Program-made: the position numbers and the translations under genes
Source: Anadara kagoshimensis
Lineage: Eukaryota > Mollusca > Bivalvia > Arcoida > Arcidae
Assembly: GCA_021292105.1 (NCBI GenBank)
Contig: CM037874.1
Location: 30,458,800 to 30,522,799, forward strand
Length of the DNA stretch: 64,000 bases
Direction of reading: 5' to 3'
The notes under the pieces: model-generated
Seen by the model: only the letters and a program-made list of their open reading frames with translations
What the model was told of the DNA's origin: nothing
Databases searched by the model: none
Shown here: positions 1 to 64,000 of the stretch, in pieces
How positions within the stretch are numbered: the stretch's first letter is position 1
Layout: each line of letters starts with the position of its first letter

Positions 1-150
1 AGTGTAAAATTTACAGATTAAAGTGTAAATTTTACAGATTAAAGTGTAAAATTTACACATTAAAGTGTAAATTTTACACATTAAAGTGTAAATTTTACAG
101 AATAAAGTGTAAAATTTACAGATTAAAGTGTAAATTTTACAGATTAAAGT
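1..150. repeat. 21-bp AT-rich minisatellite
   Basis: About seven head-to-tail copies of a roughly 21-bp unit containing TGTAAATTTTACA, itself a near palindrome, separated by GATTAA or CATTAA. It is cut by the window edge, so its full length is unknown. Confidence 0.9.
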
Positions 151-479
151 GTAAAAAATAAAAAAAGTAAATTAAAAATGTGGCCCTAATACGCTTCCGT
201 ACATTTGTGACACAGAACCGAGTTTTGGTATGATCTTTTCAGGGACACAAAAAGCTATTCAACTACCCAATATAGTAAATATACTAATCCATACCACGAC
301 ATTTTCACGTTGTAATGTCTTCTCATCTGGAGTCACATTTTACCATACCATGTGAATAATTTAATCTACTGATTTATGGATTGCATAAATAACTACTCCT
401 GTTTCTAAAACAAGATGTGTATCATATCACAGTTCAAGATTGCCCCATTCAATTAATGAAGCAGTTATACCAATGAAAA
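151..479. other. Non-coding, nothing recognised
   Basis: AT-rich spacer with no convincing reading frame, splice-flanked exon or terminal inverted repeat. Confidence 0.5.
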
Positions 480-640
480 ACAAACATACTAATACATGTC
501 AAAATCACAATCAAGAAGTAAAGTAAAAAACTTTAAAACTGACAAGTTAGTTTAAATACAATAACTTCCACCAGGGAAGTGAGATCGAGTTTTCTGAAAG
601 GGTGAGCAGCTACACCCGCCTCGTGTGTAGTCAATATCAG
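480..640 (+). repeat. Dispersed repeat family R1, left part
   Basis: Shares an ordered series of blocks (AATCACAATC, AAGTAAAGTAAAAAACTTT, CCACCAGGGAAGTGAG, AGCTACACCCGCC, GTGTGTAGTCAATAT) with copies near 17622-17890, 22200-22430, 28780-28950 and, reversed, 12897-13010. The matching right part resumes at about 8763, after the 2.5-kb tandem array, so this copy appears split by that array. Confidence 0.75.
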
Positions 641-646
641 TTAGAT

Positions 647-673
647 TCATTCATTCATTCATTCATTCATTCA
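647..673. repeat. (ATTC)n microsatellite
   Basis: Six to seven copies of ATTC between the R1 fragment and the 2.5-kb array. Confidence 0.9.
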
Positions 674-1064
674 CCGTAAGGGATAGTAAATCGATAATAA
701 TATGCCACGACACAAGTTTTACATGTGTCAAATATCTCATGATCTTATGTCTTTAAAAAACAATAAATATGAACAATGTTTCCAATAACAGTGAAATTGC
801 TTGAATTTGATACGTGTGTACCTGATTTTGAGTTGAAAAATAGCAGCAGTTGTTTAACGAGTCAAAAACCTCAAAAGTCATCTAGGTGTGCTAAAGATCC
901 AATGATCTACTGAGTAAATTTAAACTTGTCATGCTATAAATTCAGCACATATATGTTGCAATAATTAAACACAGCTTATTTATAAAATGGGTATCATCTT
1001 CATACGTGAGGCAGGATTTGTAACTAATTAAATAAACTGTGAACAGAGCCTCAAACATAATTTA

Positions 1065-1227
1065 CAGTCAAACATGTCTACAAAGGCTACCCAAGGGAAT
1101 CAGTAAAAGTTGCATTTATGGGCAGGTGACCTTTATACAGGTTCAAATAATATGAATAAAGAACAATTGGGATAAAATTTTACCGGCTTTTATAATATAG
1201 AGATGATCTTTAAGGCAGGTTCGACTG
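1065..1227. mobile_element. TA-flanked MITE, CAGTCAAAC family (copy in unit 1)
   Basis: Termini CAGTCAAACATG and CAGGTTCGACTG are imperfect inverted repeats flanked by TA. The same family recurs in the tandem units at 3571-3735 and 6082-6246, truncated near 8328-8425, and at four dispersed sites. TA flanks and small size suggest a Tc1/mariner-type non-autonomous element. Confidence 0.75.
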
Positions 1228-1977
1228 TAGTTGGTTTCTTTATCGCGAAAACAAATTCGATAATTGAAATTTTAAAATGAACGCAAAAGAATTTTTAAAA
1301 GGTATTATCTGTATAGAAAACAGTAAGACGAGTAGCTAACGGTCTTCTGTTATCTGAAATGTGTTCACTTCTACTCAGTAATACTCAAAACAATTCAAAA
1401 TCAATCTAGAATGACACCGATTTGATTTTATCGAGGTTAACAGATCACATAAGGTCACATGAAGTGAGTAGGTAATCTCAGTAGTGTTCACTTTGCTGTT
1501 TACATTTTAGAGTTCAAACGAAAAAGAGGCAAATAAATCAAACTGAGGCTTTATAGTTCACACAAGGTAACATTAACTATGACAGGGCAAGTCTATAATA
1601 GGGCGAGTCCATGTCAATTATAATTAGTAAAAATATAATTAGCAATCAAATGATCAGTTATGTCACACGTTTGTCAAATAAAACGTCCCAAAACACAATT
1701 TAAATGTTATTATTCTATGCTAAATTCGAAAATCGGACATAATTTGATGAAATTCAAATTAAAGTTTAAATGTATCCACACGATTGCATTCACCCAGTTT
1801 GTATGGGGATGGACGGCAATAGTGAATGTCATATCTGATTTAAAGCATTGTTCAATACATATTTAGACAAAAATTAGAATGGTTAATATTACTTTAATAA
1901 AGTTTAATCAGTATTTTATCATTTTTGGCAATTATAGCAGAATAAAAATAAGTACGTTAACCATATTATTCAATGTA

Positions 1978-2060
1978 TCGGTGGCCGTGCGTGTAACGTG
2001 TTTGGTAACACGATTATATTGTTTTGCTAAAGTCAAAATTGTGAGTTCGAATCCCGATTT
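1978..2060 (+). other. tRNA-like segment (unit 1)
   Basis: TGGCCGTGCGTGT resembles a pol III A box, and GAGTTCGAATCCC about 60 bp later matches a B box. The layout recalls a tRNA with a long variable arm, but no good acceptor stem is visible. It recurs at 4487-4570 and, shortened by about 18 bp, at 6998-7067. Probably a tRNA pseudogene or SINE head, not an active tRNA. Confidence 0.4.
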
Positions 2061-3570
2061 TCTAATTAATGTTTTTTTGCCTTGTATCTTTTTCGTAAAT
2101 TATTGCCATTATATATAATTTTATTTACTTAATGTGTTGATATTTTTGTAACTTTTTAATAGAATTATCAAGCAAATTTAATGTCAAAAATGGATATTTC
2201 ATGAGAGAAAACTTCGTGAGGTTATGATTCGTGATGAAATATCAATCATTTTACAAAATATGTCACTTAATGCTATGAAAAATTAAGTTTTAATCAATTT
2301 GCTATGAAGCTTGAAGAAAATTTAAAATAAAATAAAATCTTAAATTCTATAAACATATGATTATTCTTATACATGGGTCTAGAGTTGTTTAAACAAACAC
2401 GAGATTTTCAAACTTAGACAGTTTATGACCAAGGTCTTCTACGATTGATTTTCCATCTAAAATGCGTAAACCAGGCGTGACATTGAGATTTTAAGGACGC
2501 CATCGATCCAAATCAAAGCTTATCATAAAAACATTGATAGCAGCATTGCAATTATAATTAGCATTATGAATATTTGTATGCCGGTCATCATCATATTCAG
2601 CATATCTATTTCTATAGATGTGTACTAAATTACATTAAAACACTTGAAAATTCAAGCAATTTTAAATTATAATCATTATTTTTTTTAATTTGTAGTGATA
2701 TGAAAAGGATGCTAAATCAGGAGATAAACATTTAACCGCTGATCATCGATATAGCTAAGGTCTCAATAAACAGTTACGTATGTTTGACCACGGTCTAAAC
2801 AAAAATAAGTCAGTGAAAATCATAATGCCAACATAAACCAATCTCTTTCGTGCTTTGCATTTAAAGTGAAATAGCAATGTTAAGAATGAAAGAGTGGAAA
2901 TAATTGATTGTTAAAATATAAATTTTGAAGAAAGCGAAACAACATGAACCACCGATAGAGTTTCGTAATGCGAAATTTAGGACCATTTTCTGAATTTCGT
3001 TTATCTCGAAAACGAACAGAATGTGCTATTCCTTTTATTGCACCAATAAAGAGCAATTTTAATGTTCTTTCAATTGATATAATGTTTTCCTTCCTAAATA
3101 ATCTCTGAATGCATTGTATTTTAACGTGAAAGTGCACTTTTCGGGTATGTTTGGACAATTTTGTAATGAATGAGTTACGTCCCCTGTCTTTGTCAGTCAT
3201 TTTGTATCACATTTTAATATTTTTTTTTACATGTGTTAAATATCTCATGATCTTATGTCTTTAAAAACAAAAAATATGAACATTGTTTCCAATAACACTG
3301 AAATTGCTTGAATTTGATACGTGTGTACCTGATTTTGAGTTGGAAAATAGCAGCAATTGTTTAACGAGTCAAAAACCTCAAAAGTCATCTAGGTGTGCTA
3401 AGATCCAATGATCTACTGAGTAAATTTAAACTTGTCATGCTATAAATTCAGCACATATATGTTGCAATAATTAAACACAGCTTATTTATAAAATGGGTAT
3501 CATCTTCATACGTGAGGCAGGATTTGTAACTAATTAAATAAACTGTGAACAGAGCCTCAAACATAATTTA

Positions 3571-3735
3571 CAGTCAAACATGTCTACAAAGGCTACCCAA
3601 GGGAATCAGTAAAAGTTGCATTTATGGGCAGGTGACCTTTATATACAGGTTCAAATAATATGAATAAAGAACAATTGGGATAAAATTTTACCGGCTTTTA
3701 TAATATAGAGATGATCTTTAAGGCAGGTTCGACTG
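3571..3735. mobile_element. TA-flanked MITE, CAGTCAAAC family (unit 2)
   Basis: Same element and flanks as in unit 1, duplicated along with the 2.5-kb unit rather than independently inserted. Confidence 0.75.
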
Positions 3736-6081
3736 TAGTTGGTTCCTTTATCGCGAAAACAAATTCGATAATTGAAATTTTAAAATGAACGCAACAGAAT
3801 TTTTAAAAGGTATTATCTGTATAGAAAACAGTAAGACGAGTAGCTAACGGTCTTCTGTTATCTGAAATGTGTTCACTTCTACTCAGTAATACTCAAAACA
3901 ATTCAAAATCAATCTAGAATGACACCGATTTGATTTTATCGAGGTTAACAGATCACATAAGGTCACATGAAGTGAGTAGGTAATCTCAGTAGTGTTCACT
4001 TTGCTGTTTACATTTTAGAGTTCAAACGAAAAAGAGGCAAATAAATCAAACTGAGGCTTTATAGTTCACACAAGGTAACATTAACTATGACAGGGCAAGT
4101 CTATAATAGGGCGAGTCCATGTCAATTATAATTAGTAAAATATAATTAGCAATCAAATGATCAGTTATGTCACACGTTTGTCAAATAAAAACGTCCCAAA
4201 ACACAATCTAAATGTTATTATTCTATGCTAAATTCGAAAATCGGACATAATTTGATGAAATTCAAATTAAAGTTTAAATGTATCCACACGATTGCATTCA
4301 CCCAGTTTGTATGGGGATGGACGGCAATAGTGAATGTCATATCTGATTTAAAGCATTGTTCAATACATATTTAGACAAAAATTAGAATGGTTAATATTAC
4401 TTTAATAAAGTTTAATCAGTATTTTATCATTTTTGGCAATTATAGCAGAATAAAATATAAGTACGTTAACCATATTATTCAATGTATCGGTGGCCGTGCG
4501 TGTAACGTGTTTGGTAACACGATTATATTGTTTTGCTAAAGTCAAAATTGTGAGTTCGAATCCCGATTTTCTGATTAATGTTTTTTTGCCTTGTATCTTT
4601 TTCGTAAATTATTGCCATTATATATAATGTTATTTACTTAATGTGTTGATATTTTTGTAACTTTTTAATAGAATTATCAAGCAAATTTAATGTCAAAAAT
4701 GGATATTTCATGAGAGAAAACTTCGTGAGGTTATGATTCGTGATGAAATATCAATCATTTTACAAAATATGTCACTTAATGCTATGAAAAATTAAGTTTT
4801 AATCAATTTGCTATGAAGCTTGAAGAAAATTTAAAATAAAATAAAATCTTAAATTCTATAAACATATGATTATTCTTATACATGGGTCTAGAGTTGTTTA
4901 AACAAACACGAGATTTTCAAACTTAGACAGTTTATGACCAAGGTCTTCTACGATTGATTTGCCATCTAAAATGCGTAAACCAGGCGTGACATTGAGATTT
5001 TAAGGACGCCATCGATCCAAATCAAAGCTTATCATAAAAACATTGATAGCAGCATTGCAATTATAATTAGCATTATGAATATTTGTATGCCGGTCATCAT
5101 CATATTCAGCATATCTATTTCTATAGATGTGTACTAAATTACATTAAAACACTTGAAAATTCAAGCAATTTTAAATTATAATCATTATTTTTTTAATTTA
5201 TGTAGTGATATGAAAAGGATGCTAAATCAGGAGATAAACATTTAACCGCTGATCATCGATATAGCTAAGGTCTCAATAAACAGTTACGTATGTTTGACCA
5301 CGGTCTAAACAAAAAATAAGTCAGTGAAAATCATAATGCCAACATAAACCAATCTCTTTCGTGCTTTGCATTTAAAGTGAAATAGCAATGTTAAGAATGA
5401 AAGAGTGGAAATAATTGATTGTTAAAATATAAATTTTGAAGAAAGCGAAACAACATGAACCACCGATAGAGTTTCGTAATGCGAAATTTAGGACCATTTT
5501 CTGAATTTCGTTTATCTCGAAAACGAACAGAATGTGCTATTCCTTTTATTGCACCAATAAAGAGCAATTTTATGTTCTTTCAATTGATATAATGTTTTCC
5601 TTCCTAAATAATCTCTGAATGCATTGTATTTTAACGTGAAAGTGCACTTTTCGGGTATGTTTGGACAATTTTGTAATGAATGAGTTACGTCCCCTGTCTT
5701 TGTCAGTCATTTTGTATCACATTTTAATATTTTTTTTACATGTGTTAAATATCTCATGATCTTATGTCTTTAAAAAACAAAAAATATGAACATTGTTTCC
5801 AATAACACTGAAATTGCTTGAATTTGATACGTGTGTACCTGATTTTGAGTTGGAAAATAGCAGCAATTGTTTAACGAGTCAAAAACCTCAAAAGTCATCT
5901 AGGTGTGCTAAAGATCCAATGATCTACTGAGTAAATTTAAACTTGTCATGCTATAAATTCAGCACATATATGTTGCAATAATTAAACACAGCTTATTTAT
6001 AAAATGGGTATCATCTTCATACGTGAGGCAGGATTTGTAACTAATTAAATAAACTGTGAACAGAGCCTCAAACATAATTTA

Positions 6082-6246
6082 CAGTCAAACATGTCTACAA
6101 AGGCTACCCAAGGGAATCAGTAAAAGTTGCATTTATGGGCAGGTGACCTTTATATACAGGTTCAAATAATATGAATAAAGAACAATTGGGATACCATTTT
6201 ACCGGCTTTTATAATATAGAGATGATCTTTAAGGCAGGTTCGACTG
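6082..6246. mobile_element. TA-flanked MITE, CAGTCAAAC family (unit 3)
   Basis: Third tandem-unit copy with the same TIRs and TA flanks; small substitutions only. Confidence 0.75.
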
Positions 6247-8220
6247 TAGTTGGTTCCTTTATCGCGAAAACAAATTCGATAATTGAAATTTTAAAATGAA
6301 CGCAACAGAATTTTTAAAAGGTATTATCTGTATAGAAAACAGTAAGACGAGTAGCTAACGGTCTTCTGTTATCTGAAATGTGTTCACTTCTACTCAGTAA
6401 TACTCAAAACAATTCAAAATCAATCTAGAATGACACCGATTTGATTTTATCGAGGTTAACAGATCACATAAGGTCACATGAAGTGAGTAGGTAATCTCAG
6501 TAGTGTTCACTTTGCTGTTTACATTTTAGAGTTCAAACGAAAAGAGGCAAATAAATCAAACTGAGGCTTTATAGTTCACACAAGGTAACATTAACTATGA
6601 CAGGGCAAGTCTATAATAGGGCGAGTCCATGTCAATTATAATTAGTAAAAATATAATTAGCAATCAAATGATCAGTTATGTCACACGTTTGTCAAATAAA
6701 AACGTCCCAAAACACAATCTAAATGTTATTATTCTATGCTAAATTCGAAAATCGGACATAATTTGATGAAATTCAAATTAAAGTTTAAATGTATCCACAC
6801 GATTGCATTCACCCAGTTTGTATGGGGATGGACGGCAATAGTGAATGTCATATCTGATTTAAAGCATTGTTCAATACATATTTAGACAAAAATTAGAATG
6901 GTTAATATTACTTTAATAAAGTTTAATCAGTATTTTATCATTTTTGGCAATTATAGCAGAATAAAATATAAGTACGTTAACCATATTATTCAATGTATCG
7001 GTGGCCGTGCGTGTAACGTGTTTGGTAACACGATTATATTGTTATTGTGAGTTCGAATCCCGATTTTCTAATTAATGTTTTTTTGCCTTGTATCTTTTTC
7101 GTAAATTATTGCCATTATATATAATTTTATTTACCTAATGTGTTGATATTTTTGTAACTTTTTAATAGAATTATCAAGCAAATTTAATGTCAAAAATGGA
7201 TACTTCGTGAGGTTATGATTCGTGATGAAATATCAATCATTTTACAAAATATGTCACTTAATGCTATGAAAAATTAAGTTTTAATCAATTTGCTATGAAG
7301 CTTGAAGAAAATTTAAAATAAAATAAAATCTTAAATTCTATAAACATATGATTATTCTTATACATGGGTCTAGAGTTGTTTAAACAAACACGAGATTTTC
7401 AAACTTAGACAGTTTATGACCAAGGTCTTCTACGATTGATTTGCCATCTAAAATGCGTAAACCAGGCGTGACATTGAGATTTTAAGGACGCCATCGATCC
7501 AAATCAAAGCTTATCATAAAAACATTGATAGCAGCATTGCAATTATAATTAGCATTATGAATATTTGTATGCCGGTCATCATCATATTCAGCATATCTAT
7601 TTCTATAGATGTGTACTAAATTACATTAAAACACTTGAAAATTCAAGCAATTTTAAATTATAATCATTATTTTTTTTAATTTATGTAGTGATATGAAAAG
7701 GATACTAAATCAGGAGATAAACATTTAACCGCTGATCATCGATATAGCTAAGGTCTCAGTAAACAGTTACGTATGTTTGACCACGGTCTAAACAAAAATA
7801 AGTCAGTGAAAATCATAATGCCAACATAAACCAATCTCTTTCGTGCTTTGCATTTAAAGTGAAATAGCAATGTTAAGAATGAAAGAGTGGAAATAATTGA
7901 TTGTTAAAATATAAATTTTGAAGAAAGCGAAACAACATGAACCACCGATAGAGTTTCGTAATGCCAAATTTAGGACCATTTTCTGAATTTCGTTTATCTC
8001 GAAAACGAACAGAATGTGCTATTCCTTTTATTGCACCAATAAAGAGCCATTTTAATGTTCTTTCAATTGATATAATGTTTTCCTTCCTAAATAATCTCTG
8101 AATGCATTGTATTTTAACGTGAAAGTGCCCTTTTCGGGTATGTTTGGACAATTTTGTAATGAATGAGTTACGTCCCCTGTCTTTGTCAGTCATTTTGTAT
8201 CAGATTTTAATATTTTTTTT

Positions 8221-8762
8221 ACATGTGTTAAATATCTCATGATCTTATGTCTTTAAAAAACAAAAAATATGAACATTGTTTCCAATACCACTGAAATTGC
8301 TTGAATTTGATATGTGTGTACCTGGACTTTTATATACAGGTTCAAATAATATGAATAAAGAACAATTGGGATAAAATTTTACAGGCTTTTATAATATAGA
8401 GATGATCTTTAAGGCAGGTTCGGCTGTAGTTGGTTCCTTTATCGCGAAAACAAATTCGATAATTGAAATTTTAAAATGAACGCAACTGAATTTTTAAAAG
8501 GTATTATCTGTATAGAAAACAGTCACAGGTGACATGAAGTGAGTAGGTAATCTCAGTAGTGTTCACTTTGCTGTTTACATTTTAGAGTTCAAACGAAAAA
8601 GAGGTTAATAAATCAAACTGAGGCTTTATAGTACACAAGGTAACATTAACTATGACAGGGCAAGTCTATAATAGGGTGAGTGCATGTCAATTATAATTAG
8701 TGAAAATATAATTAGCTATCAAATGATCAGTTATGGCACACGTTTGTCAAATAAAAACGTTT
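8221..8762. repeat. Partial fourth copy of the 2.5-kb unit
   Basis: Starts like the other units, then jumps (near 8323 and 8523) over segments present in full copies, and stops near GTCAAATAAAAACGT. It is more diverged than units 1-3, as expected for the edge of a tandem array. Confidence 0.85.
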
Positions 8763-8880
8763 TAGAATTCAATAAGTGAAAGGAACATGGAACAATACAG
8801 TTATGACAATCATAAAACTTTTTGAGGGCCCTGATAAGCCTAGGCTTGTAATTTCCTTCGTCAACAATCTGTTATGTTTG
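8763..8880 (+). repeat. Dispersed repeat family R1, right part
   Basis: Blocks GTGAAAGGAACATGGAAC, AAACTTTTTGAGGGCC and CTGATAAGCCTAGGC match the second half of the R1 copy at 17770-17890. With 480-640 it makes up one R1 copy interrupted by the 8.1-kb array. Confidence 0.75.
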
Positions 8881-8881
8881 T

Positions 8882-8950
8882 GACCGCCTTAGTCGCTCAA
8901 TGGTGTAGCGTCCTCCTGGAGAGTGGGAGGTTTTTGGTTCCATCCTGACT
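8882..8950 (+). other. tRNA-like segment, probable SINE head
   Basis: TTAGTCGCTCAATGGTGTAG resembles an A box/D arm, and GGTTCCATCCTGA a degenerate B box about 50 bp later. No full cloverleaf can be drawn. Confidence 0.35.
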
Positions 8951-9989
8951 TGTGTTATACATGATAATACTTTAAAATTTGAGTTACTGCTTCCTCATTT
9001 TGCAAGCCACATTCTAGGATGGTGGGTTGGCTTACCGTGGTTATCGATCTGAATTGAACTTTGACCCATTCAAAAGAAATTACGTCATCGCGAATCTTGA
9101 AACGCTACACTTGGAGATCAGCCAGAATGGCGAAAGAAACGTAAATATTTGGTATTCGATCAACCTATTTAAATTATTACTTGTTTCAATGAATTTTTTT
9201 CACGATAATCGTTTTTTGGTTTCATTTCTGATGTACGAGACGGGCGAGATTTTCCCCCATATGGAGCTCACTTCCTGTCGATTTGACCCCTTCAATGGCC
9301 TTGAGAAAAGTGGTGCACGCGCGGCGTCAAATGATTTGGACGCACGGTCTATGGAATTTTTCCACAATTTTCTATGACGTCATAATACATACGTGTTACC
9401 TATAGACGGGAAATTCCCGTATAATTAACTTCTGGCTTCAGTACCGAGCTGCTGTGATGGAACGATGCAGCTTTTCCATATTGCAGCATTTTTAACTTCT
9501 GTACATGTATGGTGTAACATCATGTAAATGAAATATTTAAAATAGAGGAAACTAATATAAGTCTGCCTTCGTTAATTCTGGTCAAATCAAATTTTACCAT
9601 TCTATGTTGAGAAGTAAATATGATTTCATAGTCAGTTGTCAAAATAAACACTTCATGAAATATTTGCGACATTTTTGTTTATTATTTCATAAAAAGCAAT
9701 GTTGACAAAATTTTCAACTTATTCACCTAATATACATTGTTAAAAACAAAAAACACGGAGAAAAGAGACATACATAAAATGTTTAATCATTTCAAAACAT
9801 TATGACCTTGACAGTCGAGATAAACAAACCAGTTAAGATGCTATGTATAAAAGTTCCAGCTAGATTGATGACAAAATTATTGTTCTGCTTATACATCTGT
9901 GAAAGTGAATTCAGGTATATCAGTTTAAGAGTTTGTAGAGATTCGTGATCTGATCCTAAATATAAAGTTTGATTAATGGCAAAACGTTC
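8951..9989. other. Unassigned, locally GC-richer segment
   Basis: About 9000-9450 is less AT-rich than its surroundings and is open for 116 codons on the plus strand (9027-9377). The translation shows no family motif, there is no splice or promoter context, and I treat it as probably non-coding. Nothing else recognised. Confidence 0.3.
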
Positions 9990-10540
9990 AAACTTTTTGC
10001 TTCTCTATATCACTATGACTTTGAATGTAGTTTAAGGTCAACCAGTTTCACAAACTTAGTGCAGATGGTCTTATAATATATATTATAAGCCTGTCAACTC
10101 ATGACAGGAAGATATATTTATGTTTTAACACTTTGGGGATACTGTGACCTTGGTTTTGGGTCATTCTCAACCAACTCTCCAAACTTAATCCTTATGTTAC
10201 ACAAGATGTTTCAAGCTTCTAAGTGGTTTGATTAACGAAAACATTTCAGACTTTCCTATTTTAGATCAATGCAAAACTGGAGGTCAAGGTCACCCAGTTG
10301 CAAAAATTTAATAGTGATTTGTTCCTTGGCGCTATCTATATAAAAAGTCTTTAGATCTTTTGATTTACAAAATGATTTTAACATTTTACTACTATAGGTC
10401 ACTGTAACCTTCAATGAAGAGCAAGGTCAAACAGTTTTGCCAACTCCATATCACTTCATGAACCAGTGTTAAATATATGCAAGTTCAACCCTCTATGCCT
10501 TTTAGTTCATGACAAGTTGTTTTAAGATTTTACATAACTT
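9990..10540. repeat. Degenerate tandem repeat with AGGTCA-type motifs
   Basis: Four diverged units of roughly 120-140 bp repeat the order: GGTCA-containing motif, (A/T)CCAGTTT or equivalent, then a TTCATGAC-like stretch. The pattern resumes at 12346, so the retrotransposon fragment between appears to have landed inside it. Confidence 0.5.
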
Positions 10541-10658
10541 ACAGCTGTGATGGTACTGCTGCTGCACCGCCAACGTCCTCAGCCGAGGCCATGCCTCATT
10601 GTGTGTTTAGCTCGGTACACTCTTAGGATGGGGGGGGGGGGTCCAAAGTGGTGATCAG

Positions 10659-12345
10659 TCACTGCGCGTTGGTGGTGGGTATCCAGCTACTAATGTCCCT
10701 CTTCATCCACACCCAGCATTACGATCTTTCTGCTGCTTGGGCCATCTTCTGGACTGCTGCTCGTCTACTTCAACCTGTCACTCCTAACCCAGATAACATT
10801 CTTCAAACTGATTGTGCTGGAAAACCTCTACATCCAACCTCTACTGGATAATTCCAGGTCCGCTATCCCTTCTCTCTGCACTTCATCAGCAATGTATCAT
10901 ACTTTGCCTTCTTCCTCTCGTGGGCTTCAGCACATCTTTCATCCCATTGAACTGTCAGCTCTATTACAATGATCTTTTTTCCCCTGGTGACCACAACACC
11001 AATCAGGCCTGAGATTGGTTGGAATTATCTCAGGAAATGTCAGTTTCTGGTCAAGGTCTACAACCATCTTCCAGTCATCTGCCTGGTCCAGTATTCCAAA
11101 CTTCTTATTTGCTCTTCTCTTCACTGATTTACCTTTCTTCACAAAATGGATTTTATTGTTTCATCTTTGTGTGCGTTCCCTTTGTTTTTCCGCTTGCCAT
11201 CTCTCGTAGAACCTGGTTATGACGCCAGGTGTATCTTCCCTGTGATAATGCAACCTGACAAGAGGACAAGATATGTTGTAGGGTTCCTCTTTTACCACAG
11301 AGGGGACAATCTGGTGTTTCTATAAGATCCCATCTCTGAAGATTTGCTGGTGTTGGTAGCAAATCGTACACTAAACGTAAAATAAATTGTAGTTGGAACT
11401 GTGGATATTTCCAGATGTCTGACCAGGATAGTGTTGGTTGGTCTGTATCCCATCTTGTCCAAGCTCCCTGAACTCCTATCTCTACTGCCTTGGCTTGTCG
11501 GTTTTCTTCCTCAATTGCTCGGATTTCTTTTTGAACCATACTACGTTTTTCTGTTGTGTTAGCCTTGTTCCAATAACACCTCTTAGAGGTTCCTAAACCC
11601 TGCCTTCCCATTGCCACTGTTCCTACGATGTCTTTGTTTCTTAACCTGCTCTCCGCCTGTTCTACTGCCTGTGTTGCTGACCACTTCCTCCCTGTCCTTA
11701 CTTCTACTCCAGCTGATCTCACCTTATCATCTCTTGAAGCCTTTAAAGTCATAACATAGCCTTGCTGGTCTTGAACTCTTATACTATTGATGTCAAAGGA
11801 AGTTGTAGCTTGGGTGTTCTGCTATATAAGCCTATCGATGTGAAGCTTGGTGGTACTCCAAACCATTTCCTCAGGTGTCTGTTGATGATTCTCTCCAATT
11901 TCTCCACTATCTCATACAACATTAACGGCTAGGATAAGTGTGGGACTGGTAAAAGGCAATGTGGTAAATCTATGTCTTGAATTTTCCGGGTATAGTCCTG
12001 TCTTGTCTATGTTCCTCATTCCTTCTTTAACTTGCTGTTCTATCCGCTGAATGACGTCCTTATCTCCAAAAGTTTCATCAAACCATTTGCCTAAGCACTT
12101 AATAGGGTTTCAGACTATAGATGGAATATTCTCACCCTGGATGGTTAGGTTGAACCACTGTGTAACTTTGCCTTTCTTCATTATTAATGATCTCGACTTT
12201 CTGGGTTTTAATGTCATTCTTGCCCATGATGCTGTTTCTTCTAGTGCGTGTAATATCCACTTACCTTGAATATATGTGTCTGTTGTTATCGTTAGATCAG
12301 CCATGAACCCTCTGGTTGGTGGTTGCCTGACTACTTCTGGTACAT
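10659..12345 (-). pseudogene. Broken non-LTR retrotransposon, RT C-terminal half
   Basis: Reading minus, the conceptual product starts inside a reverse transcriptase palm. The active-site box reads FMADL where FMDDL would be expected, so one catalytic Asp is lost. Downstream come a thumb-like region, a CPLCGKRGTLQHILSSC zinc-knuckle-like motif (CxxC...H...C) followed by GRYTWRHNQVL, then a DWKM..DL segment, an LRPD motif and a VIELT motif spaced like a PD-(D/E)xK nuclease core. A C-terminal tail ends at a stop at 10659-10661. It is 5'-truncated, with frameshifts near 11150 and 11005 and internal stops. The zinc knuckle followed by RPD...E resembles the endonuclease end of RLE-type non-LTR elements; that class assignment is inference. 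The probable 3' untranslated tail runs to about 10545. Dead copy. Confidence 0.85.
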
Positions 12346-12740
12346 TGAAAGTTGGTCAAGGTCAACCAAGTTCTCAAATTTGGTAAAACTTAATATCCTG
12401 AGACTTCAACGGAGCTTTCGGCTTGTAGGTCTTTCGGTTCATGAGAAGAAGATGTTTACAGCCTTGGATGTAGGTCAAAGCCAATCTGTTCTGTGAATTT
12501 GAAAGGGGTTTGGCCAAGTTACATCCATGTCAAGTTTCACTATTATTGTTTCACTAGGTCAAGAAGTTGAAAATAAGTAAAACTTAATGGCACACGACAG
12601 AAAGCATACACCGTAAAACTTTAACAGAATGGGATAATCTTTGGTACTTGATACAAGAAATTGGATAAAACAACATACACATTGATGTGAAGACTGTTGT
12701 TCAAAACTTGTTCTTTATAGGGATTGAATGGGATATTTCA
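12346..12740. repeat. Continuation of degenerate AGGTCA-type repeat
   Basis: GGTCAAGGTCAACCAAGTT and later TTCATGAGAAGAAGATG blocks match the pattern at 9990-10540. No gene seen. Confidence 0.4.
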
Positions 12741-12762
12741 CTTTTATTAAGACTGCAGGCCC

Positions 12763-13116
12763 CGGTTTCACAATCATTCCTTAGCTAAGATTTTCCTTAA
12801 TTTAAGCAAATTGTGGTAATCAATTTTTGAAACTACTGATAATTTTTAATGTTAAAACTAAATAAAAATGTTTTAATCTACAAGTGATCTTAGAAATGAT
12901 ACCTCACTTCCCTGGTGGAAGTTCATGTGTCTAACCTAACTTATCAGTTCCAAAGTTTTTACTTTGCTTCTGGATTGTGATTCGGACATGGATTAGTATG
13001 TTTCTTTTTTACCTTAATTTCCCGAATAACTAGAAAATTAACAAACTTATAAAGATCTAAAATTTTGCCAGATTTAAGTTAAGGAAAATCTTAGTTACTG
13101 AATGATTGTGAAACTG
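12763..13116. mobile_element. TIR element, CGGTTTCACAATCATT family
   Basis: Left end CGGTTTCACAATCATTCC..AAGATTTTCCTTAA is matched inverted by TTAAGGAAAATCTT..GAATGATTGTGAAACTGG. Contains a nested R1 copy. A second element with the same ends lies at 54239-54483. No coding capacity, so a MITE. Confidence 0.75.
12897..13010 (-). repeat. R1 dispersed repeat nested in the TIR element
   Basis: Reverse-oriented R1 blocks (CTCACTTCCCTGGTGGAAGT, TTTTACTTTGCTTCT) interrupt the MITE interior. Confidence 0.65.
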
Positions 13117-13432
13117 GAACCAGCTACTATAGATGAAGTGGCATAAATTTTAACCTTTGCAATGTCCTCAGGGCAATGTATTGGGAGGGTAATGTCACTC
13201 CTACCACAGGACATCAGGTTTTAATATCTCTTCTGAAAGACCCAGTGACTTCCATTTCTAAATGCCAAGAGCTTGGCAAAAGAACAGTTATGACCTATTT
13301 TTAAAGCCATGGTCAGGCCAAGCCAGGAAGATTATAATGAACAACAATACTTGCTAAAACACCAGAAAAACAAAACCATGTGTGTCAGCCCTACTTCTTC
13401 AACATTAAATAAAGGAAGTTTGGAAGCAAATA

Positions 13433-13600
13433 CAGTCAAACCTGTCTATAAAATTCAATCAAGGGAACCAGTGAAAGTGGCTTTATGGACAGGTAACCCT
13501 GATATACAGGTTCAAATAACATGAGTAAAGAGCAATTGGGATAAAATTTTACTGGCAGGTGGTCTTTATATAGAAGTAGTCTTTAAGGCAAGGGTGACTG
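13433..13600. mobile_element. CAGTCAAAC-family MITE
   Basis: Begins CAGTCAAACCTGTC after TA and shares the internal ATATACAGGTTCAAATAA and AGAGCAATTGGGAT blocks with other copies. The right end is eroded (AGGGTGACTG). Confidence 0.7.
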
Positions 13601-14608
13601 AAACATGTGTGTACTATATCTTTATTTAAAATAAGACTTGTATCTGTTCTATAGCTGAATTACATTTTTAATATTGATATGAGTTAAAATTGTGCAATCA
13701 AAAATTAGTAAAAAAAATCTTGTGCAAACTAATCCATCAACTTATATAAAAAAATTGACACAATGCAAAACAAAAGTTACATTGAAACAAAATAAATATT
13801 CTAATTTTATTTACCAGTAAATAATAATTGTTGATATGGTAACAGTTCCACAGGTTTAGTTTATGAAATATAATTGTTTTAAACAGAAGTAAGAATCATA
13901 AGACTAAACATTCTCACCATTTATCTAATCCAGACTAGAATTTCTGACTAAAATACTTTTGAAATTATCAGACATTATATAAACAGGAATAACATAGACG
14001 TGCAAGAAGTATTCGGACACTTTGTTAAATCCTTCTTTATTTCATATAAAACGATATATTTTTTAAAAATTCTCAAAATCTTGTTTCTAGGTCCATTTCC
14101 AAGAATTTTTCACCGTTAAATGTAAAATTTCTTGTAGGTTCTTCCAATAGTTTTTAAAATACTGTCCGCCTTATAACAGTCTTGAAAACATAAGGTGAAC
14201 AGCATTATCTATAAAAAACAACAAAATTCCTTATTCCTTTTTCTAATTATTTTTAAGAAAATCTTCAACAAATTTTACATTTAACATTGAAAAATTCATG
14301 GAAATTGCCAAAAAAAAAAAAATTTGTGAGACTTTTAAAAAAAATTTGCTGGTTTTAATTTAACACTATATCTTTAAAAATCTAAAGCACTTTCTCACCG
14401 GACTAAATCTTATAACTTATAAATTAGACAAACAGTGTTTAAGATCGCTGTTTCGAACCAGTTTTTTAGCATTTGACTTCCAAAAAAGAAGAATGAAATA
14501 AACAAAAGTGAGTGAAATCATATCACACATTCTGAACAATCATACTAACAGAATCTATTACTACTTGTAGTACCAGATAGAGAAATTTAAATCTGAGTTC
14601 TAAATATA
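13601..14608. other. AT-rich spacer
   Basis: No supported gene; only poly-A/T runs and short frames. Confidence 0.5.
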
Positions 14609-14811
14609 CTGTAAACCAGGATGTTTTTATAGCGGCAATTTTTATTTTAGCAGTTTTGGCAGCAAGATCTTTCCGCTAATATAAATTACACTCAAATAAA
14701 GTATCAGTGACTCAGACAGCACATAAATTTTTGTGTGCTAAATTTAATATGTGCTTATATCGCCTGCCCAATGAATCGCTTAAGTTTGCCTTAATATAAA
14801 GAGGTTTACAG
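14609..14811. mobile_element. TA-flanked MITE, CTGTAAACC ends
   Basis: CTGTAAACCAGG ... GAGGTTTACAG form inverted ends flanked by TA on both sides, 203 bp, non-coding. Confidence 0.65.
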
Positions 14812-15063
14812 TACCAGTAGTTGGTCCAGAAGGAAGATTGTCAAGTTCTGGACCAAATATATTAAACAAGGGTTGAGATTTCCTTTTTGGTGCCACAAGC
14901 AGTGATTTGCTGATTTTGCTCTATTTCTTGCACCACAAAATACTAGTACATCAATTCCATTCCAACATGTCCTCAATTATTGAATCACCTCCGATTTTGT
15001 TTACAAATCTTGGTAGAAAAAGAGCAAAGGTTGTCTTGTACAGAGGGGTGCACAATGAAAATA

Positions 15064-15272
15064 CTGTAAACATATTTTATTTCGCATATATTTATTTTCT
15101 TCAAGACATACAAATCTTAGACATTTCTGTGTAGTTAAATCTTTGTGTTTCTTAAATATACACCATAATACAATAAGCATAATTTAATTTTCGCTCAGTA
15201 TTAATTTTCGCGCAAAACAAACAACCACGAAATAATTGAAAATAAGTACACTGAAAATAAATACATTTACAG
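15064..15272. mobile_element. TA-flanked MITE, CTGTAAACATATTTATTTT ends
   Basis: Left CTGTAAACATATTTTATTTCG and right AAAATAAATACATTTACAG are inverted and TA-flanked. The same family lies at 26144-26337. Confidence 0.75.
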
Positions 15273-15318
15273 TATCTCTCACTGCTCTTTTAATGGAACT
15301 TTCAATCTGAGATGCAAA

Positions 15319-15361
15319 ACAAGAGGGCCATGGGCCTTAACGCTCACCTGAGGCTGAGTAT
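15319..15361 (+). repeat. Isolated pearl-like left-end fragment
   Basis: ACAAGAGGGCCATGGGCC and GCTCACCTGAGG match the left arm of the four larger elements in this window, but no core array or right arm follows. Confidence 0.6.
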
Positions 15362-15766
15362 ATATCTCATGCAGAGGTTCAATGGTCAATGACATTAATT
15401 AAAGCCTATGGCTCAGGTTAGCTAAAAAAATGCTCTTGTACTTGGAATGCAAACTAATGCTAATCATTTGTCAGGACATTGCTTAAAACAAATTATTAAT
15501 GTAATGATCAGATAAAAACAAGAATATCTACTTACTACAGCTATAGACCATTTAAAGCTACACAAGAAAAGAATGAAACAGTAAACCAGTTACTTGAAAT
15601 TTGTGAGTGGTTGTCCCGGAACACACATTCGGGCTGTCATAAAATACCCAACATGAATGCTTACACAAATCTTATTTATACTTGGTCACAGAATTATCAA
15701 AACCGAAAAGTAGTAGCAATTTGGGGAACCACAGACATGGAGTGGTTGCAGTTGCTCATCTGAGCC

Positions 15767-16014
15767 CAGGCTGACCAATTGACAGATTTGTACCATAAAA
15801 AACAAAAATGGGTGGATAAAATTAAAAGGTCAAATTAGACAGATTTTTTCCATTTTGTGGTGTTTTTTTAATCAAAAGTATTAAAAATTTAAACTTTTTG
15901 TATGGAAATTGTACCAAAATCAAACACAAAGCAATAAAAAGTACCTAAATGGCAACCTTGCACACTAAACATGTACCAAACTAGACAAATAAATAAATTT
16001 GATTGGTCAGCCTG
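15767..16014. mobile_element. TIR element with 6-bp TSD (copy 1)
   Basis: Begins CAGGCTGACCAATT and ends TTGATTGGTCAGCCTG. Flanked by TGAGCC at 15761-15766 and 16015-16020, an exact 6-bp target duplication. 248 bp, non-coding. Confidence 0.85.
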
Positions 16015-16020
16015 TGAGCC

Positions 16021-16611
16021 TATTGGCTCAATTGAGTTAAATTTTGAGGAAACTGGTTCGAGTAATTTTGTAATATATTTGGTAAAAGTATAGGCTACTT
16101 AGTACTTACTTGAAGAATCAATTAAATCTAGAGTCTTTTATATTGTGTTTTATCATCTTGTTATGTAACAAGCTAAAGTTTCAATAAATGATATCATTAT
16201 GCAACTATTGATGTTATTTAAGTGTGACAGCCTTTATCAGTTTTATTTACTAGTTGCTGATCAATATGACATGATTTGGTGCATATAGCATATACATCTA
16301 TGAGTTTTGAACACAAGCTAAATGGTAATACTGAAAACATAAGAAAGACCAAAAAAAAAATCTACCGGTAAATCATAAAACAACAAAACAAAAAAGAGAG
16401 GTGATATAGCTAACAAAACATTTAGAATATAAATTGTGGCTTCTAATATCACTACATAGCTGCCAGATAATAGATAAAAGACATTGTAACAGACTTTCTA
16501 TGGATCACAAAAAAACCAAAAAGTCCAAAAAGGGCATACTGGTTTTTACATCAGCCAATCTATAGGTTCTATAGGGATAACTACCAATCTACACAACAGA
16601 GACCAAGTATG
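16021..16611. other. AT-rich spacer between two TIR copies
   Basis: No gene, tRNA-like or inverted-repeat structure recognised. Confidence 0.5.
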
Positions 16612-16875
16612 CAGGCTGACCAATTCATCAATTTCTTATTGTACCATAAAAACAGATAAACAGATAGATGGGCAAAATGAAAAGTCAATTTAGACAGATT
16701 TTTACCATTTTGACATTTTTTCAAAATTAAAAGTACCGTACTAAGAATTCTGACTTTTTGTATGGAAATTGTACCAAATCAAACACTTAAGGATTAAAAA
16801 GTACCTACGGTATATGGCAACCTTGCACACTAAAAATGTTCCAATCTAGAAAAATAAATTTGATTGGTCAGCCTG
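16612..16875. mobile_element. TIR element with 6-bp TSD (copy 2)
   Basis: Same ends and interior as 15767-16014. Flanks AGTATG (left) and TGTATG (right) agree at five of six positions, consistent with an aged 6-bp duplication. Confidence 0.8.
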
Positions 16876-16881
16876 TGTATG

Positions 16882-17620
16882 TAGGAGATACAACATGTAT
16901 GTACGCAATGATAGATGCACCCTTTGGCAGGATGAGCTTTTCAGATCCAACAGATGATGCTTTAATATAACATGATCAAGTAATAAAATGTATTCAGATG
17001 TTCAACTTTACATTTTTTTAACAATATTTGGTTTTTCAAACAATATTTGGTTGGTTGATACTTGTTTATATAAATGCCTCAAGTAAATGACAGTTGTCAA
17101 TTATTTATCCTGTTTTGCATCTCCAACTTGTTCAAATAATACTCTCAGTTTGAATGTACTAAATTATAATGAACAGGTACTCATTTTGAATATTTTTGAG
17201 ACTAGGTGAAGTTCAAGGTCACGAATTTAGAGAGGTAATAAAATGAGATATCATCCTCCAATAAAATTATTAGGTTTTTATTTATTTTTAATTTTTCTTT
17301 TCATATTACATGTATAAACTATTTCTTTTTATTGACAAAAACACATTTGAATATGTGGTTTTTACATAATTTTTTTTTTAATTTCCATGTAACAGTATAC
17401 AAAAATCTAAAAAAAAAACACCTATATGTTTGTATGTATAGTCTATACTATAAATTAAGAAATTTTCACATTAATTATTGTGTAGCAAAAATCAGGAAGA
17501 AAATTATCAGCAATATTTAATAATATAATCTACGTACACTGCCAACTGACAATGTGAACGTAAAAGTAAACACAACTAAAACCTCATCTTATTCAAATTA
17601 AAAACAAAGATACTAATCTT
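16882..17620. other. AT-rich spacer
   Basis: No feature beyond homopolymer runs and short frames with no family signal. Confidence 0.5.
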
Positions 17621-17621
17621 T

Positions 17622-17890
17622 GTCCGAATCACAATCTAGAAGCAAAGTAAAAACTTTGGAACTGACAAGTTAGGTTATACACGTGAACTTTCACTAGGGA
17701 AGTGAGGCCGGATGCTGCGGAAGGATAAGCACCTCCTGTTTATCTAGCTACACCCGCCACGTGTGTAATCAATATTGTGTGAAAGGAACATGGAACTATG
17801 GGACGTCAAATTTATCCAGGGCAATCCTGGATACAGAGACATCAAACTTTTTGAAGGCCTTGATAAGCTTAGGATTGCAATATCCCCGAG
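17622..17890 (+). repeat. Dispersed repeat R1, most complete copy
   Basis: Holds the left blocks (AATCACAATC, AAGTAAAAACTTTGGAAC, AGGGAAGTGAGG) and the right blocks (GTGAAAGGAACATGGAAC, AAACTTTTTGAAGGCC, TGATAAGCTTAGG) contiguously, giving the unbroken order used to interpret the split copy at 480-640/8763-8880. Confidence 0.75.
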
Positions 17891-18049
17891 TCAACAATTT
17901 ATTTGCAAACATTTGACAATGTGAAAATTTCCTAATTTACAGTACAACCTGATCGACCTAAATTATAAACTTATTTCCTAGTCCAATCAGTGTTTGGTTT
18001 ATTGTATTTAAATATTCATCTATTACCCTGAGACACATCTGTTAACATA

Positions 18050-18690
18050 AAATAAACTTGCTGAATTTGGAATCTGTAATCCCAAAGTCTTGGTTACCAA
18101 TACTGGTATAACAGATACCAATATGTTTATAATTATCTTCTTAAGATTCTATATTAAACAAATTATTTCAATTCCAAAGAAAAAAAACTTGCTGGATTTG
18201 GAATCTGTAACCCCAAGGTCTAGGTTACCAATACTGGTATAACAGATGCCAATATGTTTATAATTATCTTCTACAGATTCAATAGTAAACAAATTATTTC
18301 AATTCCAAAGAAAAAATAAACTTGCTGAATTTGGAATCTGTAATCCCAAGGTCTAGGTTACCAATAATGGTATAACAGATGCCAATATGTTTATAATTAT
18401 CTTCTACAGATTCAATAGTAAACAAATTATTTCAATTCCAAAGAAAAAATAAACTTGCTGAATTTGGAATCTGTAATCCCAAGGTCTAGGTTACCAATAC
18501 TGGTATAACAGATAAAATATCTTCTATAGATTCAAGAGTATACAAGTTATTTCAATTCCAAAGAAAAAAATAAACTTGCTGGCTTTGGAATTTGTTGGAA
18601 TTTGTATCCCAAGGTCTCGGTTACCATTACTGGTATTACAGATACAATATCTTCTAGATTTAATATTATTTCAATACCAGTAATTTTAGC
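18050..18690. repeat. 132-bp tandem array, about five units
   Basis: AAACTTGCTG(A/G)ATTTGGAAT recurs near 18054, 18185, 18317, 18450 and 18572. Each unit ends with TTTCAATTCCAAAGAAA. The last units are shortened. Non-coding. Confidence 0.9.
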
Positions 18691-18907
18691 ATGTTTTCAT
18701 AATAAACATATCAATATCCTTGTTATCTCAGATCTAAACAATATGGAATGTAATAAATACATTAGATCAGCTACCAGAGCCTTTGGACAACTGGATCCTG
18801 AGGTTTAAAATAAATATTTACAAACATTAAAAGTCCTAATGCTTTGCTTGGTTTCTGTGAATAAATGCAACATGTGTAACTAGGTACAGGTAATTAGTTA
18901 GGTTTAT

Positions 18908-18975
18908 AACACCTATAAAGACATGTGGAACATACCTATAAAGACATGTGGAACACACCTATAGACACGTGGAAC
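18908..18975. repeat. Short triplicated segment
   Basis: ACCTATAAAGACATGTGGAA is present three times in tandem, the third with a small deletion. Confidence 0.8.
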
Positions 18976-19365
18976 ATCAAGCTTTTATCAGTTATTTTCA
19001 AAGCCCTTAATAACTCATTGAACAGAACTTTTAAAATGCAACTAAAAATGTTTTACAGGAAGATTTGCAGCAAGATATGAATTTATCCTACAGTAATAAG
19101 CAGGCCTTTCACTTAAATCCAAAAATGAAGCATAAACACTTACATTTTATACTGAAAATAAAAAAAAATCAAGCCAAATTCAAATGTTCCTAATTTGATA
19201 GAAAACATGGTTTAAAAAAGTTCTTTTTCTTCAAACATGACATAAAACAAGTGTACATGTAAATGTTTAACCTGTCGCTAAATACATCTATGACTTAAAT
19301 AAGCATGAACATTCAATATCACTTTTGGCAAGATATTATAAATGGTAACAAGTTAATTCAGTGAA

Positions 19366-19632
19366 TTAGGATACCCATCCAGCAGGGTTTTTTTTTTTGT
19401 GATTTGCACTTGTTCAAAGGGCAATAACTCCCAGGAAAATGAGCAAACCTACTCAGGTTGATGATATGCACATCTCCTATCAATGTTGATGCTTGGTATC
19501 AAGTTTCATGAAACAGTGCTTCATAGTTTTTGAAGAATTTACGCAGACAAGAATTTCGGATGGATGGAAGGACGGATGGAAACTCAAATTTATTATCCCC
19601 TTTCTTTTAAAGGCAGGGGATAATAAGAATAT
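19366..19632 (+). repeat. Dispersed repeat family R2
   Basis: Blocks AAAGGGCAATAACTCC, AGGAAAATGAGCAAACC, CTCCTATCAATGTTGATGCT, AAGTTTCATGAAA and a GGGGATAATAA-like tail. Also at 28590-28770, 29650-29935 and 39668-40165. Non-coding. Confidence 0.75.
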
Positions 19633-21760
19633 GCTGTTTTTTCCCCCTTTTTTTTCCATTCTGTCTTTTACCTACCATTACTTTTCTGCTTGGCTACATT
19701 ATGGACAAAAAGCAAATAACATCTAGATGAAAATTAAACTGGTATGATCAAATGAAACTAATGAATAACAATCAATTCCAATTAATGGTCAAAATATACA
19801 TGTTAATTGGATTTCAAAAATTACAGAATACATCAACCAACACAACAAAAAAAAAAAAAAAAAATGTTATAAAAATTACAAATATAAGTGTATAATAAAA
19901 ATAAATACAATACATATAAAACCCAAGATTTTTACAAAAAAAGATGATGACTATAACCGTTTTATTTTTCCAAATTACTCGGATTCTTAACACATCATTT
20001 CGTTCAGATCACTGGATTAATTTTAAGCATGCAGGTACTGTCAGAATTTAGAGTGAGGTAAAATTAAAATATACTGCTAAGTAGAAAACTTTATATCTCC
20101 ACCCAACCCCAACCCCCTCCACCACACATTTAGTTTGGTATTTCATTCAGGCAGATCTTAGTGGGAGACAGTTTTGTCACTTCTCATGCTAAAGAAGAAG
20201 GCTTTTCTCAAGAACTCCTATTTCCTTCACTATCCTAAATTTGACTATCTCAATTAAGTGATATACTGTGGATAGAGTCTAACACCATTACTCCACCCAT
20301 ACCTAGAAAATCTACCGCTGTTTACCAACAATTCTCTACATATTCAGGTGCTGTCACAAAAATATGTCAATTTCCAAATGTAAAAATTTTCATAGTATTT
20401 TGTGCCAAACAAATGACTCTCATTCAAAAAATATATTTTTAAAACTATTTCATTTTTTTAATTAAAAAAAATTTAATTCCATTATAAACGTAAAATATTC
20501 AATAATTCATATTAAGGAAACAATCTGTGGAGAAATTGAAAAATAAAATCCTATTACAAATATAAATGTACTTCATTTCTTTGGTGTAAAAGTACTGTAT
20601 ACTGCAAAGAAAATTAAAATATCACTGGCCACATCTTTAATGTTCTGACACTGACCGCCATCACGGTACCAAAGCAGCATCATGGCAACCATTGACGTAC
20701 TAGTGTCAGTGAAGTCATTAAATGGTACAATTAAAGTCGAGTTTTCATTCTTTTTGTGTGCAATTCGAGCATGCTGGGTCTTTGTTGGAACATTGAGGGT
20801 ATGGCCGGCGATCCGTCAATTGGGCAGTTATGAGTTTATAGAACATAACAAAATGATAAAGTCACTTCACAGTATGCCAATTTACCATTTCTTTTTCACT
20901 CTAGAGTGTAACTGTATACTGATTTTAGGTAACTTGGGAAAACCAACAGCATGGCTGAAAGTTAGTAGTGGAGACCAAACTTCAGGGGCATCCCAACAAC
21001 ATTCAAATCCAAAATAGGGACCCTTTTTCAGCTTATAACAGTGGCTATAATAAATATTTTATAAAGCAAATCTTATCATTTTTTAAGTTAAATATCACTA
21101 TCAGTTTTGCCAGTAGTTTGCTTTTTAAAAGTAAATGTGTATCATGATACATATCATCTTCAAACTCTTTGCTTGTTTAAATTGACATCATTAATGAAGA
21201 AAAAATATTGGTCAACCAGCTGTGACACATGAGGTACAAATATTGTATCACATTACAAAATGAGTTTTTATTCAATTATCATCAATGCCAGGGACTGCAC
21301 AGTATGTCTAAACATTTGATATTTATCTTTTGTTACTCCAGACCATCATATGTTAAAATGAAACATTGATGTTTAACCTTGTGATGGATCTTGCCTCGTC
21401 AAAGAGTTGGTCAGCATTTACATACCTAAGGAACCTAGATAAGCCCCCATCTGAGAGGCTAATAGGTTCATAGTAAACTAAAATTACATGTTGATTGAAA
21501 CTGTTAATATTTGAATGATAATGCCAAGAAAAGTCATCAATCATACACCGGAAAGTCTTGATTTGTTTGGACACACTAGACTTCCTCATTATGCAAACAT
21601 TAAAAATTACCCTGGTGTATGTACTGTAAATCTGGAGATATTCCCCGATAGTTTAATTTCTGTGAGAATCAGCATTTTAAGTCATTCACATACATATAAT
21701 TTAGCGTTGTTGGATGTTGGTCAGTGAAAATGTTAGTGAATTACATCAAAATAAAATGGT
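19633..21760. other. Intergenic region downstream of the gene, with two dispersed repeats
   Basis: 20640-20830 matches 54535-54750 in inverted orientation (ACTGACACTAGT-type blocks, CCGGC..GATCC/GGATCGCC). 21025-21150 matches 57005-57130 directly (CTTATAACAGT, CAGTAGTTTGCTT, ATGTGTATCAT). The rest is AT-rich without supported genes. Confidence 0.55.
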
Positions 21761-21769
21761 CCTGAAAGT

Positions 21770-21775
21770 TTTATT
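21770..21775 (-). promoter_or_regulatory. Candidate poly(A) signal
   Basis: AATAAA on the minus strand, about 195 nt past the stop codon of the TTD14-like gene; the only perfect hexamer I noticed in a plausible 3' UTR distance. Not verified by a downstream cleavage motif. Confidence 0.4.
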
Positions 21776-21967
21776 TTGGTGTTTCGTTACTCTCTTGAAT
21801 TTACGCAAAAATAAAACGAATGTAAAAAATTGTGGCATTTACACTATCTTGTTAATTTCTGTCCAGAGAATAAAAAAAAGATAAATCTACCTAAATACAT
21901 GTATTTGATCATTACTGTCATTGTCCTAAAAACAGCACCTACAGAATATCATTATTTATCTATCCAT

Positions 21968-22106
21968 CTATTCCTTTAGCGATAAATTGAACATGGAAAA
22001 TGCTGGATCCTCAGTAATCTCCTTTTGTACATCCAGGAAGTCAGGGAGTTTTAATGAATCACCTTCTAGAGTTGTGTACGTTTCTAACAGCACCAGTCCT
22101 TTACAA
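21968..22106 (-). CDS. TTD14-like exon 12: C-terminus and stop
   Basis: 139 nt. Acceptor TTTTATACAG. One base completes Ser, then [38 protein letters not shown] and TAG at 21968-21970. The LLETYTT strand and DP.FSM.NLS tail are the conserved C-terminus of the family. Confidence 0.95.
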
Positions 22107-25100
22107 CTGTATAAAATATGAAATAAAACATGAGCAAATGATTTACAAGATTAGTGTGTGAAATAGAATAAATGATTTACATGTCTATCAAAAACAAACA
22201 TTCCCGCCCATGTTCAAATCATGATCCAAAAACAAATTAAAACTTTGTAAACTGGCAAATTTAGTGAACGTCCACCAGGGGAAGTGAGGCCATATGAGAG
22301 TAAGCACCACTTGTTTAGCTAGCTACAACGTCCACCAGGGGAAGTGAGGCCGTATGAGAGTAAGCACCACTTGTTTAGCTAGCTACACCCACCATATGTA
22401 TAATCAAAATTAAATATAAAAGGAACATAATGAGTTTTGTGAAATATTCTAACTTTGGCAGTAATTCAAAGATTGAGTCAAGATATTTTGCAGCAATGAA
22501 AAATTATTGCAACAAACAAAGTCTGAAATTCAGCTGGGATTTAACTTTTCACACATCTCCACAGGGGGCATGCTAAATGTATACCAGACATACATAAACC
22601 TTTGTGTGTGTCTCACTTCAAAATGGCTACGATAGAACAGGCAAGTGGTAATTGTCAATGCTGACCTCATCAACTTTCTTTATCTTTGTCATATATTAAC
22701 AAGAGGCCCATGGGCCTGATACGCTCACCTGATAACTAATGGCTAGCAGATAGATTTAAAGACAACATAAATACTAAACCCCAATGACTTTTTTCTATAC
22801 ATCAAAATGATTTCGGAATTGTTTCGCATCTGTGACCTTGACCTTTGAACCCATGACCTTTTCCTATACATCAAAATGATCGTTGTATCAATACCTACAA
22901 CATTCTTACATACATGCTTATACAAAAAGTTTATAGTTTTCGAGATAATTAACCATTTCAGTATTGTTTCACATCTGTGACCTTGACCTTTGAACCCAAG
23001 ACCTTTTTCTATACATCAAAATGATCGTTGTATCGATAACTGCAACATTCTAATATACATGCCTATAAAAAAAGTTTATAGTTTTCGAGATAATTAAACA
23101 TTTCGGGATTGTTTCACATATGTGACCTTGACCTTTAAACCCATAACCTTTTTCTATACATCAAAATGATCGTTGTATCAATACCTACAACATTCTAATA
23201 TACATGACTATACAAAAAGTTTATAGTTTTCGAGATAGTTAACCATTTCGATATTGTTTCGCATATGTGACCTTGACCTTTGAACCCATGACCTTTTTCT
23301 ATACATCAAAATGATCGTTGTATCAATACCTACAACATTCTAATATACATGCCTATACAAAAAGTTTAAAGTTTTCGAGAACATTCACCATTTTGGTATT
23401 GTTTTGCATCTGTGACCTTGACCTTTGAACCAATGACCTTTTTCTATACATCAAAATGATGGTTGTATCAATACCTACAACATTCTAATATACAAGCCCA
23501 TACAAAAAGTTGATAGTTTTCGTGATAATTAACCATTTCGGTATTGTTTCACATCTGTGACCTTGACCTTTGAACCCATGACTTTTTTCTATACATCAAA
23601 ATGATCGTTGTACTAATACCTACAACATTCTAATATACATGCCTATACAAAAAGTTTATAGTTTTCGAGATAATTAGCCATTTCGGTAATGTTTCACATC
23701 TGTGACCTTGACCTTTGAACCCATGACCTTTTTCTATACATCAAAATGATTGTTGTATCAATGCCTACAACATTCTAATATACATGCCTATACAAAAAGT
23801 TTATAGTTTTTGAGATAATTAACCATTTCGGTATTGTTTCACATCTGTGACCTTGACCTTTGAACCCATGACCTTTCTCTATACATCAAAATGATCGTCG
23901 TATCAATACCTACAACATTCTTATATACATGCCTATACAAAAAGTTTATAGTTTTCGAGATAATTAACCATTTCAGTATTGTTTCACATCTGTGACCTTG
24001 ACCTTTGAACCCATGACCTTTTTCTATACATCAAAATGACCGTTGTTTCGATAACTGCAACATTCTAATATACATGCCTATAAAAAAAGTTTATAGTTTT
24101 CGAGATAATTAAACATTGCGGGATTGTTTCACATATGTGACCTTGACCTTTAACACCATAACCTTTTTCTATACATCAAAATGATCGTTGTATCAATACC
24201 TACAACATTCTAATATACATGCCTATACAAAAAGTTTATAGTTTTCGAGATAGTTAACCATTTCGGTATTGTTTCACATATGTGACCTTGACCTTTGAAC
24301 CCATGACCTTTTTCTATACATCAAAATGATCGTTGTATCAATACCTACAACATTCTAATATACATGCCTATACAAAAAGTTTATAGTTTTCGAGATAATT
24401 AACCATTTCGGTATTGTTTCGCATCTGTGACCTTGACCTTTGAACCCATGACCTTTTTCTATACATCAAAATGATTGTTGTATCAATACCTACAACATTC
24501 TAATATACATGCCTATACAAAATGTTTATAGTTTTGGAGATAATAATTATAATCAGAGGTAAAAAAAAATTAGGTCACAACCTTCACAATTGACCTTGAC
24601 CTCAATTTGAAGATACTAACAAGAAAATGTCAAAACTGAAAACCCCATGTCATTATCTGGTCAAAAAGTCAAGTTATAACAATTTGTAGCTATTTTACGA
24701 TTTTTTCAAAATTAAATGCAAAAACGCGTAACCTATTTTTTATCCGAATTTCACAAAATGAACAAACTATAGGCTTAAGACCCTAGAGAAGCCAAATATC
24801 ACATCAGATTTTTTCTCCAATCAGTACTTTCGGAGAAGAAGATTTTTTAAGATTTTTGCACCCCTAGGTCAACTTGACCTAGTTATGGTAGCCATGGCAA
24901 CGCCAAGAACAAATCTGAATTGCACCGGCCCATATATAATTCTGACAAAGTTTCATTAAAAACTGTCCAGTAGTTTCAGAGGAGAAGTCGAAAATAGGTG
25001 TTAACGACGCACACACGCACGCACACACGCACTCACGCACACACGCACATACACACGCTGCGCTATGCCATAAGCTCACATGACCTTTGGTCAGGTGAGC

Positions 25101-28100
25101 TAAAAATGGTATATATCACGCTACGATTTTATCATATCACTTGTTTGATAATAAATAACAGTATAGAAGTATACAGTTTACCTATCAGGGCATGGCTCCT
25201 CATAAGCATCTAAATGAAAATACTGATTATTCCATAGAAAACAAAATCTCTTTTTGAATATTGAATGATGTCTGTCATCCTTTTGTGCCATTAAAATCTG
25301 AAATAGAATTGTTTAATGATTTAATGAAAACATTTGTTATGGAAAAAATATTAATCTATGACCTAATTTAAGCCGCTATATTAAATGCAATATAAAAAGT
25401 TACTTTCTAGGAAATACATGTATCATAAGAATTGAAGATTTGGTCTCACTTCTTTTAAATACAAAGTCAACATGATCTATTTTTGGTGGAAATGATATGA
25501 GTCCACTCTGCTACTTTTGGTGGCTTTATTAAAGTTTATTTATATACCGGTAAATGATATTAAAAAAAACACCATTGTCTTTTGACCTTTCACCCAATTA
25601 TATCAAATTCAAATTACTAGTTTAAGATTAGTTGAAATAAAGTGTTATCTTTTCTCTTTTTGTCAAGTGAGCTTAAACCTAATGATGAACACAAGAAATA
25701 GCTATTCCTTCAGAAACAGACAAGCTGTCAGATGAACAGCATCAACCATATGCATATTTAGTACATCAAAATACCTTAAACCATAAAAATCAACAAGAGC
25801 TTTCAGTGAAAGCAAGATCCCCCATCGAGAGAAAATTGTAACATAAATTTATCAAAAAATTTCAAAAGGGACTCCATTTCTAGGAAATCATTGAACCAGG
25901 ACAATAAATTGAAATACACAACTACATCTCCCACTGATCATTCCTTTAAAAGTTCATCACAGGATTTGGAGAAATATTATGAACAAAAGTGTGACACAGA
26001 CGGACAGAATGCATTACTATATGCCCCTCAATGATTTCTATGTGTGGTATAAATGTTTCATATTCATATTCAAGTTTGATATGTGTTCTCCTGTATTTTG
26101 TACAGACAAAATTAACTGAACTTATTGTATAATCGAATAAGTACTGTAAACATATTTAATTTTGGGTGTATTTATTTTCTGAGGAATATAAAATTTAGAC
26201 ATTTTTGCATAGTTAAATTTTCTCCTTATTTACATATTCACTATAACACAGTAAGCATAATTTAATTTTCGCTCAAAAACAATTGACCGCAAAAATAAGC
26301 GAAAATTAGTACACTGCGAAAATAAATATGTTTACAGTAAAATGTACTTACTTTATAATCTCGTTGAGTTATTGCCATTCTTAGTTCTACACTTTGTTTA
26401 TTAATCTCAGGTCGTCTAATAGTGTGAGTATAGGTCCAGAAACCTAAAACAACATAAAAAACAAATTTATTATAAAATGATATTTTTCATGCACTTTCAT
26501 TGGGCTAAAAGTCGTCACGTGATCAAATTAAATAATGTAATGACCTGGCACGTGCAAGAAAAGTTGATTGACAGGAAATTGCTTATCTCCTTAGATTCAA
26601 TGTTGATTATGTAAAATCTGAAAAGCAGCTGCTGTTAATGGCGCTTCCAAAATAGGAGGAAGATTTGGAAGGACAACACATCGTAACAACAATGGCAGCA
26701 AACGGTGGAAGGTTTGCGTCATTGTAGACTGAAGAAAAAGACGCTTTGTTCAATTGTCAAAATATTACAATAAATTACATCTTTTTTAAAGTGAAGTGAT
26801 ATTATATATATCCATATGTTGAAAAGTTGTTATTGTTCCATTTCTTATGTTATAAAGCAATTTAATACCTGAAACCAAGTAGTTTTGCCTTTTTTTTTTT
26901 TTAACAATTTTATAATAAAACAATTTTAGCACCAATTTGAGTTCATTATGTATTTTATTGACCTCAATTGTATATTATATTGCTTCAACAATAAATAATT
27001 TTTTCTTATTGACATAGAATATTCATTTCTTTAACAATAAGCACATATATACTGTTTTGAAATAAATATGAAATATATCATTTTAATTTTTCATATATAC
27101 GTTTACCTCTATATACACTGTAATCTGCCTATGTCAAAAAAATCTGAACCCTGGGTAAACTGTATAAAACTGTTTTTTTATTTCTCTTCTAAGATTTAAA
27201 TACAAAGGATAATGATAGGTGGCAAAAAAAAAAAACAAAATTCAACATGTGATGAATCAAACATATTTAGAAGCTTGTATGTAACATATAAAATGTATTA
27301 ATTTCCTATAATTTTGATACAAGTACATGTGAAATATATACAGTTGATAATTACCATTCTGGCCTCTTCGTCGTATTCTGGCCTGCATTTTACGACTAGG
27401 AGTGACCAAATAATCATGTACCACAATAAACTGTTGATAAGCTGGAAAATTCTGAAAGTCAGAGTTGAAATAAATAAATATATATAAATATGTAACATTC
27501 AATAATACAGTTACAAAGTAAATCCCAATTCACTGATAAAAAAATACAGAGGAATAGAGCAATTGTGTCTTATGACTAAGTTAAGATTGTTTCACTTGCA
27601 CTGAGGCAGTCAGTTTTCAGATGGTGTGCCCCAAGGAAACCACTTATCTGTAGCAAGTGAATTGAAAAACATTCTTAAAGTTGAATATTCTAATTTTGAT
27701 GGCGAGAGGCACAAAAGTGCATACTTTATACCACATAGTCATCAAGGCCCCCTAACAATCAAAGAATATTCCATCATGTAGATCAGTAAAGTTCTGACAT
27801 TTAAACTATCCACAGAAAACATGTCTCCAGGGCTCTACATTAACTTTTTTCCTAACTTGTCCAAACGGACAAGTAGAAGAAAAAGTTGGTTGTCCTTCGG
27901 CAAAACAAACTTGTCCGAAATTTTACAGCTAAATTCAGAATTACATTTACTTAAAGACTTAAAGCTAGAACCTGTATGTTTATTAATTCAAACCTAAAGT
28001 AATTTAGTGTCCATTGTTAATGATAAACTGTGTGATAAACCTGTTCACAGTTGTAAATATCAACTCGCTTGACCAACTTTCCTGGAACAAGCTAACTTGT

Positions 28101-31100
28101 TTTTGTTCGTACCTTGTTGTAGATATATTTTTTCCTCCTCAAATTTTTTTTTATTTTTAAGAGGACCACACGGAAACCCAAATTTGGACAGATCCATTGC
28201 CTCTCCTGTTGTCATGTGTAAACAATCTATGTAAATCGAACACTTCAATGTTGTTAAAGCAAACATATCGATGTTAAGCGCAAAGGAGAGTTAGATTATG
28301 ACCTTGTTTCAAAGTATTTGACATACAAGTTCCGGTCAATAATATCGTTGTTTACACTGTTAAATATTCATTGTAGAAACGTGATCAATGATACTGAAGG
28401 GTGGCGGAAAATATTACTTGTCCCGTCGGACAACATCACTGTCCAGTTGGGTTGTCCGACGACACTTTTATTGTCCCGGGCAATCGGACTAATGTTAATG
28501 TCGAGCCCTGGTCTCCCTTGTTTGTAAAGCTATTTGAAGCTCAACTTTAGCTTTAAAAGACTTTTATATATACTTTATATTTTGAAATGAGTAAATTTAG
28601 TGAATTAGAATCCCCCACCAGCAGTTGTTTTTGTTTTTTTTTTTTGTAATTTGCACATATGTTCAAAGGGCAATATCTCCAAGGAAAATGAGCAAACCAA
28701 CTTGGTTTAACAATATGCATATCTCCTATCAATGTTGATGCTTTGCACCAAGTTTCATGAAAGAGAGAATTTGCACAGACAAGCACCTCCTGTTTAGCTA
28801 GCTACACCTGCCATGTGTGTAATCAAAATTGAGTGAAAGGAAAATGGAACAATGGGAAGTCAAATATATCCAGGGAAATCTGGACACCGAAACATCAAAC
28901 TTACCAACAATACTGTGATGCCGGCCATAAAAACTTTTTGAGGGCTAATTTAACGATATAACAAGATTTTTCTTTGAAACATTAACCTCAAGGTTGTAAA
29001 AGGACATAAATCCTGTCTGTTTTCTGATCACAAGATTTTGGATTAAAGTAGATTCATCTGTATGAATTCAACTTACTTTAAGATCTGCAAGATTTTTAAT
29101 AAGGAACTTTCTCTTTTTGCTATTAGTACTTAATCTATCACCGGCGTCTATACCAAGACGATTACAAACTGCCTGTAATAATAGTCAAAATAAATATGTT
29201 AAATATGAACAATTATCCTTTATATTATCCATAACCCCAGCAATATAAATGTCTCTCTTAACCATTGATTCACCACCTCCTAATGTTGGTGATGTTGCAA
29301 TTTTTTAAGTCTGGATAAATTACATCCAGATAATGTAACATCAACCACATAATGAAACTCTAACAGATGTTTGGAATAAAGGCCACAAGAACTCTCACTT
29401 CTAACAGAAGTCTTCTATGTGACAGGTGGGTCAACCTGACTCTCAAGATATTAAGACTTATATTTCTCTATATAAACTAATTATCCAAACATCAAAACTT
29501 CAAAGTTAGATTTTGGGCTTAATCTGGCTGACCAGAATACGAAATGATATCCTATCAGTTTTATGTGACACACATGAGTTGTTACACTGCCAACAATTTT
29601 TCCATGTAACCACACATGGACTGTCATACTGCAAACAATTTTAACAAGTAAATCCAGTGAATTAGGATCCCCACCAGTAGATTATTTTTTGTTATTTGCA
29701 CTTATGTTTAAAGGGTAATAACTCCAAGAATAATAAGAAAAAATAACTCTGGTTAACGATATGTGCATCTCCTATCAATGTTGATACTTTACACAAAGTT
29801 TCATGAAATACTGGTACATGTAGTGTTTCATGTTTTTGGAGAATTAGCGCAGACAAAAATTTCTGACGGACAGGTGGAAACTTGAATTTAATATCCCACT
29901 TTTTCTTTGAAAGGTGGGGTATAATAACAAAGAGCAACACATTTATGTAAGAGGGAAGGTTCACCTGGGTAAAAGTGATTTCCTGACTTGGGATAAATTC
30001 CTAGATCATATCAATTCAACTACTTCATTAAGATGATGCTTGGAAAGCTTTATCATCTATTACACATGGGTTTAATGTGATAATGGTAAATCTATTTTCA
30101 CTTAAAAGTTTGTCTCTTTATTAAATAAAATTCACCATTTCTTCAAAACACATTCTAATATATATTTACCGAGATCATTTTCATAACTTTTTCTTCAAAT
30201 CCTGTAGCATTGTCTATAACATCATAATATGGATGACCAACCCATGCCTGGAACAAAAATTAAAGCACTGATACATATATAATATATATATATGTCTCAT
30301 TCTTGTCACATTCAACTTAGCTTGAAAGAAATCAGGGGTTTAAAATTACATTTTGTAATGTAAGTCCAGGACCTATTCCCTTTATTTTTTTGGCAGATCC
30401 CATATAAATTTTTGTGAAGTTTTGCTCTAAAACTGTTGGTAAAAATAACATTAGAATTTTAAATAGGCACAACTCTTTAGAAATTTGCACATAGTTACTT
30501 CCTCTTCTGGCAAACGCAACGGACAATGCCCATACTTGCCTACCCTTTCCTGAGACTAGGAGTAAGTTTGGGTAAACTTTGATCGCAAGTTTTACAAAAT
30601 CTATCATAAGCCAAGGATTCCTATATTTGACTTGACAAAACATGGATATGCTGTATAATACTTGGGTTTGAATTCTTGATCCCATTGTTTCTTCTTCATT
30701 TTAATTTGCAGCTAAAGATCCTGATTGGAAGCTAAAGATCGTCACTTTCATGCCCATACCATTAAGAAGTCATTTTTAAACAAATGTACTACACTGGTTC
30801 CCTGTCTTGCACACTTGGACAGTATTTACACATTGCTCTTTGCTTAAATTAGAGGAAGTTGCCATTTCACCACTATACATGGACTAGAAAATGGTTTCAG
30901 CTCCAATTTCTGAAAATTACTTGATTTTCTTTTTTCGTCGTAAGTTTTAACTGGCAATCGTATAAGGGTAGGCAAGTATGAATGCCTTACCATTTGATGT
31001 CCTGTTTCTAGAAATGGGTGCATAAAAATCAGTATAGACTTAATTTTTTATCAGGATATACCATGAATATTGCACTAGAAAATACCAAAAATATTGCTTT

Positions 31101-34100
31101 GTTGCGGGTGTTTAATAAAGACAGATTCAACTGTAGGGGTTTAGATTAACAGGAGCCCAGTAGCATATGGTCTCCAGAAATTTGTCTGAGCCCCAAAGTT
31201 TTAAAGATTTTTTTTATGTATTGCAATTTGCAATTTCTCTTCATAAGGGAGCTGGGCCCCTAACTCAAAATAGTTAAGATTCATCCCTGCAATTGTTAAA
31301 AGGTCAACTGTGTACAAAGTCCATATTACATGGGTCTCATGAGTGGTCTTTATAATCATGCTTTAATGTACTAATCAAATCTTAATTAGCATATTATCTG
31401 ATTTGCTAGTTAAGACTTAATCAATGACTGACTTTGATAAGCTTTGCACTTCTGGACCCTAGTAGTTGTTTAACTACATAAAACTAATAAAAATTTCCTC
31501 ATTTTTTCATTTTATATATTTTTTAACATTTAGGTACTTCACCTGTGCTGTAAATCTTAATTTGCATATTATCTGGTTTGCTAGTTAAGACTTAATCAAT
31601 GATTCACCTTAATCAGCTTTGCACAACTGGACCCTAGTAGATATTTAACTTCACAACTAATAAAAATTTCCTCATTCTTCATTTTCATATTTTTTTAAAA
31701 AAAACATTTAGGTACTACACCTGTGCCGTAATTGAGTCTAGATTTCTGGCACCTGATAAATCTTCATGCCTTGTTTCATGGCCCTCTAATGTGTAAAACG
31801 GTTCCGCTCCGTTGGCTGCTGATACCATGTGTATGATCTGATTATAACGATTGTCCCGTATATCCACTTCATTCCACTGATTATCTGTCTTCATTTTCAC
31901 CCACTGGTCTCTCGGTAAATCTAGATTAATAATGACAGAAAAAGGTTCTGATAATTAATTAATGAACCAAAATGATTCAAGTAGGAAATACTGGTAACTA
32001 GACCAAGAATTAATCATAGTTCAAAGGTTTAATTAAAATCAAACTGTATTACATGTACTTGTAATTATATGTGTAACATGAAGGAAAAATATGCAGAAGC
32101 CAAATAAAGAACTTCACTAGAACCTTATTAATACTAGCAGGACCACCGTGATAGCTCAGTTGGTAAAGTGCTCACTCAGTAAGTGGTATGGTTGTGGGTT
32201 CGAACCCTTACTGGGTCTGACCCAAAACTTGAAAGTGGGTAGTGACTGTTATTTTGGCAAGCACTCAGCATTATGAAATGAAAGTCATGTTTCTTGCAGA
32301 TGAGAACTTAAAATAAAAGAGGTCACAGAAGACTTGGAACGATAATAAACCATGCTGTATAATGCCATCAGTGCATGCCACATTTTCATGATTCCAGTAT
32401 GTATATGTCAAACCAAACAGGGAAATTTCTATAATTCAAAGTGCTGATATATCGTGTTTTATGCACTTTGTATTGATATGTATATTGTAATTCTAAATAT
32501 CATAATTATAACCACATTGCTGGACATTTATTCCAATACATGTCCACCAAGTAAGTTTTATAATTAATAATACCACTATGTGTTTGTCTTTTCTTGTTTC
32601 TTGTCCGATTTTATTGTTTATATCATGGACTATTGTTGTATTGTACAATGTATTTGGAACTGTTGGCTATTGCCAAGTACATGTATAAGTTTTTTAGTTA
32701 CAAATTACTTCCATTTACTGTAAAAGTATTTTTCTCAGGGTGAAAATTTCGCAATTCCTAAAATCTGACATTTTATGTAGGTGTAATTTTCACGTAACCA
32801 ATATAAGTGGGTGAATATTCTATATATTAAGATATGTATGTTATACATTTTGGCATAGGTTAAATTTTTGCAGTAATTTCTTTAGTGCAAAATAAGTAAA
32901 AATTTTACCCATGTGAAAATTTCCCCCTTTACAGTACTTACTTGTAGAATGCTGATGATGATAACAGAATAAGAAGAGACATGTTTAAAAAGAGCAATAT
33001 AGTACATTTATAACACCACTAATTTTTACCCATTTAACACACATATATCACTTCTACTATTTCTGAAACAACAACAGTAGGAGTATTTTATTGTAAAGTC
33101 AGTAGAAATATTAAAATTGTTAATGACCGTCATTAAATCTAGATATAATTAACTCACAAGCTGTTGCATCCATTATTCCTCGGTCACATATAACTAGACA
33201 ATTCTGTTGGCAGGTTCTGGCTAGTTCAAAGTATGTATTCTCTATCTGCATCATGGTTTTAATTAGATTTTCTTGAAATTTATAAGCTGTGAATAAAAAG
33301 AAACAAGTGTAATAAAACTTCACAATGATCAAATGATCTTCAAATGTATAAGCTGTGTAATAAAACTTCACAAAGATCAAATGATCTTGAAATGTATAAG
33401 CTGTGTAATAAAACTTCACAAAGATCAAATGATCTTCAAATGTATAAGCTGTGTAATAAAACTTCACAATGATCAAATGATCTTCAAATGTATAAGCTGT
33501 GTAATAAAACTTCACAAAGATCAAATGATCTTGAAATGTATAAGCTGTGTAATAAAACTTCACAAAGATCAAATGATCTTCAAATGTATAAGCTGTGTAA
33601 TAAAACTTCACAAAGATCAAATGATCTTCAAATGTATAAGCTGTGTAATAAAACTTCGCAAAGATCAAATGATCTTCAAATGTATAAGCTGTGTAATAAA
33701 ACTTCACAATGATCAAATGATCTTCAAATGTATAAGCTGTGTAATAAAACTTCACAAAGATCAAATGATCCTAAATGTATAAGCTGTGTAATAAAACTTC
33801 ACAATGATCAAATGATCTTCAAATGTATAAGCTGTGTAAAAAACTTCACAAAGATCAAATGATCTTCAAATGTATAAGCTGTGTAATAAAACTTCACAAT
33901 GATCAAATGATCTTCAAATGTATAAGCTGTGTAATAAAACTTCACAAAGATCAAATGATCTTCAAATGTATAAGCTGTGTAATAAAACTTCACAAAGATC
34001 AAATGATCTTCAAATGTATAAGCTGTGTAATAAAACTTCACAATGATCAAATGATCTTCAAATGTATAAGCTGTGTAATAAAACTTCACAAAGATCAAAT

Positions 34101-37100
34101 GATCCTAAATGTATAAGCTGTGTAATAAAACTTCACAAAGATCAAATGATCTTCAAATGTATACGCTGTGTAATAAAACTTCACAAAGATCAAATGATCT
34201 TCAAATGTATAAGCTGTGTAATAAAACTTCACAATGATCAAATGATCTTCAAATGTATAAGCAGTGTAATAAAACTTTACAAAGATCAAATGATCTTCAA
34301 ATGTATAAGCTGTGTAATAAAACTTCACAAAGATCAAATGATCTTCAAATGTATAAGCTGTGTAATAAAACTTCACAAAGATCAAGCAGCATCATCTAAT
34401 GAAGGTTTGTTTTTAACTGAAAATTAAAGTTTAAGACATAAAACTATGGCATAAACATAAACTTTAGAACTGAAAATCATGCTGATGAAATATAATAACA
34501 CCTGAGTCCATACAACTTATACGCTTTAAGGACTTTAAGTACATACTCACTTTACCAATTCAGGAAAGTAAAACGGTTGGTTGGTACCAATGATGTTTTA
34601 CACATAAATTAAATTATATTACTTATATTGAGGCAGTCCATTATGAAACAGTAGAGAAATCTAGAAAGTGTGGAGAAAACCAATGTTCTCCATTATGCAA
34701 ACTGACAATTTTTTCTTGCATTCACAATAGGACTGAACATGTGGATTTCAAACCCAAAGGATAATAGTTTAGACCAATGAACCAATAAGAAGGATAGAAA
34801 ATGACACATCCAACATTCTTTTTTTGCATTATTACTGAATAATTTGTATCAACGCAATATGTTTCTTAAAAATTATTAGACTACATGATTACATCATGAC
34901 ATGAGAACCTCATAAAAAACCCTTGCTTTATATAAATTGTACAGTTAAACCTTGTTATAATATTTCAGTTAACTCATCTTGCTCATTGCTACACTATTTT
35001 GAAATTCCAAAATATAAATTTCTCTTATGATTTTCTTTATGAGTCATCCTCAATTTATCACAAAACCCCCTTTATAATACATAACAAAATAAGACAGAAC
35101 TGAAAAAATTTAAGTTTTTTTTTGTTTTGTTTTTTGTTGTTGTTGAAAATGGTCTTATCTGAAAAATCCTGAAATAAGCACTGTTGATTACAGAACATAT
35201 AACTGAAAAAAGTGATACTAATTAAGTTACAAGGGGGTAACTAGACTTTAATATCATATGCAGCAAGTTATAAATGATATATGACATGTCATCAGATCAC
35301 AACTTCAATCTTGATTAGAGCACTAGGTTGTTTTTCAGTGAGGGTTATCCCGAAAACATTACACTATAATCAATTAATTAAACTAATAATATTATAATTC
35401 TAAAACAAATCAATAAGCATGTTTTAATTCTTCCAAAATGAAAATAACAAATAGGGGTAAATAATGATATAAATGTGAATTTATCAAAAAAACAAACCAG
35501 TAAACGTATCATCATATCAAAATAACATGTCATATAAAACACAAATAATTGTATCATTGTTTTGATATTAATCTGAGTTATTTTGACTATACATACCAAA
35601 TATGATCAGAGTTCATTTGTATATCAACTAACAGATCGAAAAATGTTTGAACAAAATAGAAACAAGAGAATTAATGCTAGGGCATGAGATTTCAAGAGCA
35701 TGGGAATATCATTTAAATCGCAATATTTACAATTGCAGTATGTTTGCTTCAATAAAGTATTTGACATTGATTTACTTTGCAACTTCATTGAGACATTGCT
35801 CCACACACTGACGCGATGATGTCAGATGTCAAATGCTCTTATTGACTGACAGGAGACGACCAATATTAATGAGAAGGTGCACCAACATTGCATTTCAAAT
35901 TTGTTTTTAAATTAACATGGAAATAAAATTAATTTCTTTAAATATTGTAAATATAAGAAATAAGGAAAGCCTTTTATGCAAAAATTTAAGACAGCCCATT
36001 ATACTTTGCAAGTTCATAAGGACAATGGAAAAATACCTTATTTCTTAAATAAATGAACTGACAAATACTTTTTAACTATTTATACAGATTTCTGAATGTA
36101 GTTAGCAATATAACTTTAAAAGGAACATTAATTGTAGTGAGAAACATTATATAAATATTACATTTCTGACAGGGTGCCAGTACATATTGTCACCTCGAGG
36201 AAGCATTGTTTGCCGAGGCAATAGCCGAGGCTGAAAATGCTTTTCGAGAGGTGACAATATATGTACTGGCACCCTGTCAGAAATGTAATATTCATTTTAT
36301 TACACCGAATGTTTGTTTTATTTTACCAATACATGATGTGCATCCTCATCCTTAGTAATGTCTATACCAATTTTAATTCAATTTATCGACCGGGAATGCC
36401 TCAAATGCAGTCATTTGAGCCAAGAAATTTAAGAAACATATCCAAGGCCCGCTGAATGATCCATTTAGTTGATGCAGAGTCTTTAGACTCTTAACAAATT
36501 GCCAAGACAGTCATTGTCAACCTCGGCAAACATCATCCGTTGTTGTTACAGATGAATGTAAACAATATCAATAACAATGAGACACTTGCTGTAGACACAA
36601 CTGAAAACATGTTTTGTTCAAAGCGCCGACGTGATCCAGTGAAGGTAGGCGACTCGAACAAAAGTACTGTCACATAGTCACGCGCAGCGCTATGTGACAT
36701 TATAAATTTTATGTGACAGTACAAATTGTTACATAGCTCTTATCCAATGAAATTGCTAGATTTTTACATAAGGTGTAATAAAACAAAATGATATCTCCAT
36801 GTCATATTATTGAGCACACATGACTTAGATCGATTTTATATCCCAGTCAAGAATATTTCAGTAGCATCTAGACACCACCAAGCTATAAATGATGTGGCAA
36901 ATTTTTTTTACCTTTGCAGTGCACCCAGGGCAATGTGCAGACAGAGTAGTGACATGACAAGGCACATCAGTTTTTAAGGTTTGATTGCATGTCAATAAAA
37001 CTTTAGGGTGGGTCTAAAACAATTAGGTTAGTTAGTAAAGGCAGAACACAATTTTATTCTTGACATTAATGATACAAAGACTTGATTTAGAGAGACTTGT

Positions 37101-40100
37101 TTTAAATCACAGAGATTTTGTCATATTAAGAGATATTTATGTAACAGGTGGGAGGAAATAAAAGAAACAATAGATCCTCGTGATATGAATATCCTCTGAA
37201 AAGTGTATTTTCCATAGCTAATACAAGTAAATTGCATGACAATGGTCATAAATATATATGGTTGCTAAGGAAATTAATTAGATATTTTATATGGTTGTTA
37301 AGGAATTTGATGTTGACCTTTCTTCTAAGAGTTTATAATATATGATGATTACTTCAAGAAACTGATCATAAATCAGACATGGTTGCTATGACCATTACTG
37401 GTTTACAAGTACCATTAACCTTCGATCTTTATTTTTCTAAAAGATAATCTGATCTCATTTCATTTTCATGTTTAAAGTTGATATATGTAAAATTGTTTTT
37501 TTTAAACAATATTGATATTTTTCATTTACAGTCAAACCTGCCTATAATGGTCACCAAAGGGAACCAATGAAAGTGGCCTTTATGGGCAGGTGAACCTTAT
37601 ATACAGGTTCAAATAATATGAATAAAGAACAATTGGGATATAATTCTACTGGCCTTTATAAGCAGGTAGCCCTTATATAGAGGTGGCCTTTAAGGCAGGT
37701 TGGACTGTAGTTATACATCACCATTGTATGGGATGCTTCATTGTCCTGCCCAGTAACAGAAGTAGAACTAGAAGTAAATCTATACAAAAACAGCTAAAAG
37801 GATCTTTCTTACTGGTCACCACCAAGGTAGAATTGTTTTTAACAACAATATGATATTTGACATTGATTGTACAGTGTATCAGTGGGTGATATTTAACACC
37901 TGGAGACTACTTTATTTTGACCGCTGGTCACCTCTGCAAGGTATTGTAAAAATCACCTGGATTCATAAAAACATATTAATTAAAAGTATGGCAGCAATTT
38001 TGCTACATTTCTTAAAAACTACCTTCTGCCTTTTAAATTGGAAAATTTGAAGTACTGAAATATAGAAAATTGCATAATGACATGCTTTGCAAGTTATTGT
38101 AAAAATCACCTGGATTCATAAAACATATTAATTAAAAGTATGGCAGCAATTTTGCTACATTTTTTAAAAACTTTCTGCCTATTAAATTGGGAAAAATTGA
38201 AGTACTGAGATATAGAAAATTGCATTATGACATGCTCACAATAGCTTAAGATCCTCATTGCAAAGATGTTATATTGTCACAATATCTTACATTTTGTGGG
38301 CAGAGACAACTACAATTAATTTGCTAGTACATCACTGTTGTTTTGAGAATATTAGTGGTGATGGGAAAATTTTGTCATTTTCCCCCCAGGGGAAGCAACC
38401 TTTATTTGGTAGTAATTTTAGGCAAACAAAATCACTGAGTATGGATACTTCATAAGGAAAACCCCAAAACTTGTGTTTTAAAACTGACTTAAAACATTGT
38501 ATTTAGTTTCTTATAAATGCACAAAATTTAATACATGTTTTGCTACAACTCATATACGTGATTTAAAAATATTTTAAATTCTGTCATACCATACGGTACG
38601 AGTCATTATACTTACGTTCATCATTTTTCAAATTTGTAAATTTAATTCCACCACTGAAATAAAAAAGAAAAAATATAAATTATTTCATAAGATCATTTAA
38701 TTTTTATCACAAATAAGATTCACATTGGGATATGACATTAGCTCACCACACTAGGTCAGTACTTTGTACAGCAACCATGCTTAGCAGAGACCTATGAGAA
38801 TCGTTGCCTCCCATCAAATCTTTATGGTCAATTAAATCCTTGCTCTGTAATCTTGCGATACAAACTTTATTCATATGTGAGAACAAACATTATACAACCA
38901 CCCTGGCATCACAGCAAGTTTGGTTAGTTTTAGGAGCAGGCAGGCAATCATGCATCATCACCATCATCATGCTTCATCATCACCTTACAGAGCATACAAG
39001 ACTGAGCTTAATTACTCAGATTGACACTGTGGTTAAACCATATATTGCAATATCTTTGCTTCAATAAAGTATTTGACATCAACTATACTTTGCAACTTTC
39101 TAGAGACATTGCTCTAGGCGCTGACGTGATAATGTCAGATGTCCGATGCTCTTGTTGACTGGCAGGAGCTGACCCATTTTATGAAAAGGTGCACAACAGC
39201 ACATTTCAAAATTGTTTTCAAATTAACATGGAAAATGTGAGACTGCAATAAAATAATTTTTTATAAATATTGTAAACATAAGAAATAAGGTAATATTCCA
39301 ATGTCTTTATGAACTTACAAAGTATAATGGGCTGTCTCAAATTCAGTTTATAAAGACATTGGAAAATGACTTTATTTCTTAAATCAAACTACCTCCAAAA
39401 CACTTAACATATTAAATATTAAAGTAGACTTCACTTCAGGAAAATCAATTTGAGTATCCCTGTTCTGATAATATGTTAGTGTATTTGGCTGAATGAAATC
39501 TGTAAATTGTCAGAGATTAAACCAAGCAAGTAATCAGGAAAATGTCAAGTTGACTTAGGTTTTTCCAAATCTTATTCTTTATAGATTTCATTGTTTCTGT
39601 GAACACTAAAAACACAAGACTTCTTTGTCATTAAGCAGGGGGAAATTTATAAGATAAAAAAAATAAATTAGGATTCTGATCCAGTACCTATTTTATGTGA
39701 TTTGCACTTATATTCTATAACATGTGCATCCCCTATCTGTTGTTACTTGCAAAATAGTGTGTTTTTTTATACTTTGATAAACAGAGGATTATAACACCAA
39801 GGAAAATTAGTAAACCAAATCAGGTTCATAATATCCCCTTCTCCTTTCGCCGTTGATAATGTCCATTTTTTTAAACTTCTAGTGAATAGTTTTGGAGATT
39901 GACTCTTGACAAGAATTTCCCATTGAAAACTTCAAAGGGCTATAGATTCAAGGAAATTTAGCAAACAGCTTCGAGTTAGTAATGCATATATAATCTTCTA
40001 TCAATGTTGATGCTTTAGGTTTTGTAAAATTATGATGCATACTGGTAGTATGAAATTGAAGATTATGAAATTGTGATTCATAGTTTGGAGTATTACTCCA

Positions 40101-43100
40101 GACAAGAAGTGGGACAGACAGGCAGATGGATGGAAAGAAATATAACTCTAAATTCAATATAAAAACTTTGGCATACAGTTAAAAATTAGTGGTGTCGGTT
40201 GGATTACCAGAAACAGTCAAATATATTTAATTACTACTTGTGGTGTAAGATAGAAAAATCTCAACCAGAATTCTAATGTATTACCTCCAGAATGAGGGTT
40301 CATTTTTTTCTCAAACTAGGAGCTTTCTCCGAGCGGGATTTGAATTTAGGTGGTGAGAAGCACTATGATTAGTGTGCTTCAGACAACTCGACCACTAAGG
40401 CCCCTACATAAAAGTAAGAAAATCAACAAAGACAACTTACATAGAAGTGAATAAATCAGCAAGTAGCCTATCTGACAATGGAGGTTCCAGACAAGAATAT
40501 CTAGCAATGCTATTTCAATAGATTATCTTGCGTGATGTGCAAAAAAACTTTAAACTTTTCTTTTTGTCTCAGTTTTTTGGTGAAAATTCTTTCAAAAAAA
40601 ACTTAAAATATAAACAGCTGATTTAAGTGTACACTCCTATTAGTTACCAATATTTTACCATTCAGTAACTATTGTATTATTGATTCTAAAATGTCGATAC
40701 AGAGTTAACAAACTTGTAAATCTATTATATAACACACTTCCCTGTACGAATCACCAAAACACAAACATAGATACAGATTATACACAGATTACATAACTAT
40801 TTACAGGCTCTCGTTTCTCCGGTGATAATTCACTTTTACCCTTATATATCACGTAAGACAATCAGATTTAGAGAGCTGCAAATAGCTGCAATAATGCTGA
40901 TGTAGCTTTTAACACTAACTCAGATCACACTCCTTAAAATTAATCAAGGGTCTCAAATCATCAATACAAATGTAGACATGCTAGCTGCATGTATATGCGT
41001 TTTGAATAACAAAGTTAGCTTTTTATGTCATTACGTGCATTTTAAAAATAAAATCCAATTTATCAAAACTTTGCTCCATGTCAATGCTACACTGTATGAA
41101 CTTATTAGCCGTATTGATTAAGGTTTTCGAAAAAAAAAATTACAAAAGAAGAAGACAATGTTACATAAATGATTGATATTTTCATTTTCAAAAACTCTTA
41201 AACTTGAAGTACAATAGTTATCAATAGTGAAAAGCTGACAGTTAAAGCAATTTACTGTTGGCAATCTCTCTCTCTCCCTATCTCTCATATTCTCCATATT
41301 TTTCGATATTTGTTTAATTTTATATGGAGGGCTCTCTCATTTATTTCTGAAAATCCATTGTCTCTTGCTGCTATGAGTTCGAATCCTGCTCAGACCACAT
41401 GTGGGAAAGTGAATTTTCCTTGCAGTTGGCCTTTACTATTTCAGCAGGTGTCATTATAATGTGAGTGGGGGAGTGGTACGCTTGTCTGCAGGGTACTGAC
41501 TAGGTGAGATAGCACCTTAAAGTCACCCCGAATGCACCTTGGTACAAGGCAGACCATAAAACACACCCGCACATCACATGCATACACAACCTTATTCATA
41601 GATTAATCCATAGAGATTAATAAATTAGTTCTCGTCGCTAATAGCTGATAAAATTCCTGATGTGACGTTAAACAACATTCAACAACAACATCTCTCATTT
41701 ATCAATTTGTTGTTCTAAAAGCAAAATGGATAGCTAAGGAATTAGTGATGAATTGGCAGTTCATTTTGGCCCCTAGTTAACTGCTTATCTGCAGCTTCAG
41801 AGTGTCACTATCAATCTCTTGGCAGATTTTTTGGCCACTAGCTTTTAACACATCGACCAGACCACTCGACAGCTTAACCTAAATTCAGTTAAATCTGTTA
41901 ATTCAGTGTTTAAATTCCCATAGGCCCGTACTGTATTTATCAAACACTTCAATCAAGTGCTTTTATTTTCTTTGAAAGTGAACAAATGTAGGTTAAAATT
42001 AATGTTCTGGGCTGAGAAACATCATACAGGACAAGCTCTGTTGGTAAACAAGGTGATCCTGTGACATTACTAATGAGGCCATTCCAATAAAATTACATGT
42101 TTGACCTCACTTAATTTTTTTTAAAGGAAGGAGGGTATGAGGCAAACAAACAAATTTTAATGAAAAAACAAAATCATATTTTCTGTTCGTATGCACATTG
42201 CATTTTCATTAAATAAATAAACAAGAGGCCCATGGGCCTGATACGCTCACCTGACAACTAATGGCTAGCTGATAGATTTAAAGAAAACATAAATACTAAA
42301 CCCCAATGACTTTTTTCTTTAAATCATGATAACTGTTGTATCAATACCTACAACATTCTAATATAAAAGCCTATACAAAAAGTTAATAGTTTTCAAGATA
42401 GTTAACCATTTCAGTATTGTTTCACATCTGTGACCTTGACCTTTGAACTCATGACCTTTTTCTATACATCAATATGATCGTTGTATCAATACCTACAACA
42501 TTCTAATATACATGCCTATACAAAAAGTTTATAGTTTTCAAGATAATTAACCATTTCGGTATTGTTTCGCATATGTGACCTTGACCTTTAAACCCATAAC
42601 CTTTTTCTATACATCAAAATGATTGTTGTATCAATATCTACAACATTCTAATATACATGCATATACAAAAAGTTTATAGTTTTCGAGATAATTAACCATT
42701 ACGGTATTGTTTCGCATCTGTGACCTTGACCTTTGAACCCATGACCTTTTTCTATACATCAAAATGATCGTTGTATCAATACTTACAACATTCTAATATA
42801 CATGCCTATACAAAAAGTTTATAGTTTTTGAGATAATTAACCATTTGGGTATTGTTTTGCATCTGTGACCTTGACCTTTGAACCCATGACCTTTTTCTAT
42901 ACATCAAAATGATCATTGTATCAATACCTACAACATTCTAATATACATGCCTATACAAAATGTTAATAGTTTTCGAGATAATTAACCATTTCTGTATTGT
43001 TTCGCATCTGTGACCTTGACCTTTGAACCCATGACCTTTTTCTATACATCAAAATGATCGTTGTATCAATACCTACAACATTCTAATATACATGCCTATA

Positions 43101-46100
43101 CAAAATGTTTATAGTTTTCGAGATAATTAACCATTTCGGTATTGTTTCGCATCTGTGACCTTGACCTTTGAACCCATGACCTTTTTCTATACATCAAAAT
43201 GATCGTTGTATCAATACCTACAACATTCTAATATACATGCCTATACAAAAAGTTTATAGTTTTCAAGATAATTAACCATTTCGGTATTGTTTCACATCTG
43301 TGACCTTGACCTTTGAACCCATGACCTTTTTCTATACATCAAAATGATCGTTGTATCAATACCTACAACATTCTAATATACATGCCTATACAAAAAGTTT
43401 ATAGTTTTCGAGATAATAATTATAATCAGAGGTAAAAAAAATTAGGTCACGACCTTCACAATTGACCTTGACCTCAATTTGAAGATACTAACAAGAAGAT
43501 GTCAAAACTGAAAACCCCATGTCATTATCTGGTCAAATAGTCAAGTTATAACAATTTGAAGCTATTTTACGATTTTTTCAAAATTAAACGCAAAAACGCG
43601 TAACCTATTTTTTATCCGAATTTCACAAAATGAACAAACTATAGGCTTAAGACCCTAGAGAAGCCAAATATCACATCAGATTTTTTCTCCAATCAGTACT
43701 TTCGGAGAAGAAGATTTTTTAAGATTTTTGCACCCCTAGGTCACCTTGACCTAGTTATGGTAGCCATGGCAACGCCACGAACAAATCTGAATTGCACCGG
43801 CCCATATATACTTCTGACAAAGTTTCATTAAAAACTGTCCAGTAGTTTCAGAGGAGAAGTCGAAAATAGGTGTTAACGACGCACACACTCACACACGCAC
43901 ACACGCACACACGCACATACACACGCTGCGCTATGCCATAAGCTCACATGACCTTCGGTCAGGTGAGCTAAAAACATTGTGTTTTAAATGTTTAATAGAA
44001 ATTAAACTCATTGCACGAGTGTGATAAATTGGAATTTTCATCTGAATTTTATGAAGTACATCATTTGATCTTTTCATGTCAATACCTACTTCAAACTTCC
44101 AAACAAACCAGAGTGTACCCGATATTTCAAAGTCGGAAAACGAAATGGACATGAAAAATGACCAAATTTTACGATCAAATATGTATTTTCGCATTTGATG
44201 GAATTTGTTTGTTTTTCAAAAAAAAATAATACAAGGGATGCATGCAATGATGTCAAACATAGAATTTTATAGGAATGGCCTGACAGAGATTGCAATCTGT
44301 GCATCATAAAAATTGAACAATAAAATCTTTCCCAATGTAGCTTTTTTGAAAATAAAAAAAACAACAGCAAGGTGAATTTAACTTATTCTATATAAAATCT
44401 GTGTGAATATTTATATACCAGTAACTGGTTTTAGTCCTACTTTGAAGTGACCTTATAAAAAAGATAATATTGGTTATAGTCCTACTTTGAAGAGACCTTG
44501 TAAAAAAAATAATATTACCCTTCGAATGTTTACATATATTGAAATGGCAGTTATATCAAGCAATATAGATCTTTATAAAGTTGTCTTGTTCAGGGGTCAG
44601 TTGTTCGAAGCCTGATTAGTTTTTGATTACCAGTAGTCAAAATTTCAATTTTATCTGATTTCAGATATATTGTGAACTTAATGTTTAAATGTTGAAAATG
44701 AAGAAAAATCCTTCAAACTATAGCAAATTCTAATAAAACTATTGATTCAATGATATTTTGATTTTATTTATGTTTTAAATTTCTGCTAATTATTGATTAG
44801 GCTAATCAAGCTTCGAACAACTGGGTCCAGATTCGAACAACTGGGTCCAGATAACTGCTTCAGAATATTGCTTGCATTATATTGAACATCATAATAACAT
44901 TGTTATAATGATATATGGTATCCTAGTTTGTCAAGGAATCATAAAAACTACATCTTATTTTTATCCAGTTTTTGTCACAGAAAACCAGATGAGAATCAAG
45001 CCATAGTGATAAAAGTATATATGTATGTATTAAAAATTACAATTTTTCCTTTGCGATACCATATGACATATTTATCTTAAAAGCAACACAATACTATATT
45101 TTGTTATACATCTAACTTATTTTGATGCATTTAGATTGATTAAAAGAACAAATCTGTCATACTGTTTCCTTGGTAACATAAATACTTAAACTGCTTCTTT
45201 GAGTCGTTGATATTTGAAAAACAAGACTCGTGAAGTCCCTGGGTGCTCATCTGACAATAATTTGCATTTAGCTCAAATTTAAAGTAGTATAACCTACTGA
45301 AAATTTAGAGATTTTTTCAATATTTTAAACTTATGACTTACTTATTGATTCAACATGATTTATCAGAAAACTTAGTCTAGTCAAGAAAAAAAATCTGGGA
45401 AAGGTTGATAAAAGTTGGCCAAAATATTTGGCTTCTAAAGAGTTTGCAATACATGTATATGGATTAGTAACCTACTTTTTGAACAAGAATGTTCAATAAC
45501 TTTCAGAAGCCCACCTATCTTTTGACAAGAAGATTACAAGTATTCTGAGCAATTTTGAAGAAGATTGGGCTAGACATATCAAATAGTTTTTCTATGATTT
45601 AATCTAGTGAACTTTTGAACTATATATATTAATTTTGCCTTAACTTCTGTCAAGAGGGATCACTCTGGGTAAGTGTGATGAAGACTTGGCAAAAAAATTG
45701 TGATCATTATTGTGTTCACAAGGTTATTTCTATGATTTGACCATAGATAATTATTGGCAAATCATGACCTGAATCTAGATTTTGTCATAAGGAACAAGAT
45801 TTAGGCAACTTTGATTAAGATTATGATGTCATAAATAGTGCATACTAAAATTACAATTATCATACTAGCTGACTTTATATCCATGACAGTTAAACCTGTC
45901 TATAAAGGCCACACAAGGAAACCAGTAAAAGTGGCCTTATATACAGGTTCAAATAATATGAATAAAGAACATAGGTTACAATTCTGCTGGCCTTTGTAAG
46001 CAGGAGGCCCTTATATAGAGGTGGCCTTTAATGCAGGTTGGACTGTATTTCACTAATCACATATTAAACCAATTTTAATTTAACAGCATTATATGGCTAT

Positions 46101-49100
46101 TTCAGAATACTATCTCTCATCAGTAGTGCTTGGACCAAGCTTGGATTAAAATTGTGAAACCAAACTTCTTCAAGATGTTGAAAAAAATACAAATCTACTT
46201 TACCAAATTTAGCTAAGGAAATAATTTGCATGAGGGAGTATACCTTAGTTTTTGAGGAATTTCAAATTTTAACTAGCAGCAAATTTAGACTATAGTATAT
46301 TTCTGACAATAATACACAATTATTGCCTACTGAGTTTGTGATATATCACCAGCATAGATACTAGCTCAGTAGTGTAAATTACATATTATACCAATTTTAA
46401 TTTTACAGCACAGAATTAATAATCATCAGAAATTTCAAGATTTTGGGGCATCATAGGCACCCAGGGATCTCTTGTCCTTCTTTAGGAATGGGGCTGGGGC
46501 CCTTGGAATTGGGAAAATACATGGTGTTTCACCTAGTTTGGGAAAAATGATTAAAAATAAAAAAAATATATAAATTAATAAAAAAAAAAGATTCAAATTC
46601 GTTGTAGCAAAGCCTTTAGCTGGCAATGTTTAATCTGTTGTTAAAAAATATTTTGATCTTGCCACATTTCCTGATGTTTTTTATCTATCTTTTCCTATAG
46701 TATTTTGTGTTGTGAGACATCATTGTTATCTACTTTCACTTTTGTTTTAATAATAACAGGTTCCAATACCACAGTTGTGTAATAAGAACACATTACTCAT
46801 TGCTAAGTTAACTGAATCAGAAACCTGACAAAAGAACACATGCTTCTGGAATAAAGAGACTATTCTTATTCTTTCCCCTTCAATGGAATATGCCAAAATT
46901 TTACTCTGTCATCAATTTACTTCAAGTTTTTTCTATATTTATACAGTGATTATTTACAGTAATTTTTGGAAATATTCTGTTCAAAATTGGAAAAACTACC
47001 CATTTAGCCATTGGGAATGGCCCCAAAAATGTCCAAGTGAGATTCCTGACACCTCACCATACCTACCATACTTATTTGCTTAAATTTACCAATTCTAAAG
47101 TGGCAATATTTTGTAAAAATACACTGTCCTGATAATTTCTCTGAAAACCTTACATTGCAATCAAAGTTACATATGAAATGCAAAACCTGTATAAAATTAT
47201 ATCAGTTGAAATTCAACATTGATTATATATGGATTTTTCCCCTTATATTTTTATATGAGAGAAATAAAAAAAAACAGAAAACAAGAGGCCCATGGGCCTG
47301 ATACGCTCACCTGATAACTAATGGCTAGCTGATAGATTTAAAGAAAACATAAATACTAAACCCCAATGACTTTTTTCTCTACATCATGATAACCATTGTA
47401 TCAGTACCTACAACATTCTAATATACAGTCGAAAGGCCAGCTTCCAATATGGCTGATTTTTAATCACTTTAGTCACGTGATTTTCAGTTCAAATTTTGGT
47501 ACGCAATCGGAAATGGTAGTAGGTCTCGAAAATTTAAGTATACTTTTAAATGGGATCGTTATTACTTAAAATCATCAAATATTTTGAACAATAAATATTT
47601 TTTCCTTCAATTTATGTAAAAAAGAACCAATTATATACAGAAAATTACGAGTAATACGTCTTGAAAGTGGAGGTTGTGTTACAGCTGTCGGCCGACGATC
47701 TCGCTTCAGACACATTTTTTGAAAATATTAGGGCGAGTGATGGGTTCTAATAATTATTTTCTAAAAATTTATTCATTTCTGAACACATTCATATGAAAGA
47801 CATGTCCGAAATCGGTGTGGGATGCGATTCTGTCAGTTGAGAAAACGGCAGGTGTGGCTCCTTTTGCGGGGTTTGGTTCACATCTGTCGGCCGACATTCG
47901 TGCTTCAGACACAAATTATTAAATATTAGGACAAGTGATGGGTTCTAATAATTCAATTCTGAAAATATATTCATTTCTGAACATATTCATATGAAAGACA
48001 TGTCCGAAATCGATGCGGGATGCGATTCTGTCAGTTAAGAAATCAGCAGGTGTTGCTTCTGTTTTGTTTTGTTTTTCGTATGATGATTATCTCCCTTGTT
48101 TACAATGTCTCTCGCATGTATGCGAATAAAAATAAAGTGATTTTACTGTCTTATTGATTGATATTTGTTTTAATGTAGGGAAATGTAAAAAAAAATAAAT
48201 AAAAAAATAAAAATAAAAAAATAAATAAAATCTAAAAAAATGGCTTCATTTAACATTTTAATCTTAATCAAATAAAATTATTTTCCATGGGAAATATTTC
48301 TTCAAATTTGATACACAAGAGAAAGTTATATAATTTTCTTTTCAGTGGTGTCATGTGCTGATTTTAAATTTTTATTAAAATAATGAATTTAAAATCAGCA
48401 TATGACAACTAGTTGCTATGTGCTGATTTTAAATAAAAATTCAACAGCAGCACCATGACAGTGAACAGGAAGAAATACTGTTTCCACACCCCAAGTTAAT
48501 AACTAGAAATTAAAATCTCTTTCTATAAGATGGTCAGGTCAGTTTTACCGGGTGTAACAGTTAATTCTTTAGTATCTGTGGTTCATTTTTTCACAGATCA
48601 AGTGCTGCTGGTAGACTTTTTGCAGCTAAAGTACTATTGCACAGATGCAATATTAATCTAATTCTGACTGTCTCCAAAATGACATGGATCAAGTTCATGT
48701 ATCTACCTTCAGTCCAGAGGATGCTTCATGTCTTTTGGGTAAGGAGTAGAGTAAAAGTCAAGATTCTTTCACTATCAAACATATTTAGAGATGGGGAGAA
48801 AACTGTAGAGCCCAAAGAAAACCAACGACATTCCACAACAAACTGACTAACTTTCTCACACAAAAACTGTCCTGAATGAGATTCAAACCTATACAGTAAG
48901 AGGCCATGCCCCTACCAATATTTCAAATGTTATGTTGGACAGGTGCCAGTGTAATGCACAAAAATAATTATGCATTTATTATGTCAATTAGCATTTATTT
49001 TTCCTTAAAGTAATGATAATGTTAAAATGCAAGCAAAACATCTTTATTGACATTGTACTGTGTGTTGACCATGTAATGTTATCTGCAATAAAAAAAACAA

Positions 49101-52100
49101 ACAAACATAGTCATTGTTTATTCTGTAGTCTCTGTCTTGTTTTTAGCATAGCAATAGCATTAATAATATTTAATCTACAAATAAAAATGTTATCTATGAA
49201 TAATCTGAAAATACAATGTTGGCAAATTTGTAAATAAAATTTGAAATATGCATTTCACCTGTCAATAAATATAAAAAAAGTTATCTGTAAATAAAATGAA
49301 CTACAAATTAACTTGTAGGAATGCATAATCTGAAAATAAACTGTATAAGTATTGGTAATCTGAAAATCAACTGAAATGATTATACATGTATGATGTCTAT
49401 GTTTCCATTCCTGGTAGCCAAAATTGCCATTGGCTACTAATTTCTGAGGAATTCTTTCAAAAAGTAACCTATTTTAGCAAATTTGTGAAGAGATACTTTA
49501 AAAAGGACTATATTTTCACAAATTTTGGAAATTTGGCTACTAATTATTTCAAATTTATGGAAACCTAGTGATGTATCATAAAATCATATGAAAATAAACT
49601 ACACATATTCTGCATTCTTGAAAATAAAAAAGAAATTAATTAAAACAGAATAATTTAATGTAGTACCAGTATAACATCATTCACCACACAAGAATGATAC
49701 TGTGGGACTGTCAGAACTAGCCATGATGTGTGCAGCAATGATCCATGATTTAAAGTTTGGCTCAAATTAAAATACGGTAAAAGATATTTACATAGATTCT
49801 TGCACAATAAAAGTGAATGGGTTATATTGTGATAAATTTCATAAAAAGCTCAAATACATGTACATGTATCAACTTTAAAAATATGAAATGTTTGAACAGT
49901 AAATCTAATACATGTAGTACAAGAATCTTTGTGATCCATTTCTGAATTTTCTGTGTTATCAAGTATGTTTTCTGCTGGTACATCCATACTGGCTGTGGTT
50001 ACTGTGGAGAGAAAACATTCAAAATTAGCATCAATGTTTTAAAAACCTATTTATAGGTATTTGTAGCTGTGGAATCATCAGCAACAGTAGCAGTAGTGAT
50101 AGCTGAAGGATCTAGAATTGCATTAATTACAACATTTTTGCAATTTGTGCATTTGCAACCTGTACCTCAATATCTGCAAACACCGTCACCAGTTTCTGAA
50201 TAACTAAACTGAACTTTGGCATTTAAAATCCATCTTCAACCCCTTGAAGTGGCAAAACTTTTCAAATTACTAAAAAAAATAAAAAAATAAAAAAAAATAA
50301 AGTAATTTACAGTCTGAAAAGTGTAATTGAAAACATTTTATGTAATTTTCCATATCATGACTTCTCCTCTTCTGCAAACTTTCTGAAATTTAACAAACTA
50401 TAATTATGCTCTTTGTCAGCCTGCCTACCTGTAAATATGTGATACAACTGCCAACTTCTGATCTGAAACATTAAAATCACAGTTTTAAAATTTGCATGCA
50501 CTGCAGCAGTTAAATCAACACCAGATAATTGTTGTTCAGATGGTTTTCTAGCAAACTGTCCCTCTTGTGACTCTAAATGTAATGAAAGTGTAAAAAAAAA
50601 TCCAATATCAGCTGATTTCTGAGTCACATAGTGACTACATGGGGCCAGCTGGGCGATCTGGATGTTTGATTTTCGTGGGATTTTTTCTACAAAATTAAAC
50701 TAAAATTAAACAAAATGTTTAAAGATTATATTAAAAACACACAACAAATATCTAGAGTAAAAATAAACAAATTAGAAGATGTCTAGACGCAATAAATAGC
50801 AAGTTTTGTTTTCCAAATCATCGGCACGCAGGGTCAACTTGACAATCTTCCTGTGCAATAACCGGTGCGAGTGATGGTTTCTATCCGGTATCAAAATGAC
50901 CGGTGTTCTAAATGCTACCGATTACGACTATAATTTTTAACCCAATCGGTGTGGGATGCGATTCTGTCAATTCAATTTACCGGGCATAAACTCCGAATGC
51001 ACCGCCCACTTGATTTTGACCTTTCACGATACCGCAGTTTATGTCTATGATTCCAGCATTTTTATTAGTTATAAGGAGTGTTTAATTGTTGTGATCGTCT
51101 AGAAAAATCAATTTGCTATCAAACGGATACAAAAATATATATAGTTTAAGTTAAAAACACCATTTAATTAATGATTTATTGCGTCAACCCTAAAATGCAA
51201 ATTCTTCGAGGTGACGACAAAGCGCCATCTGCCGACCAAATTTGAATTACCCCCCTTGAACGGCCCTGAAGATTAAATCGCGGGTTTAACGGAAAAAATC
51301 GAAGCTGGCCTTTCAACTGATATACATGCCTATACAAAAAGTTAATAGTTTTCAAGATAATTAACCATTTCAGAATTGTTTCACATCTGTGACCTTGACC
51401 TTTGAACCCATGACCGTTTTCTATACATCAAAATGATCGTTGTATCGATACCTACAACATTCTAATATACATGCCTATACAAAAAGTTTATAGTTTTCGA
51501 GATAATAAAACATTTCGGTATTGTTTCGCATCTGTGACCTTGACCTTTAAACCAATAACCTTTTCCTATACATCAAAATGATCGTTGTATCAATACCTAC
51601 AACATTCTAATATACATGCCTATACAAAAAGTTTATAGTTTTCGAGATAATTAACCATTTCGGTATTGTTTTGTATCTGTGACCTTGACCTTTGAACCCA
51701 TGACCTTTTTCTATACATCAAAATGATTGTTGTGTCAATACCTACAACATTCTAATATACAAGCCTATACAAAAGGTTTATAGTTTTTGAGATAATTAAC
51801 CATTTTGGTATTGTTTCACATCTGTGACCTTGACCTTTGAACCCATGACCTTTTTCTATAATCAAAATGATTGTTGTATCGATACCAAAAACATTCTAAT
51901 ATACATGCCTATACAAAAAGTTTATAGTTTTTGAGATAATTAACCATTTCGGTATTGTTTCGCATCTGTGACCTTGACCTTTGAACCCATGACCTTTTTC
52001 TATACATCAAAATGATCGTTGTATCAATACCTACAACATTCTAATATACATACCTATACAAAAAGTTTATAGATTTCGAGATAATTAACCATTTCAGTAT

Positions 52101-55100
52101 TGTTTCACATCTGTGACCTTGACCTTTGAACTCATGACCTTTTTCTATACATCAAAATGATCGTTGTATCAATACCTACAGCATTCTAATATATATGCCT
52201 ATACAAAAAGTTTATAGTTTTCGAGATAATTAACCATTTCGGTATTGATTCGCATCTGTGACCTTGACCTTTGAACCCATGACCTTTCTCTATACATCAA
52301 AATGATTGTTGTATCAATACCTACAACATTCTAATATACATGCCTATACAAAAAGTTTATAGTTTTTTAGATAATTAACAATTTCAGTAATGTTTCACAT
52401 CTGTGACCTTGACCTTTGAACCCATGACCTTTTTCTATACATCAAAATGATTGTTGTATCAATACCTACAACATTCTAATATACATGCCTATACAAAATG
52501 TTCATAGTTTTCGAGATAATTAACCATTTCGGTATTGTTTCGCATCTGTGACCTTGACCTTTGAACCCATGACCTTTTTCTATACATCAAAATGATCGTT
52601 GTATCGATACCTACAACATTCTTATATACATGCCTATACAAAAAGTTTATAGTTTTCGAGATAATAATTATAATCAGAGGTAAAAAAAAATTAGGTCACG
52701 ACCTTCACAATTGACCTTGACCTCATTTTGAAGATACTAACAAGAAGATATCAAAACTGAAAACCCCATGTCATTATCTGGTCAAATAGTCAAGTTATAA
52801 CAATTTGAAGCTATTTTACGATTTTTTTCAAAATTAAACGCAAAAACGCGTAACCTATTTTTTATCCAAATTTCACAAAATGAACAAACTATAGACTTAA
52901 GACCCTAGAGAAGCCAAATATCACATCAGATTTTTTCTCCAATCAGTACTTTCGGAGAAGAAGATTTTTTAAGATTTTTGCACCCCTAGGTCACCTTGAC
53001 CTAGTTATGGTAGCCATGGCAACGCCACGAACAAATCTGAATTGCACCGGCCCATATATACTTCTGACAAAATTTCATTAAAAACTGCCCAGTAGTTTCA
53101 GAGGAGAAGTCGAAAATAGGTGTTAACGACGCACGCACACACGCACGCACGCACATACACACGCTGCGCTATGCCATAAGCTCACATGACCTTCGGTCAG
53201 GTGAGCTAAAAAGTCATTTCTTCAGGGATAAGGCTTAAAAAAATTGTCCTTGAAATTTTATTTTTTTTTTTTTTTTTTTTTTTAGATTTGCTTGTTGTGT
53301 GTGATAACTGATTAATTAATGTATTTCTACATTTTCCTGAACTTCTGTTACTACGGTATCTCAATTTCCTTAACTTCTGTTACTACGGTATCTCAAAATA
53401 ATCTACAATGTATTTAATTAAAACTTCACACTTGTTGCCACATGTACATTGCCATTCATGAATTATTATACATGTTTAAAACTTTCATATCATAACAGAT
53501 TGAAAATCTGCACAAATTAAAATTGTTGAAAACACCATTTTAATGCTGAGTGTTTTTCAACTAAAATAGTGTTTTTATCTTATATAAAATATTATTTTCA
53601 CCATTTTTTTAATCTAAATTTTAAAAAATTCCCCCCAAAAATTTGATTTAAAAGACAAACAATTTTGTTTGTCAACATTTACAATGTAGATACATGTACA
53701 TGTATATCACTTTCAAACACCAGGGAAAAAACTTCAATACTTTAATTTTATGAATGGAATTTGACAAGATGACTATCATATAAACCTATGACATATATAA
53801 ATTTGTATATTTTTATTTATGGATGGCAGTATTTGTCAAAACAAATCAGTCTGTAATTTCATTCTCCCATAAAAACTTGACACAATCTGACCTTTCTATC
53901 TTTTTTTAAAAATCTACATGTGCCATCCCATCAAAATTTGATACATCTAACATATATGTGTTACATGGATCATGCTGATACATGTACAATATGACAAGTT
54001 CTAGATAGCTTTATTTTTATATAAAAAATATCAAAACTGGCCCTTAAGGCAATATTGACCGATATAACAAAAACTATGTCAGTTTTACAAAAAGATGAAA
54101 AAAATACTGAAGGCAATGCTGTAATATTTTGACTACCAAATACACTTGTTAGATGTAGTGCAACTCCAGATACATGCACTAAAAATGCACAAAAATCTGG
54201 GCCCATTCTCAAGGCAAATCTGTATGTTATTTCTGGCTCCGGTTTCACAATCATTTCTTAACTTAATAATTTTCTAAACTTAAATTTGGCAAATTAAAAA
54301 CCATTATAATTTTGTCAATTGTTAAGATATTTGGGAATTTAAGATGTCAATTTAAAGATTATATCCACGTTTTGTTTTGACAAAAATATTTATTTGTTGT
54401 TCCAAAAAGAGCTTGCCAAAATTTGCCAAATTCAAGTTAGGGTAAGTGAAATCTTACGGTAGTTAAGGAATGATTGTGAAACCTGATACCAATTTTTATG
54501 GTTCAGGTTAAAGATTCATAACATTAAACAATTGATGGATCGCCAACCATGTCCACAATGTTCCGACAAAGGGCCGGCATGCTTGAATTAGAAGCAAAAA
54601 GAATGAACACTAATGGTCTGAAATTGTGCCATTTAATGATGTCACTGACACTAGTACATCATTACCGGTAGTTGTCGTGACACTGCTTTGGTACTGTGAT
54701 GGTGGCCAGTGTCAGAATCAGTCAGAATGCATGGCCAGCGATGTTAATTATGTACAGTCTTATAGATCAAATTCAATCTTTTTTTTTTAAATTAACTGGA
54801 TCCCCTTTCTTTGAATCTTTGAACAAAGATGGTGATTAATTTTTTTAATCCCATAAAACAGAAATAATACTATAGAGAAATCAATGATCTGCAATAGATG
54901 TGATAGTCATAAAATATGATTACTGAGATCCATATAGTACACTCTGACTCTAGATTCTCCTCGACTTAATCTTACAAAATTGATTTTTACCAATAATTGT
55001 TCCCACATCAGGATTTTTTACATGGCCTCTAACTTTGCAACATATTAAATCTTTATTTATGCAGATGATACATGCATAGGCCTAGTGTCATTGAAAACTT

Positions 55101-58100
55101 GCACTTATCAGCCTTAGAATGCTCATATGATGGTTGGTTGGTCAGCAATTTTTCAGCTATTCGTGACGAGAACTAATTTATTAATCTCTATGGATTAATC
55201 TATGAACAATTTCGTGTATGCATGTGAAGTGCGAGTGTGTTGTATGGTCTGCCTTGTACTAACGCGCACTCAGGGTGACTTTACCCTGCTAGCTCACAGA
55301 GTCGGTATGCCGCAGACAAGCGTACCGTACCACTCCCCCAGTCCATTATACTGATACCAGGTGAATCAGTAAAGGCCAATGGTAAGGAAAATTCACTTTC
55401 CCACATGTGGTCCGAGCGGGACTCGAACTCAAAGCGGTGAGAGACCCTGGATTTGAAGACTGGCGTCTTATCCATTAGGCCACCGCAGCCTCAGAATGTG
55501 CATATGATGTCACTGAAAAACATCTCAACATACTTCAATCCATGATACTGGTATTAAGCAAATCAGTAGAGATCTACACAAGGAATATCTGTGTAAATAT
55601 GAACTCAATGGGATGAAAAAAATTGGTGAAGTTAAAGTTGCAGGTAGCTTAATCAACCAATGTATAAACAGACAGATAGAGCAAATACATTTCTACAATA
55701 TCCCTCTAAGTTAACTGTTTGATCTGGGGTGACACAGATAGAGCAAAGACATTTCTAAGATATCCCCTTTAAATCAACCATTTGATCTGGGGTGACAGCT
55801 GTCAAAAAATACACAAAAAGCTCATGTTATATACTTCTTAACTGAGCAAATTTTGTTTCCTCTAGACCAGGTTAATCTACACTATACTTCATAAACTGAG
55901 CAAATTTTGTTTCCTCTAGACCAGGTTAATCTACACAGTATATAAATATGTACATGTATGTGACAGTGATATAAATGTTCAGAACTCACCTCATTAACAC
56001 TAAGGCTGTCTCTGGGGCTCTATACACCTAAAATTAAAACAAAGAACAAACTCATAACAAATACTGACATACTGTAAAGGGGAAGTTTAGCATGGTTAAA
56101 ATTTCTGCGATAATTTCTATAGCTCGAAATAAGCCAACATTTTACGGTTTTACCCAGGTGAAAATGTCTACCATTCAGGTATTATATCCTAATATATAGA
56201 ATATACACCCACTTAATTTGGTGACGCGAAAATTACATTCATGCAAAATCAAAGATTTCAGAAATCACTAGGGATGGGTATTATCAAAATGTTTGTATCA
56301 CGATATATTATGATACACAGATGCTGTATCACGATACGTATCATAATATATTATGTTAGAATTGAGGAAGGCAAAGAGCCTTTTACAATGTTGAATTCGC
56401 CGTTGTCGGCCATGTTGTTAATAACACGTTGTTATGGAGCAAGTTTCGTATTTGGCTGTTTCATATCTGGTTTGATAGCTTTACCTATAGTAAGACCTAA
56501 TATTTATATAAATTCCAGTCAGTTGAGTTTATAAACAAATCGGACGCCTCTACAGCAGTTTGTGTGTTCATTTAAGCTATAAAAAGACAGGTTACTGACT
56601 TTTAAAAATACCGGTATTACCGGATCGGATCTGTCATATCCCGATACATATGTATTATGAAATTGTATTGTGATATACCGGTATACCGATAATACCGCGC
56701 ACCACTAGAAATCACAAAAATTTTCACCAAGTGAAAATAATCCCCTTTACAGTATTATCAGGGATATCACAGAATGACAAAGCACTTCATGCAGGGATGA
56801 AGATTAGCAGGGGCCCAGTAGCCAATGGCTACTAAAAATCAGGCTGGGCCCCTTAATGTTTACACATTTCATCTATTTCTTACTATTACAACTTCTTTAA
56901 TTAAGTGAGCTGGGCCCCTAACTCAAAATAGTTAGGTTTCATCCCTGTCATGGTACATTGTTGTACACCAATCCCAAATTTACTATACATTTATTGGCCC
57001 TTTCTTCATCTTATAACAGTTGCTAAAAGTAATTTATGAATCAAACCATATTTTTTCAGTACAATATTACTTTCAGTTTTGTCAGTAGTTTGCTTCATGA
57101 ACGTAAATATGTATCATATCATGAAGCAAATATCATGTGATACATAGTATTACATATGGTACTTAAGTTATCATTGAAGCCCTAGGTCTTACATGAGGAA
57201 AAACCCTTAGTGATAAAATGGTTATCCAAGACAATAAGACACAAAAAACTGTCAAAAGCTCAACAATTTCAATTACTAGAATGGATTTCTGGCCTGATAA
57301 ATCAATTATGACTAAGACTATGTTACAGTTAAAGTGTGTCAGGTAGCTAGAAACACTGGAATACTGAAACTGTCATGACTATAGAAGAATATATTATATG
57401 CACACTGTCCTCTAAAAGTCCTTCGCAGTGTAGGCAGTATAGTCTCATCCAGTTCACTGACAAGAAACTAATAAGTACTGTCAAACCTGTCTATAAAGGC
57501 CACCCAAGGGAATCAGTAAAAGTGGTCTTTGTGAGCAGGTGGTCTTTATATATAGGTTCAAATAATATGGATAAAGAACAATGGGGATACAATTCTACTG
57601 GCCTTTATAAGCAGGTGGCCTTTATATAGAGGGGACTTTAAGACAGGTTCGACTGTACCGTTTTTGCTTGACACACAAAATATTGTTGCAAGTTATAATC
57701 ATCAAAACACATTTTTGAATAGTTAAGTTATATACTAGTATTTAAGTCAGTATTTTTGTTGATTGCATAAATTTATGGTTTCAATTTCAGTTCCAAGATA
57801 AAATTTTAATTACGAAAAACTGATGGGAGGGGGCAGGGCGGCAGCGATCAGATTGGGAAAACCCCACCTTTTGGCACTGGTAATGGATTTCAACTACAGC
57901 CCAAAAATAGCCTAGCCTTAATAACTTGTTACACAGACCAAATATCAAGCAAGATCTATGCCTACAAACTGAAAGTAAACACAGACCAAATATACATGAT
58001 TACATCAATATAATTATTGACAACTTGTCAGCAGTCTAAATATTGTTTTTGTCAGATATATGTTGGTAAAGTGGAGATAGAAATGCTTTATTGGACAGGA

Positions 58101-60179
58101 CCAATCAATTGTTTGATTATGTTTTTTATGATCTATCAGTAATCTGATATATAAACGTCTGAAAATGTCCATTAAGCTAAAAGCTTAAAGCTATCATTTG
58201 ATTCACTCAAAAAAAAAAAAACCTTACATTGAAGCAGATTTTGATATAACTTGTTACTTGAAGAAGTCAAGACTTCTGACAGTTGATAATACAACTTACA
58301 ACTCAAGACAATGTTGTTCTATTAATAAGATTGATTAAATGTGTTTTTTTTATCACAGACTAAGAATTGAGTTGAGTGATGGAGTTTTACACCCCAGTCA
58401 AGATTCTTTCAATTATATCGAAAGGGGTCAGTTCTGGGATAGTGTAGGAACCGACCTTTAGCAAGAAAATTGACAAACTTTCTCAAACTAGGATGTGCCC
58501 CGAGTGATTGGAACCATTAATTTTTAATAAAAGGCTAACTAAAATAGGACTAAAGTGCTCTAACTAAAATATTTTTGATATTATTGCCTTGATTTTATTA
58601 TCAATGTTTATCCCAGATAAATGACTTTGGTGCCGTTTTATTCAGTTATGTGCAGTATCTGGTTTTATCATTGTACAGTTCCAATATAGCAAACTATATC
58701 TAACCAATAAAATAATTTGTTATGTTTTTAATTTTCTCAACTTAGATCTTGTAAAATAAAATTAAATCCAAAACATAAAAAAACTGTCACAACAATGAAT
58801 GAAAACAAATATTGACTTTCAAGAAGTAAAACCCCACTGTTAAAACACAGCTGGTTCCAAGGAATTTGGATACAGGTTTTAAAATGTAAGTTAAACATTT
58901 AAGATACCTTCCCATTTTGATCACCCACACCTCATACCACAACTAATATATATTACAGCCAATTACCATTACAGTTTTGAACACAGAGAAGTAAAATGAG
59001 ACTCACTTAAATTCTTAGATCTTGGTCAGACTCGGAGGTATATGACGAACGATGGTGTCTGTGGCACACAGAGAAGACAATGATTTAAGTCCCGAAGACA
59101 GAAAGAACGGATATATCCAGAAATCACTAGTTAATACATTATTAGTTTATTTATCTTAATTATACAGATACATCTGGTAATAAAATCATATCAACTATAG
59201 CTAATGAGATATCATTAGTTATACAGTGATTAAGCCATCAATCGCAGACTAATTAATTCATATAAAACATAAAAATCTATATCTCTGCAGGGCAGAATTC
59301 CTGCTATAAACTCAACACATTGACAAATTATAAATAAATCAATCATAGGAATCAAAATCATATTAATCAAATAATATAAACAAAGCATCAGTGATTTCAA
59401 TAAAGCCAGCAAAGTGACAAAAGTGGTCTGCTTTTTTTTATTTGGATTAGGCTTGTTGCCTACTTTCACTTAGTTTACAATTTTCTAAATAATACATATG
59501 ATATTATTCAATACTTGCAGGCTACTTTATGAAACTTCAAAGGAGTTAAATTAACTGAAAAGTATTACCGGTAATATGAAATTGATGCAGCTAGTCTTTG
59601 AAGTATATGTTAAATCTCCAGATTATTGATTTCATATTTACTTTTTTTATCTTTCTAAATTAAAAAAAATCTCTATTTCTTCTAACACTTCTAAATATTT
59701 CAGCTGAGTGAGTATCAAACATTGTACATTTGTACACTAAACATAAATTCAAGCATACCTATTTAGCTTCACAACACAACTGTTCTTAACTTTGCTCTTT
59801 ACAAAGCCAATATGTGAAATTTAGTAACCTTTAGAGTTTCAGGAGGACACCTTTTCTACTCTATGAACTATGCTTCTTATGAAAATAACAAAAGGGAATA
59901 ACTCTAAGGCATATGTTAAAGAGAATTATTGTTCTTGTACAATGTACTTCTTATCAAGATCTATCTACCTATGATGTTTTATGTTGATACCTCTTGCAGT
60001 TTTGATAATATACTCAGGACAAAATTATGATAGACAGACAGATAAATGGACACACAAACTACAAAAAATAAACAGACAGATAAATGGACAAACAAGCTAC
60101 AAATCAATTACCTTCCATCCTAAACTCTCAAAAAAGGCGCTCAGTCGTGCTTGTCCTGTTGTTTTTCCACCACAAGGTC
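21968..60179 (-). CDS. TTD14-like P-loop NTPase / CYTH protein, 5'-incomplete
   Basis: Eleven exons in transcript order: 60112-60179, 55990-56027, 38616-38653, 33158-33286, 31721-31920, 30170-30247, 29077-29172, 27355-27451, 26352-26443, 25182-25297, 21968-22106. All junctions are GT-AG and phases agree, giving 1091 nt, about 363 codons. N-terminal part: P-loop PCGGKTTGQ completed by a Gly from the missing upstream exon, YRAPETA, and LVICDRG (Walker B-like hydrophobics plus DRG), typical of the AAA_28 family. C-terminal part: [45 protein letters not shown] and LLETYTT, a CYTH-like triphosphate-tunnel fold. This matches TTD14, which in Drosophila is reported to bind GTP and phosphatidylinositol 3-phosphate and to support TRPL channel trafficking in photoreceptors; the mollusc role is unknown. 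No exon with the start codon was found up to 64000. Confidence 0.93.
22200..22430 (+). repeat. R1 copy with internal 60-bp tandem duplication
   Basis: The block starting AACGTCCACCAGGGGAAGTG and ending GTTTAGCTAGCTAC occurs twice back to back (22265-22326 and 22327-22386) with one substitution. Intronic (intron 11). Confidence 0.85.
22699..25104 (+). mobile_element. Pearl-like element A (twelve 145-bp units)
   Basis: Left arm ACAAGAGGCCCATGGGCC..GCTCACCTGA; core array with TGTGACCTTGACC at 22831 and every 145 bp to about 24427; right arm with GCCATGGCAACGCC, a CGCACACA microsatellite at 25009-25057, and end GGTCAGGTGAGCTAAAAA. GCTCACCTGA and TCAGGTGAGC are subterminal inverted repeats. No Rep/helicase or transposase frame. 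Architecture fits bivalve pearl elements, which have been linked to non-autonomous Helentrons; that link is inference here. Confidence 0.85.
25182..25297 (-). CDS. TTD14-like exon 11
   Basis: 116 nt. Acceptor CTATTTCAG, donor TAG|GTAAAC. Encodes [18 protein letters not shown] and [18 protein letters not shown]; ends with two bases of a Ser codon. It lies about 80 bp upstream (in transcript terms) of a pearl-like element in intron 11. Confidence 0.95.
25330..26140. other. Intron 10, part without strong features
   Basis: A SINE- or R2-like fragment around 25795-26035 (AAGCAAGATCCCCC... GACACAGACGGACAGAA) is the only suggestion of a repeat; otherwise AT-rich. Confidence 0.35.
26144..26337. mobile_element. 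TA-flanked MITE, CTGTAAACATATTTA ends
   Basis: CTGTAAACATATTTAATTTT and CGAAAATAAATATGTTTACAG (read as two blocks) are inverted and TA-flanked; related to 15064-15272. Ends 14 bp from exon 10. Confidence 0.75.
26352..26443 (-). CDS. TTD14-like exon 10
   Basis: 92 nt. Acceptor GTTGTTTTAG, donor AAA|GTAAGT. Two bases complete Gly, then [20 protein letters not shown] and [10 protein letters not shown]. Confidence 0.95.
27355..27451 (-). CDS. TTD14-like exon 9: start of CYTH-like domain
   Basis: 97 nt. Acceptor TGACTTTCAG, donor ATG|GTAATT. Encodes [20 protein letters not shown] followed by RRGQN. The basic strand [10 protein letters not shown] fits a phosphate-binding tunnel strand. Confidence 0.95.
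27828..28510. mobile_element. hAT-like non-autonomous element
   Basis: Ends CAGGGCTCTACATTAA and TTAATGTCGAGCCCTG are inverted repeats of a hAT-type terminus. GTCTC lies on both outer sides, but a clean 8-bp duplication is not evident. The interior has mirrored ACTTGTCC/GGACAAGT blocks. No transposase frame. Lies in intron 8. Confidence 0.65.
28590..28950 (+). repeat. Composite R2-R1 repeat
   Basis: R2 blocks (AAGGGCAATATCTCC, CTCCTATCAATGTTGATGCT) run without a gap into R1 blocks (AAGCACCTCCTGTTTAGCTA, GAAAGGAAAATGGAACAATG) near 28785. Confidence 0.7.
29077..29172 (-). CDS. TTD14-like exon 8
   Basis: 96 nt, phase 0 at both ends. Acceptor CTATTATTACAG, donor AAA|GTAAGT. Encodes [14 protein letters not shown] and [10 protein letters not shown], the linker into the C-terminal domain. 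Confidence 0.94.
29650..29935 (+). repeat. Dispersed repeat R2 copy
   Basis: Contains CTCCTATCAATGTTGATACT, AAGTTTCATGAAATA and a GGTGGGGTATAATAA-like end. In intron 7. Confidence 0.7.
30170..30247 (-). CDS. TTD14-like exon 7
   Basis: 78 nt, phase 0 at both ends. Acceptor TTTTTGTTCCAG, donor TCG|GTAAAT. Encodes [13 protein letters not shown] and [11 protein letters not shown], the conserved end of the NTPase domain. Confidence 0.95.
30335..31375. other. Intron 6, mostly unassigned
   Basis: A GGAGCCCAGTAGC...GAGCTGGGCCCCTAACTC block at 31150-31300 recurs at 56805-56950 and, weakly, near 46440. The 117-codon open stretch at 30332-30685 shows no family signal and I do not call it. Confidence 0.4.
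31376..31720. repeat. About 178-bp tandem duplication reaching exon 6 donor
   Basis: Two units (about 31376-31540 and 31541-31718) share GCATATTATCTG(A/G)TTTGC, CTGGACCCTAGTAG and ACATTTAGGTACT(T/A)CACC. Each begins with a CTGTGC(C/T)GTAA-like block that, at 31721, is the 3' end of exon 6. Confidence 0.85.
31721..31920 (-). CDS. TTD14-like exon 6
   Basis: 200 nt. Acceptor TTATTAATCTAG, donor CAG|GTGTAG. Encodes [29 protein letters not shown] and RNLDSITAQ. An in-frame TAG lies directly after the donor. The donor end has been copied into intron 6 at 31543. Confidence 0.95.
32140..32216 (+). other. tRNA-derived SINE head
   Basis: ATAGCTCAGTTGGTAAAG (A box/D arm) and GTGGGTTCGAACCCTTA (B box/T arm) are well preserved. 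The anticodon stem cannot be formed with a 7-nt loop and the acceptor pairs only partly, so a SINE or tRNA pseudogene is more likely than a working tRNA. The body may extend to about 32330. Confidence 0.6.
32718..32934. mobile_element. TA-flanked MITE, CTGTAAA...TTTACAG
   Basis: CTGTAAAAGTATTTTTCTC and AAATTTCCCCCTTTACAG ends, TA on both sides, interior GAAAATTTCGC/GTGAAAATTT. The same family as the host element at 56072-56752. Confidence 0.7.
33158..33286 (-). CDS. TTD14-like exon 5: Walker B-like region
   Basis: 129 nt. Acceptor TTTTTATTCACAG, donor CTT|GTGAGT. Encodes [16 protein letters not shown], then [15 protein letters not shown]. The Asp-Arg-Gly after a hydrophobic strand is the presumed Walker B. 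Its acceptor and first nine codons are the parent of the 48-bp tandem array immediately upstream in intron 4, which stays open in the same frame. Confidence 0.95.
33302..34385. repeat. 48-bp minisatellite copied from exon 5 acceptor (about 22 units)
   Basis: Units of 48 bp centred on GATCAAATGATC. On the minus strand each has TTTTATTACACAG followed by CTTATACATTTGAAGATC, versus TTTTTATTCACAG and CTTATAAATTTCAAGAAA at the real junction. Variants: ACAAAG or ACAATG before GATC; CTTGAAATG in units 2 and 5; a 2-bp deletion (GATCCTAAATG) in units 10 and 17; a shortened unit near 33838. Since 48 is divisible by 3, long frames are open on both strands. Confidence 0.95.
34386..35690. other. Intron 4, no recognised feature
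   Basis: AT-rich, with short frames only. Confidence 0.5.
35700..36060 (+). repeat. Dispersed repeat R3 (copy 1)
   Basis: TTGCTTCAATAAAGTATTTG, GATGTCAGATGT, AGGAG and AAATTAACATGG blocks match 39040-39390 in the same orientation. An internal palindromic AAGTATAATGGGCTGTCT block appears inverted between the copies. Confidence 0.7.
36155..36292. repeat. Long palindrome with about 54-bp arms
   Basis: Left arm ATTACATTTCTGACAGGGTG.. and right arm ..CACCCTGTCAGAAATGTAAT pair across a 27-bp centre containing two GCCGAGGC direct repeats. Only a few mismatches. Confidence 0.9.
36663..36727. repeat. Short nested palindromes
   Basis: ACTGTCACATAG...CTATGTGACAT...ATGTGACAGT. With TTTTATTACACC at 36296 and GGTGTAATAAAA at 36772 this may be the inner part of one larger inverted-repeat element (36155-36784). 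Confidence 0.65.
37529..37707. mobile_element. CAGTCAAAC-family MITE, intact
   Basis: TA|CAGTCAAACCTGCC ... GCAGGTTGGACTG|TA with near-complete TIRs; 179 bp. Confidence 0.85.
37940..38237. repeat. About 150-bp tandem duplication
   Basis: ATTGTAAAAATCACCTGGAT begins both copies (37943 and 38096); both end ATTGCAT(A/T)ATGACATGCT. Confidence 0.9.
38616..38653 (-). CDS. TTD14-like exon 4 (38 nt)
   Basis: Acceptor TTTTTATTTCAG, donor AAC|GTAAGT. One base finishes Ser, then [12 protein letters not shown] and the first base of the next codon. Without exon 3 and exon 5 phases it would be easily missed by gene finders. Confidence 0.92.
39040..39390 (+). repeat. Dispersed repeat R3 (copy 2)
   Basis: Same ordered blocks as 35700-36060, with a fuller palindromic tail (ATTCCAATGTCTTTATGAAC / TTTATAAAGACATTGGAAAA). 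Confidence 0.7.
39668..40165 (+). repeat. Dispersed repeat R2, two diverged copies
   Basis: AAGGAAAATTAGTAAACC and TCAATGTTGATGCTTTAGG blocks with GACAAGAA..GACAGACAGGCAGATGGA tail. It looks like two R2 copies in series. Confidence 0.55.
40330..40406 (-). other. tRNA-like SINE head
   Basis: On minus: GGGGCCTTAGTGGTCGAGTT (A box) and ATTCAAATCCCGCTCGG (B box). No proper anticodon stem; SINE remnant. Confidence 0.55.
41360..41690 (+). mobile_element. tRNA-derived SINE, 5'-truncated
   Basis: Starts inside the tRNA-like head (GAGTTCGAATCCTGCTC B box), then CCACATGTGGGAAAGTGAA, GGTACGCTTGTCTGC, CCTTGGTACAAGGCAGACC, and a tail GACGTTAAACAAC. The same body is present in full on the minus strand at 55160-55492. 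Confidence 0.8.
42221..43974 (+). mobile_element. Pearl-like element B (seven units)
   Basis: Same arms as element A; TGTGACCTTGACC at 42429 and every 145 bp to 43299; right arm ends GGTCAGGTGAGCTAAAAA. Lies in intron 3. Non-coding. Confidence 0.85.
43990..44430. other. Intron 3 segment, nothing recognised
   Basis: Open stretches on the minus strand (43931-44370) show no family motif and no splice-consistent conserved peptide. Confidence 0.45.
44430..44520. repeat. 45-bp tandem duplication
   Basis: GGTT(T/A)TAGTCCTACTTTGAAG..GACCTT occurs twice in a row. Confidence 0.85.
44520..45895. other. Intron 3 segment with diverged repeats
   Basis: TTCGAACAACTGGGTCCAGA is duplicated at 44812-44851. 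45220-45255 (ACAAGACTCGTGAAG..GCTCATCTGA) faintly resembles a pearl-like left end. The rest is unassigned. Confidence 0.4.
45897..46045. mobile_element. CAGTCAAAC-family MITE, internally deleted
   Basis: CAGTTAAACCTGTC ... GCAGGTTGGACTG, right side TA; lacks about 30 bp of interior compared with 37529-37707. Confidence 0.75.
46050..47280. other. Intron 3 segment, nothing firm
   Basis: AT-rich; the block near 46440-46520 (GCACCCAGGGATC..GGGGCCCTTGG) is a diverged dispersed repeat. Confidence 0.4.
47681..48060. repeat. 199-bp direct duplication near TIR element left end
   Basis: CTGTCGGCCGAC starts both copies (47685, 47884), each followed by GAGTGATGGGTTCTAATAAT or close, and GGGATGCGATTCTGTCAGTT. 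The last two blocks recur near the right end (50867-50972). Confidence 0.9.
48187..48241. repeat. A-rich low-complexity tract
   Basis: (A)nT-type run inside the TIR element. Confidence 0.85.
53262..53283. repeat. Poly(T) tract
   Basis: About 22 T in a row just past pearl-like element C. Confidence 0.9.
53290..54235. other. Intron 3 segment, nothing recognised
   Basis: AT-rich; one small duplication of CTTAACTTCTGTTACTACGG at 53340-53392. Confidence 0.45.
54239..54483. mobile_element. TIR element, CGGTTTCACAATCATT family (copy 2)
   Basis: CCGGTTTCACAATCATTTC and GGAATGATTGTGAAACCTG are inverted ends; TTTGGCAAATT/AATTTGCCAAA subterminal blocks also pair. Confidence 0.75.
54535..54750 (-). 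repeat. Dispersed repeat, inverted relative to 20640-20830
   Basis: GGATCGCC, ACAATGTTCC, CATGCTTGAATT, CATTTAATGATGTCACTGAC and TTGGTACTGTGATGG match the other copy when reverse-complemented. Confidence 0.65.
55160..55492 (-). mobile_element. tRNA-derived SINE, near full length
   Basis: On the minus strand: tRNA-like head GGTGGCCTAATGGATAAG (A box) and GAGTTCGAGTCCCGCTC (B box), then CCACATGTGGGAAAGTGAA, GGTACGCTTGTCTGCGG, GTACAAGGCAGACC and a 3' end ATTAGTTCTCGTCACG. The 5' end at 55492 is at the head, so this copy defines the family. Confidence 0.85.
55675..55935. repeat. Two adjacent short tandem duplications
   Basis: ACAGATAGAGCAAA..TTTGATCTGGGGTGACA occurs twice (55672-55797), then AACTGAGCAAATTTTGTTTC..GGTTAATCTACAC occurs twice (55840-55936). 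They lie just 3' (transcript sense) of exon 3. Confidence 0.85.
55990..56027 (-). CDS. TTD14-like exon 3 (38 nt)
   Basis: Small exon with acceptor TTTTAATTTTAG and donor AG|GTGAGT. Encodes [12 protein letters not shown] plus two bases of a Ser codon finished by exon 4. The family motif here is VYRVPETA-like. Flanked by introns of 4.1 and 17.3 kb. Confidence 0.93.
56072..56752. mobile_element. TA-flanked MITE hosting a hAT MITE
   Basis: CTGTAAAGGGGAA ... TTCCCCTTTACAG-type ends (right TCCCCTTTACAG), TA both sides; same family as 32718-32934. Starts 45 bp upstream (transcript sense) of exon 3. Confidence 0.75.
56269..56707. mobile_element. hAT-type MITE with exact 8-bp TSD
   Basis: GAAATCAC at 56261-56268 and 56708-56715 is an exact 8-bp duplication. 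Ends TAGGGATGGGTATTATC and GATAATACCGCGCACCACTA are imperfect TIRs. Rich in ATACCGGTAT/GTATCATGATAC-like palindromes. 439 bp; the 97-codon open stretch inside is not a recognisable protein. Confidence 0.85.
56805..57140. repeat. Diverged dispersed repeats
   Basis: GGGGCCCAGTAGCC..CTGGGCCCCTAACTC matches 31150-31300; 57005-57130 matches 21025-21150. Confidence 0.6.
57478..57655. mobile_element. CAGTCAAAC-family MITE, intact
   Basis: TA|CTGTCAAACCTGTC ... ACAGGTTCGACTG|TA, 178 bp, with the internal GGCCTTTATAAGCAGGTGGC blocks. Confidence 0.85.
57660..60105. other. Intron 2, no recognised gene
   Basis: AT-rich; an R2-like fragment may lie at about 59880-60095 ending in repeated AGACAGATAAATGGACA blocks. 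Nothing else firm. Confidence 0.45.
60112..60179 (-). CDS. TTD14-like exon 2: Walker A
   Basis: 68 nt. Acceptor TTCTCTTGTAG, donor AAG|GTAATT. Its first two bases complete a codon begun in the missing exon 1 (G+GA = Gly if the family residue is kept). Encodes [12 protein letters not shown] and FFESLGWK. The Walker A Lys and Thr are intact. Ends in phase 0. Confidence 0.95.
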
Positions 60180-60769
60180 CTACAAGAGAAGAATAAAACA
60201 AGATGTTTGTTAATCATTGGCAATAATTAGTGTAAATTTTGTCAAACGTCAAGGTTACATTCACGAAACAAATGTACATGTATGTATATTATTGCCCAGT
60301 CTGTTTCAATCACTTCTTGTTGTAAGTATCCTTTGTAACAGCCACAGGTAGCCTACTCTTTTTCAAACTCTACAGAGGTGTCTTTAGCATGCACTGAGAC
60401 ATGAGACCTCAGTTTTGAGTCTCTTCTGAAAGACTACTCTAGTATTGAGCTTATTACAGCTCCAATATGGGCAGGAGATGAAAATCATCTCAGAAAATTT
60501 CCAAGTCAAGAGTGAGGTTTGAACCCACAACCCTTGTCTTCAAAAGACAGTGAAAGTACCACTCTCACAGTACCAAGAATGATGTCATGTCATGAAGGTA
60601 TCAATAATGGAATGATGTCATTTAACCAACTCAACTGTAGTCAGAAATTCAGAATGCCAATATCCTGATTGGTTTATATTGCAAAAGGGGATTTCCATTT
60701 ATGTATTCATTTTTATGAACAGGTCAATACAAGAAGCAAATAACAATACAAAGATAAATGCAGAAGAAA
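60180..60769. other. Intron 1 (3' part), weak tRNA-like relic
   Basis: GAGGTTTGAACCCACAACCC at 60513-60532 looks like an inverted B box; the head is too eroded to call a SINE. No candidate exon 1 seen. Confidence 0.35.
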
Positions 60770-62289
60770 ACAAGAGGCCCAATAGGGCCTGTACCGCTCA
60801 CCTGGGACGTTAACAGCACAAAAACACAATAAATACTACATTTAAGGAGCATTAACTCCGATGTGAATATTTAGATATTTATGAAACTTGCTACTCGCAT
60901 CTGTGACCTTGACCTTCGAACCAATGACCATAATCTATATATTAAAATCATCATTGCATCAATACCAACAATATTCTAATATACATGCCTATACAAAAAG
61001 TTCATAGTTTTCGAGATAATGAACCTTTTTAGTATTGTTTTGCAACCTTGGCCGTGACCTTTGAACCCATGACCTTTTTCTGTACATCAAAATGATTGTT
61101 GTATTAATACCTACAACATTCTAATATACATGCTTATACAAAAAGTTCATAGTTTTCAAGATAATGAACCATTTCAGTATTCTTTCGCATCTGTGACCTT
61201 GACCTTTAAACCAATGACCTAAATCTATATATCAAAATGATCGTTACATCAAAACCAACAACATTCCAATATACATGCCTATACAAAAAGTTTATAGTTT
61301 TCGAGATAATGAACCTTTTTGATATTGTTTTGCATCTGTGACCTTGACCTTTGGACCAATGACCTTTTTCTATACATCAAAATGATCGTTGTATCAATAC
61401 CTACAACATTCTAATATACATGCTTATACAAAAAGTTCATAGTTTTCAAGATTATAGACCATTTCAGTATTCTTTCGCATCTGTGACCTTGACCTTTAAA
61501 CCAATGACCTTAATCTATATATCAAAATGATCGTAACATCAAAACCAATAACATTCCAATATACATGCCTATACAAAAAGTTTACAGTTTTCGAGATAAT
61601 TAACCATTTTGGCATTGTTTTGCTACTGTGACCTTGACCTTTGGACCCATGACCTTTTTCTATACATCAAAATGATCGTTGTATCAATACCTACAACATT
61701 CTAATATACATGCCTATATAAAAAGTTTATAGTTTTCCAGATAATAAATAATATTAGAAAGGTAAAAATTTAGGTCATGACCTTCATAATTGACCTTGAC
61801 ACCATTTTGAAGGTAATTACAAGAATATGTCAAAACTAAAAACCCCATGTCATTATCTGGTCAAATAGTCAAGTTTTAACAATTTGAAGCTATTTTACGA
61901 TTTTTTCAAAATTAAACGCAAAAACGCGTAACCTATTTTTTCTCCAAATTTCAAAAAATGAACAAACTATAGGCTTAAGACTCTAGAGAAGCCAAATATC
62001 ACATCAGATTTTTTATCCAATCAATACTTTCTGAGAAGAAGATTTTTTAAGATTTTTGCACCCTAGGTCACCTTGACCTAGTTATGGTAGCCATGGCAAC
62101 GCCATGAACAAATCTGAATTGCACCGGCCCATATATACTTCTTACCAAGTTTCATTAAAATCTGTCCAGTAGTTTCAGAGGAGAAGTCGAAAATGTGTGT
62201 TAACGACGCACGCACGCACGCACGCACGCACATACACACGCTGCGCTATGCCATAAGCTCACATGACCTATGGTCAGGTGAGCTAAAAA
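60770..62289 (+). mobile_element. Pearl-like element D, diverged subfamily
   Basis: Left arm ACAAGAGGCCCAATAGGGCC..CGCTCACCTGGG, about six core units (TGTGACCTTGACC near 60902 to 61627, some diverged), then the usual right arm with a CGCACGCA run and end GGTCAGGTGAGCTAAAAA. More diverged than A-C, so probably older or a different subfamily. Confidence 0.8.
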
Positions 62290-62518
62290 CGACTCAGCCA
62301 TCAGATATTTTCTGTCATTTTTGTGAAAAGGACCTTGGGAAGAAATGGGAAATATGCTTGACAAACACCTGATTTTGTGAAAAATCAAAACACATTAGAT
62401 ATTCTAGAACATAGCAAAATCTCCATCATATTTTAATTCTACAAATTATTTGATCTTGTTCCATTCAGTTTTGTTTAAAATTCTGTAAATTCAGAAATAC
62501 TTAGTTATTGTGTTCTTA

Positions 62519-63036
62519 GTCCCCTACCGGCGAAAGCCGAAGGGGACTTTAGGTTTGTGCTCTGTCCCTCTGTCTGTCTGTCCGTCTGTCACACTTCAGT
62601 TTTCCACACTTATTTTCTAAAATCTTTTAGATAATGAACTGATTTTTGGTATGTGAGTCTACCATGATGAGTTGCAGATCAACTACATGATTTGCAGATT
62701 ACTGAAATTTCAGTTTTCCGCTCTTTTTTTCTAAATGCTTTTAGATAATGAACTAATCAGTTCATTATCTAAAAGCATTTAGAAAAAAAGAGCGGAAAAC
62801 TGAAATTTCAGTGAATTTTCAAAGTTCAAAGGACCATAACTCATGTAAACATTTGCGGACCAGAATGAAACGCTAACTTGATCTGCAACTCATCATGGTA
62901 GACTCACATACCAAAAATCAGTTCATTATCTAAAAGATTTTAGAAAATAAGTGTGGAAAACTGAAGCGTGACGGACTGATGGACGGACAGACAGAGCGCA
63001 AACCTAAAGTCCCCTTTGGCTTTCCCCGTAGGGGAC
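62519..63036. mobile_element. Full-length hairpin MITE (about 518 bp)
   Basis: Nearly the whole element is one inverted repeat: GTCCCCTACCGGCGAAAGCC... pairs with ...GGCTTTCCCCGTAGGGGAC, through AGTTTTCCACACTTATTTTC / GAAAATAAGTGTGGAAAACT, to an inner palindrome centred near 62758. TTA lies on both sides (62516-62518, 63037-63039), a likely 3-bp duplication. Non-coding. Confidence 0.88.
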
Positions 63037-63405
63037 TTAAAAGTGCAGACATCTATTCTACAGGGATGTCATTAATTTTTTTAAGTAGCAGGTTAATTTT
63101 TAGAAGTAATAAGCAGTTCATTGACACCAAAAAATCTAATTACACATTGGATTTAATTACTTGGAATATAAAATAACCAACATCTTTTTAGAGAATAGCA
63201 GGCATTTATTCGTTGGCTACCAGCTTCTAATGACATTCCTGATCTAGTGATATACAAATTCTATATAAGTAGAATTCTGTCTTGTCTGGTAAATTACATA
63301 TGGAGGTGTTAAGAGACTTAAGACATTAATTAATAATTATTTTCATTTTTAATTTACAATGCTTCTCAATTTGCATGGTCAGTGGTAAGCTATGGAATGG
63401 ACTTA

Positions 63406-63887
63406 CTGTAGGAACCGCTGTGACTGTGACAGTTAAATATTCTTTATATCCATAGAAAATCAAATAAATTTGAATAAAGATCGATATTTTTCACTTACTT
63501 GTACCTAGTCATAACGGGAAATCTGTATGTGCATCCGCGATTAGCCCACAATATATCTGCATAGGGAGAAACGTTGGTGCTATGGGGATTTAACATGTTG
63601 AAAAACCATGCAAATGGCGGCTTCTGTTGCGCATATGACGTAAAACGTCACCAAGGACATCACTTCCGGTGTAAACATCGTCATTTTTGCATGTGTAAAA
63701 TCCCCATACCACCAACATTTTCCTTTTTACAGATATATATACTTTATGACAATCACGGATGCGCATACAGATTTCCTGTTACGACTAGGTACAAGTAAGT
63801 GAAAAATATCAAACTTTATTCAAATTTATTTGATTTTCTATGGATATAAAGAGAATTTCACTGTCACAGTCACAGTGGTTCCTACAG
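63406..63887. mobile_element. Long-TIR MITE with TA TSD (482 bp)
   Basis: CTGTAGGAACCGCTGTGACT... pairs with ...CAGTCACAGTGGTTCCTACAG; arms of about 140 bp run through TTCACTTACTTGTACCTAGTC / GACTAGGTACAAGTAAGTGA. TA at 63404-63405 and 63888-63889 suggests a Tc1/mariner-type element. Confidence 0.88.
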
Positions 63888-64000
63888 TAGGATTGTTAAA
63901 GAGCTCAGTGACCAATTAGATGAACATCTCCAATTAAACTTTAAAAGGTTTACTATTTGAATTACATAATTAGCTTTGGTTCTGATTTTTTATTTGTGGT

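Follow-up and report, generated by a model that had tools for sequence, protein, structure and literature searches.

A mirage-type minisatellite beside exon 5 of a TTD14-type NTPase gene in the bivalve Anadara kagoshimensis

Host gene

The window, by which we mean the whole 64-kb stretch of A. kagoshimensis DNA that was analysed, encodes a TTD14-type NTPase on its minus strand. The product agrees with Tegillarca granosa protein P0001 at 344 of 363 aligned residues and contains an AAA_28 domain (PF13521; E 3.6e-14, 53.8 bits against a cut-off of 27). This domain with its P-loop, together with near full-length homology, places the product among the TTD14 / NadR-like NTPases. The fly counterpart of TTD14 is required for larval survival. 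Exon 1 was not located; the parts of the gene are as follows.

21968 to 60179, minus strand: TTD14-type gene, 11 exons found (2 to 12)
60179, 56027, 38653, 33286, 31920, 30247, 29172, 27451, 26443, 25297 and 22106, minus strand: first bases of exons 2 to 12
21968 to 21970, minus strand: stop codon
38616 to 38653, minus strand: exon 4 (38 nt), 3' end GAAC/GTAAGT, junction codon C/CT
33158 to 33286, minus strand: exon 5 (129 nt), acceptor TTGTTTCTTTTTATTCACAG/C, its first 20 nt the apparent exonic source of the repeat unit described below
31721 to 31920, minus strand: exon 6, donor CAG/GTGTAG at 31720, inside a second duplication

Exon 5 has the acceptor CACAG/C at 33286 and a GTGAGT donor, and its product matches T. 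granosa P0001 over 42 residues at 95%. Exon 4 ends in C, making the codon across the junction CCT (Pro), as in T. granosa, and not Ala as a preliminary description of the locus had read it; the T. granosa model runs continuously as NDEPYRFQ across the same junction. Of 859 homologues, the best 120 conserve the exon 5 start (at aligned positions, Q in 119, F in 110 and N in 110). None of these 120 has an insertion at the exon 4/5 junction within the 25 aligned columns; one is without most of this stretch and another has a divergent start in it. Residues from the exon 5 start are conserved across molluscs, annelids and insects.

A 48-bp array adjoining exon 5

Intron 4 ends in a tandem array that abuts exon 5.

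33287 to 34385, minus strand: whole array adjoining exon 5, 22 units and, at its distal end, an incomplete one of 28 nt
33307 to 34385, minus strand: 48-bp minisatellite, the unit resembling 28 nt of the intron 4 end followed by 20 nt of the exon 5 start
33287 to 33306, minus strand: 3' end of intron 4 (20 nt), comprising AG (33287-33288) and an 18-nt stretch (33289-33306)
33737 to 33783, minus strand: unit 10 (47 bp), from which decoy acceptors outward reach a stop codon
33352, 33400, 33448, 33496, 33544, 33592, 33640, 33688 and 33736, minus strand: positions at which exon-like sequence begins in the nine proximal decoy acceptors

Eighteen units are 48 bp long, three are 47 bp, and the exon-proximal one is 66 nt (48 + 18). 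TRF gives 22.5 copies with 96% matches, which agrees with the roughly 22-fold amplification first described. The units are 96% alike, and their variant pattern repeats best at an offset of 7 (9 of 14, small numbers). Between the two edge units, only the proximal one carries the 18-nt stretch, which matches the 19 nt preceding it at 14 of 18 aligned bases with one gap; it is a modified copy of them, with TTCT in place of GAAG, and occurs solely at the true acceptor. The distal edge is sharp at 34385, where 28 of 28 nt match and similarity ends beyond, which points to a unit made up of 28 intronic and 20 exonic nt that was duplicated in place. Taken together, the distal 28 nt and the 20 nt of the true exon are identical to the unit at 44 of 48 positions. 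A dispersed repeat as the source of the array was rejected, as the window shows no other clear copy of the unit (next tile 19; none at E 1e-10). Nothing in the window reaches an Rfam gathering score.

Resemblance of the repeat unit to the exon 5 boundary

The unit aligns with the exon 5 acceptor boundary at a local score of 22, compared with a maximum of 19 in 20,000 dinucleotide shuffles, and this boundary ranks first of 25,114 60-nt tiles (both strands, array excluded). Eight other tested acceptors of the gene score 6 to 13. The exon part alone, with gaps allowed, scores 13, which was reached in 37 of 20,000 shuffles. Ungapped, 19 of its first 26 nt match, a figure that 0 of 20,000 shuffles reach with the register fixed and 6 of 20,000 reach when any register is allowed. 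The homology noted in the preliminary description is upheld by these comparisons, as is its remark that units 2 and 5 lie closest to the exon, both carrying CAAG as the exon does. Its proposal that a boundary was captured and amplified is favored by the shuffles, the other acceptors, the distal edge and the 44/48 unit identity, and we regard amplification of the array from the intron 4/exon 5 boundary as well supported by the sequence comparisons.

Two other accounts of the likeness were weighed. An unrelated AT-rich minisatellite could lie beside exon 5 and merely happen to carry the acceptor consensus; the purely intronic portion is short and looks like an acceptor (local score 9), and the next separate place in the window, scoring 19, also covers an acceptor, that of exon 12, albeit with a 6-nt gap. 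However, the exon part is matched in register, the exon 5 boundary is the first of all tiles, and array and exon adjoin each other in the same orientation. On the strength of the shuffles, tiles and other acceptors we rejected chance resemblance, which appears very improbable. It is hardly credible, too, that gene conversion altered the exon start or acceptor towards the array sequence, a reading to which the adjacency of array and exon and the CAAG common to the exon and units 2 and 5 lend themselves. Conservation of the exon start residues in molluscs, annelids and insects argues against it and indicates that the exon start predates the array; conservation in the best 120 homologues (of 859) likewise marks the array as copied from the exon.

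Decoy acceptors

AG is kept at 21 of the 22 unit boundaries, the exception being TG at 34261; the preliminary description had counted about 22 decoys. The first decoy, at 33352, lies 66 nt from the true acceptor at 33286, and the insertion size of 22 + 16n residues is correct, both as originally given. The decoys that are open and in frame number nine (33352-33736) instead of about ten; they are in frame because 48 = 3 x 16, and with their use exon 5 would grow by 22 to 150 residues. Unit 10 does end this frame for decoys further out, but by a net loss of 1 bp and not 2 bp. All three indels fall within the 13 distal units, an arrangement with a chance probability of 0.19. Neutral drift, estimated from 6 substitutions among the 864 sites compared, one polymorphic site being set aside, predicts 0.3 AG losses in 22 units and one is seen, so that AG retention is as drift would give. 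Neither the drift count nor the indel placement gave evidence of selection acting on either the frame or the AGs.

The decoys differ from the true site in their tracts. They have 9 pyrimidines of 16 (10 in one decoy), compared with 14 of 16 at the true site, and their polypyrimidine tract is interrupted by GAAG, which places an extra AG 13 nt upstream of the decoy AG. Scoring each unit as an acceptor, a check put forward in the preliminary description, gave -3.04 in 18 of 21 decoys against 6.23 at the true site on a matrix built on ten sites only, but the real exon 9 acceptor, left out of the matrix, scores -3.94, lower than the decoys. Among 248 AGs, 20 of the 21 decoys rank 91 to 125 and one ranks 28, while the true site ranks 5. 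Low decoy scores are no proof of silence, because the matrix has ten sites, the exon 9 and exon 11 acceptors are weak (exon 11 has 9 pyrimidines of 16, the same as the decoys), and four intron 4 AGs outside the array outscore the true site. Pairs of units fold with z of -3.81 and -3.05, compared with +0.46 for the true-site stretch; pairing at the AG itself differs little (0.59-0.61 in the five decoys folded, 0.55 at the true site). No database protein with a decoy-derived insertion was found, a search that says little because its matches include no protein of the same species. Given the broken tract, the upstream AG, the low scores, the folding and the lack of insertions in the best 120 homologues, decoy use appears unlikely, and the suggestion that decoys alter protein length, marked as speculation when it was made, found no support.

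A second duplication at exon 6

The exon 6/intron 6 donor boundary is also duplicated in tandem, with 178 nt from donor to donor.

31554 to 31731, minus strand: copy 1, 11 nt of exon plus intron, edge 31554 read by eye
31377 to 31553, minus strand: copy 2, decoy donor CAG/GTGAAG at 31542, edge near 31377 read by eye

The two copies are identical in 148 of 176 aligned columns (31560-31731 against 31385-31553). The gene thus has an acceptor case at exon 5 and a donor case at exon 6. Targeting of boundaries was rejected as an explanation: local tandem duplications span 2 of 21 known boundaries, near the 1.37 expected from circular shifts, and 8,680 of 20,000 shifts reach 2 spanned boundaries. This count covers 16 intervals, namely 12 TRF arrays of period at least 20 and four diverged ones whose edges are approximate; it omits 145-bp satellites, a 2.5-kb triplication, a pair of low-complexity TRF rows at about 46.5 kb, and weaker tiles near 10.0, 37.6, 46.1, 49.2 and 57.5 kb.

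Origin and likely behavior of the array

The best explanation, to which we give a probability of about three in four, is that a mirage-type minisatellite arose from the exon 5 boundary as a mostly passive by-product and that its decoys are most likely skipped. The homology and the array edges are observed; we infer the order of events. The last 28 nt of intron 4 and first 20 nt of exon 5 would have been duplicated in tandem, in place, and slippage or unequal exchange would then have expanded the segment to 22 units, the array being mostly a passive product of frequent short tandem duplication in the region. The frame, the tract difference and the folding energies are likewise observed; we infer that the decoys are silent. 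The spliceosome would most likely pass over the copies, disfavored by GAAG, by the AG it adds and by folding on one another, and use the acceptor at 33286, where the unique 18-nt stretch carries the tract of 14 pyrimidines in 16.

Decoys could also have competed at one time, with the 18-nt stretch favored for restoring a dominant acceptor. This is consistent with the GAAG-to-TTCT change being confined to the true site; however, the strong tract may instead be the older state, which the unit lost before it multiplied, a polarity readable only with an outgroup, and we consider such compensation unlikely. Use of the decoys at a meaningful rate, with array length tuning how in-frame insertions (22 + 16n residues, n 0-8) are mixed with truncated TTD14 products, seems more doubtful still. 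The retained AGs and the nine open proximal decoys fit it, and splice-site VNTRs with used copies exist, such as that of human ABCA7 (PMC5954066). Against it stand the weak tracts, extra upstream AG and folding, the homologues, and the fit of AG retention and indel placement to neutral drift, the frame following from the unit length. A combination of the two, in which copy number would tune graded in-frame insertions from at most nine decoys spaced by 16 residues, along with truncated TTD14, while the compensating stretch held these in check, is decidedly improbable. The 21 natural decoys, whose main difference from the true site is the tract, offer a ready-made splicing test, useful for learning how the spliceosome chooses one site among many near-copies.

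Relation to known systems

The exon 5 array is a bivalve case of an already known structure. 'Mirage' minisatellites are described from amphioxus in Adh3, the globins BflGb6 and BflGb9, TnC and PGBD5, where they are reported to leave regular splicing undisturbed (PMC3087553, PMC3902484). As in those arrays, the tandem unit here spans an intron-exon boundary and lies beside the authentic one in the same gene; acceptor and donor types occur in both, with AG or GT kept in many units (PMC3087553, PMC3902484). Unlike the amphioxus cases, the host is a bivalve and both types occur in a single gene, which can evidently hold an acceptor and a donor mirage together. The array here has 22 units, whereas two BflGb6 haplotypes have 3 and 6 and PGBD5 assemblies have 2-7 (PMC3087553, PMC3902484). 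Mirage minisatellites, though named from amphioxus, thus arise in a bivalve too. A literature search limited to open-licence papers, and so a weak absence, found no bivalve intron minisatellite with a splice site and no match to the phrase 'mirage minisatellite'.

Turri et al. in 1995 reportedly described an interferon-induced transcript with a splice-site VNTR whose copies are used. Human ABCA7 has in intron 18 a VNTR resembling the bivalve array, with a 25-bp unit bearing the splice site of the neighboring exon and 23.7 units in the reference; the site is a donor and not an acceptor, and a donor-bearing unit is apparently retained in ~2% of transcripts (PMC5954066). A tandem-duplicated segment in potato RdRp crosses an intron-exon (acceptor) boundary as here, and human segmental-duplication genes have internal tandem repeats with minisatellite units at exon-intron boundaries (PMC4974935, PMC2812944). 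The array here has many copies and gives no sign of a new intron, whereas the potato duplication created one (PMC4974935) and the human segmental-duplication genes have transcript evidence of new introns (PMC2812944); in ABCA7 the length effect on splicing was measured (PMC5954066). Arrays of this kind offer natural material from which introns can be gained via tandem duplication.

Host gene and array structure

A TTD14-type NTPase gene lies on the window's minus strand. Reading frames, GT-AG borders and alignment with P0001, the homologue from the arcid bivalve Tegillarca granosa, served to place eleven of its exons (2 to 12); exon 1 was not located. Exons 2 to 12, once joined, share 344 identical residues out of 363 aligned with P0001 and match Pfam AAA_28 (E 3.6e-14). 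Drosophila TTD14 is described as a GTP-binding protein on which TRPL channel trafficking depends, and its mutation as larval lethal (PMC4624897).

60179 to 21968, minus strand: exons 2 to 12 of the TTD14-type gene
33158-33286, minus strand: exon 5
33307-34385: array in intron 4 (TRF: period 48, 22.5 copies, 96% matches)
33770 and 34104, minus strand: extra AG in two 47-bp TTTAGG units (acceptor matrix score 4.76)

Cut at the acceptor-like point, the array falls into 22 units, of which 18 have 48 bp, three have 47 bp and the one nearest the exon has its boundary 66 nt from the true one; distally it ends in a 28-nt partial unit. The roughly 22-fold amplification and the 66-nt spacing of the preliminary description were confirmed, while its 2-bp deletion in unit 10 proved to be a net loss of one base, leaving 47 bp. 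Its junction alanine (AYKFQENLI) is instead CCT, proline, since exon 4 ends in C (GAAC/GTAAGT); T. granosa likewise has proline (NDEPYRFQ). AG stands at 21 of the 22 unit boundaries, the exception being TG at 34261. A near-palindrome, AAGATCATTTGATCTT, was seen by eye in most units of 33307-34385 but not in the exon 5 source, and may aid array expansion or folding.

Probable origin of the array from the exon 5 boundary

Homology of the array to the exon 5 junction, as claimed earlier, was upheld by local alignment of a doubled unit (match +1, mismatch -1, gap open -3). The 60 nt round the exon 5 acceptor scored 22 against a maximum of 19 in 20,000 dinucleotide shuffles, and ranked first among 25,114 tiles from both strands of the window minus the array; the next separate tile, which includes the exon 12 acceptor, scored 19. 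Eight other acceptors of the gene (exons 3 and 11 left out) scored 6, 8, 8, 8, 9, 9, 9 and 13. For the exon part, the gapped score of 13 was matched or beaten by 37 of 20,000 shuffles, and the ungapped 19 matches over the first 26 nt were reached by none of 20,000 in the fixed register and by 6 over all registers. Extension to 30 nt raised the any-register count to 102 of 20,000, and the homology therefore fades near exon bases 20-26. Taken by itself, the exon part carries a weaker, yet clear, homology. The array is a real and well-supported boundary-derived minisatellite.

The array ends sharply on its distal side: the unit is matched at 28 of 28 nt as far as the outermost AG, and similarity drops beyond. 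The natural unit therefore combines 28 nt of intron with 20 nt of exon. When the 28 edge nt are joined to 20 nt of the true exon, 44 of 48 positions agree with the unit, which points to a segment of this composition having been tandemly duplicated in place. Among 859 homologues, the best 120 conserve the residues encoded at the exon 5 start, and the direction was therefore from exon to array. Between the proximal unit and the true AG lies an 18-nt stretch, TTGTTTCTTTTTATTCAC, with 14 positions identical to the preceding 19 nt, one gap, and TTCT where GAAG stood. This stretch may have been added, or may be the old tract since lost from the unit.

A minisatellite with several splice donors was reportedly described in an interferon-induced transcript by Turri et al. 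in 1995. The array is of the same kind as the amphioxus mirages, minisatellite-like intron-exon boundary duplications described in Adh3 and globin genes, of both acceptor and donor types and unstable in length, with regular splicing reportedly undisturbed (PMC3087553). Two assemblies differ at PGBD5 (60-bp unit, 2 or 7 copies; 108-bp unit, 3 or 6), and TnC is named as a further case (PMC3902484). In human ABCA7, a VNTR unit carries the exon 18 donor, with one-unit retention of about 2% as we understand the passage (PMC5954066). New introns are reported from a duplication across an acceptor boundary in potato RdRp (PMC4974935) and as a possible product of boundary minisatellites in human duplicated genes (PMC2812944). 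Boundary minisatellites are thus already known, and the present array is a bivalve member of that kind.

Assessment of decoy acceptor use

Of the ten or so proximal decoys (acceptor-like AG boundaries) described as in frame, nine are open (33352 to 33736) and would add 22 to 150 residues. Reading from the tenth (33783) or from any of the 12 boundaries further out meets a stop codon. Unit-by-unit scoring, with a matrix built on ten acceptors elsewhere in the gene and ranking over the 248 AGs of intron 4, gave -3.04 for 18 of the 21 decoys; the true site at 33286 reached 6.23 and rank 5. Twenty decoys fell at ranks 91-125, and the best reached rank 28 (1.55). The extra AGs at 33770 and 34104 rank 10 and 11, above all 21 boundary-register decoys. 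Decoys have 9 pyrimidines in 16 tract positions (10 in one) versus 14 at the true site, and the GAAG of the unit places an AG 13 nt upstream of the decoy AG, counted on units. Unit pairs folded with z of -3.81 and -3.05 (three stretches, two identical in sequence), compared with +0.46 for the true-site stretch. In 91-nt windows, mean tract pairing was 0.54 for five decoys and 0.29 for the true site; pairing at the AG itself differed little (0.59-0.61 versus 0.55).

Over the 25 aligned columns that flank the junction, no inserted residue occurs in any of the 120 best homologues (of 859), though one is largely missing there and the start of another, the oyster entry P0014, is divergent at this place. 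No database protein with the insertion was found by a query whose order of units was near, though not identical, to the window's; this empty search says little, because the homologue matches include none of this species' proteins. Six substitutions over 864 sites compared (one polymorphic site set aside) predict 0.3 AG losses per 22 units, one being seen, and all three indels would land in the 13 distal units by chance with probability 0.19; frame and AG retention therefore need no selection. In favour of possible decoy use stand the small size of the matrix, the real exon 9 acceptor, which scores -3.94 when left out of it, the exon 11 acceptor with 9 of 16 pyrimidines, and four intron 4 AGs outside the array that score above the true site. 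Overall, decoy use is predicted to be improbable.

Local duplication and other repeats

The 21 known boundaries of the gene were each compared with the sequence up to 1,500 nt away. The exon 5 acceptor scored 24, the exon 6 donor 25 and the remaining 19 boundaries 9-16.

31377-31731, minus strand: tandem duplication over the exon 6 donor boundary, donors 178 nt apart
37925-38250, 55650-55800 and 62600-62975 (edges approximate): other short tandem duplications, diverged and not picked up by TRF

The exon 6 duplication covers the final 11 nt of the exon together with the intron that follows, its copies being identical at 148 of 176 aligned columns. Copy 2 holds a donor-like CAG/GTGAAG at 31542; read-through past the exon 6 donor (31720) meets an immediate TAG. 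Short tandem duplications are frequent (16 intervals, 6.4% of the window), and 2 of 21 boundaries are spanned, close to the 1.37 expected, so a passive by-product of local duplication is the likeliest explanation of the boundary duplications.

22810-24544, 42306-43417, 51320-52665 and 60897-61745: four arrays of one 145-bp repeat
717-8324: unit of ~2.5 kb, three tandem copies about 98% identical
11153-11821, minus strand: ORF of 222 aa, zf-RVT domain (E 2.4e-07)

The four 145-bp arrays share flanks about 87-95% identical and resemble copies of a single mobile element that carries a satellite inside. The zf-RVT ORF is a predicted reverse-transcriptase remnant.
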